Assembly (NCBI GenBank): GCA_947492995.1
Contig: CANLOU010000005.1
Coordinates: forward strand, 1-64,000
Direction: 5' to 3'
DNA: 64,000 bases
Origin: an uncultured Litoreibacter sp.
Lineage (GTDB): Bacteria > Pseudomonadota > Alphaproteobacteria > Rhodobacterales > Rhodobacteraceae
Shown: piece by piece, positions 1 to 64,000 of the stretch
Layout: every line of letters begins with the position of its first letter
Numbering within the stretch: the first letter of the stretch is position 1
Made by a program: the position numbers and the translations under genes
Notes under the pieces: model-generated
Told to the model about the DNA's origin: nothing
The model's input: the letters and a program-made list of their open reading frames with translations, nothing else
The model's database searches: none

Positions 1-725
1 ACTCCATCAACTACATGTGGGGCACCACTGGCATCGGCGTGAACACCGCCAAAGTCACCGAAGCGCTGGGCGAGGACGCCCCCATCGACAGCCTGTCTCT
101 GGTCTTCGATCCCGCCAATATGGAAAAGCTGGAAAGCTGCGGCGTGCATTTCCTTGACGCCCCGGACGAGATGATCCCCGCCGCCCTGCAATATCTCGGC
201 GAGGACCCTGACAGCAAAGACGCCGACGTCATTGCCAAGGCTGAGGCCGTGCTGCTGGGCGTGCGCCCTTACGTGCAGAAATTCCACTCCTCGGAATATA
301 TCAACGCGCTGGCCAACGGCGACATCTGCGTGGCGTTCGGCTGGTCCGGCGACGTGCTGCAAGCCCGCGACCGCGCCGACGAGGCCGAGAACGGCGTCGA
401 AATCGCCTATAACGCCCCCAAAGAAGGCGCGCTGATGTGGTTCGACCAAATGGCGATCCCGGCCGACGCCCCGAACCCCGAAGGCGCGCATAAATTCCTG
501 AACTTCATTCTGGATGCACAGAACATGGCGGCGGCGTCCAACTACGTCTATTACGCCAACGGCAACCTCGCCTCGCAGGAGTTTCTGGAAGAGGACGTGA
601 TCACCGATCCGGCCATCTATCCAACACCCGAGGCGCTGGAAAACCTCTACACCAAAGGGCCCTACCCCCCGAAGGTCCAGCGCACTGCAACGCGCCTGTG
701 GACCAAGGTAAAATCCGGCACCTAA
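1..725 (+). CDS. potF: PotF-type putrescine-binding protein, C-terminal part (5' end outside window)
   Basis: Periplasmic solute-binding protein that would hand putrescine or a related polyamine to the PotGHI importer encoded next. The reading frame is open from the window edge, so the first third, including the signal peptide, is missing; about 240 residues remain. The visible part closely follows the E. coli PotF C-terminal lobe as I recall it: an NYMWGTTGIG segment at the start, then CVAFGWSGDV, a PKEGA segment, and a C-terminal TRLWTKVKSG. These are ligand-cleft and lobe-closing segments of PotD/PotF proteins. A hairpin terminator follows the stop, which would let the binding protein be made in excess over the membrane parts. 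Assignment to the family is firm; putrescine rather than spermidine is an inference from PotF/PotG similarity and gene order. Confidence 0.9.
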   Translation, partial: SINYMWGTTGIGVNTAKVTEALGEDAPIDSLSLVFDPANMEKLESCGVHFLDAPDEMIPAALQYLGEDPDSKDADVIAKAEAVLLGVRPYVQKFHSSEYINALANGDICVAFGWSGDVLQARDRADEAENGVEIAYNAPKEGALMWFDQMAIPADAPNPEGAHKFLNFILDAQNMAAASNYVYYANGNLASQEFLEEDVITDPAIYPTPEALENLYTKGPYPPKVQRTATRLWTKVKSGT

Positions 726-740
726 GGCTCTAAACCACCG

Positions 741-775
741 CGCCCGGCCTCTTTTTGGGGCCGGGCGTTTCTTTT
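741..775 (+). terminator. Intrinsic terminator between potF and potG
   Basis: A perfect 9-bp stem (741-749 with 759-767, CGCCCGGCC/GGCCGGGCG) and 9-nt loop are followed by a T-rich tail (TTTCTTTT, 768-775). It lies 16 bases after the potF stop. It probably acts as a partial terminator giving more binding protein than transporter subunits. Confidence 0.75.
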
Positions 776-791
776 CCGGGGGGATCAGCAA

Positions 792-1919
792 ATGGTTAAC
801 GACACCGCTTTTGCGCCGTGGGACGACCCGCAGGCCAAGCCCCTGATCCGCTTCGACGGTGTCACCAAAACCTTCGGCAATTTCACCGCCATCGACGACA
901 TTGACCTGACAATCTACCCCAAAGAATTCTTCGCCCTGCTCGGCCCGTCCGGCTGCGGCAAGACCACGCTGATGCGCATGCTTGCAGGGTTCGAGGAAAC
1001 CACCAAAGGCACCATCACCATCGACGGCCAGAACATGGCTGGCGTCCCCGCCAACAAGCGCGCGGTGAACATGATGTTTCAATCCTACGCGCTGTTCCCG
1101 CATCTGTCTGTCGCCGACAATCTGGCCTTCGGGCTGAAACGCTCCGACATGCCCAAATCCGAAATCCAGGGCCGCGTTGACGAGATGCTGCGCCTCGTGC
1201 AGTTGCAAAAATTCGCCAAGCGTAAACCGCACCAGCTGTCGGGTGGTCAAAAGCAGCGCGTCGCCCTCGCCCGCGCTTTGGCCAAGGCCCCAAAGCTGCT
1301 GCTACTAGACGAACCCTTGGGCGCGCTCGACAAGAAGCTCCGTCAGGAAACCCAGTTCGAACTGATGGACATTCAGGAGAAAACCGGCACCACCTTCGTC
1401 ATCGTCACCCACGACCAGGAAGAGGCCATGACCGTCGCCTCCCGCATCGCGGTGATGGACAATGGCAAGATCATTCAGGTCGACACCCCCGACCGCATCT
1501 ACGAGGTCCCAAATTCCGTCTACGTGGCCGATTTCATCGGCGACGTGAACACGATCGAAGGCACAGTTTCTGCAATCTCTGGCGAGAACGCGGAACTCAC
1601 ATGGGGTGACGACACCCCTGCCCTGCGCGCCACGACCAGCGCAGACCTGACCGTCGGCAACAGCGCCGCTTTCGTCATCCGGCCCGAAAAAGTCGCCATC
1701 TCCACGACCGAGCCCGACCGCCACAACCGCGTGCAAGGGGCCGTTGAAGACATCGCATATCTTGGCAACCTCTCCACCTATTTCGTGCGCCTGCCGAACG
1801 GTACTCTCATCAAGGCGCAAACCGCCAATGACCGCCGCCTCTCGCAACGCTCTATCACGTGGGAGGACCCAGTCTGGCTGTCATGGTCCGACACCGCCGG
1901 CATCGTGCTGAGGGGATGA
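792..1919 (+). CDS. potG: Polyamine ABC transporter ATP-binding protein (PotG/PotA)
   Basis: Cytoplasmic ATPase that powers polyamine import. At 375 residues it is the usual family length. Walker A GPSGCGKTT is at residues 51-59, the Q-loop at MMFQSYALFP, the ABC signature LSGGQ at 149-153, Walker B LLLLDEP at 169-175 and the switch histidine in VTHDQEE at about 207. After residue 240 comes a TOBE-type regulatory domain. MMFQSYALFPH and GALDKKLR resemble PotG more than PotA. A G-rich ribosome site (GGGGGG) sits about 8 bases before the ATG. The stop is one base before potH, so the two are translationally coupled. Confidence 0.93.
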   Translation: MVNDTAFAPWDDPQAKPLIRFDGVTKTFGNFTAIDDIDLTIYPKEFFALLGPSGCGKTTLMRMLAGFEETTKGTITIDGQNMAGVPANKRAVNMMFQSYALFPHLSVADNLAFGLKRSDMPKSEIQGRVDEMLRLVQLQKFAKRKPHQLSGGQKQRVALARALAKAPKLLLLDEPLGALDKKLRQETQFELMDIQEKTGTTFVIVTHDQEEAMTVASRIAVMDNGKIIQVDTPDRIYEVPNSVYVADFIGDVNTIEGTVSAISGENAELTWGDDTPALRATTSADLTVGNSAAFVIRPEKVAISTTEPDRHNRVQGAVEDIAYLGNLSTYFVRLPNGTLIKAQTANDRRLSQRSITWEDPVWLSWSDTAGIVLRG

Positions 1920-1920
1920 C

Positions 1921-2811
1921 ATGAGCCGCCGCCTCCTCGTCCTGATCCCCTATCTATGGTTAACGGCGCTTTTCTTGGTGCCTTTCATTATCGTGCTGAA
2001 AATCTCTCTCAGCGATTATGCGATCTCGATCCCGCCCTACACGCCCCAACTGGACATCGCGGGCGGCTGGGCCGCAGTGAAAGACTTCTTCACCGCCCTC
2101 GATCTGGAAAATTACTGGTTCCTGACCGAAGACGACCTCTATTGGAAAGCCTACCTCTCCAGCCTGCAAATCGCGGCACTTTCGACCCTATTCACGCTGA
2201 TTGTGGCCTTTCCCATCGCTTACGGCATGGCCAACGCGCCCGACCATTGGCGCCCCACTTTGCTGATGCTGGTGATCCTGCCCTTCTGGACCAGCTTCCT
2301 GATCCGCATCTACGCATGGATCGGAATCCTGTCGAATGACGGCTTCCTGAATCAGCTTTTGCAATGGATCGGCCTAACCTCCGAGCCGTTAACGATCCTT
2401 AACACCAACGTGGCCGTCTATATCGGCATCGTCTACGCCTACCTGCCCTTCATGGTGCTGCCGATCTATTCCACGCTCGAAAAACTGGACGGATCGCTGC
2501 TGGAAGCCGCGCAAGACCTAGGCTGCTCCCGCACGTCCGCTTTCTGGCTCGTCACCGTCCGCCTTGCCAAGCCGGGCATCATCGCCGGCTGCTTTCTGGT
2601 CTTCATCCCGGCGCTTGGCGAGTTTGTCATCCCATCGCTCTTGGGCGGCTCAGACACATTGATGATCGGCAAAGTCCTGTGGGAAGAATTCTTCTCCAAC
2701 CGCGACTGGCCCGTCGCCTCCGCCGTGGCGATCATCCTGCTGATCCTGCTCATCGTTCCTATCGTCCTGTTCCAACGCAACGAACAAGCCCAGCGGGAGG
2801 CAGACCAATGA
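1921..2811 (+). CDS. potH: Polyamine ABC transporter permease (PotH/PotB)
   Basis: Inner-membrane permease of 296 residues with about six hydrophobic helices; the first helix starts near residue 10. The cytoplasmic EAA loop that docks on the ATPase is visible as LEAAQDLGCSRTSAFW at about residues 196-211. It starts one base after potG and its TGA overlaps the potI ATG, so this is one operon. It would pair with PotI as a heterodimeric channel. Confidence 0.92.
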   Translation: MSRRLLVLIPYLWLTALFLVPFIIVLKISLSDYAISIPPYTPQLDIAGGWAAVKDFFTALDLENYWFLTEDDLYWKAYLSSLQIAALSTLFTLIVAFPIAYGMANAPDHWRPTLLMLVILPFWTSFLIRIYAWIGILSNDGFLNQLLQWIGLTSEPLTILNTNVAVYIGIVYAYLPFMVLPIYSTLEKLDGSLLEAAQDLGCSRTSAFWLVTVRLAKPGIIAGCFLVFIPALGEFVIPSLLGGSDTLMIGKVLWEEFFSNRDWPVASAVAIILLILLIVPIVLFQRNEQAQREADQ

Positions 2812-3620
2812 GACGTTTCACATGGTTCAACGCCATCTCCCTCACCTTCGGCTTCGCGTTCCTCTACATCCCGATGGTCATTCTGGTGATCTACAGCTTC
2901 AACGCGTCAAAATTGGTCACGGTCTGGGCGGGCTTCTCCACCAAATGGTACGGCGAATTGCTCTCCAACCAAGCCTTCATCGACGCCGCGTGGGTCACGC
3001 TGAAAGTCGCCGTCATCTCTTCCACCGTCGCCACGATCCTGGGCACCATGGCCGCCTTCGTCCTCGTTCGCTCCGGACGCTTCTTTGGCCGCACGCTCTT
3101 TTCCGGCATGATCTACGCCCCGCTCGTCATGCCCGAGGTCATCACCGGCCTGTCGCTGCTTTTGCTCTTCATCGCCATAGGCCTGGACCGCGGCGTCTTC
3201 ACCATCGTGCTGGCCCACGCAACATTTTCAATGTGCTTCGTGTCGGTCGTCGTCTCATCGCGCATGGCCAGTTTCGATCGCTCATTAGAAGAGGCCGCCT
3301 ACGACCTCGGCTGCACCGGCTTCGACGCCTTCAAAAGCGTCACACTCCCCATCATCGCCCCCGCCGTTATCTCCGGCTGGTTGCTCGCCTTTACCTTGTC
3401 TCTCGATGATTTGGTGATTGCGTCCTTCACCGCTGGCCCATCGGCCACGACTTTGCCAATCAAAATCTTCTCGTCTGTCCGCCTCGGCGTCAGCCCAGAG
3501 ATTAACGCTTTGTCCACGATCATTATCGCTTTGGTCACCATGGGCGTAGTCGCAGCCTCTCTAGCTTCAAAACGCGCGATCGTCCGCCAACATCGTGAAG
3601 AGCAATTGGCCGATAAATAG
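2808..3620 (+). CDS. potI: Polyamine ABC transporter permease (PotI/PotC)
   Basis: Second permease subunit, 270 residues. I chose the ATG at 2808 because it overlaps the potH stop (ATGA) and has GGGAGG at 2795-2800. A longer open frame upstream lies entirely inside potH and is not the start. It has about six membrane helices and an EAA loop (LEEAAYDLGCTGFDAF). It is the last gene of the importer. It converges with the replicase gene, with only seven bases between the two stop codons and no clear terminator there. Confidence 0.92.
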   Translation: MRRFTWFNAISLTFGFAFLYIPMVILVIYSFNASKLVTVWAGFSTKWYGELLSNQAFIDAAWVTLKVAVISSTVATILGTMAAFVLVRSGRFFGRTLFSGMIYAPLVMPEVITGLSLLLLFIAIGLDRGVFTIVLAHATFSMCFVSVVVSSRMASFDRSLEEAAYDLGCTGFDAFKSVTLPIIAPAVISGWLLAFTLSLDDLVIASFTAGPSATTLPIKIFSSVRLGVSPEINALSTIIIALVTMGVVAASLASKRAIVRQHREEQLADK

Positions 3621-3627
3621 GCTCTAA

Positions 3628-4314
3628 CTATGCTGAAATCACCACTTCTGCGACACTGCCATCAATGCTCTGACAGGCCCTAAGCAACCGCCCCACGAAA
3701 TGCGACTGCACATAGGTCGCATGGAACCGGCTCGGCGCTTTCAAGGTTAACCGCCCCCCTGCCCTATCCACAGCCTCCAACGCGTGGAACCAGCTGCCAT
3801 AGGTCGAGGGGTCTTCCGCATGCAGCAACCTTTGCGCCAAGGCCCAGTCCGACCCGTCCGTCACCTTTGGCACAGGCACCACACCTTTGGGCTGCAACGG
3901 CACAATCTGAGCCTCAGCGCCCTGTTCAGGTCCCTGCATCCGAACGTCGAAATCAGACCCTACTTTGGCCCAATCGTCCCGCGTCGCGATCAGGATCACA
4001 CCGAAATCTACCCCGTATTCCGTCACCCTGCCCCGCGCGCCCTGGCGCTTGACGACCAACCAGCCTAGCGCACGCAACTTAGCCATTTCACGCTTGACCG
4101 TGCGCTCATCCACAGACCACATCTTGGCAATTTCACGTTGCCCCACAGCCAATTCATTCCGCGCCCAGTTATACCGGGCGGTGATCAACGACATTAACCT
4201 TAACACCAAGCGGTGGTCGTGCTTCCCACGCGCAAGCGCGTAGGTGGCAAGGGCTGTCAAAATATCGTATTTCCGCGCAGCGGCCTGACGCCCCACGGCC
4301 TTTGTTGAAAGCAT
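3628..4314 (-). CDS. DnaA-like plasmid replication initiator
   Basis: Probable replication initiator of this replicon, 228 residues from the ATG at 4314. That start has GGGGAG five bases upstream; a GTG at 4482 would add 56 residues and is poorly supported. Residues 52-90 look like a winged-helix DNA-binding unit (QREIAKMWSVDERTVKREM then RALGWLVVKRQ). Residues about 168-215 resemble DnaA domain I, with SWFHALEAV, GGRLTLKAPSRF and YVQSHFVGRLL in the order and spacing seen at the DnaA N-terminus. There is no Walker A motif, so no AAA+ domain. This matches the DnaA-like plasmid replicases known from Rhodobacterales, which sit beside parAB. Family assignment rests on motif reading only. Confidence 0.72.
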   Translation of the reverse strand: MLSTKAVGRQAAARKYDILTALATYALARGKHDHRLVLRLMSLITARYNWARNELAVGQREIAKMWSVDERTVKREMAKLRALGWLVVKRQGARGRVTEYGVDFGVILIATRDDWAKVGSDFDVRMQGPEQGAEAQIVPLQPKGVVPVPKVTDGSDWALAQRLLHAEDPSTYGSWFHALEAVDRAGGRLTLKAPSRFHATYVQSHFVGRLLRACQSIDGSVAEVVISA

Positions 4315-4526
4315 GTCCGCTCCCCGATTGCGCATCACGGGTGTTTTTGAGGTGATGCCTGCCTGCTCGTTGCAAACTACCGAAAGTTTGCTTGCCGGGT
4401 TCTTCCAAGGCAACGCCTTTCCCGATCTGTGATTGATTTGCGTCCTAAGCACCGATTCTGTCAAGCACTCGTTTGCGATCACACCTTTCTGAAACCCAAT
4501 TTAAGAATGAAATTAGGTATCTATGG

Positions 4527-4612
4527 TATTAGGGGTCATCATAGGCGTCCCCTAATAACGCCCTTTTGTCCCCCAATATGCAGGGAGCAGTGCCGTGGCG
4601 TCCCCCTATATC
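4527..4612. repeat. Candidate iterons/operator repeats at the origin
   Basis: Three direct copies read GTCCCC(C/T)(A/T)ATA at 4547, 4568 and 4600, spaced 21 and 32 bases, about two and three helical turns. A fourth copy in inverse orientation (4527-4537, TATTAGGGGTC) forms a 9-bp inverted repeat with the first. The same-face spacing and position beside the replicase suggest binding sites for the initiator. This is inference from pattern alone. Confidence 0.4.
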
Positions 4613-4635
4613 TGGGCCTGTTGTCGCGGGGCCAT

Positions 4636-4653
4636 GGTTCCCCGCGGGGAACC
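4636..4653. other. parS-like palindrome, copy 1
   Basis: A perfect 18-bp palindrome GGTTCCCCGCGGGGAACC. Its 16-bp core fits the pattern GTT-N4-GC-N4-AAC described for partition sites of RepABC-type alphaproteobacterial plasmids. It is identical to four other copies nearby, so it is a candidate ParB binding site. Confidence 0.75.
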
Positions 4654-4812
4654 GGTTCGCCCAAAAGGAATCAAAGTAGAGCGCTATATCCTTAAGGGTC
4701 CGCACGCGCGGCGGGGCCTTACATCCTTAATAATTGTCCTTTGCACAAAGCGCAAATTAGGCGTAGATCAGAAAAGAGCAGGAAAAAGCGTTCCGGCCAA
4801 AACCACGGTGAT

Positions 4813-4830
4813 GGTTCCCCGCGGGGAACC
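4813..4830. other. parS-like palindrome, copy 2
   Basis: Identical 18-bp palindrome, 56 bp upstream of the parA start and only 15 bp from copy 3. The close pair could seed ParB loading and repress the parA promoter. Confidence 0.75.
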
Positions 4831-4845
4831 GTAACGCCCAAACAG

Positions 4846-4863
4846 GGTTCCCCGCGGGGAACC
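4846..4863. other. parS-like palindrome, copy 3, at the parA ribosome site
   Basis: Identical 18-bp palindrome ending five bases before the parA ATG at 4869. Its right arm supplies GGGGAA, the only Shine-Dalgarno-like sequence for that start. ParB binding here could block transcription, and the RNA palindrome could hide the ribosome site. Confidence 0.72.
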
Positions 4864-4868
4864 GCACC

Positions 4869-6179
4869 ATGAGGACCCAACCCATGTTCGACCATTCCGA
4901 TCTGGCGAAATTGCAGGCGCAATCGCTCAAGATGCAGGGCTATATCCGGCAGCAAACTTACTCACCTGAGATGGAGAAAACCCTGCGCCGCTTCTCAAGC
5001 TGGGAGGTGGCGGAGCTGATCTTCAAAATGAACCCCTCTACCTTGCGTGGCAAACTGGCCGCTGACCCGTCCTTGCCCGAGGGACTGGTCGAAGAAGATG
5101 GCCGCCAGCGGTGGTACACGCTCGATGACATCAACGCGCTGCGGCGCAAGATCAAAGTGAAGGGCCGCAACCTGATGCCGCCGCGCCCTGCGGGCAAGCG
5201 CGCGATGCGGGCGGCGGTTGCGAATTTCAAAGGCGGGGCTGGCAAGTCGACGGTTGCATTGCATTTCGCCCATGCCGCCGCGTTGGATGGCTACCGCGTT
5301 TTGTGCGTCGATTTCGACCCGCAGGCGACGCTTTCCCATTCGATGGGGCTGTCGGATGTGGCGGAAGAATTTACCGTTTGGGGCATCATGGCGCGTGATC
5401 TGATAAAGGAAACGGAGCGGATGAACAATGCTCCGGCGGGTGCGGAAAGCGGCACCGCCCTGCCCCGCCGCAGCTTACCGCAAGCGGTCACGAATATGGG
5501 GCTGTCGGATTTACGCGTCGCGGATTTCATCAAGCCAACAAGCTGGCCGACGATTGACCTGATCCCAAGCTGCGCCAATGCGGCGTTTGTGGAATTTGCA
5601 TCCGCGCAGTACCGGCACCTTAACCCTGAATGGTCGTTCTTTGCGTCGGTCTCGCGCTATTTGGATCAGCTGCCGGATGATGCCTACGACTTGATTATTT
5701 TCGACTGTCCGCCTGCGATTGGCTATCAGTCGATGAATGCGGTTTTCGCGGCCGATGTGCTCTATATTCCGTCCGGGCCGGGCTATTGGGAATATGACAG
5801 CACCACGAGCTTTATTGGCCAGCTGTCCGAGGCTCTGGAGGATCTGGGCCGTTTCAAGGGCCAGCTGCCAGATGGCGCAGGGGTGGATAAGGCGTTCCTT
5901 GATTTGAAGTTCTTACTGACCCGTTACGAGCCGAATAATGATTTGCACCGCGCGATGCGTTCAGCATTTGGTCAGGTCTTTAAGGGACATGTGGCCGACC
6001 ACGCGATTGAAATGACCCGCGCGGTTGAGCAGTCGGGGCGGTTTTTGTCGTCGGTTTACGAGATAGATTACCGCCAGATGACCCGCGAAACATGGCGTCG
6101 GGCGAGGGCGTCTTTTGATCGGGCATATGAAGAATTCAGGGACACGTTGGTCGTGGCCTGGGACAAGATGGAGGGCTGA
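4869..6179 (+). CDS. parA: ParA/RepA-type plasmid partition ATPase
   Basis: Partition ATPase of 436 residues that moves replicon copies apart together with ParB. Residues 1-110 form an N-terminal helix-turn-helix region (around FSSWEVAELIFKMNPSTLRG), typical of larger type Ia ParA proteins that also repress their own operon. The deviant Walker A motif KGGAGKST is at 121-128, followed by a VDFDPQATLS segment and an IIFDCPPAIG Walker B-like segment. The ATG at 4869 uses the palindrome-borne GGGGAA. An alternative ATG at 4884 has GAGGA eight bases upstream and cannot be excluded. parB follows after three bases. Confidence 0.9.
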   Translation: MRTQPMFDHSDLAKLQAQSLKMQGYIRQQTYSPEMEKTLRRFSSWEVAELIFKMNPSTLRGKLAADPSLPEGLVEEDGRQRWYTLDDINALRRKIKVKGRNLMPPRPAGKRAMRAAVANFKGGAGKSTVALHFAHAAALDGYRVLCVDFDPQATLSHSMGLSDVAEEFTVWGIMARDLIKETERMNNAPAGAESGTALPRRSLPQAVTNMGLSDLRVADFIKPTSWPTIDLIPSCANAAFVEFASAQYRHLNPEWSFFASVSRYLDQLPDDAYDLIIFDCPPAIGYQSMNAVFAADVLYIPSGPGYWEYDSTTSFIGQLSEALEDLGRFKGQLPDGAGVDKAFLDLKFLLTRYEPNNDLHRAMRSAFGQVFKGHVADHAIEMTRAVEQSGRFLSSVYEIDYRQMTRETWRRARASFDRAYEEFRDTLVVAWDKMEG

Positions 6180-6182
6180 TAG

Positions 6183-7295
6183 ATGGCCAAGAAACGCAGC
6201 GTATTCGATATCAACTTTGAGCCGGAAGCGGACGAAGGGTTCCCCGCGGGGAACCAGGCGGCACCGGAAACCAAATCGTTCAACGTCCAGGGTCACCCCA
6301 GGCAAAACGATGAACCGCAGCGGCGGGGGCCAATGGCTAGCGCGATTTCCGAGGCTGCAGAGGCCACGGCGGAAAGGGCAGGGGCCGAGGCTGCGATCAG
6401 GGAAGAAAATGACGCGCTTGCGCATGAACATGTGCGGTTGAAAAAGCTGGGGCTTATCACCGACCTTATCAACGTCTCTGACGTCGTGATCACAAAGCTG
6501 ACCCGTGATAGGTCCGCGAATGTGGACCCTGAATTGGCGGAGCTGAAAGACTCTATACAGGCGGTTGGGCTCTCTAACCCGATCCGTGTGGAGCAGACGG
6601 AAGACGGGTATCAACTGATCCAGGGTTTCCGGCGATTGAACGCATTTCGGGAGCTGGCGGAAGAAACCGGCGATGCGCGGTACCAGAAAATTCCAGCCGC
6701 GCTGGTTCCCCGCGGGGAACCGTTGGCGGATTTGTATCGCAAGATGGTCGACGAGAATTTGGTGCGCAAAGACATCTCGTTCGGGGAAATGGCGCAGCTG
6801 GCGCTGTCTTATGCGGGTGACATGGACATGGACCCGGGCGATGCCGTGACGGTGCTGTATGCGTCTGCGTTGAAGCAGAAGCGGACTTATATTCGTCAGT
6901 TCACCCGCATGCTGGAAGCGCTTGGCGGGACGCTGCGGTTTCCCGAAGCGGTACCGCGCGCGTTGGGCACAGACCTGTGCAAATTGTTCGATGCTGAGCC
7001 CGAGAGGGCAGGGGAGGTGGCCGAAACGTTGCAGGCCCTCAACAAGAGGGACGCGGAGTTGGAGCTGTTGATCCTAAAGTCGGCGTTGGATCAAACCAAG
7101 CCGGAGCTGGAGCCGAAGCCGGTACCGCCTTCCGTGTCGAAGACGACCTTGAGGTTGAAGCGGCCCGAGGGCGAGGCCCGGATCATCGCGCAGGACGGTC
7201 GGGTGGAGATCAGGTTGCCGCGTGATTTCTCGTCGATTGACCGGGAGCGGTTGCAGCGCGGGATTGAAACCTTCCTAGAAAGCCTAGAGGAATAG
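6183..7295 (+). CDS. parB: ParB/RepB-type partition protein
   Basis: Centromere-binding partner of ParA, 370 residues. An N-terminal linker (1-95) is followed by the ParB/Srx-type domain, with the GFRR box (148-151, the usual G-x-R-R CTP-binding motif). A helix-turn-helix region comes next, around residues 190-240 (DISFGEMAQLALSYA, KRTYIRQFTRMLEAL). The C-terminal third would be the dimer domain. Unusually, two parS-like palindromes lie inside the coding sequence and are read in different frames: GFPAGN at residues 19-24 and VPRGEP at 175-180. The start ATG is three bases after the parA stop, so the pair is coupled. Confidence 0.88.
   Translation: MAKKRSVFDINFEPEADEGFPAGNQAAPETKSFNVQGHPRQNDEPQRRGPMASAISEAAEATAERAGAEAAIREENDALAHEHVRLKKLGLITDLINVSDVVITKLTRDRSANVDPELAELKDSIQAVGLSNPIRVEQTEDGYQLIQGFRRLNAFRELAEETGDARYQKIPAALVPRGEPLADLYRKMVDENLVRKDISFGEMAQLALSYAGDMDMDPGDAVTVLYASALKQKRTYIRQFTRMLEALGGTLRFPEAVPRALGTDLCKLFDAEPERAGEVAETLQALNKRDAELELLILKSALDQTKPELEPKPVPPSVSKTTLRLKRPEGEARIIAQDGRVEIRLPRDFSSIDRERLQRGIETFLESLEE
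6238..6255. other. parS-like palindrome, copy 4 (inside parB)
   Basis: Identical 18-bp palindrome within parB, translated as G-F-P-A-G-N. Its preservation in a different frame from copy 5 points to selection on DNA rather than protein. Confidence 0.72.
6704..6721. other. parS-like palindrome, copy 5 (inside parB)
   Basis: Identical 18-bp palindrome within the ParB domain coding region, translated as V-P-R-G-E-P. The five copies spread the ParB nucleation region over 2.1 kb across parA and parB. Confidence 0.72.
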
Positions 7296-7669
7296 TGTTG
7301 CATGTCGGCAACATAATACTCACCTTAAGATCTTGCGTGGCGCGGCCTGATGCCAAACCCCAAGCGGAGGCCGGATGCAATCGTTCAGGCATATGCGTAT
7401 TTGTTCTGAGCGGGGTGTTGCGGGCATTTTGTGCGCCGGAATCGTGACACCACCAGAGGCAAAATCGCCCTTCATCTGACGCTGCTGCACATAGGTTGGC
7501 GGATAGGATCGGAAACAATAGCCCTCTGGGCGGCGGATAGGCTTGGCCAAATGGTCACGGTAGGCCTGTTTTTGTTCATTTTTCCCTTGCTTATCAATGG
7601 TCGCGGCCCGATTCTAGTTAACGGGAATGGAATCAGTTTATTTACACATATTAATTTCGGGGTGACTCA
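7296..7669. other. Intergenic region between parB and the autotransporter gene
   Basis: I see no convincing gene in these 374 bases. A 6-bp hairpin (7296-7301/7308-7313, TGTTGC/GCAACA) lies at the parB stop but has no T tract. A 10-bp direct repeat GGCGGATAGG occurs at 7498 and 7532. The last 80 bases are AT-richer and probably carry the autotransporter promoter. The short open frames here have unlikely composition. Confidence 0.45.
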
Positions 7670-10600
7670 ATGCTTCTTGGTCTTTCAGTACGTGCTGGCA
7701 CAGGTCTTTACATAGGCGCCTTGAAAAGAACGACCGCGCTGGTTGCCGCGGCGACGTTGGCTGCTGTAACGCCACTTAGTGTGAAAGCCGACGAGCTTGA
7801 TTGGTATGGCCGGGCGAGCGGGCCTGCTGTTTTCGAGCCGATCGGCGGTGACTGGGATACCTCAACAACCTTGTGGCGCAGTGGGTTCACAACTGCCGTC
7901 GCGTTCCGCAATGCCATCGACACAGTCGTATTTGGGGGCCTGAACTTAGGTTCGACCGCTGCGATTAACGTCACCGTTAATGTGATCCCTAAAAGGATCA
8001 CTGTAGAAACGAACGGCTACAGCTTCGCTGGGGCGGCCATTGGGGAAGCTGGGCGCACCACTCGTTTTCTGATTGGCGATACCATTTCCACTACTGTCGA
8101 TAACGAATTGATTGGCCGCTGGGTCTTTGCCAATGGCGGTGCAGTGACCCTGTCTGGCGATTCCGCGTCGATTGAATTGCTGCGTCTTGAAGATGCGGAG
8201 GTGACGATTTCCGCGGGCACCACCTATACCAGCACCACAGCCACCCGTGTAGATGCGCCCTCTACCCTGACGCTGAACGGTACGTTGGAAAGCGATCTGA
8301 CCAACCAAGGCATTCTGACGATGGGAGCCAACGGCATCCTGACGGGCGCGTTGAACAACTCGATGACGGCCAGCATAGCCGGGCAGATCAACGGGGTCAT
8401 TAACAACACCGCCGGCAGTATCAACGTCATCGGCGACACGACCGTGACCGGGCTTATCAGCAACGACGCGACCTTTGAGGTGGACAACGGCAACACGCTG
8501 ACCGCCGACCGCGGGATCGAGAACAATGCCGGGGCCACGCTGACTGTGCGCGGCGATTTGTCGGGCGATGTCACCAACGTCAACACAGGGTTTTTTAACC
8601 TTGTGGGCGACATGACCGGTGATCTGGACAATGACGGCGAGGTCCGGCTGGCGGGCGACATTTCCGGCCGACTGGTCAACACCGCGATGGGCGCTGTCCG
8701 GGTTGTGGACGCGCTGTCGATTGGCGGCATCATCACCAACACCGGCGCTTTGACCGTGCGTGACGTGCTGACCGTGACGACCCGGCTGAGCCAACAGGGC
8801 ACCCTAACCGTCGAGACCGGCGGCACGGTCGACATGAACGGCAACGACCTGACCAACCAAGGTACGATGACGGTGGCGGGCGAGGTCATCACCCCGACCC
8901 TGACCAACCGTTCCGGTCAGATGCTGACTGTGACGGGGACCGTCACGGGCGAGCTGAGCAACCTTGGCATGGCGGACCTAGAGGGCAGCGTCAGCGGCGC
9001 GCTGACCAACCGTGGCGGCGATGCCGATTTGACCGTCACAGGTGATCTGAGCGCCGGCGACCTGGTCAACCAGGCGGGCGCCGCGATGACGGTGGAGGCG
9101 GGGATCTTGACCGTTGACACATTGTCGAACCAAAGCAACGCGACCCTGACTGTGGATGACGGCGCAACCGTGACCTTGCGTCTGGCGGCGATTGCCCAGA
9201 ACGTAGCGACAGCGACGTTGAACCTGAACGGCACGCTGACCGGTGCCTTGAACAATGCGGGTTCGCTGGTGATGACGTCCACTGGCTCTGTCGGGGGTGC
9301 GCTGACAAATAGCGGAACCGCAAACATCGCGGGCACCTTGGGAAGCACAGTCAACAACACCGACACCATGACCGTTGTGGCCGACACCACGGTCACCGGA
9401 CTGATTACCAATGACGGCACGCTGACAGTGAATGACAGCACCCGTCTGACCGCCAATGGCAACATCACCAACAACGACACGCTGGATGTTGATGGCACCT
9501 TGGATGGGAACCTTACCAACGCAGACCGCACCACCTTGGCGGGCGATGTTGAGGGCACCATTGCAAACAACGCTGGCGCGATCTTGATCGTGGATGGCGC
9601 GTCTACCGTGGATCAGTTGATTACCAACGACGGCACGTTGCGGGTCAACGGCAACCAAGTGCTGACCGCCGATGGCGGCGTGACCAACAACAACCTTGCG
9701 ACGCTGGACATCAACGGCAGGCTGGATGGCAATGTCACCAACATGCTGGGCGGCAATCTGGACGTCGCAACAGATGGCGCGATTGGTGGCACATTGACCA
9801 ATGCGGGCATTGCCCGCGTGGGCGGCGACGTGACAGGAACCGTCGGCAACACCGGCACATTGGTTTTTGACGGGTCCGGCACCGTTGGCGGCGCGATCAC
9901 CAATGACGGCACAATGAATGTGCTTGCCGGAAACACGCTGACGGCGACCGCAGGCGGCGTGACCAACAATGACGACCTGAATGTGAACGGGACCATTACG
10001 GGCGCGATCACCAACACCGCTGATTTGGATGTGAACCATGTCGGGACCATCGACGGGCTTGTCGACAACAACGGTGGCACGGTCACCGTATCGGACGGGG
10101 GGACCGTGACCGGCGCCGTCACCAACGACAACATCGCGGAACTTGATGGTGTGGTAGAAGGCATCGTCACCAACGAGGCAACCGGCACCCTGACCCAAGG
10201 CGCATCGGGCGTCTTTGAAATGGACCTTATCAACCAGAACATTGCCACCGTGCGCGGCACGGTTGAGGGCAGCCTTACCAACACTGGCACGACGACGCTG
10301 TTTGGCACGGTCGACACTGATCTGACCAACTCGATGGGGACAACCAACCTGCAGGCGGGAAGCAGCATTGGCGGCGAAACAACGAACGCAGCCGGTGCGA
10401 CTGTGAACACACGAGGCGGCACCTTTGGTGGCGGCTTTACCAATGACGGCCGTTTCAATGTCCGCGAAAACGCAAGCATTGGTGGCGACCTTATCAACAA
10501 CCAGCGCATTGATGGTAACGACGGCAGACTGCTGTCCGTCACGGGGACGTTTACCAGCAACGGGACCGTCTCGGCGGCGGGCTCGCTGGCTGACACCGGC

Positions 10601-13600
10601 GCGACATTCACCATCATGGCGGATTCGATCATCTTCCAGGCCGGATCGGTGATTGGTGCCGGAGTGGCCACCATCGGCAACCTGATTAACCAGACCACAC
10701 TTACCTATTCCACTGCAGAGACCATCATGGGCGGCCTGCGCAACGAAGACACCGTGATCTATTCCGCAGCGATCACCTACAGCGCGGGCAATGACATTGT
10801 GAACGTGGGCGATCTGGATGTGACCGCGACGGGCAGCATTGCCGGCGTGGACCAGATCAACAACGCGGACCGGTTTGATATTGCTGGCGGCGGCAGCGTG
10901 ACCGCGACGGCGTTTACCAACGAAAACGGCGGGGTGCTGACCAATGGCGGCACGCTGACCACCGACGTAACAAACCAAAACGGCGGCACAGTTGTCACAA
11001 CGGGCACCGTTGACGGTGACCTGACCAACGAAGAGGGCGGCGACCTGCGCGTTGCGGGATCGGTGACGGGCGCCGTGGACAACGAGGGCATCGCGCGCAT
11101 TTCGGGTGACGCGACCGTTGACGGGGTGGTTCGCAACGAGGGCGAGCTGACCGTAAGCTCGGGTCAGGAACTGACCGCGGACGCGGGCACCACCAACGAG
11201 CTTGGCGGCGAATTGACCGTCGTGGGCACGCTGGACAGCGACCTTACCAACGACGAAACCAGCACCGTTGAAATTCGCAATGCGGGCGTTCTTGACGGTG
11301 ACCTGGACAATGACGGCGCCGTGACCCTGACAGGCAACGTCAACGGCACGATTGACAATAACGCAACCGGCACCATCACGGTGGATGGCAGCGCCGATGT
11401 TGGCGGCTTGCTGACCAATGACGGGTCGCTGACAATTGCGTCCAACACATTGAGCGCGCTTGGCGGGCTGACCCAGAACGGCACTTTGCAGATTGATGCG
11501 CTGGGCACATTGGACACGGGCGTTGCCGCCTTCGTAAATGACGGCACCGCCACTATCGACGGGACCGTCGAGAGCGCGGGCGTGACCAACAATGACGGCG
11601 CGACGCTGAACCTGACCGGCATCATCAACAGTGATGTGACCAATGACGGCATCGGCAATTTTGCGGGCACCATTGGCGGCTCGCTGAGGACCAGTGGCAC
11701 AGGCGATACAGACATCACGGGCAACCTGACCGTTGGCGACCTGACCAATGATGGCGGCGCGCTGGATATTGAAGGGGGCACTACCTCTGCAGGTGCGGTG
11801 ACCAACATTAATGGCGGCACCTTCACCATCGCAGACGGTGCCATTCTGGACAGCACAGGCGCGTTTGAAAACGAAGCCGGAGCCGACCTGAATGTAGACG
11901 GCACGCTGAACCCCGATTTGAACAACGAGGGCACGTTGGTGATGTCGTCCACCGGCACCATCGGCAACCTGAACAACACTGGTGAGGCCACTCTTGAAGG
12001 CACCGTCACAGGTGACGTGGACAACGACCTGACCCTGACAATTGCAGGCGACACGCAGGTTGCGGGTGCCATCGACAACAGTGGCGACATGACGGTCGAC
12101 ATGGGCGCGGACCTGACCGGCACCTTCGTTCTGACCAACGAAACCGACGGCGACCTGAATGTGAACGGCACCATCAGCGGCAACGTGCAAAACGACGGCG
12201 GCGGCACGGTGGACCTGAACGCCACCGGGGAAATTGATGGCAACCTGACCAATGAGGGCGACGCAACCATCGCGGGCGACATCACCGGAACCATTGACAA
12301 CACAGGCACTGTCACGGTCGACGGCGACAGCACCGTGGGCGGCGTCGTGACCAATGACGGCACCCTGCTGGTGGATGCGGGCGGCACTTTGGATGCCACC
12401 GACAACGGTGTGGTCAACAATGAAGATATGGATGTTGATGGCACCGTCATTGCCGATGTAACCAACACTGATGATCTGGACGTGAACGCCAACGGTGAGA
12501 TCACCGGCGACGTCACCAACAGCGGCGACATCACCGTCGCCGAAGGCGGCACGGTAACGGGCGACGTAGACAGCACCGGCACAGCCGCGCTGGACGGCAC
12601 GGTAACCGGCGACGTGACCAACGAAACAGGTGGCACGCTAACCCAAGCGGACACCGGTGAAATCGAGGGCGATTTGACCAATGAGGGCGGCGCGACGCTT
12701 GCGGGCTCTGTTGGCGGCAACCTTATCAATGACGGCACCGTGGACATTGTCGATGACGGCACAATTACCGGCAACATCCAGAACAACAACGGTGGCGCGC
12801 TGACGCTGGCCGACGACGCCACCGTGGGCGGCACCACCACCAACGCAGTCGGCGGGACTTTGACCGGCGCAGGCGGCACATTTGGTGACGACGTCATGAA
12901 CGAAGGCACGTTTGACATTGAGGCCGACACCAGAATTACCGGCGACCTGACCAATGACGGTATGCTGAACGGCAACACAAACGACGGTCTGTTGCTCTCC
13001 GGTATTGGCACCTTCACCAACAATGGCGACGTCAGCAACACCGGCACCGGTACCTTCACCATCGAAGCAACCGACTTTATCAACAGCGTTGGGTCAGACG
13101 TATCAGATGGCGTGACCATCAACGCCGACGTCACCAATAACGGCACCATCAATTATGACGGCACCGTGGTGACCAACGGCAACCTGACCAACAATGGCGT
13201 CGCCATTGTGTCGGCCGATACCGACTTCTTTGAGAATGACATCGACAACACCAATGACCTGGATGTGACCGCCACTGGCGCGATCATCGACGCGGGCGGC
13301 ATTACCAATAGCGGCGCGTTTGATATTGCCGATGGCGGGTCGGTCGAAGCCGACCTGATTACCAACGAGGCGCTTGGCGTCCTGACGAATGGTGGCACCA
13401 TCACGTCTGATGTCACCAACGAAAATGGCGGCATTCTGAGCAACACCGGCACCATTGATGGTCTGCTGACCAATGATGCGGGGGGCGACGTTACCTCGAC
13501 CGGGACGGTCACGGGCGACATCAGCAACTCGGGCGATTTGACCCTTGCCGGCACCGTGGGTGGCATCCTGATGACCAACGCGGGCGGCGACACCACCGTC

Positions 13601-16600
13601 AACGGCGACACCACGGCCCAAGGGGTCAACAACAGCGGCGACCTTGTCGTTGACGCGACCGGCTCGCTGACCACAACAGATGGCATCACCAATGCGAGCG
13701 GCGGCGAGATCACTGCGACGGGCGCGATTGGCGGGAACGTCACCAACGAGGACAGTGGCACATTGACCAGCACTGGTGGAATTTCCGGCACAGTGCTGAA
13801 CCAAGGCATCGCGGCCCTTGGCGGAACAACCGGAGCGATCACCAACGAAGACACGGGCGCGCTGACAACGTCGGGTGACCTGACTACTGCTGGCCTGAGC
13901 AACGCAGGTGACCTGACCATTGCTTTGACTGACACTCTGGATGCGGGCGGGACCGTTGTGGACAACACCGGCACCATGATTGTGGACGGGACGCTTGCCT
14001 CTGAGGTGACCAATGACGGCACGTTGGATGTGAACGGCACCGTGCAAGCCAACATCACCAACACCGACACCCTGACCCTTGCGGGGTCGGTTGACGGCGG
14101 CGTCAGCAACATCGGCGACACGACAGTGGATGGCGACACCACATTGACCGGTGATCTGCTCAGCAGCACGGGCACCGTCACTGTTGACGCAGGTACGACG
14201 CTGACAGCGGCCGAAGTGACCAATAGCGGCGACAGTGATCTGGATGTGAATGGGGACCTGTTTGCGGACCTCACCAACGCGTCCACTGCGACACTTGCCA
14301 ACGGGATGACCGGCAACTTGTCGAACACCGGCACCTTCGTTGCGAGCAGTGGCGGCGTCAGCGGCAATGTCAGAAACAACGCGGGCGGCACGCTGGACAT
14401 CACCGGCACCATCGGCGGCAACCTCATCAATAACGGCACATCGGATGTGGAGGATGTCACTGGCAACGTCACAACCTCTGGCGATCTGGATGTCGACGGC
14501 GAGGTCGGCGGCAACCTTATCAACGCAGAAGATTCCGACGTGGTCGTTACAGGCGATGTGGTCGGGGACGTGACCAATGACGGGTTCGCCGATATTGGCG
14601 GCGATGTTGGCGGCAGCGTCACGAACACCGATACCATCATCGTGGCCGGCGACATTGGCGGCGACCTGACCAACTCTGGCGACGCCACAGTGGGCGGCGA
14701 CATTGGTGGCAACCTGACGACCACGGGCGGCACGCTGACAACCGGCGGCGCCTCCTCTGGCAGTGATTTGAATGAACCGCTTGATCTGACCGTGAACGGC
14801 GACGTTGGCGGCGATCTGACCAACGCGGCAGGCTCCAACGCTGTCGTCACCGGCAACGTTGGCGGCAACGTGACCAATGACGGTATAGCAGATGTCGGCG
14901 GTAATGTTGGCGGCGACGTCACGAACACGAATGTCATTGAGGTCGGCGGCGATGTCACTGGCAGCTTTACCAATACCGGCGACGCGACCCTTGGTGGCAA
15001 TGTGGGTGGTGACCTGACCTCGACCGGTGGCGGCTTGCTGAGCATTGCGGGCGACCTGACGGTTGGCGGCACATTCAGCACCGACACCGACCTGACCATC
15101 GCGACCGGTACGACCTACACTGTTGGGCAGTTGGTCAACAACGGCGCCGACGCGACCCTGAACGGATCGTTGATTGGCGACGTGGTCAATGACGGCACGC
15201 TAACCTTTGGGACGGGCGCTGTGATGACCGGCGGCTTCACCAACAACGCCGGGAGTACCCTGACCCTTGTAAACGGCAACACCATTGGCGGAGACCTTGC
15301 CAATAGCGGTACAATCGACCTGTCCAACAATGGCGGAACGCCGACTCCGACCGACATTGTCACCGTCTCTGGCGATACGACTGGTGGCGGGCTTGTCTTG
15401 ATGGATGTGGACCTGAGCGACGGGACCCCCGGCGTTGCAAACGACAGTGACCGGATCGTTTTCCAAGGTGATGTGTCGGGCGACTTCGTGTTGAACATCA
15501 ATGTGATTGGGGGGATTTCTGGCGACATTGGCGAGAACATCCTGCTGTTTGACATTGACGAAACTGCGACCAACGACTTCACCTTCCAGCTGCAGAATGC
15601 CCTGCCGGTCAACGAGCGGTTTGTGTATCTGCTGCAACGCGAAGGCGGCGCAGGCGACCTTGTTCTGGCAAGCGCTTTGAACCCGGGTCTGGCCGCGTTT
15701 GCGGGCAGCATCGGGCTGACGCAGTCCCTGATTGGCTCCATCGTGAACCGCCCGACCAGCCCGTTTGTTGTTGGCCTTGGCGTGGATGATGGCGACAATT
15801 GTGGCGCTGGCGCCTGGACCCGTGCGGTAGGCGGTCGTGTGACCGCATCCGGGGCGACCACCAGTGAAGGGTTTACCTTCAGCAGTGAGATCGACTCGAC
15901 TTACTACGGCCTACAATTTGGTGGTGACTTCGCCTGCTTCAATGGCCACTTCAGCGGCTGGGACATGGCATTTGGTGGCATCGGCGGTGCGAACTCCGGT
16001 TCCAACACGCAGCCAGTGTTTGCGATTGACCCGGTCAGTGGCCTGGCGACCGGCCAAGTGTTGAGCAACACAACCACTGACTTCGACCAGCTTTATGCAG
16101 GCGTCTATGTCACAGCGGCCAAAGGCCCGTGGGCACTTGATCTGCAACTGCGCCAAGAGGAAACGGACTTCACCGCATCCAACGTCGCGGTAACCGGTAC
16201 GGGCCTTGGCCTTGACGGCTCTGAGTTCTCCAGCTCCACGACAACATTGTCGGGCGCGGTCAGCTACGCCTTTGCCTTGGACAATGGTTGGAGCATCGTT
16301 CCAACGGCTGGTTTCTCCTACTCGAGAACCTCGACGGACACCGTGCGCTTCAATGACGGATCTACCTTGGAGATTGCTGACAGCACGCGTGAGATTGGGT
16401 TTGTGGGCGGTACGGTGTCCAAGGTTGTGATTGGAGCGGACGGTACGTCGGCGCTGAACTACTTTGCCACCGGGACGTATTACAAAGACTTCGCCGATCC
16501 ACTGACGACGGTCTTCACGCCACGCGACGCAACTGCGGGCACTGTTGGTACGCCGGTGACGAGCACGTCTGATAACTTGGATGCATATGGCGAACTGAGC

Positions 16601-16747
16601 TTTGGTGTGAACTACATCAAGATCCTGTCGCCCAAGACCGGTGGCCGTGCTGCGCGTCAATTCAGCGGCTCGGTTCGGGCCGATGCGCGGTTCTCGGGCA
16701 GCGTGTCTGGTGCCAGCATCACCGCACAAGCTCGCTGGCAGTTCTAA
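7670..16747 (+). CDS. Giant repetitive autotransporter adhesin
   Basis: A surface or secreted type V autotransporter of 3,025 residues. Residues 1-40 form a long signal peptide with cleavage likely after SVKA. About residues 180-2,560 are a passenger built from hundreds of degenerate repeats around T-N-x-G-x-L/D and G-x-V-x-G-D-L-T-N, rich in Gly, Asn, Asp and Thr and almost without Cys or Lys, as expected for an elongated beta-solenoid. About residues 2,705-3,025 are the outer-membrane beta-barrel, with YYGLQFGGDF, VPTAGFSYSRTSTDTVRF and a C-terminal ARWQF ending in Phe. GGGGTGA precedes the ATG. The likely job is adhesion, aggregation or biofilm formation; the ligand is unknown. The gene stands alone between parB and the T6SS locus. 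The passenger shows large internal duplications. Confidence 0.85.
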   Translation: MLLGLSVRAGTGLYIGALKRTTALVAAATLAAVTPLSVKADELDWYGRASGPAVFEPIGGDWDTSTTLWRSGFTTAVAFRNAIDTVVFGGLNLGSTAAINVTVNVIPKRITVETNGYSFAGAAIGEAGRTTRFLIGDTISTTVDNELIGRWVFANGGAVTLSGDSASIELLRLEDAEVTISAGTTYTSTTATRVDAPSTLTLNGTLESDLTNQGILTMGANGILTGALNNSMTASIAGQINGVINNTAGSINVIGDTTVTGLISNDATFEVDNGNTLTADRGIENNAGATLTVRGDLSGDVTNVNTGFFNLVGDMTGDLDNDGEVRLAGDISGRLVNTAMGAVRVVDALSIGGIITNTGALTVRDVLTVTTRLSQQGTLTVETGGTVDMNGNDLTNQGTMTVAGEVITPTLTNRSGQMLTVTGTVTGELSNLGMADLEGSVSGALTNRGGDADLTVTGDLSAGDLVNQAGAAMTVEAGILTVDTLSNQSNATLTVDDGATVTLRLAAIAQNVATATLNLNGTLTGALNNAGSLVMTSTGSVGGALTNSGTANIAGTLGSTVNNTDTMTVVADTTVTGLITNDGTLTVNDSTRLTANGNITNNDTLDVDGTLDGNLTNADRTTLAGDVEGTIANNAGAILIVDGASTVDQLITNDGTLRVNGNQVLTADGGVTNNNLATLDINGRLDGNVTNMLGGNLDVATDGAIGGTLTNAGIARVGGDVTGTVGNTGTLVFDGSGTVGGAITNDGTMNVLAGNTLTATAGGVTNNDDLNVNGTITGAITNTADLDVNHVGTIDGLVDNNGGTVTVSDGGTVTGAVTNDNIAELDGVVEGIVTNEATGTLTQGASGVFEMDLINQNIATVRGTVEGSLTNTGTTTLFGTVDTDLTNSMGTTNLQAGSSIGGETTNAAGATVNTRGGTFGGGFTNDGRFNVRENASIGGDLINNQRIDGNDGRLLSVTGTFTSNGTVSAAGSLADTGATFTIMADSIIFQAGSVIGAGVATIGNLINQTTLTYSTAETIMGGLRNEDTVIYSAAITYSAGNDIVNVGDLDVTATGSIAGVDQINNADRFDIAGGGSVTATAFTNENGGVLTNGGTLTTDVTNQNGGTVVTTGTVDGDLTNEEGGDLRVAGSVTGAVDNEGIARISGDATVDGVVRNEGELTVSSGQELTADAGTTNELGGELTVVGTLDSDLTNDETSTVEIRNAGVLDGDLDNDGAVTLTGNVNGTIDNNATGTITVDGSADVGGLLTNDGSLTIASNTLSALGGLTQNGTLQIDALGTLDTGVAAFVNDGTATIDGTVESAGVTNNDGATLNLTGIINSDVTNDGIGNFAGTIGGSLRTSGTGDTDITGNLTVGDLTNDGGALDIEGGTTSAGAVTNINGGTFTIADGAILDSTGAFENEAGADLNVDGTLNPDLNNEGTLVMSSTGTIGNLNNTGEATLEGTVTGDVDNDLTLTIAGDTQVAGAIDNSGDMTVDMGADLTGTFVLTNETDGDLNVNGTISGNVQNDGGGTVDLNATGEIDGNLTNEGDATIAGDITGTIDNTGTVTVDGDSTVGGVVTNDGTLLVDAGGTLDATDNGVVNNEDMDVDGTVIADVTNTDDLDVNANGEITGDVTNSGDITVAEGGTVTGDVDSTGTAALDGTVTGDVTNETGGTLTQADTGEIEGDLTNEGGATLAGSVGGNLINDGTVDIVDDGTITGNIQNNNGGALTLADDATVGGTTTNAVGGTLTGAGGTFGDDVMNEGTFDIEADTRITGDLTNDGMLNGNTNDGLLLSGIGTFTNNGDVSNTGTGTFTIEATDFINSVGSDVSDGVTINADVTNNGTINYDGTVVTNGNLTNNGVAIVSADTDFFENDIDNTNDLDVTATGAIIDAGGITNSGAFDIADGGSVEADLITNEALGVLTNGGTITSDVTNENGGILSNTGTIDGLLTNDAGGDVTSTGTVTGDISNSGDLTLAGTVGGILMTNAGGDTTVNGDTTAQGVNNSGDLVVDATGSLTTTDGITNASGGEITATGAIGGNVTNEDSGTLTSTGGISGTVLNQGIAALGGTTGAITNEDTGALTTSGDLTTAGLSNAGDLTIALTDTLDAGGTVVDNTGTMIVDGTLASEVTNDGTLDVNGTVQANITNTDTLTLAGSVDGGVSNIGDTTVDGDTTLTGDLLSSTGTVTVDAGTTLTAAEVTNSGDSDLDVNGDLFADLTNASTATLANGMTGNLSNTGTFVASSGGVSGNVRNNAGGTLDITGTIGGNLINNGTSDVEDVTGNVTTSGDLDVDGEVGGNLINAEDSDVVVTGDVVGDVTNDGFADIGGDVGGSVTNTDTIIVAGDIGGDLTNSGDATVGGDIGGNLTTTGGTLTTGGASSGSDLNEPLDLTVNGDVGGDLTNAAGSNAVVTGNVGGNVTNDGIADVGGNVGGDVTNTNVIEVGGDVTGSFTNTGDATLGGNVGGDLTSTGGGLLSIAGDLTVGGTFSTDTDLTIATGTTYTVGQLVNNGADATLNGSLIGDVVNDGTLTFGTGAVMTGGFTNNAGSTLTLVNGNTIGGDLANSGTIDLSNNGGTPTPTDIVTVSGDTTGGGLVLMDVDLSDGTPGVANDSDRIVFQGDVSGDFVLNINVIGGISGDIGENILLFDIDETATNDFTFQLQNALPVNERFVYLLQREGGAGDLVLASALNPGLAAFAGSIGLTQSLIGSIVNRPTSPFVVGLGVDDGDNCGAGAWTRAVGGRVTASGATTSEGFTFSSEIDSTYYGLQFGGDFACFNGHFSGWDMAFGGIGGANSGSNTQPVFAIDPVSGLATGQVLSNTTTDFDQLYAGVYVTAAKGPWALDLQLRQEETDFTASNVAVTGTGLGLDGSEFSSSTTTLSGAVSYAFALDNGWSIVPTAGFSYSRTSTDTVRFNDGSTLEIADSTREIGFVGGTVSKVVIGADGTSALNYFATGTYYKDFADPLTTVFTPRDATAGTVGTPVTSTSDNLDAYGELSFGVNYIKILSPKTGGRAARQFSGSVRADARFSGSVSGASITAQARWQF
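9950..13590 (+). repeat. Long-range duplication inside the autotransporter passenger
   Basis: The order of modules at about 9950-11140 recurs at about 12400-13590, an offset near 2.45 kb (about 815 residues). Matching landmarks are GTFTSNGTVS with GTFTNNGDVS, LDVTATGSIAG with LDVTATGAIID, GGVLTNGGTLTTDVTN with LGVLTNGGTITSDVTN, and TGTVDGDLTN with TGTIDGLLTN. The copies have diverged by substitutions and small indels. I compared them by eye. Confidence 0.65.
14486..15055 (+). repeat. Tandem 300-bp (100-residue) duplication in the passenger
   Basis: The segment from 14486 repeats from 14786 at an offset of exactly 300 bases. EVGGNLINAEDSDVVVTG aligns with DVGGDLTNAAGSNAVVTG, VTNDGFADIGGDVGG with VTNDGIADVGGNVGG, and GDATVGGDIGGNLT with GDATLGGNVGGDLT. 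This is a recent-looking duplication and a likely site of length variation between strains. Confidence 0.75.
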
Positions 16748-16762
16748 CCGTTAACCACGCGC

Positions 16763-16782
16763 CTTGACCCGCAGGGGTCAGG
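16763..16782 (+). terminator. Possible weak terminator after the autotransporter gene
   Basis: A 6-bp stem TGACCC/GGGTCA (16765-16770/16775-16780) lies 17 bases after the stop, but no T tract follows. It may only be a mild pause or an RNA-stabilising hairpin. Confidence 0.3.
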
Positions 16783-16839
16783 GCCCCACTATCTGCCAAA
16801 CGCCCGCGTGTTTGGTCGGGCCGCAATGATTGGAATGCC

Positions 16840-18174
16840 ATGTCTTTGTTCAGCAAAGTCGCTTGGAAAGAAGGGCTGTTTATGCAGCCCCAACACCTTC
16901 AACAGGCGGACCGCCACGTCGAAAAGCTGGTCGACGCCCGCACTCGTGTGGTGCACCCCTACCCGTGGGGGCTGGAAGAGCTGGTTGTGGACCGCGACAT
17001 GGCGCAGCAGGGCAAGATCGGGCTGCGTAAATTGGCGGGAACTTTCCCCGATGGCACCCCTTTTGAAGCCCCCGGCGCAGGGCCGTTACCCGTGGCCGTT
17101 GAGGTGCCTGAGGACGCCGCCGGGCTGGGCGTCTGGCTGACGCTGCCGGAGCGGTCCCAGAACGGACGCGATGTGGGGCTGGACGACGCCAGTTCGGCCA
17201 CAACGCGCTACCGGTTGACGACAGAGACCGTGGCGGACAACGCCTCCTCCATGCGGACCGAACATTCGTTGGAAATTGCGGTGCCCCGGCTGGAGCTGTC
17301 CATCCGTGAGACCGCCAAGCCCGGCTACCAATGCATCAAAATCGCCCGCATCAACGAGGTGCGCGACGGGGTGATTTCTCTTGATGACACTGTGCCGCCT
17401 GCGGGGTTGGTGCTGGCAGTGCATCCGGTGCTGGAAGGCTTCCTGAGCCGCGTTGTCGGCTGGATCGAAGCGAAGCTGGAAAATCTGGCGCGCTATGCGG
17501 CGGACCCCTCGGCGGGCGGCGGCATGCAGGCCGCTGATTATCTGATGCTGATGACGCTGAACCGCAATATCGGCGTGCTGCGCCATTTGGGTAGCATGCA
17601 CGCGGTGCACCCTGAGATGCTGTACCGGCATCTGATTGCGCTGGCGGGCGAGCTGTCCACGTTTAATGACTCGACGCGGATGGCGCCGAATTACGCGGCC
17701 TATGACCATGGGGACTTGAAGGCGACCTTCACGCCTGTGGTGCAAGACATCCAGCGTCTTCTGTCGCGCGACGTGGGTCGCGCCGTGCGGCTGGACCTGC
17801 AGCAGGTTCGCCAGAACAGTTACCTGGCGCAGGTTCAGGACCGCAACCTGTTCCGCGAGGCCACGTTTGTCATCGAGGTACAGGCCGGCAAGCAGCTGAC
17901 CCAAGTGCAGCAGCAATTCCCGCAGCTGTGCAAGGTCGGCCCGTCCACCCGCATGAGCGAGATTGTAAAGAACAACCTGCCGGGCATCGGGCTGGCTCAT
18001 TTGCCGAACCCGCCGCGCCAGATCAGGGTGGTGGCCACCAACGTCTACTTCCTGTTGGAGAAGAACACGCCGCTTTGGCAGGAGTTTTCCAAGGCTCCGG
18101 CCATCGGCATGCATTTTGCGGGCGACTGGCCAGAGCTGAAGCTGGACCTTTGGGCCATACCGGAGAAGGTGTAG
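16840..18174 (+). CDS. tssK: T6SS baseplate protein TssK
   Basis: TssK (VasE/ImpJ family), 444 residues. It is the trimeric baseplate adaptor that links the TssEFG wedge to the TssLM membrane complex. The N-terminal signature KVAWKEGLFMQPQHLQQADR at residues 6-25 is diagnostic (family form: W-x-E-G-x-x-x-x-P-Q-H-x-Q-x-x-D). Length is normal. It is the first gene of the right-facing block; its stop is directly followed by the tssL ATG. The Shine-Dalgarno is weak (TTGGA). The 92 bases upstream must hold the block's promoter; I see no strong -35/-10 pair. Confidence 0.95.
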   Translation: MSLFSKVAWKEGLFMQPQHLQQADRHVEKLVDARTRVVHPYPWGLEELVVDRDMAQQGKIGLRKLAGTFPDGTPFEAPGAGPLPVAVEVPEDAAGLGVWLTLPERSQNGRDVGLDDASSATTRYRLTTETVADNASSMRTEHSLEIAVPRLELSIRETAKPGYQCIKIARINEVRDGVISLDDTVPPAGLVLAVHPVLEGFLSRVVGWIEAKLENLARYAADPSAGGGMQAADYLMLMTLNRNIGVLRHLGSMHAVHPEMLYRHLIALAGELSTFNDSTRMAPNYAAYDHGDLKATFTPVVQDIQRLLSRDVGRAVRLDLQQVRQNSYLAQVQDRNLFREATFVIEVQAGKQLTQVQQQFPQLCKVGPSTRMSEIVKNNLPGIGLAHLPNPPRQIRVVATNVYFLLEKNTPLWQEFSKAPAIGMHFAGDWPELKLDLWAIPEKV

Positions 18175-19860
18175 ATGGCAGGCAAGGGCGACGACGACAA
18201 AACGGTTTTTGGGGGTGCGCTGCCTCCTGTCAACACGCCGCCAACATCCCCGTCTGCCGGGCCTGCGCCGGGCCCCTCGGACAGCCCGTTCGCAAATGCA
18301 CCCGGTGGCGCGCCGGCACCCATAGGCCAGCCGCCGGTCAGCGGGGCAGGGGACAAGACCGTCATAGGCGGCGCGCTGCCGCCGCAAGGGCAGCACCCGT
18401 TTCCACAAACACCGCCCCAACCCGGCGGGCGCGTCGCGCCAACGGCGCCAGTGGCACCGACACCGCACGCGGCACCCTCAGGGGACACGTGGCTTGGTGG
18501 CGCATTGCCACCAGCAGGCCAGCCGCCCATTGGCGGCCAGTCCCCGATTGGGTCACCAATTGGCACGCGGCAGGAGGGGTTTTTCCCCGAAGCGCCGTCG
18601 AACCAGCCGGTTCAACAACAAGTTCCCACGCAGCAAATCCCGTTGCATCAGGCGCTCAAAGGCACTGGGCTTGGCAAGGGTGGGTCTTCGAACCCGCTGG
18701 TCGCCGCCGCCGCCAATCTGCTGATCCTGTTTGGCCGCTTGCGCACCGGTATGGTGCAGCTGGACGCCGCACCGCTGATGGATCACGTGACCCGTGAAAT
18801 GGATGCGTTTGAACGCAACGCGATTGCGGGCGGAGTGGACCCCCATATTGCACGGGTTGGCACCTATTGCCTGTGCGGCACAGCGGACGACATTGTGCAG
18901 AACCTGCCGGGCGCCGACAAATCTGTTTGGCTGCAATACTCGATGGTGGCGCGGGTGTTTAACATGCGCGATTCCGGCGTTGGCTTCTTCCAGGAGGTTG
19001 AGAAGGCGATGCAGGCCCCGGGCCAGCATTACAACCTGCTTGAGCTGATGCTGACCTGCCTGTCGCTTGGGTTTGAGGGCCGGTTCAGAACGGAAGCCAA
19101 TGGCGCGGTGCAGCTCGCCCGGTGGCGGTCGAGCATTTACGAGACCATGCGACGAGTCGAGGCGCGGCCTGACGAGGATATCTCGATCAATTGGCTGCCG
19201 GTTCTGCTGGGCGGGCGGCGGCGGTTTGGCGGTATCCCGGTGTGGGCCATCGCAGGCATCGCCGCGGCAATTGTCGTGGCCTTCTATGCGACCCTGTCGA
19301 CCTTGGTGAACCGCGACGGCGCCGCCGTGGCTGACACGCTTTATACCATGCACCCGACAAACTTTAAGGTGGCGCTTGAACGCTCCGCCGGGCCGGCATT
19401 CGTGGCAACGTCTTCGCAGCTTGACCGCATTCAGGCGGCACTTGCCCCTGAAATTGCCAATGGCAGCGTAGCGGTCGGCTCCAAGGGGGATTTCATCTTT
19501 GTGCGGGTCGGCAACCTGCTGCTTTTTGAAAGCGGGGCCGCGACGGTGAAACCGGAATTCGCAGCACTTGCGGGACGCATTGCCGAGACATTGAATGGCG
19601 AACAGGGGCCAGTGAAGATTTTGGGATATACGGACTCGATCCAGCCCTCCGGGCGTGGACAATACAAGACCAACCTGGACCTTTCCGTTGCGAGGGCTGA
19701 AGGCGTTGCCTCGGTGATCCGCGAACAGTTATTCGACAAAGAGCGGGTGACGGTTGAAGGCAAAGGTGCGGCTGATCCGATTGGCGACAATGGCACCCGC
19801 GAGGGCCGCGCTGAGAACCGCCGCGTTGAAATTCTTGTCGCGCGGGAGGGCACGTTTTGA
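18175..19860 (+). CDS. tssL: T6SS inner-membrane protein TssL with OmpA-like C-terminus
   Basis: TssL (DotU/IcmH) of 561 residues, part of the TssL-TssM membrane complex. A disordered Pro/Gly-rich N-terminus (1-170) carries three copies of a DKTVxGGALPP-type motif, with threonines at about 10, 62 and 105. A DotU cytoplasmic domain (about 175-345), one membrane helix (about 352-377) and a periplasmic OmpA-like domain (about 436-560, with GYTDS and LSVARAEGVA) that should bind peptidoglycan follow. Agrobacterium TssL is phosphorylated by PpkA on an N-terminal threonine and then bound by Fha. Here ppkA and tagH are present, so the motif threonines are prime candidates. The gene abuts tssK and overlaps tssM. 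Confidence 0.93.
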   Translation: MAGKGDDDKTVFGGALPPVNTPPTSPSAGPAPGPSDSPFANAPGGAPAPIGQPPVSGAGDKTVIGGALPPQGQHPFPQTPPQPGGRVAPTAPVAPTPHAAPSGDTWLGGALPPAGQPPIGGQSPIGSPIGTRQEGFFPEAPSNQPVQQQVPTQQIPLHQALKGTGLGKGGSSNPLVAAAANLLILFGRLRTGMVQLDAAPLMDHVTREMDAFERNAIAGGVDPHIARVGTYCLCGTADDIVQNLPGADKSVWLQYSMVARVFNMRDSGVGFFQEVEKAMQAPGQHYNLLELMLTCLSLGFEGRFRTEANGAVQLARWRSSIYETMRRVEARPDEDISINWLPVLLGGRRRFGGIPVWAIAGIAAAIVVAFYATLSTLVNRDGAAVADTLYTMHPTNFKVALERSAGPAFVATSSQLDRIQAALAPEIANGSVAVGSKGDFIFVRVGNLLLFESGAATVKPEFAALAGRIAETLNGEQGPVKILGYTDSIQPSGRGQYKTNLDLSVARAEGVASVIREQLFDKERVTVEGKGAADPIGDNGTREGRAENRRVEILVAREGTF

Positions 19861-22800
19861 GAGTGCTCGGGCTTTTCAGCATCCGCTATCATAGCTGGAT
19901 GCGCATCCCGCTGATCCTGCTTGGGATCATTGGTTTTGTGGCCGCCGTCTGGATCGGCTTCCCGATGACGGGCATCGCCGTGATGGCCACGGTTTGGCTG
20001 CGGGCAACCGTCATTGGCTCCGTGTTGGGGCTGTTCTTCATCATCTGGTTGGTAAAGTTCATCCGCCGCCGCAAAGCCGCGAAAGCGTTGGAAGAAGCGG
20101 TTATTCCGGTTGAGCCTGAGGGCGACGGCAAGGTCTTGGCCGAACGCATGTCGGAGGCGCTGACCACGCTGAAGAAATCGAGCGGCGGCAGCTACCTGTA
20201 TGACCTGCCGTGGTATGTCATCATTGGCCCGCCGGGGGCGGGCAAGACAACCGCACTGGCCAATTCGGGGATCGAGTTCCCGCTGGCGGGCGACGCGATG
20301 TCCGGGCTGGAAGGCTTTGGCGGGACACGCTACTGCGATTGGTGGTTTGCCGAAGACGCGATCATGATCGACACGGCGGGGCGCTACACCACGCAGGACA
20401 GCGACGCCACGGCGGACAGCGCAAGCTGGGAAAGCTTCCTTGCGCTGCTGAAGAAGTCGCGTCCCAAGCAGCCGATCAACGGGATCATTCTGGCGTTTTC
20501 GGTCGAGGACATGATGAAGGACTCGCCTGAGGCCTTGGCGCAGCACGCGGAAACCGTGCGGACGCGGCTGGCTGAGGTGCATGAGACGCTGAAGATCGAC
20601 TTCCCGGTTTATGTGCTGTTCACCAAGTCCGACCTGATTTCGGGGTTCCGGGAGTATTTCAGCAGCTTCAGCCTGAACCGGCGCAAGGGCGTTTGGGGTG
20701 TGACCTTCCAGACCAAGGACCGCAAGACGCTGACCCATGAGGCCGTGCCGCAGGAATTTGACCTGCTGGTGTCGCGCCTGTCAGACGAGGTTATTGACCG
20801 CCTGAACGAGGAGCCCGACGGCATCGCGCGGATCGCGATTTTCGGGCTGCCGGGGCAGATGGCGCTGATGCGCGACAATGTCAGCGACTTCCTGCGCCGC
20901 GTGTTTGAGCCGACACGCTACAAGACCAACGCCATTTTGCGAGGGTTCTATTTCACCTCCGGAACGCAAGAAGGCACGCCCATTGACCAAGTGCTGGGCG
21001 CGATGTCGCGGATTGGGGAGGGCGTGGGATCCATCCAACCGGGGTTTATGTCGGGCAAGGGCAAGAGCTTCTTCATCCATGACCTGCTGAAGCGGGTCAT
21101 TTTTGAGGAACGCGACTGGGTTTCACATGACCGCAAGGCTGTGCGGCGGTCCTCCATTTTGCGCGGCGTTGCTACGACTGTGATAGTGCTTGCGACGGCC
21201 GGCCTCTTGGGCGCGTTTGGGTACAGCTACTGGAAGAACGCGGAGCTGGTGCAAACGGCGGCAATCGAGGCGGATGAATACGCCCGCGAGGCGCAGGACG
21301 AGATCCGGCGCGAGCTGATTGATGACACCGACCTGCGTGCCGTGCTGCCCTATCTGGAGGACCTGCGGTCCATGCCAGCGGGTTACGGCGACAGCCAAGA
21401 GGCCGCGTTGCTGGAGGGCGTTGGCCTTGGCCAGCGCAGACGCGTTTCTGCGGCGGCGGAGGCGTCTTATTCCGATGCATTGGAAAAGATGTTGCGACCC
21501 CGATTGATCCTCGCGCTTGAGCGGCAGATGCCGCAAATTCTGCGTGATGGGGAGACAACAGACGTCTACCGCGCCTTGAAAGTTTACATGCTTCTGGGCG
21601 GGCAGGGCGGCAAGACTGACGACGCTGCGGTGCTGGCCTATTTCGACGAGGAATGGCGCGCGGCGTTCACGGGTCGCTCGGGCATTGATACGCGCGAGCA
21701 GCTGACCCGGCATTTGACCGCCATGCTTGAGCTGGACGACACACGAGAGTTGCTGGTTGATATTGATGCGGCCACAGTGAGCGCTGCGCGGCAGGCGATC
21801 GTGCAACTGCCGCTGGTCGATCAAGGCTATGCGCTGATTATGGACGGTGCGGACCAAGCGGGCCTTCCCGATTGGGTGCTGACGGAGCGTACGGGGCCAA
21901 GTTCCACGCAGGTATTTACAACGCGCAACGGTGCAAATCTGGAAGAGGTGCGAGTACCTGCCGTGTTCACCTATGAAGGCTTCTGGGGCTATTTCTTCCC
22001 GCAGCTTGAACAGGTTGGCAACAAGCTGCGCGAGGACCAGTGGGTGCTGGGCGAGGACGGCGAGCGCGTCGATTTCGATGCGCAGATTGATCGGTTGGAC
22101 CGTGCCTTGATGGAGCGCTATCGTGGTGAATTCCGCACGGCATGGTTTGATATGTTTGGCCAGATTGGCCTTGCCAATATGTCCGCCGATACGCAGCGGT
22201 ATCAGGCTTTGGGGGCTGCGGCCTCTGCCACGGCGTCGCCGTTGTTGATGCTGGTCAAAGAGGTCGATGCCGAGACGAAGCTGACGCGCGAATTGGAAGG
22301 TCTGGAAGGGCTGACACCGGAGGCGTTGGTCTCCGGTGACATTGGCGCGAACGTCTCCAGCCAAGCCATTCAGCGGATGAAGTCGCGCACCAGTGGCGTG
22401 CAGCGCATCTTGTTTGACGCCATTGCGGGCAGTGGAAAATCGGGGGGCCGTGTGGCGTCTGCCGGTGGGGGCGGGGAAGACAACAGCCTGACGCGGCCTA
22501 TTGAGCGGATCGAAGAAGAGTTCACCATGTGGCACCAGTTGCTGGCGGGCGAGGCGGGGCAGCGCCCCATCGACGCGCTTTTGGGCAACCTTGGCAGCAT
22601 CTGGTCGAACTTGCGATTGTCGTCCTCTAACCCTGACCAATCCGCCGCGCTGATGCCGCAGCTGCTCAACAACCTGACGCAGAACAATTCGCAGCTTCCG
22701 CCGACTTTGGCCTCGCTGGTCAATGACGCGGAAAGCAATTTCCGCAAGGGCGCGACGGACGCCAATATCGAAACGATGAACCGCGCGTTGACCAATCAGA

Positions 22801-23462
22801 TCACCTATTTCTGCCGCGAAACGATTGCCCCATCCTTCCCGTTTGCGCAGTCGTCGCGCAGCCTGTCGATGTCGAATTTCGGGAAGTTTTTCGGCCCCGG
22901 CGGGGATATGGACCGGTTCTTCACCGAGTATCTGAACCCCTATGTGGAACGCACCAATAACGGGTTGGCGTACCGGCCTGACAGCCCGCTGGCGGGACGT
23001 CTGTCCACCAACACACTCAAGCAGTTTGAGCGTGCTGAGCGCATCCGGCAGGCGTTCTTCGCAGGCGGCAGCACGACCCCGCAGGTGGAGATCACGGTGG
23101 CGCATCGCGACAACCATTCCTCGATTGAAAGCGTGCTGCTGATTATCAATGACGAGCAAATCCGGTCTGTCCGCGGGCAGCTGCCCAAGACCATTGTCTG
23201 GCCGGGCACCGGGACCTCGACCGTGCTGCAGTTTGAGCCGCCGCTGGACCGCGAAAGCACGCTTTACGTGCGGGGCTCGGCGTGGACCTTTATCGAATTC
23301 ATGGGCAAAGCCGTCTCTCGCCAACAGCAAGGTGACACCACCCGCGCGGTGTTTGCATTGGGTGGCCGGTCGGTGACCTATGACTTTACCATCAATGCGA
23401 TCACCAACCCCTTCACCATGCGCGAATTGCGGGAGTTCGAATGCCCGCAGAGCCTGGATTGA
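19857..23462 (+). CDS. tssM: T6SS inner-membrane ATPase-like protein TssM (IcmF)
   Basis: TssM of 1,201 residues, the core of the trans-envelope complex. Two N-terminal helices (about 16-37 and 48-66) precede a cytoplasmic NTPase-like domain with an intact Walker A GPPGAGKTT (124-132), around DLPWYVIIGPP. A third helix lies at about 434-455, then a large periplasmic domain. I chose the TTG at 19857, which overlaps the tssL stop (TTGA), because GGAGG at 19845-19849 is correctly spaced; GTG at 19863 is possible. No tssJ lipoprotein gene is nearby, so the outer-membrane anchor may be missing, remote, or replaced by the OmpA-like domain of TssL. Confidence 0.94.
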   Translation: MRVLGLFSIRYHSWMRIPLILLGIIGFVAAVWIGFPMTGIAVMATVWLRATVIGSVLGLFFIIWLVKFIRRRKAAKALEEAVIPVEPEGDGKVLAERMSEALTTLKKSSGGSYLYDLPWYVIIGPPGAGKTTALANSGIEFPLAGDAMSGLEGFGGTRYCDWWFAEDAIMIDTAGRYTTQDSDATADSASWESFLALLKKSRPKQPINGIILAFSVEDMMKDSPEALAQHAETVRTRLAEVHETLKIDFPVYVLFTKSDLISGFREYFSSFSLNRRKGVWGVTFQTKDRKTLTHEAVPQEFDLLVSRLSDEVIDRLNEEPDGIARIAIFGLPGQMALMRDNVSDFLRRVFEPTRYKTNAILRGFYFTSGTQEGTPIDQVLGAMSRIGEGVGSIQPGFMSGKGKSFFIHDLLKRVIFEERDWVSHDRKAVRRSSILRGVATTVIVLATAGLLGAFGYSYWKNAELVQTAAIEADEYAREAQDEIRRELIDDTDLRAVLPYLEDLRSMPAGYGDSQEAALLEGVGLGQRRRVSAAAEASYSDALEKMLRPRLILALERQMPQILRDGETTDVYRALKVYMLLGGQGGKTDDAAVLAYFDEEWRAAFTGRSGIDTREQLTRHLTAMLELDDTRELLVDIDAATVSAARQAIVQLPLVDQGYALIMDGADQAGLPDWVLTERTGPSSTQVFTTRNGANLEEVRVPAVFTYEGFWGYFFPQLEQVGNKLREDQWVLGEDGERVDFDAQIDRLDRALMERYRGEFRTAWFDMFGQIGLANMSADTQRYQALGAAASATASPLLMLVKEVDAETKLTRELEGLEGLTPEALVSGDIGANVSSQAIQRMKSRTSGVQRILFDAIAGSGKSGGRVASAGGGGEDNSLTRPIERIEEEFTMWHQLLAGEAGQRPIDALLGNLGSIWSNLRLSSSNPDQSAALMPQLLNNLTQNNSQLPPTLASLVNDAESNFRKGATDANIETMNRALTNQITYFCRETIAPSFPFAQSSRSLSMSNFGKFFGPGGDMDRFFTEYLNPYVERTNNGLAYRPDSPLAGRLSTNTLKQFERAERIRQAFFAGGSTTPQVEITVAHRDNHSSIESVLLIINDEQIRSVRGQLPKTIVWPGTGTSTVLQFEPPLDRESTLYVRGSAWTFIEFMGKAVSRQQQGDTTRAVFALGGRSVTYDFTINAITNPFTMRELREFECPQSLD

Positions 23463-23465
23463 TCC

Positions 23466-24173
23466 GTGTCTGAAGTGGCCGAACCCTCTGCTGGCTTCTT
23501 CGGCAAGCATCCGGCCTTTGGCGACTTTGTTGGCCATGGCTTGTCTGGCACTGTGCAAATGGCGATGCAGGACTGGCTGACGGGCATGCTGGCGCAGGCC
23601 AAGGCGATCATGGGCGATGACTGGCAGGCAGTTTATGACGCGTCGCGGCCGATCCGGTTTTGGGTTGGGGCGGACGTCTTTGGCACCCAGATCCTGCGTG
23701 GCGTGATCTGCCCCAGCCATGACAAGGTGGGCCGCCGCTACCCGTTTGTGCTGGTGCAGGAAAACGCACCTGTGGCCCCGCCGCCGCTGGATACGGACCA
23801 GACGTTTCACGCAGGGGCGGAGGCCTTTGCCAGAGTTGCGGTTGAACGCACCCCGGAGCTGTCACGCGACATCATGGCGACCTCGTCGCATGATCGCAAA
23901 GAAGAAGCGCCGCTTGATCCGGCGATGTTTTGGGCGACGAACCCCGGCACTGATGTGGCGGGATTGCTGGGGGTCACGGCGGCCACCGACCATGCCCGCG
24001 CGGCGGCCAACCGAAGCTATTGGTGGGTGGCGGGCACGGGGCTTCGGGCCTCTGCCGTCCTGGCCTGCGAAGGGCCGCTGCAAGCAGACGGCCTGGCATG
24101 GTTATTGCGTGGTACGAAGGTCGAAGAAGACCAGATAACAGACCCCATCAAAGAGGGCGCGGACAGTGATTGA
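23466..24173 (+). CDS. tagF: T6SS post-translational regulator TagF
   Basis: TagF-family protein, 235 residues. The N-terminal [17 protein letters not shown] (about 10-26) is the family hallmark, followed by [16 protein letters not shown]-like residues. In Pseudomonas and Agrobacterium TagF represses T6SS assembly independently of or alongside PpkA, by binding Fha. It starts with GTG three bases after tssM and overlaps pppA. In some bacteria TagF is fused to PppA; here they are separate, overlapping genes. Confidence 0.88.
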
Positions 24174-24921
24174 AAACGAATATTTCCGGTTCCAGACCGG
24201 GCAGGCCACCGACACCGGCAAGGTCCGCGACCACAACGAGGACAGCCATCTGTCGCGCCCCGATTTCGGGCTGTGGCTGGTGGCTGACGGCATGGGTGGG
24301 CATGACGCGGGCGACTTTGCCAGCCAGACGATCACGGCGGAGGCGGCCTCGGTCGGTATGTCGTCATCACTGCAAGACCTTCAAGCGCGGTTCATGGAGC
24401 GTCTGACGCGCGCGCATGGCCTGATCTTGCAGCACGCAGCCGAGCTGGGAACCGGCACGGTCGGCGCGACGCTTGTGACTTTGCTGATCCATGAAGACCA
24501 ATATGCCTGCATCTGGTCAGGCGACAGCCGCATCTATTTGATGCGTGGCGGTGAATTGGTGCAGCTGACCCGTGACCACACCGAGGTTCAGCACCTGCTG
24601 GACACGGGTGCGATTTCTCCGTCAGAGGCTGAAAGCTGGCCGCGCAAGAACGTCATCACGAGGGCCATTGGGGTCTCGGACGTGCCGCATTGCGATGTTG
24701 TCACCGGAACGTTGGAAGCGGGGGACACCTTTGTGATGTGTTCGGACGGTCTGACCGAACATTTGGGCGACCATGACATTGCGTCCTTTGTGGCCGCTGG
24801 TGAAGATGTTGGCGTGCAAATTATCTGCAACGAAATGATCGGCGAGACCCTCACCCGAGGTGCCAAAGACAATGTGACGGCAATTGTTGTGCGATGCGTG
24901 GCCCGCGAGGAGCAGGGTTAA
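24166..24921 (+). CDS. pppA: PP2C-type phosphatase PppA of the T6SS phosphorylation pathway
   Basis: Serine/threonine phosphatase, 251 residues, that reverses PpkA phosphorylation. PP2C metal-binding motifs are all present: VRDHNEDS (about 20-27), [31 protein letters not shown] and KDNVTAIVV. The GTG start at 24166 overlaps the tagF stop by eight bases. ppkA follows after three bases, so kinase and phosphatase are co-expressed. Confidence 0.92.
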
Positions 24922-24924
24922 CTG

Positions 24925-26934
24925 ATGGCCGACGAGGAAGACGACAACCTGGTTCCGGTCCCTGAAAGCACCTCGGTGCCGCAGCCTGACGGTGCGGGCG
25001 AGGGTTTGGAGAAGACCGACACGCTTGTCGGCAAAATGATCAACAACAACTACACCGTCCATCAGTTGATAAGCGCGGGCGGCATGGGCGAAGTGTATCG
25101 CGGCGAGGGCGTGTTGGGCGACCCCGTGGCGATCAAAATCGTGCTTGAGACGCTGGCCAATGACGAGAAGGTGCTGACGCTGTTCAAACGCGAAGCCCGC
25201 ATTCTGGCGCAGCTGAACGACGACGCCATTGTGCGATATTTCAACTTTGTCAGAGACGCTGAGCTGGACCGTTATTGCCTGATAATGGAGTTCATTGACG
25301 GCATCCCGCTGAACGACATGGTGTCTGACAAGGGCCCGATTAGCGTGGATCAGGCCAAGCGGCTGATGCGCCGTCTGGCGCGGGGTTTGGACAAGGCGCA
25401 CAAGCGTGAAGTGACCCACCGCGACTTGTCGCCTGACAACGTCATGCTGCCGGAAGGGGATGTAGACAAGGCTGTGTTGATCGACTTTGGCATCGCCAAA
25501 TCGACGGAGATGACAGAAGGCACCTTGCACGGGCAATTTGCCGGTAAGTTCAAATATATTTCGCCCGAACAGCTGGGGCATTTTGACGGCGTCATCAGCC
25601 CCCGCACAGATGTCTACGGGATGGCGCTGCTGGTGGCCGCGGCCGTGCGCGGCAGCGCCATTGATATGGGGACGTCGATTGTTGAGGCGGTGAATGCGCG
25701 CCGTGAAATCCCGGACTTGAGCGATGTTGATCCAGCGTTGCGCCCGTTGCTGGCGCATATGTTGGAACCTGACCCCGATGCCCGCCCGGCGAGCATGCGC
25801 GATGTTGCCCGCATGGTGGATCAGCCCGACCTGGTTCCTGCGAAATACCGGGGCGAAGACCCCGACAAAACGATGATTGCGCGGCCTTTACCGCCGGTCG
25901 ACGAGACTGTTATCGCGCCACTTTCGCAAGCGCCGTCTGGGTTGCAACGCCCACCAGGGGCGGTGACAGCGACCGCCGTGCCCGCCACTGCCGCGCCGGT
26001 TACGGCGACGGGCCTTCAGGACGCGTCTCACAGCCCGTTTGGCGGGCCACCATCCGCAGCCATTGGTACATTGCCGCCTGTACCGGAGGTGACCGATATT
26101 GGCGCACCGATCGTGCCTGAAAAAAAGCGCGGCAAGGGCCTGCTGGTGTTTGGTTTGATCGTGGCAATAGCTGCAGGGGGCGGCTGGTACGCCATGCAGC
26201 AAGGGTTGATTGGCGGTACCGACGTGGCCGAAACTCCTGAGACGCCGCCTGATCCGGAAACACCCACTGAGCCGGACCCCGTGGCCCAGATGCCCGCGCC
26301 GGATGCGGCGACGCGTGAGGGGTTCCTGGCGGGCTACAAGGCGGATGTCGGATGCACCTATGCCAGCCGAATTTCATCTGGTCTGGACGCAGGCAAGTTG
26401 GAGGTTTTGGCCGGCTCGGAGGGTGCGTTGCCAGCCTTGCCGCAGGCCTATCAGTCCAGTTTTGGGGCGGAGCCTGCCACGGTTGAAAGGCTTGTAAGCG
26501 CTGAGCAATGCGCGGCACTGGACTTGGTGCGCAGCCTGCAGGGGCGCGAAGCGATCCCGCCAGTTCTGACGTTGGATACTGATAGTGTCAAAAGCGGAGG
26601 ATCGGTCGCTGGCCGCGTGCGCGATGTGCGTGGGCGGACGGTTTGGATGTTCCTCGTCTCCACGGCTGGCGGGGTGTATAACCTGTCGCCGCGTCTGGAA
26701 GGTCAGGCGGATGGGTCCTACACTTTTGGGTTCGGTATGAGCCTTGGTGCAGGCTCCGAGCCGTCACCGCAATTGATTGTGACGCTTGCTTCAGAGGCGC
26801 CATTGCTTAGTGCTGCGGCGGCGACGGATGGCTCTGATGCGTCGGAAATCCTGCCCCTGGTCCTTACGGAAATTGTTGGGCGTGGCGGCACTGCCGCCGC
26901 AGATATTGGCTGGCTGCAACTCGAAGCGGAATAG
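24925..26934 (+). CDS. ppkA: T6SS threonine kinase PpkA with periplasmic sensor domain
   Basis: Transmembrane Hanks-type kinase of 669 residues. The kinase domain (about 43-300) has all key residues: glycine loop ISAGGMGEVYRG, K71, HRDLSPDN (165-172) and DFG (187-189). The juxtamembrane linker holds DKTMIARPLPP (T316) and DETVIAPL (T328), like the TssL repeats, so autophosphorylation there is plausible. One helix spans about 404-424. The periplasmic region (430-669) contains Cys477 and Cys529 with QCAALDLVR, and the same domain ends the TonB-like protein encoded convergently, one base beyond its stop. That shared domain is probably the signal-sensing part. By analogy with other T6SS, it would phosphorylate TssL and/or TagH. 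Confidence 0.9.
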   Translation: MADEEDDNLVPVPESTSVPQPDGAGEGLEKTDTLVGKMINNNYTVHQLISAGGMGEVYRGEGVLGDPVAIKIVLETLANDEKVLTLFKREARILAQLNDDAIVRYFNFVRDAELDRYCLIMEFIDGIPLNDMVSDKGPISVDQAKRLMRRLARGLDKAHKREVTHRDLSPDNVMLPEGDVDKAVLIDFGIAKSTEMTEGTLHGQFAGKFKYISPEQLGHFDGVISPRTDVYGMALLVAAAVRGSAIDMGTSIVEAVNARREIPDLSDVDPALRPLLAHMLEPDPDARPASMRDVARMVDQPDLVPAKYRGEDPDKTMIARPLPPVDETVIAPLSQAPSGLQRPPGAVTATAVPATAAPVTATGLQDASHSPFGGPPSAAIGTLPPVPEVTDIGAPIVPEKKRGKGLLVFGLIVAIAAGGGWYAMQQGLIGGTDVAETPETPPDPETPTEPDPVAQMPAPDAATREGFLAGYKADVGCTYASRISSGLDAGKLEVLAGSEGALPALPQAYQSSFGAEPATVERLVSAEQCAALDLVRSLQGREAIPPVLTLDTDSVKSGGSVAGRVRDVRGRTVWMFLVSTAGGVYNLSPRLEGQADGSYTFGFGMSLGAGSEPSPQLIVTLASEAPLLSAAAATDGSDASEILPLVLTEIVGRGGTAAADIGWLQLEAE

Positions 26935-26935
26935 G

Positions 26936-28144
26936 TCAGCGCAGATCAAATGGCACCACAGCCATGATCGCCCGCGTTCCAATTTCTGCCTCCAACGCCG
27001 GGAAAAAGTCCGACGCCAACCGCCCGGCAAATTGAGTGACAGCTGCCGGTCGTCCTTGTGTGGCCAAAGCCACAAGCAATTGGCTGGTATCACGTGCCGC
27101 CCCGTCGCGGGTCATAGGCACTTCGAACGCGGCGCGGCCGGATTCGAAACGGACAAAGCGGCGCAGATCCTGCACGACACCATTGTCATCAATCAAAAGC
27201 AGGGATGTGTAGTACCCAGCCACATTTTCGATACTGCCGCGCAGCTCATTGCCGGAATTGATGAGCGTGGCCTGCAACTTTAGCGGGACCTTAAACGTCG
27301 GGTAGTTTGGGCGCGCGCGGACAAAATCCAGCGCGGCGCATTGCCGGTTGTCGATGACGATTGAGCGCTGATCGACTTGCAGGTCGGGGTCGTTCAACAC
27401 CTCGCGGGTAAAGTTCGCCATCGTGCGGTCACGGTCGGAGACCAGCACGACAAGAGGATTGCCCTGAGCGCCCTGACTTTGCGGCAGAGCCACCAAACAC
27501 GGATCACCAAGGCGATTTCGGATGCGTTCAACCAGCTCCAAAAGCTCCAGCTGTTCGGGAGATGGCGGTGGGGCAGGCGGAGCGATCGCAGGTTGTACCT
27601 GAGACTGGGGCACGACCGAAACGGGCGCAATCCGGGTCGCCGTTTGCGTGGCGGCGGTTGTACCGCTGGACACGGGCGCTATGCGTTCGGGCGCCAAGGT
27701 CGCGCTGCCCTGCAACACGGTGCCAGCGTCCGGCGTGATCGGGTTCAGCTGTGTTGGGCTGAGCGCCGCGATGGCTTCGGGTTCCGGTTCTTGGGTCAGT
27801 GTTTCGGGTTCGGGCGATGCCGCCTCGATGGTTTCGGGCTCTGGAGTGAGTGTCTCGGCCTCCGGCGTTGCCGCTTCGAGGGTTTCCGGTTCCAGCCCTT
27901 CGCCAATGACCTCGTCGGGAGTGGCCTGCGGGATTGTTTCGGGGACAAGGGTCTCCGCTTGCTCTTCCTCGAACACGATGTTGGAGATCGAGATTTCAGG
28001 AAACGCCATTGGCGGGGGGGGAGCCAAAGCCCGCCACGGGACCAAGTCGAACGCATATAGGAACAGGCCTGCATGCACGACCATAGACAACCCCAGCGCC
28101 ATGCCCCAATGGCTGGCTCGTTCGGGATGCGGCTGCAAAATCAT
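26936..28144 (-). CDS. TonB-like inner-membrane protein with PpkA-type periplasmic domain
   Basis: A 402-residue protein with TonB architecture at its front. A single N-terminal helix (about 13-34) contains S20-x3-H24, matching the Ser16/His20 pair needed in E. coli TonB. A long Pro/Glu-rich spacer (40-195, repeated PEPET) could span the periplasm. Instead of a TonB C-terminal domain, residues about 205-402 match the periplasmic domain of PpkA: Cys216 and Cys269 are 53 residues apart (52 in PpkA) and QCAALDFVR parallels QCAALDLVR. It is last of a four-gene exbB-exbD-exbD operon, with ATGA overlap. I infer that an Exb motor acts on this domain, perhaps sharing ligand or partner with PpkA. This combination is unknown to me. 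Confidence 0.7.
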   Translation of the reverse strand: MILQPHPERASHWGMALGLSMVVHAGLFLYAFDLVPWRALAPPPPMAFPEISISNIVFEEEQAETLVPETIPQATPDEVIGEGLEPETLEAATPEAETLTPEPETIEAASPEPETLTQEPEPEAIAALSPTQLNPITPDAGTVLQGSATLAPERIAPVSSGTTAATQTATRIAPVSVVPQSQVQPAIAPPAPPPSPEQLELLELVERIRNRLGDPCLVALPQSQGAQGNPLVVLVSDRDRTMANFTREVLNDPDLQVDQRSIVIDNRQCAALDFVRARPNYPTFKVPLKLQATLINSGNELRGSIENVAGYYTSLLLIDDNGVVQDLRRFVRFESGRAAFEVPMTRDGAARDTSQLLVALATQGRPAAVTQFAGRLASDFFPALEAEIGTRAIMAVVPFDLR

Positions 28145-28545
28145 TGGCCCGACCGCCTGTGCAAGGTGACAAGGCGGATTTCGGTATCCACCAGTTCGGG
28201 CCGGTTAATCACTTGTATCAGGCTGTTGGCTGGCGCTTCGCGGTTGATAAGCAGGTGCAGCACCACGGGTTGCGGCAGGTTTTGCAACGCGACATCCAGC
28301 AGGTCGGGGGCCACGTCATTGCCGTTGAGATCCCACGACCCGTCGCTGTTAATCACCAATATGGGCGAAGGCAGTTGGTCCAACGGCAATTCAGAGGTTT
28401 GAGAGAGTTCAAGATCGGGCCCAACCGGGTTCAGCAGCCTGCCGGTTGCCAGAAAGAAGAAGATCAACAGCAATACGATGTTCACGATGGCCAGCGACAC
28501 GTCCAGCTGGATAGGCTTTTTGGGGCGGGGCAGGGGCTGTGTCAT
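28141..28545 (-). CDS. ExbD/TolR-like protein lacking the membrane aspartate (ExbD1)
   Basis: A 134-residue ExbD/TolR family protein: short cytoplasmic N-terminus, one helix (about 17-34, ending LLLIFFFLAT) and a periplasmic domain. In canonical ExbD an Asp in the helix (Asp25 in E. coli) carries the proton. Aligning on the IFF triplet puts V21 or N22 at that place; the nearest Asp is D15, at the membrane edge. It is therefore probably a structural partner of ExbD2. Overlaps with both neighbours (ATGA) show tight coupling. Confidence 0.75.
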   Translation of the reverse strand: MTQPLPRPKKPIQLDVSLAIVNIVLLLIFFFLATGRLLNPVGPDLELSQTSELPLDQLPSPILVINSDGSWDLNGNDVAPDLLDVALQNLPQPVVLHLLINREAPANSLIQVINRPELVDTEIRLVTLHRRSGQ

Positions 28546-28979
28546 GGTGCCCCCCTGCTGACGATTTGCACCGAGGCGATATTGGCCGCTGCCAGAATTT
28601 CCAGTACGGTGACGATATCTTGCACCTGCGCCCTTCCAGACGAGATCAGCAACACCCGAGGGGTGTCAGCGGCCACCAAGGCCTGCGCCAGCTGCGGCAG
28701 AGACTCGAAGCCAAATCGCTGCCCGTTTGCGACGATTTCGCCGTTTTCGATGGTCCAGCTTGCCGCGGCTTCGCCGGGTTGCTCAACCGGCGTTTCTTCA
28801 TTGCCTGAAGCGGGGCCGGTGCCGGGTCCGCTTTGCAGTGTGAGCAGCGAATACGGAGTGAGCGACGAGGTCAGCATAAAGAAGATCAACAGCTGGAACA
28901 TCGCGTCGGCCAACGGTGTCAGCGCAAACGTATAGCGCCGTTTGGAGCGGGGAAGCTCCCGTATGCGCCGCGCGGCCAT
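28542..28979 (-). CDS. ExbD/TolR-like protein with conserved aspartate (ExbD2)
   Basis: A 145-residue ExbD/TolR family protein. The single helix (about 19-38) reads ALTPLADAMFQLLIFFML with Asp25 in the canonical place, so it can take part in proton flow. A Pro/Glu-rich linker and a periplasmic domain (about 75-145) follow. It lies seven bases after the exbB-like gene and overlaps exbD1. ExbB5-ExbD2 motors hold two ExbD chains, so an ExbD1-ExbD2 heterodimer is a natural guess. Confidence 0.82.
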   Translation of the reverse strand: MAARRIRELPRSKRRYTFALTPLADAMFQLLIFFMLTSSLTPYSLLTLQSGPGTGPASGNEETPVEQPGEAAASWTIENGEIVANGQRFGFESLPQLAQALVAADTPRVLLISSGRAQVQDIVTVLEILAAANIASVQIVSRGAP

Positions 28980-28986
28980 TGCTGGC

Positions 28987-29619
28987 CTAGCGCGCGGCGG
29001 CGGAGGTGTCGACGCGGCCGTGGATCGCGGCGGAGATCAACGTTTCGATGGATTGGCGCTCCCCCTCGATCCGGCTTTCAAACCAGTTGGCGATGAAGAA
29101 CGTCACCAGCGCGATCGCAAGGCCCACAGCCGTGGTGGTCAGTGCGGTCCAGATGCCGCCTGCCAGCAAGGCGGGGTCAACCGCGCCTTGGCTTGTCGAC
29201 AGCGTGCCGAACGCGTCAATCATCCCAATCACCGTTCCCAAAAGGCCAAGCATCGGGGCGGCCTGCACCACGGCTTCAAGCAGGCGCATCCGTTGCGACA
29301 TGGCTGCCAGTTCCACGAGGGCCGTTTGGCGGCCCAATTCTTCGGCGTAGTCCTGATCGTTGGGCCGCGCGCGCAGCCCGGACAACACCGCCTGCAACAC
29401 GCGGGCCAGAACGGAGTCGCGGGTGCCCGCAGCGCGGATGGCTTCCTCGGGCCGCCCGTTGAGCCAATTGTCGATTATGGTTTCGGCCTTGGCCTTGCGC
29501 CCGACCCCCAGTTTGCCGAACTGGATGATTTTGTAGAAGGTCACGGTCACGGCCATGATCGACAACACCGCGAGGGCGGCGAATACGACAATTGTTGTTG
29601 GGTCAAAGGCAGACAGCAT
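28987..29619 (-). CDS. ExbB/TolQ/MotA-type ion channel subunit
   Basis: ExbB/TolQ family protein of 210 residues, the pentameric channel part of an ion-driven motor. It has three helices (about 10-30, 120-142 and 158-180). The conserved core MLGLLGTVIGMIDAF (about 123-137) and ALTTTAVGLAIALVTFFIANWF (start about 160) are diagnostic. GGAG lies six bases before the ATG. It opens the exbB-exbD2-exbD1-TonB-like operon. Nothing nearby encodes an outer-membrane receptor or Pal/TolA/TolB, so neither classical Ton nor Tol function fits well. Confidence 0.87.
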   Translation of the reverse strand: MLSAFDPTTIVVFAALAVLSIMAVTVTFYKIIQFGKLGVGRKAKAETIIDNWLNGRPEEAIRAAGTRDSVLARVLQAVLSGLRARPNDQDYAEELGRQTALVELAAMSQRMRLLEAVVQAAPMLGLLGTVIGMIDAFGTLSTSQGAVDPALLAGGIWTALTTTAVGLAIALVTFFIANWFESRIEGERQSIETLISAAIHGRVDTSAAAR

Positions 29620-29666
29620 GGGGGGTCTCCATGTTCAGGTATTGCAGACAGTTTTGCAGGACGGGA

Positions 29667-30098
29667 TCAGGTCCCGAACTGGATATCCGTGCGCGAGCTG
29701 GTGGCCAGCCCCGACAAACAAAAGTCGGCGGACTGGCCGTCGGCCAAGCTGCATGCGGCAACGTCGTTCACGATAATGCGTGAGATGTCGGTGCAGCTTT
29801 GGTCGGCGAGATCAAAAAGGACAATGCGGGTTTTTCCGTCGGTCAGGGCCCCAAAGCCCAGCACCAGAATGCGCGTCACAACGCCGTTCGCGTCAAACAC
29901 GCCGACTTGGTAGTCGGTCTGAGACAGGTCTTGCCCGCTGCGGTTGGTCGCGACATAGGTCAGACGGCATCCGCCAGTATCGGTGTTGGCGGCATTGTTC
30001 AGCTCTAGGCTGAAACGCGCGTCCGCATCCTGAGCGGCGGCCCCAAAGGCAGCAAGCGATGCGGCGATCAAGCCGGCGGAAAGGGTTCGAAAAACCAT
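29667..30098 (-). CDS. Secreted four-cysteine protein of unknown function
   Basis: I do not recognise this family. I chose the ATG at 30098 (GGGGA seven bases upstream); it gives 143 residues beginning with a clear signal peptide cut after AAAQ (about residue 23). The mature part resembles a small periplasmic beta-sandwich (CRLTYVATNRSGQDL, QVGVFDANGVVTRILVLGFG). Four cysteines follow the signal peptide, possibly two disulfides. It precedes exbB in the same direction and probably serves the Exb/TonB-like unit or the T6SS envelope complex. Confidence 0.65.
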   Translation of the reverse strand: MVFRTLSAGLIAASLAAFGAAAQDADARFSLELNNAANTDTGGCRLTYVATNRSGQDLSQTDYQVGVFDANGVVTRILVLGFGALTDGKTRIVLFDLADQSCTDISRIIVNDVAACSLADGQSADFCLSGLATSSRTDIQFGT

Positions 30099-30207
30099 GA
30101 GCACATCCCCAAAAATACAAGGAGCCCAAGACAAATTATTCAGCACGTCACGGGCAGTTCAGTTGTTGCCAGTTGGGACCATCTCGCTATGAAGTGTCAA
30201 CAGGGGA

Positions 30208-30714
30208 TCAGCGGTAAACGCCAATAGACCATGTATTTCCAAGAGCTTCGTCTTGCAATCGCGGCGCTTCGAGCAACCCTAAAGCCTGGGTCTGTGGAAG
30301 CGGGGCAGGGTTGAGCCCTTGGGTGATCGCTGCGTAGGGCGATATGATTGGCTGTGACACAGCTGCCCCAAATGGCTTGTCCGAGATCGGCGCGCGCGCA
30401 ACTTCGATCGCGGGTGCGGGCGACGCCGCTTGGCGCTGTGGTGCGATTTCGACTGTTGGAGCAGAAACAACGGAGGTTTGATCCTCAGCCATGACGGGGC
30501 GGGTAATAGGCTGCGCTGCCACAGTTTCGTCAGGCAAAACGGGTCGTATCGACGTCGTTTGGGTGCGCGGTTTTACGCTGACATCGGGTGTGCTGAGGGC
30601 GATCTGGGGGGCCAAAGGGCGCTTAACGCTGCTGCTTTGGGCCAAAACCAACGCAAGGGCACCGCCAACCGAGACAGTCATACCCAGCAAAACAAGGGCG
30701 ATTTTTGTATACAT
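30208..30714 (-). CDS. Small single-helix envelope protein of unknown function
   Basis: A 168-residue protein with no family I recognise. The ATG at 30714 has a strong AAAGGAGG site; a longer upstream frame lacks one. An N-terminal helix (about 5-25) is either an uncleaved anchor or a signal peptide. The rest is low in complexity and rich in Pro, Ala, Gln and Thr (repeated PVLPDET, PITRPV, PAPAIEVARAP). It reads like a periplasmic spacer. It is the first gene of the left-facing run ending in the TonB-like gene. Confidence 0.6.
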   Translation of the reverse strand: MYTKIALVLLGMTVSVGGALALVLAQSSSVKRPLAPQIALSTPDVSVKPRTQTTSIRPVLPDETVAAQPITRPVMAEDQTSVVSAPTVEIAPQRQAASPAPAIEVARAPISDKPFGAAVSQPIISPYAAITQGLNPAPLPQTQALGLLEAPRLQDEALGNTWSIGVYR

Positions 30715-30748
30715 TGCGCCCTCCTTTGTCTGACGGCTAACTTGGCGC

Positions 30749-30777
30749 ACAATACGACTTTTGGCCTTTATAATCAA
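30749..30777 (-). promoter_or_regulatory. Possible promoter for the left-facing envelope/Exb genes
   Basis: On the minus strand TTGATT (30777-30772) and TATTGT (30754-30749) are 17 bases apart, a sigma-70-like spacing, 35 bases before the ATG at 30714. A perfect TATAAT on the plus strand (30769-30774) overlaps it but lacks a good -35. The site suggests divergent promoters. Confidence 0.35.
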
Positions 30778-30858
30778 CGAAACACACTGTAGCGCTCGCT
30801 ATCGCGGGGGAATGTTGTATCCTCGCACCCTTAGAAAATCGTGTTCTCGGTTCACTAC

Positions 30859-31275
30859 ATGTTCGAAAAACTTGCCTTTCTGGTCGTCGCGGCGTTGCCG
30901 TTTTTTGCGATTGGCACACCTGCGCAGGCCCAGTTTGCGGTCTGTAATCAGTCTTTTGACGTGGTCAATGTCGCGGTTGGGCAGCAATTTCGTGGTGCGT
31001 TCCGGACGCGGGGCTGGTGGAAAATTGGCCCAAACCAATGCGCCAACGTCATTCAGGACCCGTTGGACACCCGCTATATCTATGTTTTCGCCAAAGACGT
31101 GTTTGGCAAGGAAATCCTGGGCGGCGCGGTCTCGATGTGCGTGGCACCTGATCGCTTTGTTATAGACGGGGAAACGGATTGCCTGATCCGTGGGCATCTT
31201 GACGCGCCATTCATCGAAGTTGACACGCAAGACACTGAACGCTGGACGTTATTTATCGCGGCGCGACCGGAATGA
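30859..31275 (+). CDS. DUF1036-family periplasmic protein
   Basis: A 138-residue secreted protein. Signal peptide 1-25 (MFEKLAFLVVAALPFF to AQA). The mature part begins FAVCNQSFDVVNVAVG and continues RTRGWWKIGPNQCANVI, with further cysteines in SMCVAP and DCLIRG. The order N-x-S/T-x5-VA, GWW-x-I-x-P-x-x-C is typical of DUF1036 proteins of alphaproteobacteria. Function is unknown. A GTG at 30841 would add six residues; the ATG fits a signal peptide better. It starts a right-facing three-gene run inside the T6SS locus. Confidence 0.72.
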   Translation: MFEKLAFLVVAALPFFAIGTPAQAQFAVCNQSFDVVNVAVGQQFRGAFRTRGWWKIGPNQCANVIQDPLDTRYIYVFAKDVFGKEILGGAVSMCVAPDRFVIDGETDCLIRGHLDAPFIEVDTQDTERWTLFIAARPE

Positions 31276-31316
31276 CGCACCTAGATCGGTAGCCGAATGT
31301 ATGCGAATCTGGCATA

Positions 31317-32855
31317 ATGCGTCCTATGGGTTTTAGGGTTATGTACAAACGCCTTCTATTTTCGATGGCCACCTGCCTGATCTGCGCGACGCCTTTGGCG
31401 GCGCAGGAACGCTTGGCCTATGTTATAGGCAATGGTTCCGGCGCACCTGCTGAGGATGCCTTATCGGTCTCTCGCGCCTTGCTGGGCCTTGGTTTTGACG
31501 TGATCCGAAGACAAGACGTGACACCCCAAACCTTGCCCTTGGGGAACCGCGCGGCCCGCACTGTGGCTTTGTATTTCTCCGGCCCAACGGGCGTCGAAGA
31601 TGACAGCACCATGATGATGGGACAAGGCGGCGCTGGTTGGTCGATGATCGACACAGCGCAGCAGTTCCGCGCATCCGGCGCAGACCAGGTGCTCGTGTTT
31701 GTGCAGACTTGCCACAGCGCGGAGGCCACGACAGCGCCTCTGCCAGATGAATCTTTGGATGGTATATTCATTGCCCTTTCCACGGATCCGGCGACCGGCT
31801 GCGTGACTGATGGACAGACCCGTTTCACGGACCGCCTTCTGGCGGCACTGGCAACGCCTGATATGGATATAGAGCAAGCCCTCAGCGCGTCCGAGGGGGA
31901 GGGCATTGTTCTTTCCGGGCTCGAAGACAGTCTTGTGCTTTGGGAAACGTCGGATGAGAAGGTGACCTTGTCCCAAGATGATATGGCCGTTCTTGACGGC
32001 CTAGCCCCAAAAGACCGCGACCGCATGCGCGCCCTGTGGGAGAGCGCGGGGCTTATGGGTGACGGAAGCAACACGGCCACTGCAGTCAACACGGTGCAGA
32101 ATGAAACCATCGTTCTGACCGGGCGGGTGGCACCCGTTGACATGGGTGCCGTGATTGCGCCCAGCAATGTTACTGCGGTGACACCCGTTTCTTTCACGCC
32201 GGACCCGACCACGACAACGTCGACGGGGGTTCAGATTTTCAGCGCGGCACCCCGGTCACAAGAGGCAGCAATCCCAACCGCCGCGGGGCTGCCGCGGCCT
32301 TCGATTATTGTGGGTCGCATCCAATCTGACGAATCTACATCGACCGCGACACAGACCGGTGCGTTGACCGGGACCGCGCTTGATGGCTCTGGTTTCGAGG
32401 CGCGTCAGACCATTCGTAGCCAAGACAGCGAGCTGTACGCCCAACTTGTTGGAAGCGGTGCGTTTGATCCGCCACAAGCCCAGCTGGCCGTTGCTTTGCA
32501 GACGGAACTGAAACGGATGGGCTGCTATACTGGTGGCATTGATGGCGATTGGGGCAGAGGGTCGCAGGGCTCCGTTGATCGTTACTTCCAGCAGATCGGG
32601 GAAACACCAACATCGCGTGACGCCACGATTGATCTTTTCCGCCAAATCGCGATGAAAGACGATGTGGTATGCCCTCGTGTTGTCCAAGCCCGCGCCGCGC
32701 AGCCGCGCGCCACGACGCGGACAACGACCAGAGCGACGACCCGCGCCACCACGCAGCGTCGTACAACAACGGCCGCTCAACCGAAGGCTGCTGCCAAACC
32801 GGCAGCGACTGGCAAGATCAATCCTAACCGCCTGGGCACTGGCGTCTTCCGCTAG
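31317..32855 (+). CDS. Secreted caspase-like (C14) domain protein with peptidoglycan-binding domain
   Basis: A 512-residue protein with signal peptide (start may be the ATG at 31341, MYKRLLFSMATCLICATPLAAQ). Residues about 32-210 have a caspase/metacaspase fold pattern: RLAYVIGNG, LGFDVIRRQDV, ALYFSGP and VFVQTCHSAE. The cysteine of the CHS motif (132) is kept, but the usual catalytic His of the YxSGHG box is replaced (SGPTG, 88-92), so it may be a pseudo-enzyme. After a linker, a peptidoglycan-binding-type domain (about 385-445, LQTELKRMGCYTGGIDGDWG) and a Thr/Arg-rich tail follow. It is periplasmic and probably tied to cell-wall handling with the next gene. Confidence 0.75.
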   Translation: MRPMGFRVMYKRLLFSMATCLICATPLAAQERLAYVIGNGSGAPAEDALSVSRALLGLGFDVIRRQDVTPQTLPLGNRAARTVALYFSGPTGVEDDSTMMMGQGGAGWSMIDTAQQFRASGADQVLVFVQTCHSAEATTAPLPDESLDGIFIALSTDPATGCVTDGQTRFTDRLLAALATPDMDIEQALSASEGEGIVLSGLEDSLVLWETSDEKVTLSQDDMAVLDGLAPKDRDRMRALWESAGLMGDGSNTATAVNTVQNETIVLTGRVAPVDMGAVIAPSNVTAVTPVSFTPDPTTTTSTGVQIFSAAPRSQEAAIPTAAGLPRPSIIVGRIQSDESTSTATQTGALTGTALDGSGFEARQTIRSQDSELYAQLVGSGAFDPPQAQLAVALQTELKRMGCYTGGIDGDWGRGSQGSVDRYFQQIGETPTSRDATIDLFRQIAMKDDVVCPRVVQARAAQPRATTRTTTRATTRATTQRRTTTAAQPKAAAKPAATGKINPNRLGTGVFR

Positions 32856-32870
32856 TAGGGGAAACGCGTG

Positions 32871-35186
32871 ATGAAGGTCGATCCCAGCTTTCAGCAATCC
32901 CGCAAACATGCGCGCGCGCGCCGGAATAAACGCCTGGCTGCGCGATCTGGTGTCGGGCTGCTTGTCGTGGCCCTTGTGGCGTTTCCAGTCGCAATTTTCA
33001 CAAATCTTCCCAGCCGGGTAGCCGGATGGTTTGGCCCGTCTGAGGACGATTTTACCCTTGTTCAGGTCGAGCAGGATTTCGATGTGGCCCCGGTGGTGCA
33101 GTCCAATGTGTTCATTGATATTGCCGGAGATCCCACCATTCTGCGCTTTGCCGAGGTCGATCCGGACGCCGAGGATCGCCAAAAGATATTGGAAGGCCCA
33201 GGCATACTGGACATTTCTCGTTTCGGGCTCCCGCAGGCGGAAAGACTGGTTATTGTGCGCGATAGTCTGGTGGTCAAAGAGACGCAGCTGATGACGACCT
33301 TGCCGTCTTCGCGCGAGGATTTCGCTTTCTTCCAAGCCCAGCGTAACCGCGCGTTGGCCGACCCGCTGAGCCAGTTGGAAGACGCCGCCGTAGAAGAGCT
33401 TGAAGCTCTTGATGGGTCCGTTGAGCTTGGCGACCTGACCGACAGCTACGGCGCCTCACTTGAAACAGGAGAGACCGCCGACGCTGACGAAGTTGCCAAA
33501 ACCGAGGTCGAGAACACGACCTCGGTAACTTACGTAAAACCGGAACGCGAGCGCATTGAGCTGTTCAAAGACAAGATCGTGCAAATCGAACTAGACCGAA
33601 CACTGGCGAGCCTAATGGCTGAGAACAAGTTGTCAGAGGCCGACACTGAGGGGGTTTTGGGGTTGTTTCCTACGGCCGAAAACTTGAAGCGCGGTTCGAT
33701 TATTGCGTTACGCACTGCGCCCATCGGCAGCTCTGCGCAACTGATGCAGCTGTCTTATTACACGCCTGAAGGTTATGTCGGCACCGTTGCGCGGTCAAAA
33801 TCTGGGGCTTACTTGCCTGCCTCTGATCCGTGGCTGAAAGACAACCTGATGGCGCTTTCTACTTTGGGCAGGGACGGGACGGACATCGAGACCACGGACG
33901 GAAAGTTCCGTCTGCTTGACGCAGTCTATTCTGCGGCGATCCGAAATGGGGTGCCCACAACATTGGTCGGCGAGATCGTGGCAATGATGTCCAAGACCCA
34001 TGACTTGGACAAGTTAGCCGTGGAGGGCGACGAAGTCACAATCGCCTTCGCCCGCCAGCACGGCCCCAACGGGACGCTGGCAGGGCAAGTCATGTTCGCA
34101 GGCATTCGTGGACCATCTGGCACGTTGCCGTGCTATTTTATCCCAGACCGGGCGGAGGGCGGGTTTAAATGTTTCGCGCCAGGCAGGGCAGCGCCGCAAG
34201 GAGGCGGGGCGTTTACCTCGCCAGTCACAGGAATTCTGACGTCTAAATTTGGGCCCCGCAAACACCCGATCCACAAAGTTGTTCGGCTGCATGCCGGGGT
34301 GGACTGGGCGGCCCCAACAGGCACGCCAGTCTACGCGGTTGCCCCGGGCCAAATCACGTTGGCAGGCGATGGGAAGGGCTATGGCAACCTGGTTATTATC
34401 AAGCATCCTGGCGGCTTGGAAACGCGTTACGCCCACCTCAATAAATTTGCACCCACTGCCAAAAAGGGAGCTTTGGTCGCGCAGGGTGAAGTCATCGGTT
34501 ACGTCGGCACCACTGGCCGGTCTACCGGGCCGCATTTGCACTTTGAAACGCGTCAAGATGGCAAACCAATTGACCCTATGCCGCTGCTGTCGGGTGGGCA
34601 GGTGGTGGTGGCTTCAGGTGCCGTGGACGCACTGGTCCAGCAAATCATCAAGGTTGAAAGTGCGGGCAATCCGAATGCCAAAAACAGCCGGTCAACAGCG
34701 ACCGGTCTTGGGCAATTCATCGAAAGCACGTGGCTGCGCATGATGCGCAGCTACCGGCCAGAACTGGTTGCCACCATGTCGCGACAGGATCTGTTGAACC
34801 TGCGCCGCGACCCGACGATCAGCCGTGATATGGTTACAAAGCTGGCGCAGGAAAACGAGGCGTTCCTGCGTGCGCGCGGCCATCAGTCAACGCCCGGCCG
34901 GTTGTATCTGGCCCACTTCCTTGGGCCTGCGGGCGCAAATACCGTGCTGCGTGCGAACAATGAACGCACGATCCTTGATGTCATGGGGGCGGGGGTCGTC
35001 AAGGCCAACCCATTCCTGCGAAAATACACGGTCGCGGATTTGAAAGCATGGGCTGACCGAAAAATGCGCAGACGCGGGAGTGGGGCCACGACCGTGGTTG
35101 CGGCCGCTCCACCGCCCGCGCCCATTGAGCCCGAGGTAAAGCTGTACAAAGATATTGTGGACCAGATCCTGCGGGAAACGAGCTAG
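32871..35186 (+). CDS. Membrane-anchored M23 endopeptidase / lytic transglycosylase fusion
   Basis: A 771-residue peptidoglycan hydrolase with two catalytic units. An N-terminal helix (about 24-42) anchors it to the inner membrane. The M23 domain (about 447-570) has H474-x3-D478 and H555-x-H557, as in active zinc endopeptidases. A lysozyme-like transglycosylase domain (about 585-680) has the catalytic Glu596 in KVESAGNPNAKN followed by ATGLGQFIESTW. GGGGA is well spaced for the ATG at 32871; GTG at 32868 is possible. Placed inside a T6SS locus it could open the wall for TssLM insertion, or act as a remodelling factor; effector use is less likely given the anchor. It converges with the gene at 35188. 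Confidence 0.85.
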   Translation: MKVDPSFQQSRKHARARRNKRLAARSGVGLLVVALVAFPVAIFTNLPSRVAGWFGPSEDDFTLVQVEQDFDVAPVVQSNVFIDIAGDPTILRFAEVDPDAEDRQKILEGPGILDISRFGLPQAERLVIVRDSLVVKETQLMTTLPSSREDFAFFQAQRNRALADPLSQLEDAAVEELEALDGSVELGDLTDSYGASLETGETADADEVAKTEVENTTSVTYVKPERERIELFKDKIVQIELDRTLASLMAENKLSEADTEGVLGLFPTAENLKRGSIIALRTAPIGSSAQLMQLSYYTPEGYVGTVARSKSGAYLPASDPWLKDNLMALSTLGRDGTDIETTDGKFRLLDAVYSAAIRNGVPTTLVGEIVAMMSKTHDLDKLAVEGDEVTIAFARQHGPNGTLAGQVMFAGIRGPSGTLPCYFIPDRAEGGFKCFAPGRAAPQGGGAFTSPVTGILTSKFGPRKHPIHKVVRLHAGVDWAAPTGTPVYAVAPGQITLAGDGKGYGNLVIIKHPGGLETRYAHLNKFAPTAKKGALVAQGEVIGYVGTTGRSTGPHLHFETRQDGKPIDPMPLLSGGQVVVASGAVDALVQQIIKVESAGNPNAKNSRSTATGLGQFIESTWLRMMRSYRPELVATMSRQDLLNLRRDPTISRDMVTKLAQENEAFLRARGHQSTPGRLYLAHFLGPAGANTVLRANNERTILDVMGAGVVKANPFLRKYTVADLKAWADRKMRRRGSGATTVVAAAPPPAPIEPEVKLYKDIVDQILRETS

Positions 35187-35187
35187 G

Positions 35188-35652
35188 TCACATTCCTGCG
35201 CCGGACAGAACGGCCTTTTTGACAGCCGCCTCAAATCCTTTGCGCACCACAAATTCCTTGACCATGCCTTCCGTTATTTTCTTGGCGACGCCTTTACCAA
35301 CCATCGAAACGCCTGGCTTGAAATAGACCGCGTAAGCCCCTTCAATCACCAGTCCTGCCCCGAAGCTGGCAAACATTTGGGCTGCCGCCTGCGGAAAGCT
35401 GCCATCGCGCAAGATCACATCTATATCGACGCGGGCTTGCATGGCAACCTCTACCACATTCGACCCTTCGATGCTGACGGGTGACAAGAAGGCGCCTATC
35501 CGTTCGCCAACACTGATTTTGCCGTCCTTGTTTCCGTCTTTGTCATCAAAAAACGCAACGACAGCGACGGCATCATTGCCAATAAACCCAATCGCGCCGA
35601 TTGGTTCATCGCCCCATTTCGTAATAGAAACCCATTCAATCTGATCGGCCAT
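35188..35652 (-). CDS. Uncharacterised protein with EF-hand-like loop, downstream of clpV
   Basis: I do not recognise this 154-residue protein. Residues about 36-48 (DDKDGNKDGKISV) match an EF-hand calcium loop D-x-D-x-x-x-D-G-x-I. A central hydrophobic stretch, about 90-118 (AQMFASFGAGLVIEGAYAVYF), could insert in membranes, and the C-terminus is Lys/Val-rich. There is no signal peptide. It is the last gene of the left-facing T6SS operon, 17 bases after clpV, with GGGGAG upstream. The position and properties fit a small effector, effector adaptor or immunity protein, but nothing proves it. Confidence 0.6.
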   Translation of the reverse strand: MADQIEWVSITKWGDEPIGAIGFIGNDAVAVVAFFDDKDGNKDGKISVGERIGAFLSPVSIEGSNVVEVAMQARVDIDVILRDGSFPQAAAQMFASFGAGLVIEGAYAVYFKPGVSMVGKGVAKKITEGMVKEFVVRKGFEAAVKKAVLSGAGM

Positions 35653-35669
35653 ATTTCAAATACTCCCCT

Positions 35670-38312
35670 TTAAGAAAATTCGTAGTGGTAAGTCCCGTCT
35701 TTCATAATGATTTCAACGCTTTGCATCTCGTCGCCTGACACCATGCGTCCCAGTACCTGCCGCGACAGGTCGGGCAGGATAGAGTTGGTGATGATGTTGT
35801 CGATCATCCGCCCACCACTATCGGGGTCGCGACATTGATCGACGATATGCGCCAGCACCTCGTCGCTGTAGGTGAGCGTCGCGCCATGGGCGTCTTTCAA
35901 GCGTTTGACCACCGCGTTCAGCTTCAGCTTGGTGATGCCGCCCAAAACCTCTTGGCCCAATGGGAAATACGGGATCGTTACGATGCGGCCCAGCAATGCG
36001 GGCGGGAACACGTCGGTCAAAAACGGCTTCATCGCCGTGTTCAATTCATCCATGTCAGGCGTGGTTTTACCTTCGTCCGCCATCTCCATAATCACGTCGG
36101 TGCCCACGTTCGAGGTCAGCAAAATCAGCGTGTTCTTGAAGTTGATGGCGCGGCCGTTGCCGTCCTCCATGATGCCTTTGTCGAACACTTGGAAAAACAG
36201 CTCATGGATGTCGGGGTGGGCCTTCTCGACCTCGTCCAGCAGGACCACCGAATAAGGTTTACGCCGCACCGCCTCGGTCAATCTTCCGCCTTCGCCGTAA
36301 CCCACATAACCGGGAGGCGCCCCTTTGAGCAGCGACACGGAATGGGCTTCCTGAAATTCGGACATGTTGATCGTGATGATGTTCTGCTCGCCGCCATACA
36401 GGCTTTCGGCCAGCGCCAAAGCGGTTTCAGTTTTGCCGACCCCGGACGGGCCGCAGAGCATGAACACGCCGATTGGCTTGTTCGGGTTCGAGAGACCCGC
36501 GCGGGAGGTTTCGATCCGTTTGGCGATCATCTTCAGCCCGTGGTCTTGGCCGATCACGCGTTCCTTCAAATGATCCGCCAGCATCAAAACCTGCTGCAAT
36601 TCATCTGTCACCATCCGGCCCGCAGGGATGCCCGTCCAATCAGAAATCACGGAGGCCACGGCCTGCTCATCCACATGCGCGTAGACCATGCGGTCATCCG
36701 GGTCGGTGGCATCTAGCGCATCCATCTTTTCGGCCATCTCGGCGCGCAGCGCGTCTTCGTCGATTTCTTCCTCTTCATCCTCAGAGGCAATCGCAAGACG
36801 CAGCTCCAAAATTTTGTCGACTACGCCTTTCTCAGTGGCGTAAAGCGCCTCGGCTGCTTCCAGTTCTTCTTGTTTTTTGGCGAGCGCTTCTTCGGCCTCC
36901 TCGCGGCGGTCTTCGTTGGACTCACCCAAATCGCGTTGGGAAATCTTTCCCTCGATCTCTTTTTCCAGTGCGGCGATTGCCTGTTTCAGGTCCGCGATGC
37001 GGGCAGGGGTGGAGGCCTGTGATACCGCCACACGTGCGCAAGCCGTATCGAGCAGAGACACTGCCTTATCTGGCAATTGCCGTGAGGGGATGTAGCGTGC
37101 TGACAAACTTACGGCGGCCACAATCGCCTCGTCCGAGATGCGGACTTTGTGATGTTCTTCCATCGGGCCAAGAATGCCGCGCACCATGAAGCAGCAACGC
37201 TCCACGCTGGGTTCTTCAACCATGACGGGCTGGAACCGCCGCGTCAGTGCAGGGTCTTTTTCAAAGTAATTCCGATATTCCGCGAATGTCGTTGCCCCAA
37301 TGGTCCGGAGCGTCCCCCGTGCTAATGCAGGTTTGAGCAGGTTCGCCGCATCACCGGTTCCTTGTGCGCCGCCCGCGCCGATCAGCGTATGCGCTTCATC
37401 AATGAACAAGATGATTGGAGTGGGGGAGGACTGCACCTCGTCAATGACCGACTTCAGGCGTTGCTCAAACTCGCCTTTCATCGACGCGCCCGCCTGCATT
37501 GATTGGATGTCCAGCATATGCAGCCGTGTGCCTTGCAGTTTGGGGGGCACGTCATTTGCGGCCAATCGCTGTGCGAAGCCTTCGACCACGGCCGTCTTCC
37601 CGACACCGGCCTCGCCGGTCAAGATCGGGTTGTTCTGGCGACGGCGCAACAGCACGTCTACGATCTGCCGGATCTCTTCGTCACGGCCCACGATCGGGTC
37701 CATCGTCCCGCTTTCCGCATCCGCCGTCATGTCGACCGAGTACTGACCCAATGCGGTAGAAGCCCCACCTTCTGCACGCCCCGGCGCACCAGAGGCACCG
37801 CCAACAGATGTTCCATCCATTGGCTGCATCCGTTCTTCTTCGGAAGCGGCCCAAAGGTTGCGGGCCTCTTTACCGATATATTCGGCCGTCAGCTCCCGCA
37901 TCTCAGGGGAGGCCTGCATCAATTCCCGCTTCAGGTTGCCATCGTTCAGGATTGCTACCAACACGTGGCCGGTGCGTATTTGGGCCTCATTGAAGAACAG
38001 CGAAGCATAGGTCCATGCATGGTTCAGGGTGTCTGACAGGCTGTCCGAAATACCGGGTGTTTCGGTCACGTTCTTTTGCAGTTTTGCCATCGCTTTATCG
38101 AGGGATTTCAGCACCGCGCCGCGATCAATCTCCATCTCTTTAAGCGTGGCCGAGATGTCCGCGTTTTGGTTAGACACCGCATGGAAAAGCCAATGCGCCA
38201 ATTCAACATTGCGGTTTCCCTCGCCGCGGGCGTAACGCATGGATTGCAAGAATGCGTCGTAGCCGGCGCGGTTCATTTTTCCGGCAAATTTCTCAATGCT
38301 GATTTCGGTCAT
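35670..38312 (-). CDS. clpV: T6SS sheath-recycling ATPase ClpV (TssH)
   Basis: AAA+ unfoldase of 880 residues that disassembles contracted TssB-TssC sheath. An N-terminal Clp-N region (1-165) binds TssC. The first AAA module has Walker A GEAGVGKTA (about 230) and the second GPSGVGKTE (about 618); DEAHTLIGAGG and DEVEKAHPD Walker B motifs are intact. A coiled-coil middle domain (about 420-510, KEIEGKISQRDLGES) is present. It has normal length and follows tssG after 17 bases. Confidence 0.95.
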   Translation of the reverse strand: MTEISIEKFAGKMNRAGYDAFLQSMRYARGEGNRNVELAHWLFHAVSNQNADISATLKEMEIDRGAVLKSLDKAMAKLQKNVTETPGISDSLSDTLNHAWTYASLFFNEAQIRTGHVLVAILNDGNLKRELMQASPEMRELTAEYIGKEARNLWAASEEERMQPMDGTSVGGASGAPGRAEGGASTALGQYSVDMTADAESGTMDPIVGRDEEIRQIVDVLLRRRQNNPILTGEAGVGKTAVVEGFAQRLAANDVPPKLQGTRLHMLDIQSMQAGASMKGEFEQRLKSVIDEVQSSPTPIILFIDEAHTLIGAGGAQGTGDAANLLKPALARGTLRTIGATTFAEYRNYFEKDPALTRRFQPVMVEEPSVERCCFMVRGILGPMEEHHKVRISDEAIVAAVSLSARYIPSRQLPDKAVSLLDTACARVAVSQASTPARIADLKQAIAALEKEIEGKISQRDLGESNEDRREEAEEALAKKQEELEAAEALYATEKGVVDKILELRLAIASEDEEEEIDEDALRAEMAEKMDALDATDPDDRMVYAHVDEQAVASVISDWTGIPAGRMVTDELQQVLMLADHLKERVIGQDHGLKMIAKRIETSRAGLSNPNKPIGVFMLCGPSGVGKTETALALAESLYGGEQNIITINMSEFQEAHSVSLLKGAPPGYVGYGEGGRLTEAVRRKPYSVVLLDEVEKAHPDIHELFFQVFDKGIMEDGNGRAINFKNTLILLTSNVGTDVIMEMADEGKTTPDMDELNTAMKPFLTDVFPPALLGRIVTIPYFPLGQEVLGGITKLKLNAVVKRLKDAHGATLTYSDEVLAHIVDQCRDPDSGGRMIDNIITNSILPDLSRQVLGRMVSGDEMQSVEIIMKDGTYHYEFS

Positions 38313-38329
38313 TTAAAATATCCTATTCA

Positions 38330-39370
38330 TTAAGCGGCTATTTTGGCCTGCGTATTCGGGTCTAAAGTGTAGCGGGCGACGGCCACGTATGGCGGGCCGT
38401 CAGGATCATCTGAGGGTTCAAGTGCGGCCATCCAGCCCAGCTCAACCGATTGGCCAAGCTGTGCTTGCGGAACTTCGGAGGAGGGTAGGGACAATACCAC
38501 CCCAACTTCCATCGTTTTGCCGAGGTACCAAAAAACGATGTCGGCGAGATTGGCATGTGCATCTCCGCCAGGCAAGTAACGTCGATAGTCGGCAAGGCTG
38601 CGGGTCTGGATATGCAGCTCAATCCGCTCGCTTACTGATTGCAGTTTTGCGCCCAAAAACATGTCGCGGCCAAGTGTGGCGCCCTGCATCCCCATCTTGT
38701 TGCAATCGCTGTCTTCAAAATCCAGCCAAGTGGAGACATGTTCTTCCACCCGGACCTGCGCATGCAGGTGGTGTTCAATCATCTGCCGCAACCGCACAGG
38801 GCTTTTTACGCGGTTGGCATGCAGTGGCACCATCGAGGTTTTGAAAACATCTGGGATGGAATCCCGTTGACGGAACGCCCTTGTCCCGATGCCGCTAAGT
38901 GCGCCGACAAAGTTTTGAAAACGGTCCTTCTCGGGCATGTCGTATTGGCTGATTGCATGCGCATCCGACCATGATCGAAAGAACAGCTGCACAAAGCGTT
39001 CGGTAAAGATGTCGCAAAACTTGACGAAGCTTTCGTCGCCACCGTTTACCCACCGCGCGACCTCTTCTGTGGTGTTGAGCGGCAATGCCCCATGTGGCCC
39101 GAAGAACCCCATGACGGGAGTGCGGATGTCGGTGGTTTCGCCCTTCTCAAGATGGGTGATGTCCGCATCGGGGAAACTTAGGAACGGATCCTGCCCCATC
39201 GACACGTATTCCTGCCGCAAGCTGTGGCTGCGCCCGATCCTGGGCTGATCGGCATGCTCGCGTTCAAGTTGGCGCAGCAAAGCAAAAAGCCCGTGCCGGC
39301 CTGCATAGGCCTCGTCGGTTTCCAGCTCATCCCTCATAGCAGCGGCCCGCTGCCAGTGCGTGCGGGCCAC
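38330..39370 (-). CDS. tssG: T6SS baseplate protein TssG
   Basis: TssG (VasB/ImpH) of 346 residues, part of the TssE-F-G baseplate wedge. Family features are RHGLFALLRQLER near the N-terminus, SLRQEYVSMGQDPFLSF, FFGPHGALPLNTTEEV and a C-terminal VARYTL segment. The longer GTG start at 39370 overlaps tssF by 37 bases. The ATG at 39337 would overlap the tssF stop as ATGA and is equally plausible; neither has a good Shine-Dalgarno. Confidence 0.92.
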   Translation of the reverse strand: MARTHWQRAAAMRDELETDEAYAGRHGLFALLRQLEREHADQPRIGRSHSLRQEYVSMGQDPFLSFPDADITHLEKGETTDIRTPVMGFFGPHGALPLNTTEEVARWVNGGDESFVKFCDIFTERFVQLFFRSWSDAHAISQYDMPEKDRFQNFVGALSGIGTRAFRQRDSIPDVFKTSMVPLHANRVKSPVRLRQMIEHHLHAQVRVEEHVSTWLDFEDSDCNKMGMQGATLGRDMFLGAKLQSVSERIELHIQTRSLADYRRYLPGGDAHANLADIVFWYLGKTMEVGVVLSLPSSEVPQAQLGQSVELGWMAALEPSDDPDGPPYVAVARYTLDPNTQAKIAA

Positions 39371-41256
39371 GTCTTGATGACACCACGTTGCCGAGAGACG
39401 ATCACGGTCTGCGTAAAGCTGTTTATGTGGGCATATTCCGCAAAGAAACGGTCCAAAATCGCGCCCATCAATATGATCCCGCTGCCCTCATAGGCTTCTT
39501 CGTCAAATGTCAGCTTTATCTCGACCCCGCGCGCAGGGAAAAAGCCGTCGCCACGTTGAATGGACCGGGTGATCTGTCGCGTTGCCAGCCCGATAATGCC
39601 CTGCACTTGCGTTTCGACCGATGAATCCGACAGGTCTGCAAATAATGACAGCACTTCACGTAGCGCCGCGCCGCCATCGTCGCCGCCGCGGTCGTCCAAG
39701 CCGAAATGCGACAACGAAAGATAGCTGATGATCCGCCAGTACACATCGCCCTGAATGGCGCGGTGTGGCGCTTCTTTTTCCAGCTCTGTCATGGGCTCGC
39801 GCGGAGCGGTCGGCCCACCGACACAGGCCAAGGACACCGTGGTGTCATCGGTCATATAGAAGTCGTCTGACGAGCCAGCGATTGGCAAGTATTCTGGCAA
39901 ATGTCGGTTGGAACAGAGGGTCTTGATTTGCAATCGTTGGGCTGCCGCGCCGCTTTCAGTGTCGGGCGGTTCATACAGGGCCACAAAGGTCTCGGTGCCG
40001 CGGTATCTGTGCCGGCGCCCGAAGCGTTTCTCGTGATCGGTGAGCCGGCGCTCCTTGCGCTTCATCGTATAGTAGAGCGCAGATCGTGGGTTCGTGGCGT
40101 CCTCGGGCAGTCCGTAAAGCGGTGCTACTTTGACCTTGTTTTGTGCCCCGGTGTAGTGAGCGAATACTTCGGTGATCCGGTGAATTTCGTAATGCGTCAC
40201 GGGGCTGCTGTCAGGCGTTACCACAAATTCATGGCGCTTCTTGTCCAGCCGAACCTGGCTGGCCGTTTCCTCGAAAAGGTTCACCGCTGTGGCAACATGG
40301 ATGCCTAGATGTTCTGGCTTCAGCCGTGCCGCTAAGGTGGAGCTGGAGGTGTCGAACTCAAAGATCAAGTCGCAGCTGCCCGTCTGCACATTACGCAGAA
40401 TATCCCGCAAGCCGGTCAGGCGGAAACCGAGATATTTTCGCGGGAAGACGAACGCCTCGCGCAACTGGGCGAAGCCGTCAAACAGCTGCGTGGCACGCGG
40501 GAAAGCACGTTCACTGGCGTCAAAGCCAATTTGTTCGATCTGATGTGGGGCAAGTCGTACAAAAACGGGGTCGCCATGGCCGTTGAGATACCGCAGCGAC
40601 ACACGCAACAGATCGCAATGGATTTGCTCATAAAGCGACACTGCGTCAGGCATTGCCGCTGTGAAGTGAACCGGAAGCTCGTCAATCGCAAGCTCTGATA
40701 ACTGGCCAGAACTTGCGGCCTGTGGGCGTTCCAGTCCAATGGTGAGGCCTGCTACGGTGCCGCCCGCAATTTCCAAACCGGTCGCTGCGACCGGTGCGGG
40801 GCTGTCATGGTAGGTGACGTTTGAAATTTTCAGGGGCCAGAGGTTCATTGGGGCGGCTAACCTGAACCGGCAAGACACCCGCTGGTCGCTGTCGACAAAC
40901 CGTGCGTCCAGATAATCGCCGGGTTTGAAGAACAAACCGTTTTCCAGATCCTTGTTGTCATAGGGCGGGTTGGCCTGCACCAGCATCACTGACGGGATCG
41001 GGGCCAGCGCGTCGGGGAAAACCTGTTCCAGCAATTCGGTGGTGAAACTGCGGAACTCCTCGTCCATCTTAAGCTGTACTCGAGCAGCCAAAAACGCGCT
41101 GCCTTCCAATAAGCCGGCAACTGCGGGGTCTACGTTTTCGCGCAGCAACCCGCCAAGTCGGTCCGCAATGCCCGGATATTCCGCCGAGAATTCCGCAGCA
41201 CGTTCATAAAGCAACGCGAGTTCGCGGTTATAGGCGTCTCGGAAGGCCTTCTTCAT
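39334..41256 (-). CDS. tssF: T6SS baseplate protein TssF
   Basis: TssF (VasA/ImpG), 640 residues, normal length. N-terminal AYNRELALLYERAAEFSAEYPGIA pattern and EGSAFLAARVQ, then LLEQVFPDALAPIPS, are family hallmarks; later ENGLFFKPGDYL and YLPIAGSSDDFYM segments agree. It works with TssG and TssE as the baseplate wedge. Its start overlaps the tssE stop (ATGA). Confidence 0.94.
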   Translation of the reverse strand: MKKAFRDAYNRELALLYERAAEFSAEYPGIADRLGGLLRENVDPAVAGLLEGSAFLAARVQLKMDEEFRSFTTELLEQVFPDALAPIPSVMLVQANPPYDNKDLENGLFFKPGDYLDARFVDSDQRVSCRFRLAAPMNLWPLKISNVTYHDSPAPVAATGLEIAGGTVAGLTIGLERPQAASSGQLSELAIDELPVHFTAAMPDAVSLYEQIHCDLLRVSLRYLNGHGDPVFVRLAPHQIEQIGFDASERAFPRATQLFDGFAQLREAFVFPRKYLGFRLTGLRDILRNVQTGSCDLIFEFDTSSSTLAARLKPEHLGIHVATAVNLFEETASQVRLDKKRHEFVVTPDSSPVTHYEIHRITEVFAHYTGAQNKVKVAPLYGLPEDATNPRSALYYTMKRKERRLTDHEKRFGRRHRYRGTETFVALYEPPDTESGAAAQRLQIKTLCSNRHLPEYLPIAGSSDDFYMTDDTTVSLACVGGPTAPREPMTELEKEAPHRAIQGDVYWRIISYLSLSHFGLDDRGGDDGGAALREVLSLFADLSDSSVETQVQGIIGLATRQITRSIQRGDGFFPARGVEIKLTFDEEAYEGSGIILMGAILDRFFAEYAHINSFTQTVIVSRQRGVIKTWPARTGSGPLL

Positions 41257-41843
41257 ACCTGCACCCGTAGGCGTTTCATCACCATTTTGCCGGCACCCAG
41301 ATCAACCTCGGCCACAAAGTCCAATGGGATGTCGACGGGGTCTGCCACCATTTCTGCGACGATGTCGAAAGCCACCTGCTGTGTGGCGGGGGCCCCGCTT
41401 TTGCGCAGTGTGACCTCGATACTGTCGGGGATCAGGCGGGGTTCGTGGTCGATCAACGCGTTGCGGATCGACAAGGCAATCTTTTGGTCGGTCTGGTGCG
41501 ACTGCGACAGGCTGCTCATGTCGGCAAAGCCAAAATTCAGCACCGAGCGTTCGACATGTGGATGGTCCGCCAGATCGACGGTAGCATCCAGCCGGATAGT
41601 GTTCATCAGGTTGTTTAAGTCGGCATTCAAGTGGCGGCGCAGTTCGCTTTCATCGACACCCTCGCGGCGTTGTTTTGCCCGTACATTGATGGATCGGTCG
41701 CCGTCTTTGTAGTCTTTGCCTGCGTTGCGCGCGTCCTTTTTTTCGGCCGAGGCGCGAAAGACATGCATTAATGACACTTGCCGCTGGTTGGTCCGCGACG
41801 GGTCACGGTTCGGAGGCACAGTTAGGTCATAGGGTTTACGCAT
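41253..41843 (-). CDS. tssE: T6SS baseplate protein TssE (gp25-like)
   Basis: TssE of 196 residues, a gp25-like wedge protein that starts sheath polymerisation. The C-terminal two thirds carry the family pattern (LRRHLNADLNNLMNTIRL, VLNFGFADMSSL, IRNALIDHEPRL, FDIVAEMV). A basic N-terminal extension of about 50 residues is present. It lies downstream of a strong terminator that ends the hcp transcript, so its expression depends on read-through or on a promoter at 41844-41930. Confidence 0.92.
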   Translation of the reverse strand: MRKPYDLTVPPNRDPSRTNQRQVSLMHVFRASAEKKDARNAGKDYKDGDRSINVRAKQRREGVDESELRRHLNADLNNLMNTIRLDATVDLADHPHVERSVLNFGFADMSSLSQSHQTDQKIALSIRNALIDHEPRLIPDSIEVTLRKSGAPATQQVAFDIVAEMVADPVDIPLDFVAEVDLGAGKMVMKRLRVQV

Positions 41844-41871
41844 GCGGCAGCTGCAGTGTCAGATTTGATGT

Positions 41872-41903
41872 AAAAAAGGCCGGCGAATAATAATCGCCGG
41901 CCT
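41872..41903 (-). terminator. Strong intrinsic terminator between hcp and tssE
   Basis: On the minus strand a perfect 10-bp stem (41894-41903 with 41877-41886, core GGCCGGCGA) with a 7-nt AT loop is followed by six T residues (41877-41872). It sits 27 bases after the hcp stop. It would set hcp mRNA well above the downstream baseplate genes. Confidence 0.88.
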
Positions 41904-41929
41904 CAAAATTATTCCCAAAGGGGAGAGGC

Positions 41930-42427
41930 TTACGCGCTCCACTCTTTGTTTTCTGCAACGTCCCAGCCGTGCATGGAAGATGCGCCTGTTGCGCCTGTTT
42001 CTTCCTGCAGAGTGTACTTCACTTCGAACTTGCGGAAGTTCAGTGTCAGTGTCTCTTGGATACGGTCCAGGCCGTCTTTCGAGCCGCCTGTGTTGTAGGA
42101 CGTAATCATGATGTTTTCCATCGACAGGATGAAGTACTCAACCGGTGCGTCGCCGCCCGATTTACGTACGATCAGCTTACCGTCGTCGATGTGAGCGCCG
42201 GATGTACAGCGCTTGATAAGATCATTTGATGCCAGATCGACGTACTTGGTCAAAGTGATGTCTTGGACATTCACTTTGCCGCCGCCGCCGCCGCCGCCAA
42301 CATGGGTCGTGCCGGACTGGGTCATTCCCCAGGACCAGGCCAACACGTCAATGTCGTCGCGGTAGGTGGAATCCTGCGATTCACCTTTGATTTTATTGGA
42401 AAGAGTTAGAAAAATATCGACAGCCAT
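41930..42427 (-). CDS. hcp: T6SS inner-tube protein Hcp (TssD)
   Basis: Hcp of 165 residues, forming hexameric rings stacked into the T6SS tube. Visible features are MAVDIFLTLSNKIKGESQD, IDVLAWSWGM, ITLTKYVDLAS and YFILSMENIMITSY. A run of seven glycines (about 44-50) enlarges an outer loop. A strong AAGGAG lies eight bases before the ATG, and a strong terminator follows, both suiting a highly made protein. Confidence 0.95.
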   Translation of the reverse strand: MAVDIFLTLSNKIKGESQDSTYRDDIDVLAWSWGMTQSGTTHVGGGGGGGKVNVQDITLTKYVDLASNDLIKRCTSGAHIDDGKLIVRKSGGDAPVEYFILSMENIMITSYNTGGSKDGLDRIQETLTLNFRKFEVKYTLQEETGATGASSMHGWDVAENKEWSA

Positions 42428-42481
42428 TAGGTAAGCTCCTTGTTACGGCATTGGGTAGTTTTAATGGGTAGCGCTTTGCGC

Positions 42482-43969
42482 CTATTTATTATTTGGCAAT
42501 TTAGATACCAGGCTCATCCCGATATCCATCCCCTCCAGTTGGAAATGAGGTTTAAGGAAGAACTTGCCGACGTAGTAGCCGGGGTTTTCCTCGTCTTCAA
42601 TCACCTCAACTTTCGCACCAGCCAAAGGTTGTTTTGCCTTTTCCTTTTCGCTCGCGCTCTCTGGGTTCGCGGAAACGTATTTGTTCACCCAGGTCTGTAG
42701 TTCAGCCTGAAGCTGGTTGCGGTCAGGCGATTGCCCGATTTTGTCCCGAACCATGCACTTCAAGTAGTGGCTGAAGCGTGATACCGCAAAAATATATGGC
42801 AGACGAGAGGACATATTGTCCGAGGCGGTCGCCAGCTCGTCTACATATTTCTTCGGCTTGTACAACGACTGCGCGCCAATGAAGGCCGCTTTGTCGGTGT
42901 GCTTTCTGTGAATGAGGCCCATAAAGCCGGCCGCACTCAGCTCTCCCTCACGGCGGTCGGTGATCGACACTTCCGTAGGGCATTTCAGGTCCTTGGACCC
43001 GTCGCCGGTGTCGAAGGTGTGGGAGGGCAAGTTCAGAACCTCACCACCTGATTGCACGCCGCGGATTTGCACGGTCCAGCCGTGTTCCTTGTGCGCGCGG
43101 TTGATGTTCACCGCCATAGCGTGCGCCGCGTTCATCCACGCGTATTTCTCGCCCTGGTGGCCGTCGGTTTCTTCCTCAAAGTTGAATTCCTCAACGACCG
43201 AAGTCGAATTTTGACTGTAGGGCTCACGTGCCAGCACGCGCGGCATGGTCAACGCGACGTAGCGGGAGTTCTCGCTGTCGCGCAGGCCGTTCCAAGCCGC
43301 AAAGTCTGGCGTATCGAAGATTTCGGACAGATCTGGCGGGGTGCCGATCTCGTTCCAACTTTCCATGCCAATCGCCGATGGAGCCGCCGCCGCAATGAAC
43401 GGCGCGTGCGCTGCAGCAGCGATTTTGCCAATGTCGCGCAGGAAAGCCACATCGCCAGTGTCGGGGCCAAAATAATAGTCCCCGATCAACGCGCCGTAGG
43501 GCTTGCCGCCCAATGTGCCGAATTCCTGTTCGTAAATCTTCTGGTGCAGTGGGCTTTTGTCCCACTTCGCGCCGGGGTAGCGGCGCATCTCGGCCTGAAG
43601 TTCAGACTTGGACGCGTTCATAACCTTGACGCGCAGCGTGCTGTCGGTTTCCGAGTTGTTGACCGTGTAGGCCAGCCCGCGCCACGACGATTCCAGCTTC
43701 TGGAATTCTTCGTGATGCATGATCTCGTTCATCTGGTCGGACAGCTTCTTGTCCAGCTTGCCCAGAATGGCGTCGATCGTGTCGATCATGTCTTCCGAGA
43801 TGACCGTCTGGTCATCCATCGCTTCTTTGACCAAAGCCACAACGGCGCTGTCCACCTCTTTGGCGGCAGCATCGGTGCGCGGCTTGATGGTCTGGCGCAG
43901 AATGTCGGAGAACTCGTCAAGTTCCGTTAGCTGTTCGCCACCGGCTGTTTGTGAACTGGTATCGCTCAT
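42482..43969 (-). CDS. tssC: T6SS sheath protein TssC (VipB)
   Basis: Large sheath subunit, 495 residues, normal length. Typical family stretches include HHEEFQKLESSWRGLAYTVN, SPLHQKIYEQEFGTLGG, GDYYFGPDTGDVAFL, RFSHYLKCMVRDKIG and a conserved C-terminus with FFLKPHFQLEGMDIGMSL. It pairs with TssB in the contractile sheath and is recycled by ClpV. It lies one base after tssB. Confidence 0.96.
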   Translation of the reverse strand: MSDTSSQTAGGEQLTELDEFSDILRQTIKPRTDAAAKEVDSAVVALVKEAMDDQTVISEDMIDTIDAILGKLDKKLSDQMNEIMHHEEFQKLESSWRGLAYTVNNSETDSTLRVKVMNASKSELQAEMRRYPGAKWDKSPLHQKIYEQEFGTLGGKPYGALIGDYYFGPDTGDVAFLRDIGKIAAAAHAPFIAAAAPSAIGMESWNEIGTPPDLSEIFDTPDFAAWNGLRDSENSRYVALTMPRVLAREPYSQNSTSVVEEFNFEEETDGHQGEKYAWMNAAHAMAVNINRAHKEHGWTVQIRGVQSGGEVLNLPSHTFDTGDGSKDLKCPTEVSITDRREGELSAAGFMGLIHRKHTDKAAFIGAQSLYKPKKYVDELATASDNMSSRLPYIFAVSRFSHYLKCMVRDKIGQSPDRNQLQAELQTWVNKYVSANPESASEKEKAKQPLAGAKVEVIEDEENPGYYVGKFFLKPHFQLEGMDIGMSLVSKLPNNK

Positions 43970-43970
43970 C

Positions 43971-44489
43971 TTATTCGTCCTCCTCGGCTTTCTGGCGTTC
44001 CGCCAGTGCCGCCATCAATTCGGGGTCGTTAAGAAGCTCTTTGATCTTCTCTTGCGCCTTGGGCTTGCTGTTCATGTAGCGCTGCAGGTTGGCGAGGTGC
44101 TCGCGCGCCTCAAGCAACTGTTTCAAGGACGGGACCTGCCGCGCGATCTTGGCGGGGTTGAAGTCGTCCATCTCTTTGAAGTGCAGGGAGACACCCAGTT
44201 TGGTGTCGCTGTCTTCGTCCAGCTTGTTGTCAACGTTGAAGGACACGCCAGGGGCGATGTCTTCCATAAAAGTGTCCAGCGTGGCACCAGTCACGTCGCG
44301 GAATTCGCGGTCTTCGACCTCGGGCTTTTCAACTTCAGATGCGTTGCCCGACAAATCAGACATGATGCCCATAACAAAAGGCAACTCGACCATCTTTTCG
44401 CTATCGTAGGGATCTTCGTAGGAAATGTTCACCCGAGGTGGGCGATTTCGCTTGATAAAATCAGTGGCTTTATCCGAGGCCATATTCAA
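43971..44489 (-). CDS. tssB: T6SS sheath protein TssB (VipA)
   Basis: Small sheath subunit, 172 residues. RNRPPRVNISYED near the N-terminus, ELPFVMGIMSDLSG and the C-terminal LEAREHLANLQRYMNSKPKA are family marks. It is coupled to tssC by one base. Confidence 0.95.
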   Translation of the reverse strand: MNMASDKATDFIKRNRPPRVNISYEDPYDSEKMVELPFVMGIMSDLSGNASEVEKPEVEDREFRDVTGATLDTFMEDIAPGVSFNVDNKLDEDSDTKLGVSLHFKEMDDFNPAKIARQVPSLKQLLEAREHLANLQRYMNSKPKAQEKIKELLNDPELMAALAERQKAEEDE

Positions 44490-44566
44490 TCTCCTTAGTT
44501 GGGCTCAGTGAACCCGCGACGCTGGGTCAAGTCAACAGTTTGTGGTTAATCTTAACGGTATGAGGG

Positions 44567-45943
44567 CTAGTTTTCATCTTTCTGTGGTATTGGAATAAGC
44601 TCGGCAACAATAGCGTCGAAATCCTTGTCCAAATAGCTGCGCGCGCGCACCAGCAAAGTAGGGACGGGGCTGGTCGGCTCGTTGCCTCGAAAATAGTTCT
44701 CAACAGCCCTGATATGACCAGCAACATCGGCCCGTGTGGCCAAAACCGGCGGCTCGGGCTCCGGCTCGTCTTCGATGGCCACGCCGGGCGCTTCTTGTGA
44801 CAAGCTGCGCAGCCGCTCCATATTCAATGAAAATCCGGTTGCTGGCCCAAAATCGACGACGGCGCGGCGGGATTCCTCAGGCAGCAGCGTCTCAAGGGCC
44901 TCGATTAGCGGTTTGCCAATCAACAGCCGCGCTTGGGTGACCAGCAGCAATGCCGCAGACGAGGGCTCGCGGCGGCGCAAATACCCTTCAACTGCCATCA
45001 ATGTGACTTTCGCCGCATTTTGACCGCCAATTTCGCCAGCAGGGACCGCGTCACCAATCGCCGCGGCTTTCGCCACTGGCGCCGCGGGCGCAGCGCCGTC
45101 TTCCAGAACTGTCTCTTCGGCCTCTTCTTCGTCCTCAGCAGCCGCAGCGGCCCCCGCGCTGTCCCAAGCGTCAAGTTCGGGACGCGCCAGCCGGATCACA
45201 TCTTGGATCTGAGCGATCACTGCCAGCAAGTCTTCAAAGTTCAACGACATCGGCTTGTCGGGATGCGCCTTGCATGCACGTTTGATGCGGTCCAGCCCGT
45301 CAGCTGCGCGGGTCAGGTCGGCCTGCGTCTGGGTCACTTTCGCTTTGTTCCCGTCCGCCTTCAGTTCGTCCAGAATTTCGGAGCTGCTCGCCTCGGCCTC
45401 AGAGGTGCGGGCCGTCACGGCCCCTGTCGCCACTTGATAGTTGCGGAAGGTCACATCGGGCTGACCAGTCAGCGAAAGGTACTGCAACGGGATAACCGTC
45501 GTTACCGGCGTCGTCAGATTGTCAATTGCGCCGCGTCGATCACTGTTGGACTTTTCCACGGTGGGGTGAACATCGTCAGGAAATGTATCCAGCAGGTCAG
45601 CCATGCCCGCAATCGCATCGGCAAATCCGGTCACGCGCCCGGCAAGGATTTCCCACCGCGCCATCAGCGACAGAAGGCGCAGATCACGGGACTGCTTTAG
45701 CAGCGCGTCAATTGCGGCGCGTTCTTTCTTGATGTCGACGGATTTGGGATCAAACAGCTTGTCATCGCTGCCTTCTTCGCCTTCGCGGCCAATGCGCATA
45801 CCGGGCGTAAAATACCGCTCTGGCAAACGGCCTTCCGCTTCGAAGTAGTATTCGACAAACGCATCATCGTTGGTTTTGTCGAGGTCCGGCCCACAAGGCG
45901 CGTCCTCAGAAACGGGCTCTTTCAGCCAGTCCAATGCCATCAA
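44567..45943 (-). CDS. tssA: T6SS sheath-polymerisation factor TssA
   Basis: TssA-family protein of 458 residues with the N-terminal ImpA domain (LKEPVSEDAPCGPDLDKTND, residues 6-25; the EPVS-x-x-x-PCGPDL pattern is diagnostic). An acidic Ala-rich linker (about 270-300) precedes a C-terminal region that differs among TssA classes. It coordinates baseplate, tail tube and sheath growth. A 77-bp gap separates it from tssB; a 109-bp gap with a perfect hairpin separates it from tagH. Confidence 0.9.
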   Translation of the reverse strand: MMALDWLKEPVSEDAPCGPDLDKTNDDAFVEYYFEAEGRLPERYFTPGMRIGREGEEGSDDKLFDPKSVDIKKERAAIDALLKQSRDLRLLSLMARWEILAGRVTGFADAIAGMADLLDTFPDDVHPTVEKSNSDRRGAIDNLTTPVTTVIPLQYLSLTGQPDVTFRNYQVATGAVTARTSEAEASSSEILDELKADGNKAKVTQTQADLTRAADGLDRIKRACKAHPDKPMSLNFEDLLAVIAQIQDVIRLARPELDAWDSAGAAAAAEDEEEAEETVLEDGAAPAAPVAKAAAIGDAVPAGEIGGQNAAKVTLMAVEGYLRRREPSSAALLLVTQARLLIGKPLIEALETLLPEESRRAVVDFGPATGFSLNMERLRSLSQEAPGVAIEDEPEPEPPVLATRADVAGHIRAVENYFRGNEPTSPVPTLLVRARSYLDKDFDAIVAELIPIPQKDEN

Positions 45944-46021
45944 CCAATTTCCCCTGCGCGCAAGCCGCCCTCAATACGAAGACCCATATTTCAAAGATTA
46001 ACCCTTTGAGTCAAGCAGTTG

Positions 46022-46044
46022 GGTGGAAACGACCCGTTTCCACC
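46022..46044. other. Perfect hairpin between tagH and tssA
   Basis: A 9-bp perfect inverted repeat GGTGGAAAC/GTTTCCACC with a 5-nt GACCC spacer lies eight bases after the tagH stop. No T tract follows on the minus strand. It could be a processing site, a stabilising hairpin, or an operator for tssA. Confidence 0.45.
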
Positions 46045-46052
46045 GCAATCTG

Positions 46053-47396
46053 TTAACCCTGATCTGGCCCAACCATGTCGGCATATGCCTTGGCAAAATG
46101 GAGCAAAAACTCGTCCAGGATGCCATTTTCATGCGGGTGCGTCTTCGCATCCCAGCGCGCCACATACGTGTCCCAGGCCTTGCCACGCTTGCCGCTGCCC
46201 AACACAGAGCCTTTCGTCGCATCTTCAATTGCCTCAGGCGCAAGGTCGCCCACAAGCTGCGCCAAAGCCGGCTGAATCGCGGCAAAGACGGCCGCCTGAT
46301 GAATGCGCACGTCACGCAAAGCCTCGGCCAAACCATCCGGACCGGTCAAAAAGCCGGCACGGAACTTCAAGAACATCGCTTCGATCGCTTGGTCCGCATC
46401 TGGCAGAAATTTGAGCGGGTTGTTGTCAGACCCGCGCCGTTCTGTGCGTTCGCCGCCGCGCGTGAAGTATTTGGCCTCCGCGCGCGATTGCAACATTGCC
46501 ATAACCTCTGCCGAAACAACGCGCAAAGATTGACCCAGCATCCGTGCAAGGTCTTCAGGCGGTACATCTCCGTAGGCGTCAGGCGACAGCCCGGCCCCCT
46601 CACAAAACGCCCGGACAATTTCGGATCCGCCGGTTGGTGCGGGGTTTGCATCGGGATGGATCGGGGCTGGCGCGGGCTGTCGGACAGATGGCGGTGCTTG
46701 TACCGGCGCCGCAACGGGCACTGGCATAGGTACCGACGGCGGAGCAACTGGGGCAACCCGGTCAGGCGTTGATGTGGGTGGCGTGGTATGTGGCGGCATT
46801 TGCACCGGGGCCGTTGTTGATGGCGACGGCGCACTTGGCGGCGCAACAATGGGAGCAGTTGGCGCCACCGGGGTAGAGGGCGGCGTCAGAACAGGCGTCG
46901 CAATAAAATCGTCAGCAAAGTCGTCAAACCGTAGTGCCGGGTCAGGCGGATTCGGGTCAATCGCATCATATGTGCCGCCTACGGCCCACGGGTCCGAGTC
47001 GTCTGACCCCCCGCCAGCGGCTCCACCCCCGGAGCCCCAAACATCGGTGGTTGGCGCGGGCGCAAAGTCCGGAGTCTGGGCAGCCTGAAGATGGGCCACG
47101 ATGATATAATGCCCCACCTGGAACCGCTCACCATGTTGTAACTGATGTGCGCCTTCAATGCGGTACCGCTGGCCTTGCAAGAACGTCCCATTGGTCGACA
47201 CATCGCGCAGCCAATACGTGCCGCCCTCAAAATTGACGTCAAAATGATGCCCTGAGATATGCTTGCTTGCATCCGGCAGCACCCAGTCCATCCCGCTGCC
47301 ACGCCCGACCTGACAACCTTGTCCGTTCAGCGCAATCTGCGCCGGGCCGCCATCTTCCAGGACGTCGTAGTTTTCGATCTGCAGTACAAGCGACAT
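46053..47396 (-). CDS. tagH: T6SS FHA-domain protein TagH (Fha)
   Basis: FHA scaffold protein, 447 residues. The N-terminal FHA domain (about 1-100) has phosphothreonine-binding residues in GRGSGMDWVLPD (31-42), KHISGHHFDV (45-54) and STNGTFLQG (67-75). A Pro/Thr/Val-rich linker (about 150-265) and a C-terminal TagH-type domain follow (FCEGAGLSPDAYG, LKFLPDADQAIEAMF). In the threonine-phosphorylation pathway Fha binds phosphorylated TssL or is itself phosphorylated by PpkA, promoting T6SS assembly. It lies downstream of the unknown gene at 48039. Confidence 0.9.
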   Translation of the reverse strand: MSLVLQIENYDVLEDGGPAQIALNGQGCQVGRGSGMDWVLPDASKHISGHHFDVNFEGGTYWLRDVSTNGTFLQGQRYRIEGAHQLQHGERFQVGHYIIVAHLQAAQTPDFAPAPTTDVWGSGGGAAGGGSDDSDPWAVGGTYDAIDPNPPDPALRFDDFADDFIATPVLTPPSTPVAPTAPIVAPPSAPSPSTTAPVQMPPHTTPPTSTPDRVAPVAPPSVPMPVPVAAPVQAPPSVRQPAPAPIHPDANPAPTGGSEIVRAFCEGAGLSPDAYGDVPPEDLARMLGQSLRVVSAEVMAMLQSRAEAKYFTRGGERTERRGSDNNPLKFLPDADQAIEAMFLKFRAGFLTGPDGLAEALRDVRIHQAAVFAAIQPALAQLVGDLAPEAIEDATKGSVLGSGKRGKAWDTYVARWDAKTHPHENGILDEFLLHFAKAYADMVGPDQG

Positions 47397-47427
47397 GGGT
47401 TCTTAATCATTCAAAACAGGAGTGGCG

Positions 47428-48039
47428 TTAATACACGCGATACAACGATTCCGCCATGTCGATAAACCGCGCCAACAAGATCGGCCGCCGCGACAAATCG
47501 GCTCGCGCCAGACAGCTTAGCACGCTTGAGTTGATTGATCGCGGCGCACGGTAATGCGGCACAGGGGCCGGATCGTTGGGCGCGATGGAGCCACCCGACC
47601 AACCAACCGCTAGCCCTAACATCACAGCTGGTGACCGAGCCTGCGCCCAAAGCGCGTCTTTCATGACCCGATGCCGCAGGTCTTGCGTAGGGGTCGAAAC
47701 CCATGCCCCAATCATCTCCAACAATTCGCGGTCCCGCCCATCCAGCACGTCTGGCATGCCGCGAAGACATTCATGCGCCCACCAGATCGCCATTTGCGGC
47801 AGGGCGGCAAAGGCTGTGTAAGTCACCGCTTCTTCGGGCGTAGTCGATGAGCGCAGCCGACCCATATAGATCATCGCGTCTTCGTTTTCCCGAGGCCGAT
47901 GCTGTGTAAGCTCCGCGAGTTGGGGCAGTGCTGCATACAGGTCTTGAGGCGTTTCATACCGCAATGCCCCCGCCGGAGGCCGCGTCTTATCCGCGTCATC
48001 TAACCCATGCAGGGATCCGGGAGGGATTGTTTTGTTCAT
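47428..48039 (-). CDS. T6SS-locus protein of unknown function upstream of tagH
   Basis: A 203-residue cytoplasmic protein from the ATG at 48039 (a TTG at 48054 is less likely; neither has a good ribosome site). I recall similar short proteins beside Rhodobacterales T6SS genes, but cannot name the family with confidence. It is Trp- and Ala-rich (MAIWWAHECLRG, AWVSTPTQDLRHRVMKDALWAQA) and appears helical. A DADKTRPP stretch near the N-terminus faintly recalls the TssL threonine motif. It opens the left-facing T6SS operon, 31 bases before tagH. Confidence 0.65.
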   Translation of the reverse strand: MNKTIPPGSLHGLDDADKTRPPAGALRYETPQDLYAALPQLAELTQHRPRENEDAMIYMGRLRSSTTPEEAVTYTAFAALPQMAIWWAHECLRGMPDVLDGRDRELLEMIGAWVSTPTQDLRHRVMKDALWAQARSPAVMLGLAVGWSGGSIAPNDPAPVPHYRAPRSINSSVLSCLARADLSRRPILLARFIDMAESLYRVY

Positions 48040-48187
48040 AAAGGGGCAACCCAAAATTCAACGAATGCAATGCGATACGGGCGCAACATTCCTTGCAAGC
48101 GGCCCTCACGTCAAGGTTAACTGCCTGTAAAGCTCTATTAACAACATAATCTTCCTTATCAGCGCGGTATTGAGCCTGAGGCGCGCG

Positions 48188-49267
48188 CTACTTATCCCCG
48201 ACAGGGAACGGAACCCGACCGGGGATACGCGCCCTGTTGAATTCGCGCAGGCGCGCAAAGACGTCGACGCCCAATTGCCGATAGACATCGAGGATGTCGA
48301 CCAACACCCAGTTTTCGCGAATCTTGCCGTTTTCGATGCGCCAAAAGTCAAGCGACTTCATGGTGATCCGCTTGCCCGCAGGCGCAATCCCCATCCAGCC
48401 GTCATTGGTCACCGTCTGGATCATGTCGGGCCAGCCTGTGACGGCGGCATAGGACGCGTCGCCGAAGAAATGGGTGGTGACCTCCTCCGCGTTTTGTCCC
48501 CTGTCCGGCATGGCGCTTAGAAATGGGATCTGGTGCCAGTTGCGAAACCCCGCAATGCCGCGCGATGTGCCGATGCCAGCGGGGCCGTACCAATTCATCC
48601 GATCATGCCAAAACCGCGGCATGTCCATCACCTCTGGTCCGCCTTGCGACGGGTGCTTTGTCATGTGATCCAGCATGGCGACGATATGCGCACACGAGGC
48701 CTCTGCCCGGTCCTTGTCCCATGGGCCGGGCACGATACCGTCATGTGTCGCAGGCCCCGGAACGCAAAATTCCAACCCCAGAGAGGGGGCCATTGGCCAT
48801 GCGTTCGCCTGCATCATGACCTCGGGGATGTCCCACAAGGTCTGAATTTCAACAACGCGGCCTTCCTCAAACCGGTAGAATTCATGAAAGCGCATATGGG
48901 TCAAATGCCCCGTGGGCGGGATGTCGAGCCATGGGCCCGCAAAGGTGCCGACATAATGCCCGCCGCATCCAATCCAGTCGTTGCCCTGTTCCGTGCGCCC
49001 GCCCATCACAATCCAATCACGTCGTTCCAGATCGGGCATTGCGTCAAAAAGCGGAGCGTAGCAGGTCTCATACAGCTCGACTGGGCCAGTCAAATCGCCA
49101 AGAGGATGGGGCATATGCACGACCGCATCGGGGGCCAAGGCGCGCAGCAGGGCGGCCCGCACCGCGTCCGCATGGAAATCCACCATCGCCTGACGCAGCT
49201 GGGCAATGACGGCCTTGTTGCCGGTGTGAACGTCCGTTGCGGCTTGGTCGAGATGGTCGGTGCTCAT
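48188..49267 (-). CDS. Tandem SnoaL/NTF2-like two-domain protein
   Basis: A 359-residue protein made of two SnoaL-like (NTF2-fold) domains: about 20-165 (DAVVHMPHPLGDLTG, MRFHEFYRFEEGRVVEIQ) and about 205-345 (MNWYGPAGIGTSRG, LDFWRIENGKIRENWVLVDI). This fold binds small hydrophobic or polar metabolites and includes cyclases, isomerases and hydratases; the reaction is unknown here. The ATG at 49267 has AGGG upstream; a longer TTG start is unlikely. It follows the oxidoreductase gene after about 130 bases and may belong to the same catabolic unit. Confidence 0.75.
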   Translation of the reverse strand: MSTDHLDQAATDVHTGNKAVIAQLRQAMVDFHADAVRAALLRALAPDAVVHMPHPLGDLTGPVELYETCYAPLFDAMPDLERRDWIVMGGRTEQGNDWIGCGGHYVGTFAGPWLDIPPTGHLTHMRFHEFYRFEEGRVVEIQTLWDIPEVMMQANAWPMAPSLGLEFCVPGPATHDGIVPGPWDKDRAEASCAHIVAMLDHMTKHPSQGGPEVMDMPRFWHDRMNWYGPAGIGTSRGIAGFRNWHQIPFLSAMPDRGQNAEEVTTHFFGDASYAAVTGWPDMIQTVTNDGWMGIAPAGKRITMKSLDFWRIENGKIRENWVLVDILDVYRQLGVDVFARLREFNRARIPGRVPFPVGDK

Positions 49268-49400
49268 GGTCTTACCCTGTGGCTGCGCCAGAGCTCTGGC
49301 TGCCGACAATTGAACGTTGAAAGAAGAAGCGGTGCAACCGCTAACGCAAGGGGTGCCGCGACGCGCTTGGTTTTTCGCCGGTCTACCTTGGCGAGCCGCC

Positions 49401-50741
49401 TTACAGTTCCGCGCCCGCTTTCATTTCCTGCCACTTGAGCACGGCTGTTGCGCCCGCCCTTGCGATGAGGGCTGGCGGCAGTTTCGTGGGTTGCGGTGCG
49501 CTAAGGGCGCGGTCGAGGCGGGCGGAGCGCGTTTGAGTTGCCAGCTCAGCGGCGAGCAGGCCCGACAGCGTGCCGCGCGTGGTCCCAAGACCGTTTTGGC
49601 AACACGCCGCGTAAAGGCTGTTTTCAAGCTCGCCCACCACGCTGACGTTGTTTCGGCTCAGGCAAAGGCGTCCGCCCCAGCGGTACTGCATTTCGACCTG
49701 CCCCAGCATCGGGAAGCGCGCCCGGAAGGCGCGGTCATGGTCGCGGGCCACTGATGTGATGCGCCGGTCGGTGACCTCCATGCTTGGGTCAAACGTGAAG
49801 CGGTTGCGTATGAGAATTCGGTCGCCTTCAGCACTTTGGATGCGGCGCACGGTTGTTCCCATTGGATCGGCGGGGGTTATCCCCCAAACCGCCGCGCCGC
49901 CAAGCTTTGCGGTCTCGGCCTCGGTCAACGCCCGTGTCATGGATGCATAGGTGAAGACATGCATCAGCCGGTTCTGCATGTAGCCAAAGCTGTTGAGATG
50001 GCCGTTGACCGCCAGAATAACCTTCTTGGCTGTCACCGACCCCTTCGGCGAAAAGGCGGTCCACGCCCCATCACACGCCAGCCCCGTCACAGGGCTGTTT
50101 TCAAAGATTTGCACACGGTTTGACGCAAGCCCATTGGCCACCCCGCGCACAAAGGCGGCTGGCTGGATGATCGCGGTTCCAGCTGTGTAAAGCCCGCCGC
50201 GATAATAATCGGTGCCGGTTAGATCCTTCATGGCCTTGGCGTCCAGCAACTCGTGCGCCTCGCCCATCGCGCTGAGATGCGCGGCGTGTTCACGGTTGTG
50301 GCTTTCGCCCTTTGCCGTGGCTGCGCCGTTGACCTTGCCGCTAAGTGCGAAAACATCCGATCCCAGCCCGAATTCGGTCGCCATTTCGGCGGCGAAGGCA
50401 ATGGCGTGCCGGTTGTCAGAAGTCAGCTGCAGGTCATCATCCAAGGCACCGCCATAATCGGACGACGCCAGATCATGCGGCAAATCAATCATGAAACCGG
50501 AATTACGGCCCGCCGGGCCTTCGGCCACGCGCCGCGCGTCCAGCACCACAATCCGGTCGGTGGGGCACAGTTGTGACAGGCGTCGGGCAGCGGCGAGGCC
50601 CGCAAAGCCCGCGCCGATCACCAACCAATCCGCGCTGACATGGTCTTCAAGCAGCCTTGGCGGGGCGGCATCCGCTAGCAAGCAGTTCCAAGCCGCGGGG
50701 CCGGGGTCAATTGGAAGCTTGCTGACGCGGGTCGGGCGCAT
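49401..50741 (-). CDS. FAD-dependent amine/amino-acid oxidoreductase (DAO family)
   Basis: A 446-residue flavoprotein of the D-amino-acid oxidase/sarcosine oxidase superfamily. The FAD-binding motif VIGAGFAGLAAARRL (about 41-55) follows a 35-residue leader found in the family's GlpD/PuuB-like branch. EGPAGRNSGFMIDLPHD and a C-terminal GGRLCLSRNNVSVVG agree with that. It would oxidise a secondary amine or N-methyl amino acid. It lies one base after the mttB-like gene, so it may act on the product of demethylation. Confidence 0.83.
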   Translation of the reverse strand: MRPTRVSKLPIDPGPAAWNCLLADAAPPRLLEDHVSADWLVIGAGFAGLAAARRLSQLCPTDRIVVLDARRVAEGPAGRNSGFMIDLPHDLASSDYGGALDDDLQLTSDNRHAIAFAAEMATEFGLGSDVFALSGKVNGAATAKGESHNREHAAHLSAMGEAHELLDAKAMKDLTGTDYYRGGLYTAGTAIIQPAAFVRGVANGLASNRVQIFENSPVTGLACDGAWTAFSPKGSVTAKKVILAVNGHLNSFGYMQNRLMHVFTYASMTRALTEAETAKLGGAAVWGITPADPMGTTVRRIQSAEGDRILIRNRFTFDPSMEVTDRRITSVARDHDRAFRARFPMLGQVEMQYRWGGRLCLSRNNVSVVGELENSLYAACCQNGLGTTRGTLSGLLAAELATQTRSARLDRALSAPQPTKLPPALIARAGATAVLKWQEMKAGAEL

Positions 50742-50742
50742 C

Positions 50743-52293
50743 TCAATGATCCTGATTTAACGCATCTGCTGCGGGGATCTCGCGTTCGCGCCGGGCGATG
50801 TAGTCCAGCAGGGCCTCATCCACCGCCACATCCAGCTTGGGTTCCTCATACTCGTTGAGAAGGTCGCGCACCCGTTGCAAGGCGCGCTCATTGATCTCGA
50901 CCGCGCCGTCGGCCTGCCATTGCTCGATGGAGTTGTTGTCGAACATCTCGGGCATGAAGAACGCCTGCTGAAAATTCTCCAACGTATGGGGGTGGCCCAG
51001 ATAATGACCGCCCGGCCCTACGTCACGCACCGCCTGCAGCGCCGCGTCGAAGTCATCCCATTTGATGCCCGACACCATCCGGTGACCCATCGCGCATTGT
51101 TCCGCATCGACCACAAACTTGGCCATGGAGCAATGCATGCCGGCTTCGTTCCATCCGGCGGAATGCCAGATGTAATTGGCCCCCGACATCAGCACCGCCA
51201 TCATGGTGCTGGCGCTTTCATACCCCGCTTGCGCGTCAAAGGTCTTTGACCCGCCCAACGTGTTCGAGGTGCGCCACGGCACATCATAAAACCGCGCCAT
51301 CTGGCCGATCATCATGTTCATCAGGCTGATTTCGGGAGTCCCCGCCATGGGCGCGCCGGATTTCATCGACACTGTCGCCAGATAATGCCCGTAAATCGCG
51401 GGCGTGCCCTGTCGCACCACCTGCGTGTAGGCAAGACAGCTGAGGGCTTCGGCGTTCACCTGTGCCACGGTTGGCGCGACGCTTGCCGGCGTGTTCGCCC
51501 CGCCCAGCACAAACGGAGAGCACAGGATTGGCTGGTTGTATTTCGCAAAAGCCCTGAGCGCGCCCAGCATGGTTTCGTCCCAGACCAGCGGCGAGTTGCC
51601 GTTGCAGTTTCCGGTCACCACCGGGTTGTTCATCATGAAGTCGCGGCCAAACAGGATCGCGCACATCTCCATCACGTCTTCGGCGTTTTTCGGGCTGGTG
51701 GTCATGCCCATGAATGTTTTGTCGGAATGTTTCATCGACGAATAGGTGATCCGCAGATGCCGCTGGCTGATCGGGTGGTCGTAGGGCTCGACGATATGGT
51801 GGGCCGAGGAATGGATCGCGGGCAGCATATGGCTGAGCTTGTGGAAGTTTGCGAGGTCTTCCAGCGTCGGGTTGCGGCGCACATCGTCCATGTCGCGCAG
51901 ATAGGGCGCGCCCGTCATGGGCACAAAGATCGAATGATCGTTGCCGAAGGGCAGGTTGTTGGCCGGGTTGCGGGCGGTGTAGGTGAAGGCCGACGGGATC
52001 GTCTTTATCAACTCGCGCACAAGGCCACGGTCCAGATGCACGGTTTCGCCGCGCACATCAGCGCCTGCGCGCTTCCAGTCTGCCAAGGCGATGGGGTCGC
52101 GAAACACCACGCCCACATCTTCCAGGATGGACATCGAGGCATCGTCGATCTTTTCGATCTTCTCGGGGCTCATGGGTTCGACCAACGGGATGCCGCGCTT
52201 GAGCGCCGGCAGCATTTTCACATCACGCTGCTGACGGACGGCTTTGCGCGCACCGCGGCCCCGGCGGACCTTTCCGACGGCGTCAACGCTCAT
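50743..52293 (-). CDS. MttB-family (trimethylamine methyltransferase-like) protein, non-pyrrolysine
   Basis: A 516-residue MttB superfamily member. LSHMLPAIHSSAHHIVEP, GNCNGNSPLVWDETMLGAL, CSPFVLGGANTPASVAPTVAQ and the C-terminal GGHYLGHPHTLENFQQAFF are typical. It has full length without an internal amber codon, so it is a non-pyrrolysine member like the glycine-betaine or proline-betaine methyltransferases of anaerobes, which pass a methyl group to a corrinoid protein. No corrinoid protein or activase gene is in the window. Overlap with the aldehyde dehydrogenase (ATGA) places it inside a catabolic operon. Substrate unknown; a quaternary amine is likely. Confidence 0.88.
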   Translation of the reverse strand: MSVDAVGKVRRGRGARKAVRQQRDVKMLPALKRGIPLVEPMSPEKIEKIDDASMSILEDVGVVFRDPIALADWKRAGADVRGETVHLDRGLVRELIKTIPSAFTYTARNPANNLPFGNDHSIFVPMTGAPYLRDMDDVRRNPTLEDLANFHKLSHMLPAIHSSAHHIVEPYDHPISQRHLRITYSSMKHSDKTFMGMTTSPKNAEDVMEMCAILFGRDFMMNNPVVTGNCNGNSPLVWDETMLGALRAFAKYNQPILCSPFVLGGANTPASVAPTVAQVNAEALSCLAYTQVVRQGTPAIYGHYLATVSMKSGAPMAGTPEISLMNMMIGQMARFYDVPWRTSNTLGGSKTFDAQAGYESASTMMAVLMSGANYIWHSAGWNEAGMHCSMAKFVVDAEQCAMGHRMVSGIKWDDFDAALQAVRDVGPGGHYLGHPHTLENFQQAFFMPEMFDNNSIEQWQADGAVEINERALQRVRDLLNEYEEPKLDVAVDEALLDYIARREREIPAADALNQDH

Positions 52294-53768
52294 CCGACAT
52301 TATCCCCGTCGCAAGGGTCGCTGAGGTCGATCCAGATCGTTTTGAGTTCGGTAAACTGGTCATGTGCGTGGACACCATTGTCGCGCCCGCCAAACCCGGA
52401 CTGCTTGTAGCCCCCGAATGGCGTGGCGATATCGCCCTCGCCGTAACAATTCACGGTCACGGTGCCTGCGCGAATATCGCGCGCAGCGCGGATCGCTTTG
52501 CGCGTGTTGGCGGTGAAGACGCTGGCGGCCAGCCCGTATTCGGTCTGGTTGGCCACGGCGACTGCTTCGTCATTGCTGGCCACTTCGATGACGCTGAGAA
52601 CCGGGCCGAAGATCTCGTCCCGCGCCTTTGGGTCGTCTTTCCCAACGTGATAGATCACCGGCGTGACGTATGGCCCGTCACCCTTGTCCGCCTTGTCGAG
52701 GTAGCCACGCACTTTGGCGCAATGCTCCGCATCAATCAGCGCGCCAATATGGGTGCCGGGGTCCAGCGGGTCGCCGGTTTTCCAGTTCCGCAGGCGGGCC
52801 TCGATCTTTTCCAACAGCGCTGGTTTCACGGCCTGATGCACAATCAGCCGCGACGTGGCGGAGCAGTTCTGACCCGCGTTCCAAAACGCGGCGTTGACCA
52901 CGTGTTCGGCCACATGGTCCAGGTTTTCGGCATCGTCAAACACGACTGCTGGGTTTTTGCCGCCGCATTCCAGCACAACCTTTTTGAGGTTGCTGTCGGC
53001 GGCGTAACGCAAGAACCGTTTGCCGGTCTCGGTGGAGCCGGTGAAGCTGACCATATCAACGTCATTATGCATCCCAAGCGGCTGGCCCACGGAGGGACCA
53101 TCGCCCGGCAAGACCTGCAGCACCCCGCGTGGAATGCCCGCGTCATGGGCAAGTTCGGCCACGCGCAAGGCCGTCATCGACGTCTGCTCTGCCGGTTTCA
53201 CGATAACCGAGCAGCCCGCCGCAAGCGCCGGGCCGATCTTCCATGCCAGCATCATCAGCGGGAAATTCCATGGCAGCACGGCGCCGACCACCCCAATGGG
53301 TTCGCGCACAATCATCGAGATAGCGTCGTCGCCGGTTGGGCTGGTTTGGTCATAGATCTTGTCTATGGCCTCGGCGTGCCACTTGATGCAGTGAATGGTC
53401 TCCGGGACGTCGATGGTCTCGCAATCCAGGATGGGCTTGCCGCTTTCAAGGCTTTCCATCACGGCCAGCTCGCGCCGGTTGCGGGTGATGAGTTTGCACA
53501 GCCGGATCAGAACGTCCTTGCGCTCGGACGGGTGCAGTTTTGACCACCGCCCCTGATCGAACGCTTCGCGGGCTTTTGTGACGGCAAAATCGACGTCTTC
53601 GCTGTTGCAGCCTGCAATTTCCACAAGCGCCTCGCCCGTGGCAGGATTTGTCGTCGTGAACGGCGCGCCTTTGCCGCGCTGGAACTTGCCGTCGATAAAG
53701 GGGGTGCGCGGAAAGTCGAGGTCCTGGGCGATTGCCTTGTATTCGCCATGGGTCAAAAGATCGCTCAT
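52290..53768 (-). CDS. NAD(P)-dependent aldehyde dehydrogenase
   Basis: A 492-residue ALDH superfamily enzyme oxidising an aldehyde to an acid. LPWNFPLMM (165-173), SFTGSTETGK (241-250), catalytic Glu267 in VLECGGKNP and nucleophile Cys302 in GQNCSATS are all intact. The closest feel is betaine-aldehyde or gamma-aminobutyraldehyde type. It is coupled by overlaps to both the dapA-like and mttB-like genes. It may handle a semialdehyde made by the dapA-like lyase. Confidence 0.92.
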   Translation of the reverse strand: MSDLLTHGEYKAIAQDLDFPRTPFIDGKFQRGKGAPFTTTNPATGEALVEIAGCNSEDVDFAVTKAREAFDQGRWSKLHPSERKDVLIRLCKLITRNRRELAVMESLESGKPILDCETIDVPETIHCIKWHAEAIDKIYDQTSPTGDDAISMIVREPIGVVGAVLPWNFPLMMLAWKIGPALAAGCSVIVKPAEQTSMTALRVAELAHDAGIPRGVLQVLPGDGPSVGQPLGMHNDVDMVSFTGSTETGKRFLRYAADSNLKKVVLECGGKNPAVVFDDAENLDHVAEHVVNAAFWNAGQNCSATSRLIVHQAVKPALLEKIEARLRNWKTGDPLDPGTHIGALIDAEHCAKVRGYLDKADKGDGPYVTPVIYHVGKDDPKARDEIFGPVLSVIEVASNDEAVAVANQTEYGLAASVFTANTRKAIRAARDIRAGTVTVNCYGEGDIATPFGGYKQSGFGGRDNGVHAHDQFTELKTIWIDLSDPCDGDNVG

Positions 53769-54673
53769 ATCGCCTCTCCGGTGATGTTCGAAATGGTGGT
53801 GTTCATGGTGCGGATCACCTCGGCCAGCTGGCGCTTGTCATCCTTGTTCAAGGGCTGAAGCGGCTTGCGCGGCGGGCCCGCGTCAATGCCACGCAAGGTG
53901 AGACCATATTTGATGCATTGGACAAATTTGCCGCCCTGCTCCAGCACGCTCATCAAGGGCAGCATGGCTGACATGATGGCGCGACCTTTGGTGAAATCCC
54001 CTTCGACCGCGCAGGCCTTATAAAGCGCCAGATGCGCCTCGGGGGCGAAATTGGACCCTGCACAGACCCAGGACCGCGCGCCCCATGCAAAGAATTCAAG
54101 CGCCTGGTCGTCCATACCGCAAGACAGCGCAATATGGGGATAGTCGCGCGCCAGCATGTGGACCCGGTTTATGTCGCCGGAGCTTTCCTTGATGGCGCAA
54201 AAATTGGGCGACCGCCCCAGCCTGTCGAGCGTTTCCTCATCCATGTTGACCGACATCCGGCCCGGATAATTGTAAAGCATCGCCGGAAGGTTTGCGGCCC
54301 GATCAATGGCCAAAGCATGCAAGGCAATCTCGCGGCCCGTGGGGTAGGCGTAGGGCGGCGTTGCGATCAAAAGCGCATCGGCCCCCGCCTTCTTGGCTTC
54401 TTGTGCGAAGCCAACGCTGTCCTCGGTACGGATCGCGCCAGTGCCGACGATCATCGGCACGCGTTTGTCGATCAAATCGGCGCATCGGTTCATCATCCAA
54501 ATGCGTTCGGCTTCCGTCTGCGCGTAATACTCCCCCGTTGACCCAGCAACGATTATGCCATGCACACCGGCGAAAATCAGATGCTCGACAGTCTGTGCCA
54601 GCGCCTCCTCGTTGCACGAAAAGTCGTCGTGGTAGGGCGTCACGATCGGGGTGTAGATGCCTTCAAACTGCAT
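53765..54673 (-). CDS. DHDPS/N-acetylneuraminate lyase family protein (DapA-like)
   Basis: Class I aldolase of 302 residues. GIIVAGSTGEYYAQT (39-53), Tyr136 in LYNYPGRM and the Schiff-base Lys162 in CAIKESSGD are conserved. Its place between a GntR regulator and catabolic enzymes argues against lysine biosynthesis and for a catabolic lyase, deaminase or dehydratase, such as those acting on keto-sugars or hydroxyproline derivatives. It overlaps gntR by 11 bases and the dehydrogenase by four. Confidence 0.87.
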   Translation of the reverse strand: MQFEGIYTPIVTPYHDDFSCNEEALAQTVEHLIFAGVHGIIVAGSTGEYYAQTEAERIWMMNRCADLIDKRVPMIVGTGAIRTEDSVGFAQEAKKAGADALLIATPPYAYPTGREIALHALAIDRAANLPAMLYNYPGRMSVNMDEETLDRLGRSPNFCAIKESSGDINRVHMLARDYPHIALSCGMDDQALEFFAWGARSWVCAGSNFAPEAHLALYKACAVEGDFTKGRAIMSAMLPLMSVLEQGGKFVQCIKYGLTLRGIDAGPPRKPLQPLNKDDKRQLAEVIRTMNTTISNITGEAI

Positions 54674-55367
54674 TGCGTCGGTCTTTCATCGAGATCACAT
54701 CCAAGGGGAGCGGGTCGGGGCGGACATATTTTTCCAACTGATCGCGCGACAGGTCCCAGTGCTGCAGCGTCAGATCGGTGGCAATCGTGGGCTCTTGCGC
54801 CTCAATCGCGGAAATCATCGCGTCATGCTGTTCGATTGCTTTGCGAACCCGGGTTTGGTCGGCCTCGGATTGCGGGGCAAAAAACGTCTGGCTCAGCCGC
54901 GTGTGGTCCACCAGCATGCGCTTCAGCCCGGCGAACAAATAGGGGTTCTGCGCCATTTCGCCGATGTGTTCGTGAAACTCGTGGTTCAGCAGTCCGGCCT
55001 TGGCGGCCTCCCCCGCTTTTGCCGCTTGCGCAAAGGCAAGCTGAACGGTTTTGAGCTGCCCCAATTGCCGCGAGGTGCGGTTTTCGGCGGCCTGACGCGC
55101 GATGGCGCAATAGATCAGCGGCGCGGTCTGAAAAAAGACCCGCATGGTTGAAAAGTCCATGGATTCGACCTTGGCGCCGCGGTTCTCTTCCAGCCTGACA
55201 AAGCCGCCTCCCGCTAACCGATGCAAAATTTCGCGCAGTGGCGTCCGGGAGATGCCGTATTCCTCGGCAAGGCTTGCTTCGTCCAGGTCGGAGCCCGGAG
55301 GAATGTCCTGCGTCAGGATGCGGGCGCGCAGATCCGCCGCACAATGCGCCTTGTTGTGTTTCGCCAT
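54663..55367 (-). CDS. GntR/FadR-family transcriptional regulator
   Basis: A 234-residue regulator with an N-terminal winged helix (about 10-72, SLAEEYGISRTPLREILHRL) and a C-terminal FCD ligand domain (about 95-220; NHEFHEHIGEM and EQHDAMISAIEA supply likely metal-binding His residues). It heads the operon it probably controls. A 16-bp palindrome, 17 bases before its ATG, is a fitting operator. GGGAG precedes the start. Confidence 0.92.
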   Translation of the reverse strand: MAKHNKAHCAADLRARILTQDIPPGSDLDEASLAEEYGISRTPLREILHRLAGGGFVRLEENRGAKVESMDFSTMRVFFQTAPLIYCAIARQAAENRTSRQLGQLKTVQLAFAQAAKAGEAAKAGLLNHEFHEHIGEMAQNPYLFAGLKRMLVDHTRLSQTFFAPQSEADQTRVRKAIEQHDAMISAIEAQEPTIATDLTLQHWDLSRDQLEKYVRPDPLPLDVISMKDRRNAV

Positions 55368-55383
55368 TATTATCTCCCTGTAC

Positions 55384-55399
55384 TATTTGTATACAAATA
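55384..55399. promoter_or_regulatory. Probable GntR operator
   Basis: A perfect 16-bp palindrome TATTTGTATACAAATA whose core TTGTATACAA is a classic FadR-subfamily GntR site. A further half site (ATACAA) follows at 55402-55407. Its location just upstream of gntR implies autoregulation of the operon and maybe of the metallo-hydrolase gene ending at 55430. Confidence 0.75.
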
Positions 55400-55429
55400 C
55401 AATACAAAGGAGGTCAATGCTGAGCCGCG

Positions 55430-56689
55430 CTAGCTGGGCTGGCTCCGAAGGCGTTTGGCCTCCCAAAGATAGCTGTTGCGCGCTGTGGCGTTGATCTCAG
55501 TGTGTGCCAGATCTTGCAATGTGCTTGCTTTCAGTTCCCTGACATCAACCCCGACCGCCAGCAGGTGGTCGCACAGCTCCAGCGTCCATTGGTGGTCGGT
55601 GCTGGCATGCGCGGCGGCGCTCAGCGCCTCGACCCCGCCTGCAAGGACGATCATATGCTTGGCCCGCGCCTTGTCTGACAGGGTTCCAAGATGTGTCGGG
55701 TTGCCATCATACCACCCCAAAGTACCAACCGCGAAGGCGCGGGCCGACCATGAGGCTTTGCCGTAAAATTCACCCAGCCACGGCTTGTCTGCCAGATCGG
55801 CTGGCAGCGAGATGCTGGCGGCGATGTCATCCAGCGACAGGCCAGCATCCATGCCATCGGCCGTGTGCTGCATAACATGAAGAATGGCCCGCGCCGTCGA
55901 GGTCAGAACCTCAGACACGCGGTCCTTGCCAAAAACGGGCCGCGTGTGGCCCGGTGCCAGGACCTGCGCCCCGAACCCGTCCAGCATGGTCAGCGTGTCA
56001 GCCCAGGCCTGAAAATCGCGATAGGGCGTGCCGCGAATGGCGTAGAGGTTGGGGAAGGCGTGATACCAGTTGTCGCCGGGGATCAGAACACCGCTTTGCG
56101 GAAACCAGAGTGCGATATGATCCGGGGTTTCGCCGGGCGCGAAGACCAGTTCAACCTCGACCCCATCAAGATCCATGGTGCATGGCCCTGCGATAAGGCG
56201 GTTCGGCGGTATGTGACCCGCACCCAACCCCTCCGTCGGGCGGTCGCCGGGGCCGCATCCGATGCTCACCCGCTCCTGCGGGGTCAGCCCGAGGCCGAAT
56301 TGAGCCAGCGTTCTGCGCCCAAGCGCCTTGGCCGGTGCAATACGGGTCTCGTCTTGCCCTACCAGATCAGACGAAAAGTCCGCATGGGCGACAATCTCGA
56401 TCTCGCGGCCTTCGGCAAACACCGATGCCCCAGAGATATGGTCCCGGTGGCTATGGGTATAAATGATCCGGTCGATGGGCTTGTCAGTGATCTTTCGAAA
56501 TTCCCTCAGCACATTGGTGGCCGCAGCGGTGCTTTCAGATGTGTCGACAATCGTGACCGACGACGCGCCCACAATCATGTGCTGGGTGGAGGCCGCAAAA
56601 CCCACAGCGGTATAAATGCCGGGGCATAGCTCGATGATGGCCTTCTCGAATTGCGTTGCGTTATGGGCGACCAGTTCTTCGTTTGCCAT
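55430..56689 (-). CDS. Alkylsulfatase-like metallo-beta-lactamase-fold hydrolase
   Basis: A 419-residue MBL-fold enzyme. The zinc motif THSHRDH (78-84) follows a TIVDTSES strand, and later GETPDHIALWFP, PGDNWYHAFPNLYAIRG and LAPGHTRPV provide further ligands. The C-terminal half resembles the helical dimerisation domain of SdsA1-type alkylsulfatases (LADKPWLGEFYG, SARAFAVGTLGWYDGNP). It lacks the extra SCP-like lipid-binding domain of full SdsA1. No signal peptide is seen. Probable activity is hydrolysis of a sulfate ester; other esters are possible. Confidence 0.8.
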   Translation of the reverse strand: MANEELVAHNATQFEKAIIELCPGIYTAVGFAASTQHMIVGASSVTIVDTSESTAAATNVLREFRKITDKPIDRIIYTHSHRDHISGASVFAEGREIEIVAHADFSSDLVGQDETRIAPAKALGRRTLAQFGLGLTPQERVSIGCGPGDRPTEGLGAGHIPPNRLIAGPCTMDLDGVEVELVFAPGETPDHIALWFPQSGVLIPGDNWYHAFPNLYAIRGTPYRDFQAWADTLTMLDGFGAQVLAPGHTRPVFGKDRVSEVLTSTARAILHVMQHTADGMDAGLSLDDIAASISLPADLADKPWLGEFYGKASWSARAFAVGTLGWYDGNPTHLGTLSDKARAKHMIVLAGGVEALSAAAHASTDHQWTLELCDHLLAVGVDVRELKASTLQDLAHTEINATARNSYLWEAKRLRSQPS

Positions 56690-56781
56690 GCTGCGCTGCT
56701 CCCTGCCTGACTTGCCTTGACTGTAACATTCGTTTGGTTGTCATGTTTATAAAATCCGCGGCTTCTGGACGAGGGCAACAG

Positions 56782-57594
56782 ATGAGCAGAACCTACGCAG
56801 TGACCGGTGTCGCAAGCGGCATCGGGGCCGAGCTTGCCAGCCTCCTGAAATCTCAGGGCCACGCGGTTATTGGTTTTGACCGGGTCGCCCCCACTGTCGC
56901 GCTGGACCATTACATCGCATTGGACCTCAGCGATGACGCCGGGCTGCTGGCAGCCGCCGCGCGGACACCGCTTGCCATTGACGGGCTGTGCAACAACGCA
57001 GGTCTGCCGCCCCGCCCCGGACAGGAGGCGCTGATCCTGCAGGTCAATTTCACCGGCACGCGGGCGTTCACGCAGGCGATGCTGCCCCATCTCAAGCCGG
57101 GCGCATCCATTGTGAATATGGCGTCACGCGCCGGTCATGGCTGGCGGGACAATTTGGAGCAGGTCAAAGCATTTGCGGCGCTGCACCAGCAAGACGCGGT
57201 CGCGGCTTTCGTCGTCGCCGAGGGCCTTGACGCTACGCGATGCTATAACCTGTCTAAGGAGGCCGTGATCCTTTGGACCATCGCGATGACCGAGACGATG
57301 GTCGCCCGCGACATCCGTATCAATTCCCTCAGCCCTGGCGGAGTCTCGACGGGGATATTGGGCGACTTTCAGCGCGCATTTGGCGATCAGATGGCCCGCA
57401 ACGTTGCGCGTGCAGGGCGGCCCGGAACAGCGCAAGAGATTGCGCAGATCGCGGCCTTTGCCCTGTCCCCGGACTGCAATTGGCTGAAGGGGGCTGACAT
57501 CGCCATTGATGGCGGCATGGGGGCGTTCAACATGACGGATGCGCTTGGCTTGGATGCGATGCGCATTGACGCGACGTCTGACTCTGAAAGATAG
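56782..57594 (+). CDS. Short-chain dehydrogenase/reductase
   Basis: A classical SDR of 270 residues from the ATG at 56782 (GAGGG upstream); a longer upstream frame lacks SDR homology. NAD(P) motif TGVASGIG (8-15), NNAG (71-74), catalytic Ser115, and Tyr155-x3-Lys159 (YNLSK) are intact. The insertion WRDNLEQVKAFAALHQQ recalls 3-alpha-hydroxysteroid dehydrogenase-like SDRs. Transcribed divergently from the metallo-hydrolase. Oxidises or reduces a hydroxyl/keto group; substrate unknown. Confidence 0.9.
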   Translation: MSRTYAVTGVASGIGAELASLLKSQGHAVIGFDRVAPTVALDHYIALDLSDDAGLLAAAARTPLAIDGLCNNAGLPPRPGQEALILQVNFTGTRAFTQAMLPHLKPGASIVNMASRAGHGWRDNLEQVKAFAALHQQDAVAAFVVAEGLDATRCYNLSKEAVILWTIAMTETMVARDIRINSLSPGGVSTGILGDFQRAFGDQMARNVARAGRPGTAQEIAQIAAFALSPDCNWLKGADIAIDGGMGAFNMTDALGLDAMRIDATSDSER

Positions 57595-57613
57595 CCGCCG
57601 CCTGCCCTTTCCC

Positions 57614-59272
57614 CTACCCTTGTTCCGGCCCGGGTCGTTTGCCGTAAAACGGGCGCTGGGACTCCGGCATTTCGCTTTCATCCCAAGCGCCAAGCACAAT
57701 GCCGCGCACACGGGACCGCTTCTGTTCTGCCGAGACGTCTTCGGCGCTCATCGTGGTGCGTTGCGACAAACGCCTGGCCCAGTCTGACAGCTTTCCGGCC
57801 ATCTCTGCCCGAATGTCAGAATGCGCCGCGCTCAACCCAAGGTCGTTTAATTCATTGGGGTCGGCCTCAAGATCAAACAGCATGGGGCGGAAACCCTGAG
57901 CATGGATGTATTTCCATTGCCGTGTCGCGACCATGAACTGCCGAGGGTCATCAACCGTAGCAGCAAAGGCCGCCGTGCCCGGTGAAATGCCGTAGTCATT
58001 TTCCGAGATCACGAAGTCCCGCCACATGTCAGGCGTTTCCCCGCGCAAAAACGGCAGCAGGGACCGGCCCTCCAAAATGTGCGGCGCTGGTGTGCCTCCT
58101 GCGACTTCAAGGAAGGTGGGGGCCAAGTCAATCGCCTCGACCAAGGCTTCACAACATGTGCCACGCGCCGCGTCAGCGGTTTTGCACGGGTCGCGCACAA
58201 TCAAAGGAATTTTGGCAGAGCAGTCGTGAAACAGCTCTTTCTCGCCCATCCAGTGATCGCCCAGATAATCACCATGGTCTGACGTCAGAACAATAAGGGT
58301 GTCGTCCCAAAGACCGGATTGCTTGAGATGCGCAAACAGCCGTCCCATCTGGTCGTCACATTGTTTAATCAGGCCCATATAGGTCGGAATGACCTCCCGC
58401 CGCACTTTCTCGCGGGAGAAGGACTCTCCGACCTTCCCTTTGGCAAACGCCTCAAATACCGGGTGCATGTCCTGCAATTCGGCGTCGCTTCGGTTGACGG
58501 GGATCACGTGCTCGGGGCCGAACATATCGTTGTAGGGCGGCGGCGCGATATAGGGCCAATGCGGTTTGATGTAGCTCAGGTGTAGACACCACGGAGTGTC
58601 GCCTGCCTGCTCCATGAACTCGATCGCCCGCGTAGTCATGTAGGGCGTTTCGCTCTCCTCGTCCGAGATGGCCGCCGGTTTGCGGGAATTTTCAAGAAGC
58701 CAGCCCGATTGGATATTGCCGTCCGCGTCACGCGCAGAGTTGGCGAAGTCATGCCACGGGTTTTCGCCTACATAGCCCCGCTCACGCAGCCAGTCATTGT
58801 AGCGGGCAGCGCCTTGTTCGTCATAAAGGCCCGCCGGCCCCTCGGGCCGCATCCCGTCATCGCGTTCCCACACGTCAAAGCCGCATTGTTCGGTTCGAAC
58901 GCCAATAATGCTGTCCTTGGGAATCCCCAGACGCCGCATCCCCTCCTCATCGGCCTTCATATGGGTTTTGCCGAGCAGCCAGCACTCCATGCCATGGTCG
59001 CGCAGGTGGTCTCCCATCGTTCGCTCGCCAACCCGCAGCGGCACCCGATTCCAGGTGGCACCGTGAGAATGGCAGTAGCGCCCGGTATAAAAGCTCATCC
59101 GCGAGGAGCCGCAAACAGGGGATTGGCAATAGGCGCGGGTAAACCGCACACCGTCGGCCGCCAACGCGTCGATATTTGGGGTCTGCAAATGCGGATGCCC
59201 GGCACAACTGAGATAATCCCAGCGAAGCTGGTCAAACATGATGAACAAAATGTTCTTGGGTTTCTCGCGCAT
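57614..59272 (-). CDS. Sulfatase / alkaline-phosphatase superfamily hydrolase
   Basis: A 552-residue type I sulfatase-fold enzyme. ILFIMFDQLRWDY (metal Asp) and the active-site segment CGSSRMSFYTGR (54-65) are present. The core is C-x-S-x-R rather than the standard C-x-P-x-R, though Cys54 could still be matured to formylglycine. Later HSHGATWN, LLGKTHM, TSDHGDYLGDHWMGEKELF agree. I chose the ATG at 59272 (AGAGG upstream) over 59296. No signal peptide, so it acts in the cytoplasm. Phosphonate monoester hydrolase activity is an alternative. Confidence 0.87.
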   Translation of the reverse strand: MREKPKNILFIMFDQLRWDYLSCAGHPHLQTPNIDALAADGVRFTRAYCQSPVCGSSRMSFYTGRYCHSHGATWNRVPLRVGERTMGDHLRDHGMECWLLGKTHMKADEEGMRRLGIPKDSIIGVRTEQCGFDVWERDDGMRPEGPAGLYDEQGAARYNDWLRERGYVGENPWHDFANSARDADGNIQSGWLLENSRKPAAISDEESETPYMTTRAIEFMEQAGDTPWCLHLSYIKPHWPYIAPPPYNDMFGPEHVIPVNRSDAELQDMHPVFEAFAKGKVGESFSREKVRREVIPTYMGLIKQCDDQMGRLFAHLKQSGLWDDTLIVLTSDHGDYLGDHWMGEKELFHDCSAKIPLIVRDPCKTADAARGTCCEALVEAIDLAPTFLEVAGGTPAPHILEGRSLLPFLRGETPDMWRDFVISENDYGISPGTAAFAATVDDPRQFMVATRQWKYIHAQGFRPMLFDLEADPNELNDLGLSAAHSDIRAEMAGKLSDWARRLSQRTTMSAEDVSAEQKRSRVRGIVLGAWDESEMPESQRPFYGKRPGPEQG

Positions 59273-59484
59273 CGCCAACCTCTTGCCAGACTGCATCCGG
59301 TGTTTTCAGGGGACCGTTTTGCCCCCACGCGTCTTTGCATAGCTGATCGTAGAGGTCGTTTGAAGCGCAGGTCACGCACATCATGGTCCATGATTGTACG
59401 GCGTACCCTCAACGTTGCGCTTGCCATATATTGCATTTGCCATCTACCCTCCGAGTCGATCAAGATTGATGCCCGGAGACCCCC

Positions 59485-60000
59485 TTGCACCCAGCGCTTA
59501 TTCCCGCAGATGAAATTGATGATTTTGTCATCATCCGCGTGCGTGCCTTTGCCCGCAAAGTGCAACGCGCGATCCTGCGCGATATTCTGGCGGACGAAGA
59601 TTTACCGTTGCTGGAATGGCAGCTTTTGTTTTCAGTCGCGCGGTTTGGCAGCTGCCATTTGGCCCATGTCAGCGCCAAGACCTCAATTGACCCCGCCCAT
59701 GGCAGCCGAGCTGCCGCCGCGCTGGAAATGCGGGGATTGATTGAACGGCAAGAGGACCCGCAAAACCGCCGCTGCAAGCTGATCTCGCTGACCTCGGACG
59801 GCAGAGCGGTGTTTGACCGCATCTGGCCGCGTGCCAAAGCCCAGATGAAAAGTGTCACCGACCAGCTCGACGCCAGCGACTTCAAGGACTTCAAACGATT
59901 GCTTGGGTTGGTCGACCAATCCGCCGAGCTGCTTGACCAAGACGACACGAAACCTGTCGTCAAAACCGATATGCATGAGGATACCAGAATACCTGTGTGA
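59485..60000 (+). CDS. MarR-family transcriptional regulator
   Basis: A 171-residue MarR-type winged-helix protein (EWQLLFSVARFGSCHLAHVS, RAAAALEMRGLIERQEDPQNRRCKLISLT). Start is TTG with GGAG six bases upstream; no in-frame ATG fits. It is divergent from the sulfatase and just before the TRAP transporter, so it may control both. Its C-terminus is acidic. Confidence 0.82.
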   Translation: MHPALIPADEIDDFVIIRVRAFARKVQRAILRDILADEDLPLLEWQLLFSVARFGSCHLAHVSAKTSIDPAHGSRAAAALEMRGLIERQEDPQNRRCKLISLTSDGRAVFDRIWPRAKAQMKSVTDQLDASDFKDFKRLLGLVDQSAELLDQDDTKPVVKTDMHEDTRIPV

Positions 60001-60086
60001 ACAAAGGCCAGCAAAAGGTCCGCACGGACAAGACAGCGCGCAAGCGCGCCACAACGATCAAACGTTTCTAATTCAGGGAGGAAGAT

Positions 60087-61133
60087 ATGAAACCGATGAA
60101 GATGATTGCTGCCAGTGCAGTGACAATGATGATGTCCGCAGGCGCATTCGCGCAGGCAAACCTAACGGCAGAGACCGCAAGCCCCGGTGGGGCGGTGCAT
60201 TTGTCACCTGCTCATTTGACGGAAGTGGCGGGGACAAACGGCATCGCCAACATTCAGCTGGCGGATGGCCAAACGCTGACAAACTCGATCCAGAACGTCG
60301 CCGAGGGCAAGACCGACATTGCCGGCACGCCCTATATTCTGCCGTTTCTGATGAACCGCGGTGTTGGCCCATATGGCTCGCTCGGGGCTGAAAAGGGGGC
60401 GGAGCTTGCCGGCAATCTGCGCGCGATCACCCCTGTGACACTGGGTGTGTTCTTCCTGTTTGCCTATGACGCCAAGGGCATTGGCGGCTGGGACGACCTG
60501 AAGGGTCGCAAAATCTACAATGGCCCACCCCGTGGTGGCGCACTGACCAACGCCCGCAGCATGATCCAGATTGTTGCAGGCCTGAAAGACGGCGAGGATT
60601 ATGAAGGCATGCAGGCCAACTGGGGTCAGGCCTCTTCGATCATCGCGAGTGGCGAACCTGATGCGGTGGTGCTGCCGGAATTGTTCCCGGGCAGCCGGCT
60701 GACGACCGTCGCGGCCGCCGGTAAGATGACCGGCTGGTCCATGCCCAAAGACATCTACGAGGGCGAGGCGATGCAGAAATACATGGTCGCACCCGGCTCC
60801 GCGCCATTCACCATCCCCGTGGCAGATTTGAGCGCCACAATGGGAGAAGACTGGACGTTTGTGTCCGAAGACGACACGTTCCGCGCCTTCTCAACGGTTG
60901 GTGGCATGGTTGTGAATAAGAACATGGACGATCAACTGGTGTATGATCTGGTCTCTACATATGTGGGCACAATGGATGAGCTGAAGGCCAAGGCCCCGTT
61001 CGGCAATACCGTCGCTTTCGACGAGCCGATGCAAGGCATGTGTGGCGCGAACCCGGTGCAGTACCACCCTGCCGCTGCGCGCGCATGGCGGGACGCGGGC
61101 TACACGCTTGATGACTGCGCTGTCGCGCAATAA
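60087..61133 (+). CDS. TAXI-family TRAP transporter solute-binding protein
   Basis: A 348-residue periplasmic binding protein with a signal peptide (1-23, ending AGAFAQ). The pattern TNSIQNVAEGKTDIAGTPYI, DLKGRKIYNGPPRGGALTNAR and VAAPG-like MVAPGSAPFTIP matches TAXI proteins that work with fused TRAP permeases. It has a strong GGGAGGA ribosome site. An intrinsic terminator separates it from the permease gene. Ligand unknown; the neighbouring sulfatases hint at an anionic sulfated or carboxylated compound. Confidence 0.87.
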   Translation: MKPMKMIAASAVTMMMSAGAFAQANLTAETASPGGAVHLSPAHLTEVAGTNGIANIQLADGQTLTNSIQNVAEGKTDIAGTPYILPFLMNRGVGPYGSLGAEKGAELAGNLRAITPVTLGVFFLFAYDAKGIGGWDDLKGRKIYNGPPRGGALTNARSMIQIVAGLKDGEDYEGMQANWGQASSIIASGEPDAVVLPELFPGSRLTTVAAAGKMTGWSMPKDIYEGEAMQKYMVAPGSAPFTIPVADLSATMGEDWTFVSEDDTFRAFSTVGGMVVNKNMDDQLVYDLVSTYVGTMDELKAKAPFGNTVAFDEPMQGMCGANPVQYHPAAARAWRDAGYTLDDCAVAQ

Positions 61134-61156
61134 GCCTGCACAGGTCTGAAACAATC

Positions 61157-61185
61157 GGCGTCGCCAAACCGGCGGCGCCCTTTTT
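61157..61185 (+). terminator. Intrinsic terminator between TRAP binding protein and permease
   Basis: A GC-rich stem GGCGTCGCC/GGCGGCGCC (61157-61165/61171-61179, one T-G pair) with an AAACC loop is followed by CTTTTT. It allows excess binding protein over permease. Confidence 0.75.
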
Positions 61186-61202
61186 CAACATAGAGCCACA
61201 CC

Positions 61203-63539
61203 ATGTCCAAGACACCGGCCACAGACGAGCAGTCGCGCTTGTTCCCCAACCATTCGTTGTATCTGATTGCGCTGGTCTTCGTCGCCATCGGCTTGGTGAA
61301 CAGCATGCCGTCGATCCCTGGCTGGGAAGACATGTGGCGCAGCGTGACCGGGCTGGAAAAGCTCAAGGTCCGCGCCTTCGCGACGGAATGGTTCTACCCG
61401 ATCACCTTTTTCATCATGATGCTGATTGTGGCGCTCAAACATTCGATGTGGCGGGCGTGGAAAGGCACCAGCCGCGCGGGTTTCGGGGCTTTCATGGATG
61501 TGGCACTGGTCCTAGCCGCCGCCACCATCTCGTGCACCTATCTGATCGAGATTGACAGTGTTTGCCTGATCGACGCGATCACGGGGGAACGCGCCCGCAT
61601 TATGGCAGAGACCCTGAGGGCCGAGATTGCTTTTGCCGAAACGATGGGACTGCCCGCGCCTGACACGGTCGAGGACCCCAAATGCGTGGCCACAACCGGC
61701 GTCTGGCTGGTGGCGATCGTGGGCGTCTCGATCCTGATCTTTCTGGGCTACAACATCAAGGTTTGGGGGCTGCCGCTGGTGGCGATCTCGATCCTTGTGG
61801 CGCTTTACACCATTGGGACGGTGTTGGTGTGGTATTTTCACGGCCCCGACGACATCAACAAATATCTGATGACCAAGCTGGGCGGCGAGCCCCGCAGCTT
61901 CCTCGACGGGGTGCCAAACGTCCATGACGCGCTGGTCAATAATGCTGCAGGCATTTTGGGCCGGTTCATGAATGTCATCATGAACGTGGTCTTCCCCTAC
62001 ATCATCCTCGGGGCGCTTTTTGGCAAATCGGCGGGCGGTCAAACGCTTATCAAGCTGGCCTTCCGCTGGACCCGCAAGCTGCGCGGCGGCCCCGCACATG
62101 CGGCCATCGTCAGCTCGGCCATGTTCGGCACCATCACCGGCGGGCCGGTGGTCAACGTCTTGTCGACCGGGGTGCTGACGATCCCAATGATGATAAAGCG
62201 GGGGTTCTCCAAAACCTTCGCCGGCGGGATGGAGGCCGCGGCCTCCTCCGGCGGGTCCATCATGCCGCCCGTCATGGGCGTGGCCGCCTTCATCCTCGCC
62301 GCCATGACCGGAGTGCCCTACCGCGATGTTATTATCGCGGCGACCCTGCCCGCCATTGCCTACTTCCTGTGTCTGTTCCTCAGCGCGTCGTTCCAGTCCC
62401 GCAAACAGGGAATCCAGGCCATAGGCGATTTGACCGACGACATGCGGATCACCCGCGTTGACGTACTGCATCTCAGCCAGATCTTTCTGCCAATTCTGCT
62501 TATCCTAGTGTTGCTGCTGACCCCTAAAGACGTGGTTGGCTGCGGCCCGCTGGCATGGATCCTTGGCGCGGATGCCGCTATGCAAGGCGACCGCTGTGTC
62601 GTCACTTCGCTGCCATGGGTGCTGCAGGTGTTCCAGAACGCGGCCGGTGACGCGGGTGCCACGGGTTGGTGGGCCGCCGCCTTCGTGCTGTTGCTCTTGT
62701 TCCTAGACAAAGACTTCCGGGCCAAGCCCCGCAAGGTGCTTGACGCGCTGGCGGAGGCCGGGATCACCATCTCAACGCTTTACCTGATGCTGCTGGCGGT
62801 GACGGTGATCGACGTTTGCCTGAACTTCACCGGCCTGTCGGATTTCGTCGCAATTGATGTGTTGCGGTTCCTGCAAGGGTTCAATCTGGGTGGTGGCGGC
62901 TCCGTCATGTTCCAGTTCTTCGCGCTGGCCATCACCATGCTGCTGGCGGTGCTTTTGGGCATGGGCATGCCCGCAGTGCCCGCCTATATCAACGTGGCGC
63001 TTTTAATGGGGCCGATGCTGATCGGGCTGGGCATCGCGACCTTCACGGCGCATATGTTCATCTTCTATTTCGCCATTGCGTCAGCCATCACACCGCCCGT
63101 GGCGCTGGCCGCCTTCGCGGCCTCGACAATCACCAAGGCCGAACCGATGGCCACTGGCTTCAGCGCGGTGCGCTCGGGCATTGTGATGTTCGTGATCCCG
63201 TTTGTCTTCGCCTTCTACCCCGAGCTGCTGCTGGTCGACCAGGCCCTCATCGACCCGTCAAGCCCGTCCCGCGCACCGCTGCCGGGCTATGAGAACGGGG
63301 TCGTCCTCAGCACGCTTTTGTGGCTGCTCGCCCGCCTTGTTCTGGCGCTGTATCTGGTGGCCAGCGCCTTGGCGGCGCATGACGCCAGACCGCTCTCGGC
63401 GCTTTGGATCGCCGTTCGGCTGGGGGTCGCCATAGCCGTCATGGCACGGCCCGAGGTCATTCACCTTACTGCCGTCGGCTGCGCCGCATTTCTGCTTGGC
63501 TGGCACCATATCAATGCCCGTCGGGCGCATCCGGTCTGA
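61203..63539 (+). CDS. Fused TRAP transporter permease (TAXI type, 4TM+12TM)
   Basis: A 778-residue ion-coupled permease combining small and large TRAP subunits. Many membrane helices are evident. The large-subunit core has FGTITGGPVVNVLSTGVLTIPMM-like residues, EAAASSGGSIMPPVMGVAAF (start about 341), ALLMGPMLIGLGIATFTAHMFIFYFAIASAITPPVALAAFAAS (about 600-640), all typical. Gene order with the TAXI protein is standard. It is followed after eight bases by a sulfatase gene, so the imported molecule may be its substrate. Confidence 0.92.
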   Translation: MSKTPATDEQSRLFPNHSLYLIALVFVAIGLVNSMPSIPGWEDMWRSVTGLEKLKVRAFATEWFYPITFFIMMLIVALKHSMWRAWKGTSRAGFGAFMDVALVLAAATISCTYLIEIDSVCLIDAITGERARIMAETLRAEIAFAETMGLPAPDTVEDPKCVATTGVWLVAIVGVSILIFLGYNIKVWGLPLVAISILVALYTIGTVLVWYFHGPDDINKYLMTKLGGEPRSFLDGVPNVHDALVNNAAGILGRFMNVIMNVVFPYIILGALFGKSAGGQTLIKLAFRWTRKLRGGPAHAAIVSSAMFGTITGGPVVNVLSTGVLTIPMMIKRGFSKTFAGGMEAAASSGGSIMPPVMGVAAFILAAMTGVPYRDVIIAATLPAIAYFLCLFLSASFQSRKQGIQAIGDLTDDMRITRVDVLHLSQIFLPILLILVLLLTPKDVVGCGPLAWILGADAAMQGDRCVVTSLPWVLQVFQNAAGDAGATGWWAAAFVLLLLFLDKDFRAKPRKVLDALAEAGITISTLYLMLLAVTVIDVCLNFTGLSDFVAIDVLRFLQGFNLGGGGSVMFQFFALAITMLLAVLLGMGMPAVPAYINVALLMGPMLIGLGIATFTAHMFIFYFAIASAITPPVALAAFAASTITKAEPMATGFSAVRSGIVMFVIPFVFAFYPELLLVDQALIDPSSPSRAPLPGYENGVVLSTLLWLLARLVLALYLVASALAAHDARPLSALWIAVRLGVAIAVMARPEVIHLTAVGCAAFLLGWHHINARRAHPV

Positions 63540-63547
63540 TCCAAACC

Positions 63548-64000
63548 ATGACAAAGAAGCCGAATTTCCTGTTCATCATTACCGATCAGCAACGCGCTGA
63601 CTGGCTGGGGTGCTACGGCCATCCGGTCCTCAAGACCCCGCATATCGACAGCATCGCCGCACGCGGCATGCGGTTCGACAATTTCCACACCGCCTCGCCC
63701 GTCTGCATGCCCAACCGCGCCTCGCTTCTGACGGGCCGCTACCCCAGCCTGCACGGGCTGCGCTACAATGGCTGCGTGCTGCCGCAAACCGCGAACACCT
63801 TTGTCGACGTGCTGGCAGGCGCAGGCTACCACACCGCCGCCATTGGCAAGAGCCACCTGCAGCCGTTCACCGGCATGTCCCCGATGGGCCGCGACGCGGC
63901 CAATGACAGCGAGGCATGGAAGGTGGACCGTCCCGACACCTATCAGGAAGAGCCGCCAAACTACGCAGGCCCCGACCGCTACCAAATAGAGACGCCTTAT
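63548..64000 (+). CDS. Sulfatase, N-terminal part (3' end outside window)
   Basis: The first 151 residues of a type I sulfatase. FLFIITDQQRADWLGCYGHP supplies the metal-binding Asp; the maturation site is CMPNRASLLTGR (53-64), a canonical C-x-P-x-R in which Cys53 becomes formylglycine. GKSHLQP gives the active-site Lys/His. No signal peptide. It starts eight bases after the TRAP permease gene and is probably co-transcribed. The substrate is unknown; choline-sulfatase-like enzymes have similar sites. Confidence 0.88.
   Translation, partial: MTKKPNFLFIITDQQRADWLGCYGHPVLKTPHIDSIAARGMRFDNFHTASPVCMPNRASLLTGRYPSLHGLRYNGCVLPQTANTFVDVLAGAGYHTAAIGKSHLQPFTGMSPMGRDAANDSEAWKVDRPDTYQEEPPNYAGPDRYQIETPY

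Follow-up and report, generated by a model that had tools for sequence, protein, structure and literature searches.

We find that an ExbB-ExbD-ExbD-TonB-like operon, which lies tail to tail with ppkA inside a type VI secretion system (T6SS) cluster, encodes a motor of the ExbB/ExbD/TonB family, and its dedication to the T6SS is well supported. The C-terminus of the TonB-like stalk protein, TonBL, is homologous to the periplasmic domain of the T6SS Ser/Thr kinase PpkA at a level of sequence similarity far beyond chance, and the presence of one domain in both the motor arm and the kinase that probably activates the T6SS suggests a link between this system and how energised or intact the cell envelope is. 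The best reading, to which we give an even chance, is that a T6SS-dedicated, proton-driven motor feeds PpkA; motor control of the kinase is what we infer from the evidence set out below.

The operon occupies the minus strand of the window, the whole 64,000 nucleotide stretch of DNA analysed, and the four ORFs of the preliminary description were all recovered there at the coordinates it gave. exbB (28987-29619) encodes a 210 aa ExbB-type channel protein (PF01618 MotA_ExbB, E 2.8e-28, above the cut-off), exbD1 (28542-28979; PF02472, E 1.7e-14) keeps the transmembrane Asp (TPLADAMFQLL) and in exbD2 (28141-28545; PF02472, E 8e-5, scoring 23.1 bits, under the 25.4 cut-off) Asn replaces this Asp (AIVNIVLLL). 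TonBL (26936-28144, 402 aa) consists of a transmembrane helix with S-x3-H, a Pro/Glu-rich spacer and the PpkA-type domain (26939-27583), the latter identified by profile comparison and an AlphaFold2 model. The four genes had been described as overlapping, which holds for exbD1/exbD2 and exbD2/tonB-like, by 4 nt each, and not for exbB/exbD1, which lie 7 nt apart. Three genes that travel with this set had been missed: a fifth, upstream gene on the same strand, o29667 (29667-30146), which is the first of a five-gene operon and encodes a small protein with a signal-peptide-like start as judged by eye, and a divergent plus-strand pair encoding an exported protein with caspase-like relatives (o31317, 31317-32855; C-terminus peptidoglycan-binding-like by eye) and a peptidoglycan hydrolase that combines an M23 with an SLT domain (32868-35186; PF01551, E 1.3e-34 and PF01464, E 2.9e-6). 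The 669 aa PpkA (24925-26934, plus strand; PF00069, E 1.1e-34) carries the homologous periplasmic domain (26287-26931), detected by BLASTP and profile-profile comparison; its ORF ends at 26934 and that of TonBL at 26936, with one base between them, as previously noted. Beside ppkA on the plus strand are genes for the PP2C phosphatase PppA (24166-24921; PF00481, E 5e-18) and TagF (23466-24173; PF09867, E 1.4e-28), and Pfam scans identified TssK, TssL (with an OmpA domain) and TssM on the same strand (16840-23462). ClpV/TssH (an AAA protein named by context), TssG, TssF, TssE, Hcp, TssC, TssB and TssA (35670-45943) and Fha (46053-47396; FHA domain plus T6SS_FHA_C) are encoded on the minus strand.

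The TonB-like helix proposed earlier is present in the sequence (LSMVVHAG), and 66 of 81 rows from 80 loci show S-x3-H within hydrophobic sequence, the helix His being kept, by eye, in 10 of the 12 unmatched rows listed. TonBL gave no Pfam match up to E 1 and thus has no TonB_C domain, as had been stated, and no TonB domain occurs among the 50 Foldseek matches listed for the model of its domain. The proposal that TonBL and PpkA have a common C-terminus is borne out by a strong match in sequence, BLASTP of the window pair giving E 1e-8 and profile-profile comparison (hhalign) of TonBL with the PpkA periplasmic domain giving 99.7%, E 1.3e-26 over 201 columns, against E 0.77 for a reversed-profile control. 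The domain alignments comprised 32 of 36 TonBL rows (A1) and 27 of 29 PpkA rows (A2), near-copies being left out, and a Cys pair is invariant in the aligned domains of both proteins. When the 80 named loci were searched with the TonBL-domain profile, 80 TonB-like frames and 48 PpkAs were matched and no others among 11,232 frames. An AlphaFold2 model of the domain (215 residues; pLDDT 94.5, pTM 0.89) consists of an alpha/beta part, in which the invariant Cys pair is located, followed by a beta-sandwich, and begins helix-strand-strand-helix-strand, in agreement with a BON topology. Window-type domains had no DUF4384 or BON match in Pfam, and nothing useful was obtained from a PDB sequence search with the shared domain or from NCBIfam with TonBL. 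Foldseek matches to the model, of which one was at E ≤0.001, were mostly Ig-like beta-sandwiches and weak partial matches, with TM by query ≤0.34 in the 50 listed.

Association of the operon with the T6SS was observed across genomes, in a co-occurrence search of the kind suggested in the preliminary description: it goes with the T6SS and not with TonB-dependent receptors. Either this motor or that of a second T6SS lineage, described below, was found in 62 of 80 tssC-positive versus 1 of 212 tssC-negative genomes (292 genomes). G216 has no tssC, and four stops interrupt the frame of its match; it is not counted among the 37 of 292 and would change the tssC-negative figure to 2/212 if included. 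PpkA and tssC were each detected in 35 of the 36 genomes with TonBL. Nor does the operon mostly lie away from T6SS loci: among the 80 named loci (7 of 87 confirmed loci are not included), a T6SS gene, PpkA counted, lies within 10 kb of the operon in 69, and in 46 no more than 1.5 kb separates ppkA from the end of TonBL. In several Paracoccus loci the operon adjoins clpV, not ppkA. Four genus g15 genomes have it at a distance of ∼1.2 Mb or more to the main tssC and of at least 0.49 Mb to any tssC match. Plain hitch-hiking on plasmids was rejected, as the operon is on contigs of >4 Mb, probably chromosomes, in G015 and G152. Genome G149 has tssC and a PpkA of the window type, and the TonB-like search found nothing there; its ExbB-type match, on contig C15, adjoins a frame matching the TssL model, probably via an OmpA domain, and no ExbDs were detected beside it by the models. 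In G032, a PpkA with a related domain is present and neither motor was found. Thus, PpkA can occur without the motor, and a strict requirement is rejected by these two genomes.

Sharing of a domain between TonB-like protein and PpkA extends further than was originally described: a second T6SS lineage of the order, with a related operon that adjoins tssA, shows it too. Here the TonB-like end, a DUF4384 domain, matches that of its own PpkA with E 1.6e-8 over 194 columns, compared with E 0.09 for the reversed control. In the three of eight TonB-like members scanned, DUF4384 was above the cut-off (E 7e-8 to 3e-10) and BON_like below it (E 0.004-0.011); among the PpkAs of this lineage DUF4384 was detected in 4 of 6, best E 2e-4. 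A search of 279 genomes of the class with the second-lineage TonB-like profile gave four matches. The best two fell on C-termini, at L226 in a kinase-like protein whose gene adjoins a PppA-like one (the kinase part was recognised by eye and the PpkA model gave no score) and at L227 in a PpkA encoded within a T6SS cluster (PpkA model 321 bits). The shared domains of the two lineages are linked weakly, with E 0.012-0.086, the comparison of PpkA to PpkA giving E 1.8e-5.

The ExbBs of the window-type lineage form one tree group with 99/100 support. ExbD1 has the Asp in 79 of the 80 named loci, the remaining copy being truncated, and ExbD2 has Asn in all 80. This Asp/Asn pair is real, yet not unique to the T6SS motor. 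Among 20 other ExbB-ExbD-ExbD loci fetched from the same genomes, a motif scan found two ExbDs in 11 and one in the other 9, and Asp is followed by Asn in all 11. In the second-lineage T6SS motor both ExbD1 (9 loci) and ExbD2 (8 loci) have the Asp; the pair was rejected as a hallmark of T6SS motors on these grounds.

Distances in the trees of the TonBL and PpkA domains are correlated beyond T6SS phylogeny. The correlation (r 0.91) was the highest of the five comparisons made for the TonBL domain (39 of 44 loci kept, 5 near-copies dropped). With TssM, the kinase domain and PppA taken into account, the partial r was 0.60, which none of 2000 permutations reached, in a test that does not model phylogeny; with ExbB added it falls to 0.48. 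The PpkA domain also co-diverges with ExbB (partial r 0.78 given TssM), so that what the signal marks is the whole module and not a single contact.

We consider that feeding of PpkA could occur as follows. Driven by the proton motive force, ExbB with ExbD1/ExbD2 would set the TonB-like stalk in motion, and the stalk would present a copy of the kinase's own periplasmic domain. This copy may bind the PpkA domain directly or compete for a common partner, candidates being o29667 or the periplasmic parts of TssM/TssL. Motion of the stalk would set the extent of PpkA association, then Fha phosphorylation and the start of T6SS assembly, so that firing would depend on how far the envelope is energised or intact. 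The motor would thereby be an input to PpkA at the place held by TagQRST in Pseudomonas, RtkS in Serratia and TssW in Acidovorax, envelope proteins that are reported to act on or bind PpkA. This reading is favoured because the domain homology recurs in two lineages, because of T6SS co-occurrence, ppkA proximity and the distance correlation, and because ExbD1 keeps its Asp, no receptor plug is present in the window's own genome and a relative of o29667 still adjoins ppkA in G149 (L069), where motor genes were not found. It is favoured also because other envelope proteins are reported to bind the periplasmic part of PpkA in Serratia (PMC6082577) and Acidovorax (PMC12607579). Against it stand the PpkAs without a motor in G149 and G032, the operons beside clpV or tssA or far from tssC, the weak link between the domains of the two lineages and co-divergence that marks a module.

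The main rival, possible but in our estimate short of probable, is a powered envelope link: motor and stalk, along with the M23/SLT hydrolase and the exported caspase-like protein, would assist the T6SS membrane complex in passing the peptidoglycan and reaching the outer membrane. The motor would replace the lipoprotein TssJ, and the shared domain would be an adaptor to the membrane complex that PpkA also uses. TssJ (PF12790) was detected in 4 of 61 motor-bearing versus 12 of 18 motor-less tssC-positive genomes (Fisher p 4.6e-7, uncorrected for phylogeny; own genome left out), an inverse relation that fits a structural role at least as well as an input to PpkA, and the sole TssJ match of the window's own genome lies with its other T6SS. 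The travelling peptidoglycan genes fit equally well or better: of the 80 named loci, 70 have a relative of o31317 and 60 one of the hydrolase close to the operon, and these genes stay with it even away from the T6SS (L063-L066). The OmpA domain of TssL points the same way. However, the TssJ relation may come down to a few events that follow T6SS subtypes, four genomes (G041, G068, G103 and G128) have TssJ alongside the second-lineage motor, and five motor-less genomes besides G149 have no TssJ match, so TssJ absence does not require a motor; moreover, a pure linker has no need of the kinase's own domain. With regard to the travelling genes themselves, the window copy of o31317 has no convincing Pfam match and the His of the caspase dyad is missing from it in the dyad alignment, its second-lineage homologue being a Peptidase_C14 (E 6e-37); a crude scan for M23 motifs found both in 38 and neither in 27 of 65 rows. 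o29667, whose true start is probably inside the ORF, has no Pfam family above the cut-off and no NCBIfam match and was found in 75 of the 80 named loci and in the second T6SS lineage.

Feeding of PpkA could also be negative in sign, the stalk keeping PpkA or its partner inactive while the proton motive force is up and a depolarising attack freeing it as a trigger for retaliation. The same domain evidence applies, and in Pseudomonas outer-membrane damage is reported to lead to H1-T6SS assembly through PpkA (PMC11881912), but this is a special case of the PpkA-feeding reading with a conjectural sign, and we think it unlikely. An ordinary TonB system for receptors, beside the T6SS by chance or by plasmid hitch-hiking, is highly improbable and was rejected. 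The ExbB-ExbD-ExbD order and Asp/Asn pair do recur at other loci, one of which (L165) encodes a TonB_C protein by Pfam, and at least one receptor plug was found in 26 of the 37 genomes tested; against this, the plug is absent from 11, the window's own included, TonBL has no TonB_C domain, and the T6SS linkage is that given above, in tssC-positive and tssC-negative genomes and within 10 kb of the operon.

Comparison with known systems places the operon near ExbB-ExbD-TonB, two-ExbD forms included, with which it shares the ExbB channel, the ExbD transmembrane Asp, the His-bearing anchor helix and the Pro-rich spacer, and from which it differs in having a PpkA-type domain in place of TonB_C, no plug in the genome and a tie to the T6SS. 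Tol-Pal (TolQRA) belongs to the same motor superfamily, and is alike in a stalk that could span the envelope and in nearby peptidoglycan genes; in contrast, a separate locus reading as tolQ-tolR-tolA is found elsewhere in the window's own genome, the two further MotA_ExbB proteins of which look like TolQ and MotA, and neither the operon nor the divergent pair had Pfam matches to the TolA C-terminal domain, TolB or Pal. TagQRST-like genes were not recognised by scans of the cluster's genes with general Pfam models. TagQRST, RtkS and TssW are similar as envelope inputs to PpkA but, in the passages compared, none is described as an ExbB/ExbD motor or as bearing PpkA's own domain. The motor of type IX secretion is named GldLM. 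A proton-dependent motor is likewise reported to power this secretion system, a different one from the T6SS (PMC8986121). Among the matches listed from the open-licence literature, no title or opening of an abstract joins ExbB/ExbD to the T6SS in this way.

Tentatively, and doubtful as this remains in its full breadth, most Rhodobacterales T6SSs may each have an ExbB/ExbD/TonB-family motor that couples them to the proton motive force. The stalk of this motor, with its duplicate of the kinase sensor domain, would gate assembly by envelope energy or mechanics, and the motor would in many cases take over TssJ's link to the outer membrane as well. The motor may explain how T6SSs without TssJ reach this membrane. 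To the three different PpkA inputs named in the papers considered here, a proton-driven motor bearing PpkA's own domain would add a fourth, of another sort. If true, the T6SS would join those secretion systems that are served by an ion-driven motor of their own, simple mutants would make it possible to test what the PpkA periplasmic domain does, and across a large order of bacteria from sea and soil T6SS firing would be coupled directly to membrane energisation.

The T6SS cluster spans 16.8-47.4 kb of the window, with tssK, tssL (with an OmpA domain), tssM, tagF, pppA and ppkA on the plus strand and clpV, tssG, tssF, tssE, hcp, tssC, tssB, tssA and fha on the minus strand. It is accompanied by an operon in the order o29667 (small exported protein), exbB, exbD1, exbD2 and tonB-like, the end of which faces ppkA tail to tail across a 1-base gap. 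The preliminary description had placed exbB to tonB-like at 26936-29619, which agrees with the window ORFs, and had the four genes overlapping, which holds for two of the three junctions, the third being without overlap. The contig (105,743 bases) bears ParA- and ParB-like genes (window 4869-7295; ParB_N slightly under cut-off) and is therefore probably a plasmid. Sixteen plasmid records, all typed as non-mobilizable, carry relatives of the TonB-like protein. We take the genera in which operon relatives occur to be Rhodobacterales, as read in the single taxonomy line checked, that of a Leisingera relative. Upstream of tssK, a 3025-residue ORF (7670-16747, plus strand) contains four bactofilin stretches (PF04519, E 9e-40), and similar frames lie near T6SS genes in loci L062, L069, L070 (weak) and L072. 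A further T6SS, unlike that of the window and accompanied by a TssJ match, is encoded in the same genome (G000 C3 50000-69999 = L178, and elsewhere), and the three VgrG-type matches of this genome (PF05954) are all outside the window.

The TonB-like protein (26936-28144, minus strand) is composed of an anchor helix with an S-x3-H motif, a spacer rich in Pro/Glu and, at the C-terminus, a domain of ~205 residues that matches no Pfam or NCBIfam model; as proposed previously, a TonB C-terminal domain was not found. The proposal that this C-terminus is common with the periplasmic part of PpkA was also borne out, by BLASTP (E 1e-8) and by profile-profile comparison of 32 TonB-like with 27 PpkA domains (99.7%, E 1.3e-26, 201 columns; E 0.77 with the second profile reversed). 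A Cys pair is invariant in the alignments of both domains. Among 11,232 frames of 80 operon copies from the species collection (named loci), either domain profile matched 80 TonB-like and 48 PpkA frames and no others at E 1e-3, PpkA itself being detected in 50 of the 80. The AlphaFold2 model of the TonB-like domain is confident (pLDDT 94.5, pTM 0.89) and predicts a helix-strand-strand-helix-strand-helix arrangement followed by a beta-sandwich; the 50 Foldseek matches listed from the PDB are mainly Ig-like sandwiches covering part of the model, and no TonB domain is among them.

Profile search of 292 genomes of the order detected TonB-like matches in 37, or 36 when G216, in which the match is a frame with stops, is left out; tssC (PF05943) is present in 80 and PpkA, at E 1e-60, in 36. 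PpkA and tssC each occur in 35 of the 36 TonB-like genomes. The sole genome without them is G281, where an 11-kb contig has the operon at its start, adjoining an fha-type frame. PpkA and tssC are present in G149, where genome search did not find the TonB-like protein and an o29667 relative still adjoins ppkA (L069). Among 385 genomes searched at class level, the domain was found in two, both among the five listed as the same family, and in none outside the five. The species-collection scan gave 192 pattern matches, of which 87 were confirmed and 80 kept as named loci; in these, some of which are cut by contig ends, o29667 is present in 75, exbB in 79, the exbD pair and tonB-like in 80, and the accessory genes o31317 and M23/SLT hydrolase in 70 and 60, respectively. 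A T6SS gene, ppkA counted, is ≤10 kb away in 69 of the 80, one of the remaining 11 having only an fha frame, and in 46 ppkA is ≤1.5 kb from where tonB-like ends. G015, G019, G114 and G152, four genomes that belong to a single genus, have the module together with o31317 and M23 at a distance of at least ~1.2 Mb from their main tssC and at least 0.49 Mb from any tssC match.

Other T6SSs of the order possess a related operon, which adjoins tssA and consists of o29667, exbB, two exbD and a TonB-like gene. The C-terminal end of this second-lineage TonB-like protein differs from that of the first lineage, matching, in the three members scanned, DUF4384 above cut-off (E 7e-8 to 3e-10) and BON_like under cut-off. 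Its profile (E 1e-10) detects 29 of the 292 genomes, all with tssC, which is ≤8 kb away in 28 and on another contig in one. Co-occurrence with T6SSs, which the preliminary description had suggested as a check, is observed, either motor being present in 62 of 80 tssC-positive vs 1 of 212 tssC-negative genomes (2 of 212 with G216 included; Fisher p 1e-45 without correction for phylogeny).

A similar domain also ends the PpkAs of second-lineage T6SSs and of two relatives, profile-profile comparison of the TonB-like and PpkA ends (8 vs 6 sequences) giving 95.5%, E 1.6e-8 over 194 columns (reversed control, E 0.09). The second-lineage TonB-like profile matches in 4 of 279 genomes of the class: a kinase-like protein adjoining a PppA-like gene (L226, its kinase part recognised by eye and unscored by the PpkA model), a PpkA encoded within a T6SS cluster (L227), and L228 and L229, which are not kinase-like in appearance. 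The presence of such a domain in second-lineage PpkAs and in the L226 and L227 matches suggests that it is a wider property of PpkA and was passed on to the motor stalk. Matches across the lineages are weaker, at E 1.8e-5 for PpkA vs PpkA, 0.038 for TonB-like vs TonB-like, 0.012 for second-lineage TonB-like vs first-lineage PpkA and 0.086 for the converse pair, and we read the domains of both lineages as a putative single family. In many second-lineage T6SSs, a second TssC-type match, mostly of 140-170 bits, is also present in large frames, often of ~1000-1800 residues, that are separated from tssC by roughly 13-16 kb (L182, L185, L186, L188; further second VipB matches). A caspase-like exported protein accompanies the motor in the window (31317-32855, plus strand) and in second-lineage loci (e.g. 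L169 18482-19969). Its His/Cys dyad is intact in the aligned second-lineage copy and some first-lineage copies, and the copy in the window and several relatives have lost the His, making this a pseudo-caspase series.

The transmembrane Asp of ExbD1 is kept in 79 of 80 named loci, the remaining one being truncated, and ExbD2 has Asn at that site in all 80. This pair was rejected as a special feature of the T6SS motor, as it recurs elsewhere in the same genomes, in 11 of 11 other ExbB-ExbD-ExbD loci with two ExbDs detected (20 fetched; Asp then Asn in L202, L203, L206-L208, L211-L213, L215, L219 and L221). Both ExbDs of the second-lineage motor have Asp (9 and 8 loci). The ExbB site that we take to be the counterpart of E. 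coli Glu176 is Thr, Val or Ser in the 76 of 79 rows matched by scan, and visual inspection gives Thr for the remaining three. ExbBs of the first lineage form one group (99/100) and those of the second another (96/90) in a tree that does not resolve how the two groups relate and that has TolQ on a long branch. The own genome encodes three MotA_ExbB proteins, the operon ExbB and two reading as TolQ (with TolR and TolA) and MotA. A plug search detected no TonB-dependent receptor plug in this genome, and therefore receptor transport is not tenable as the purpose of the motor there; of 37 genomes surveyed, it and 10 others are without a plug and 26 have one or more.

Tree distances from 39 of 44 loci, near-copies dropped, indicate that the TonB-like domain follows the PpkA domain best (r 0.91), with lower values for ExbB (0.87), the kinase domain (0.86), TssM (0.79) and PppA (0.77). 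The partial correlation is 0.60 given TssM, kinase domain and PppA (0 of 2000 permutations as high) and 0.48 once ExbB is added. As the PpkA domain and ExbB also covary (partial 0.78 given TssM), the motor module and the periplasmic part of PpkA diverge as one. The link to PpkA is based on the domain that the TonB-like protein and PpkA have in common in each of two lineages, on adjacency and on co-divergence. Beyond the observed parts, homology, linkage and missing receptor plugs, we give an even chance to a T6SS-dedicated, proton-driven motor feeding PpkA via a second copy of the periplasmic domain that the kinase itself carries. Proton flow would drive motor motion, the TonB-like domain would contact PpkA or a common partner, and this contact would alter PpkA, up or down. 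The main rival, a powered envelope link replacing TssJ, is less likely. It is consistent with the occurrence of TssJ (PF12790) in 4 of 61 tssC-positive genomes with either motor vs 12 of 18 without (p 4.6e-7; 16 of 79 in all, own genome left out), with the location of the own genome's TssJ match at its other T6SS and with the peptidoglycan genes that travel with the operon. However, TssJ and motor coexist in four genomes and may be mere markers of T6SS subtypes.

Such a motor would work like an ExbBD-TonB or TolQRA machine, yet it falls outside the definition of the TonB system, as neither TonB_C nor, in this genome, receptor partners were found. The envelope protein that drives PpkA differs between bacteria, according to the parts of the published accounts considered here: TagQRST is a PpkA input (PMC3953482; PMC11881912), RtkS binds the periplasmic domain of PpkA (PMC6082577) and the outer-membrane protein TssW binds PpkA and TssM (PMC12607579). 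Those parts of the four accounts do not mention ExbB/ExbD. On a Leisingera plasmid the four genes are annotated as MotA/TolQ/ExbB family protein, ExbD, ExbD and serine/threonine protein kinase, with the kinase label on the 1,224 bp TonB-like gene (NZ_CP083557.1 71222-72445, L230). Pfam detects no kinase match in the window TonB-like protein, and the label presumably comes from the PpkA-type end; 14 of the 16 plasmid records name the TonB-like protein a hypothetical protein. Public annotation does not describe this motor system, in which the motor family and the kinase are already known and their union, and the client, are new.
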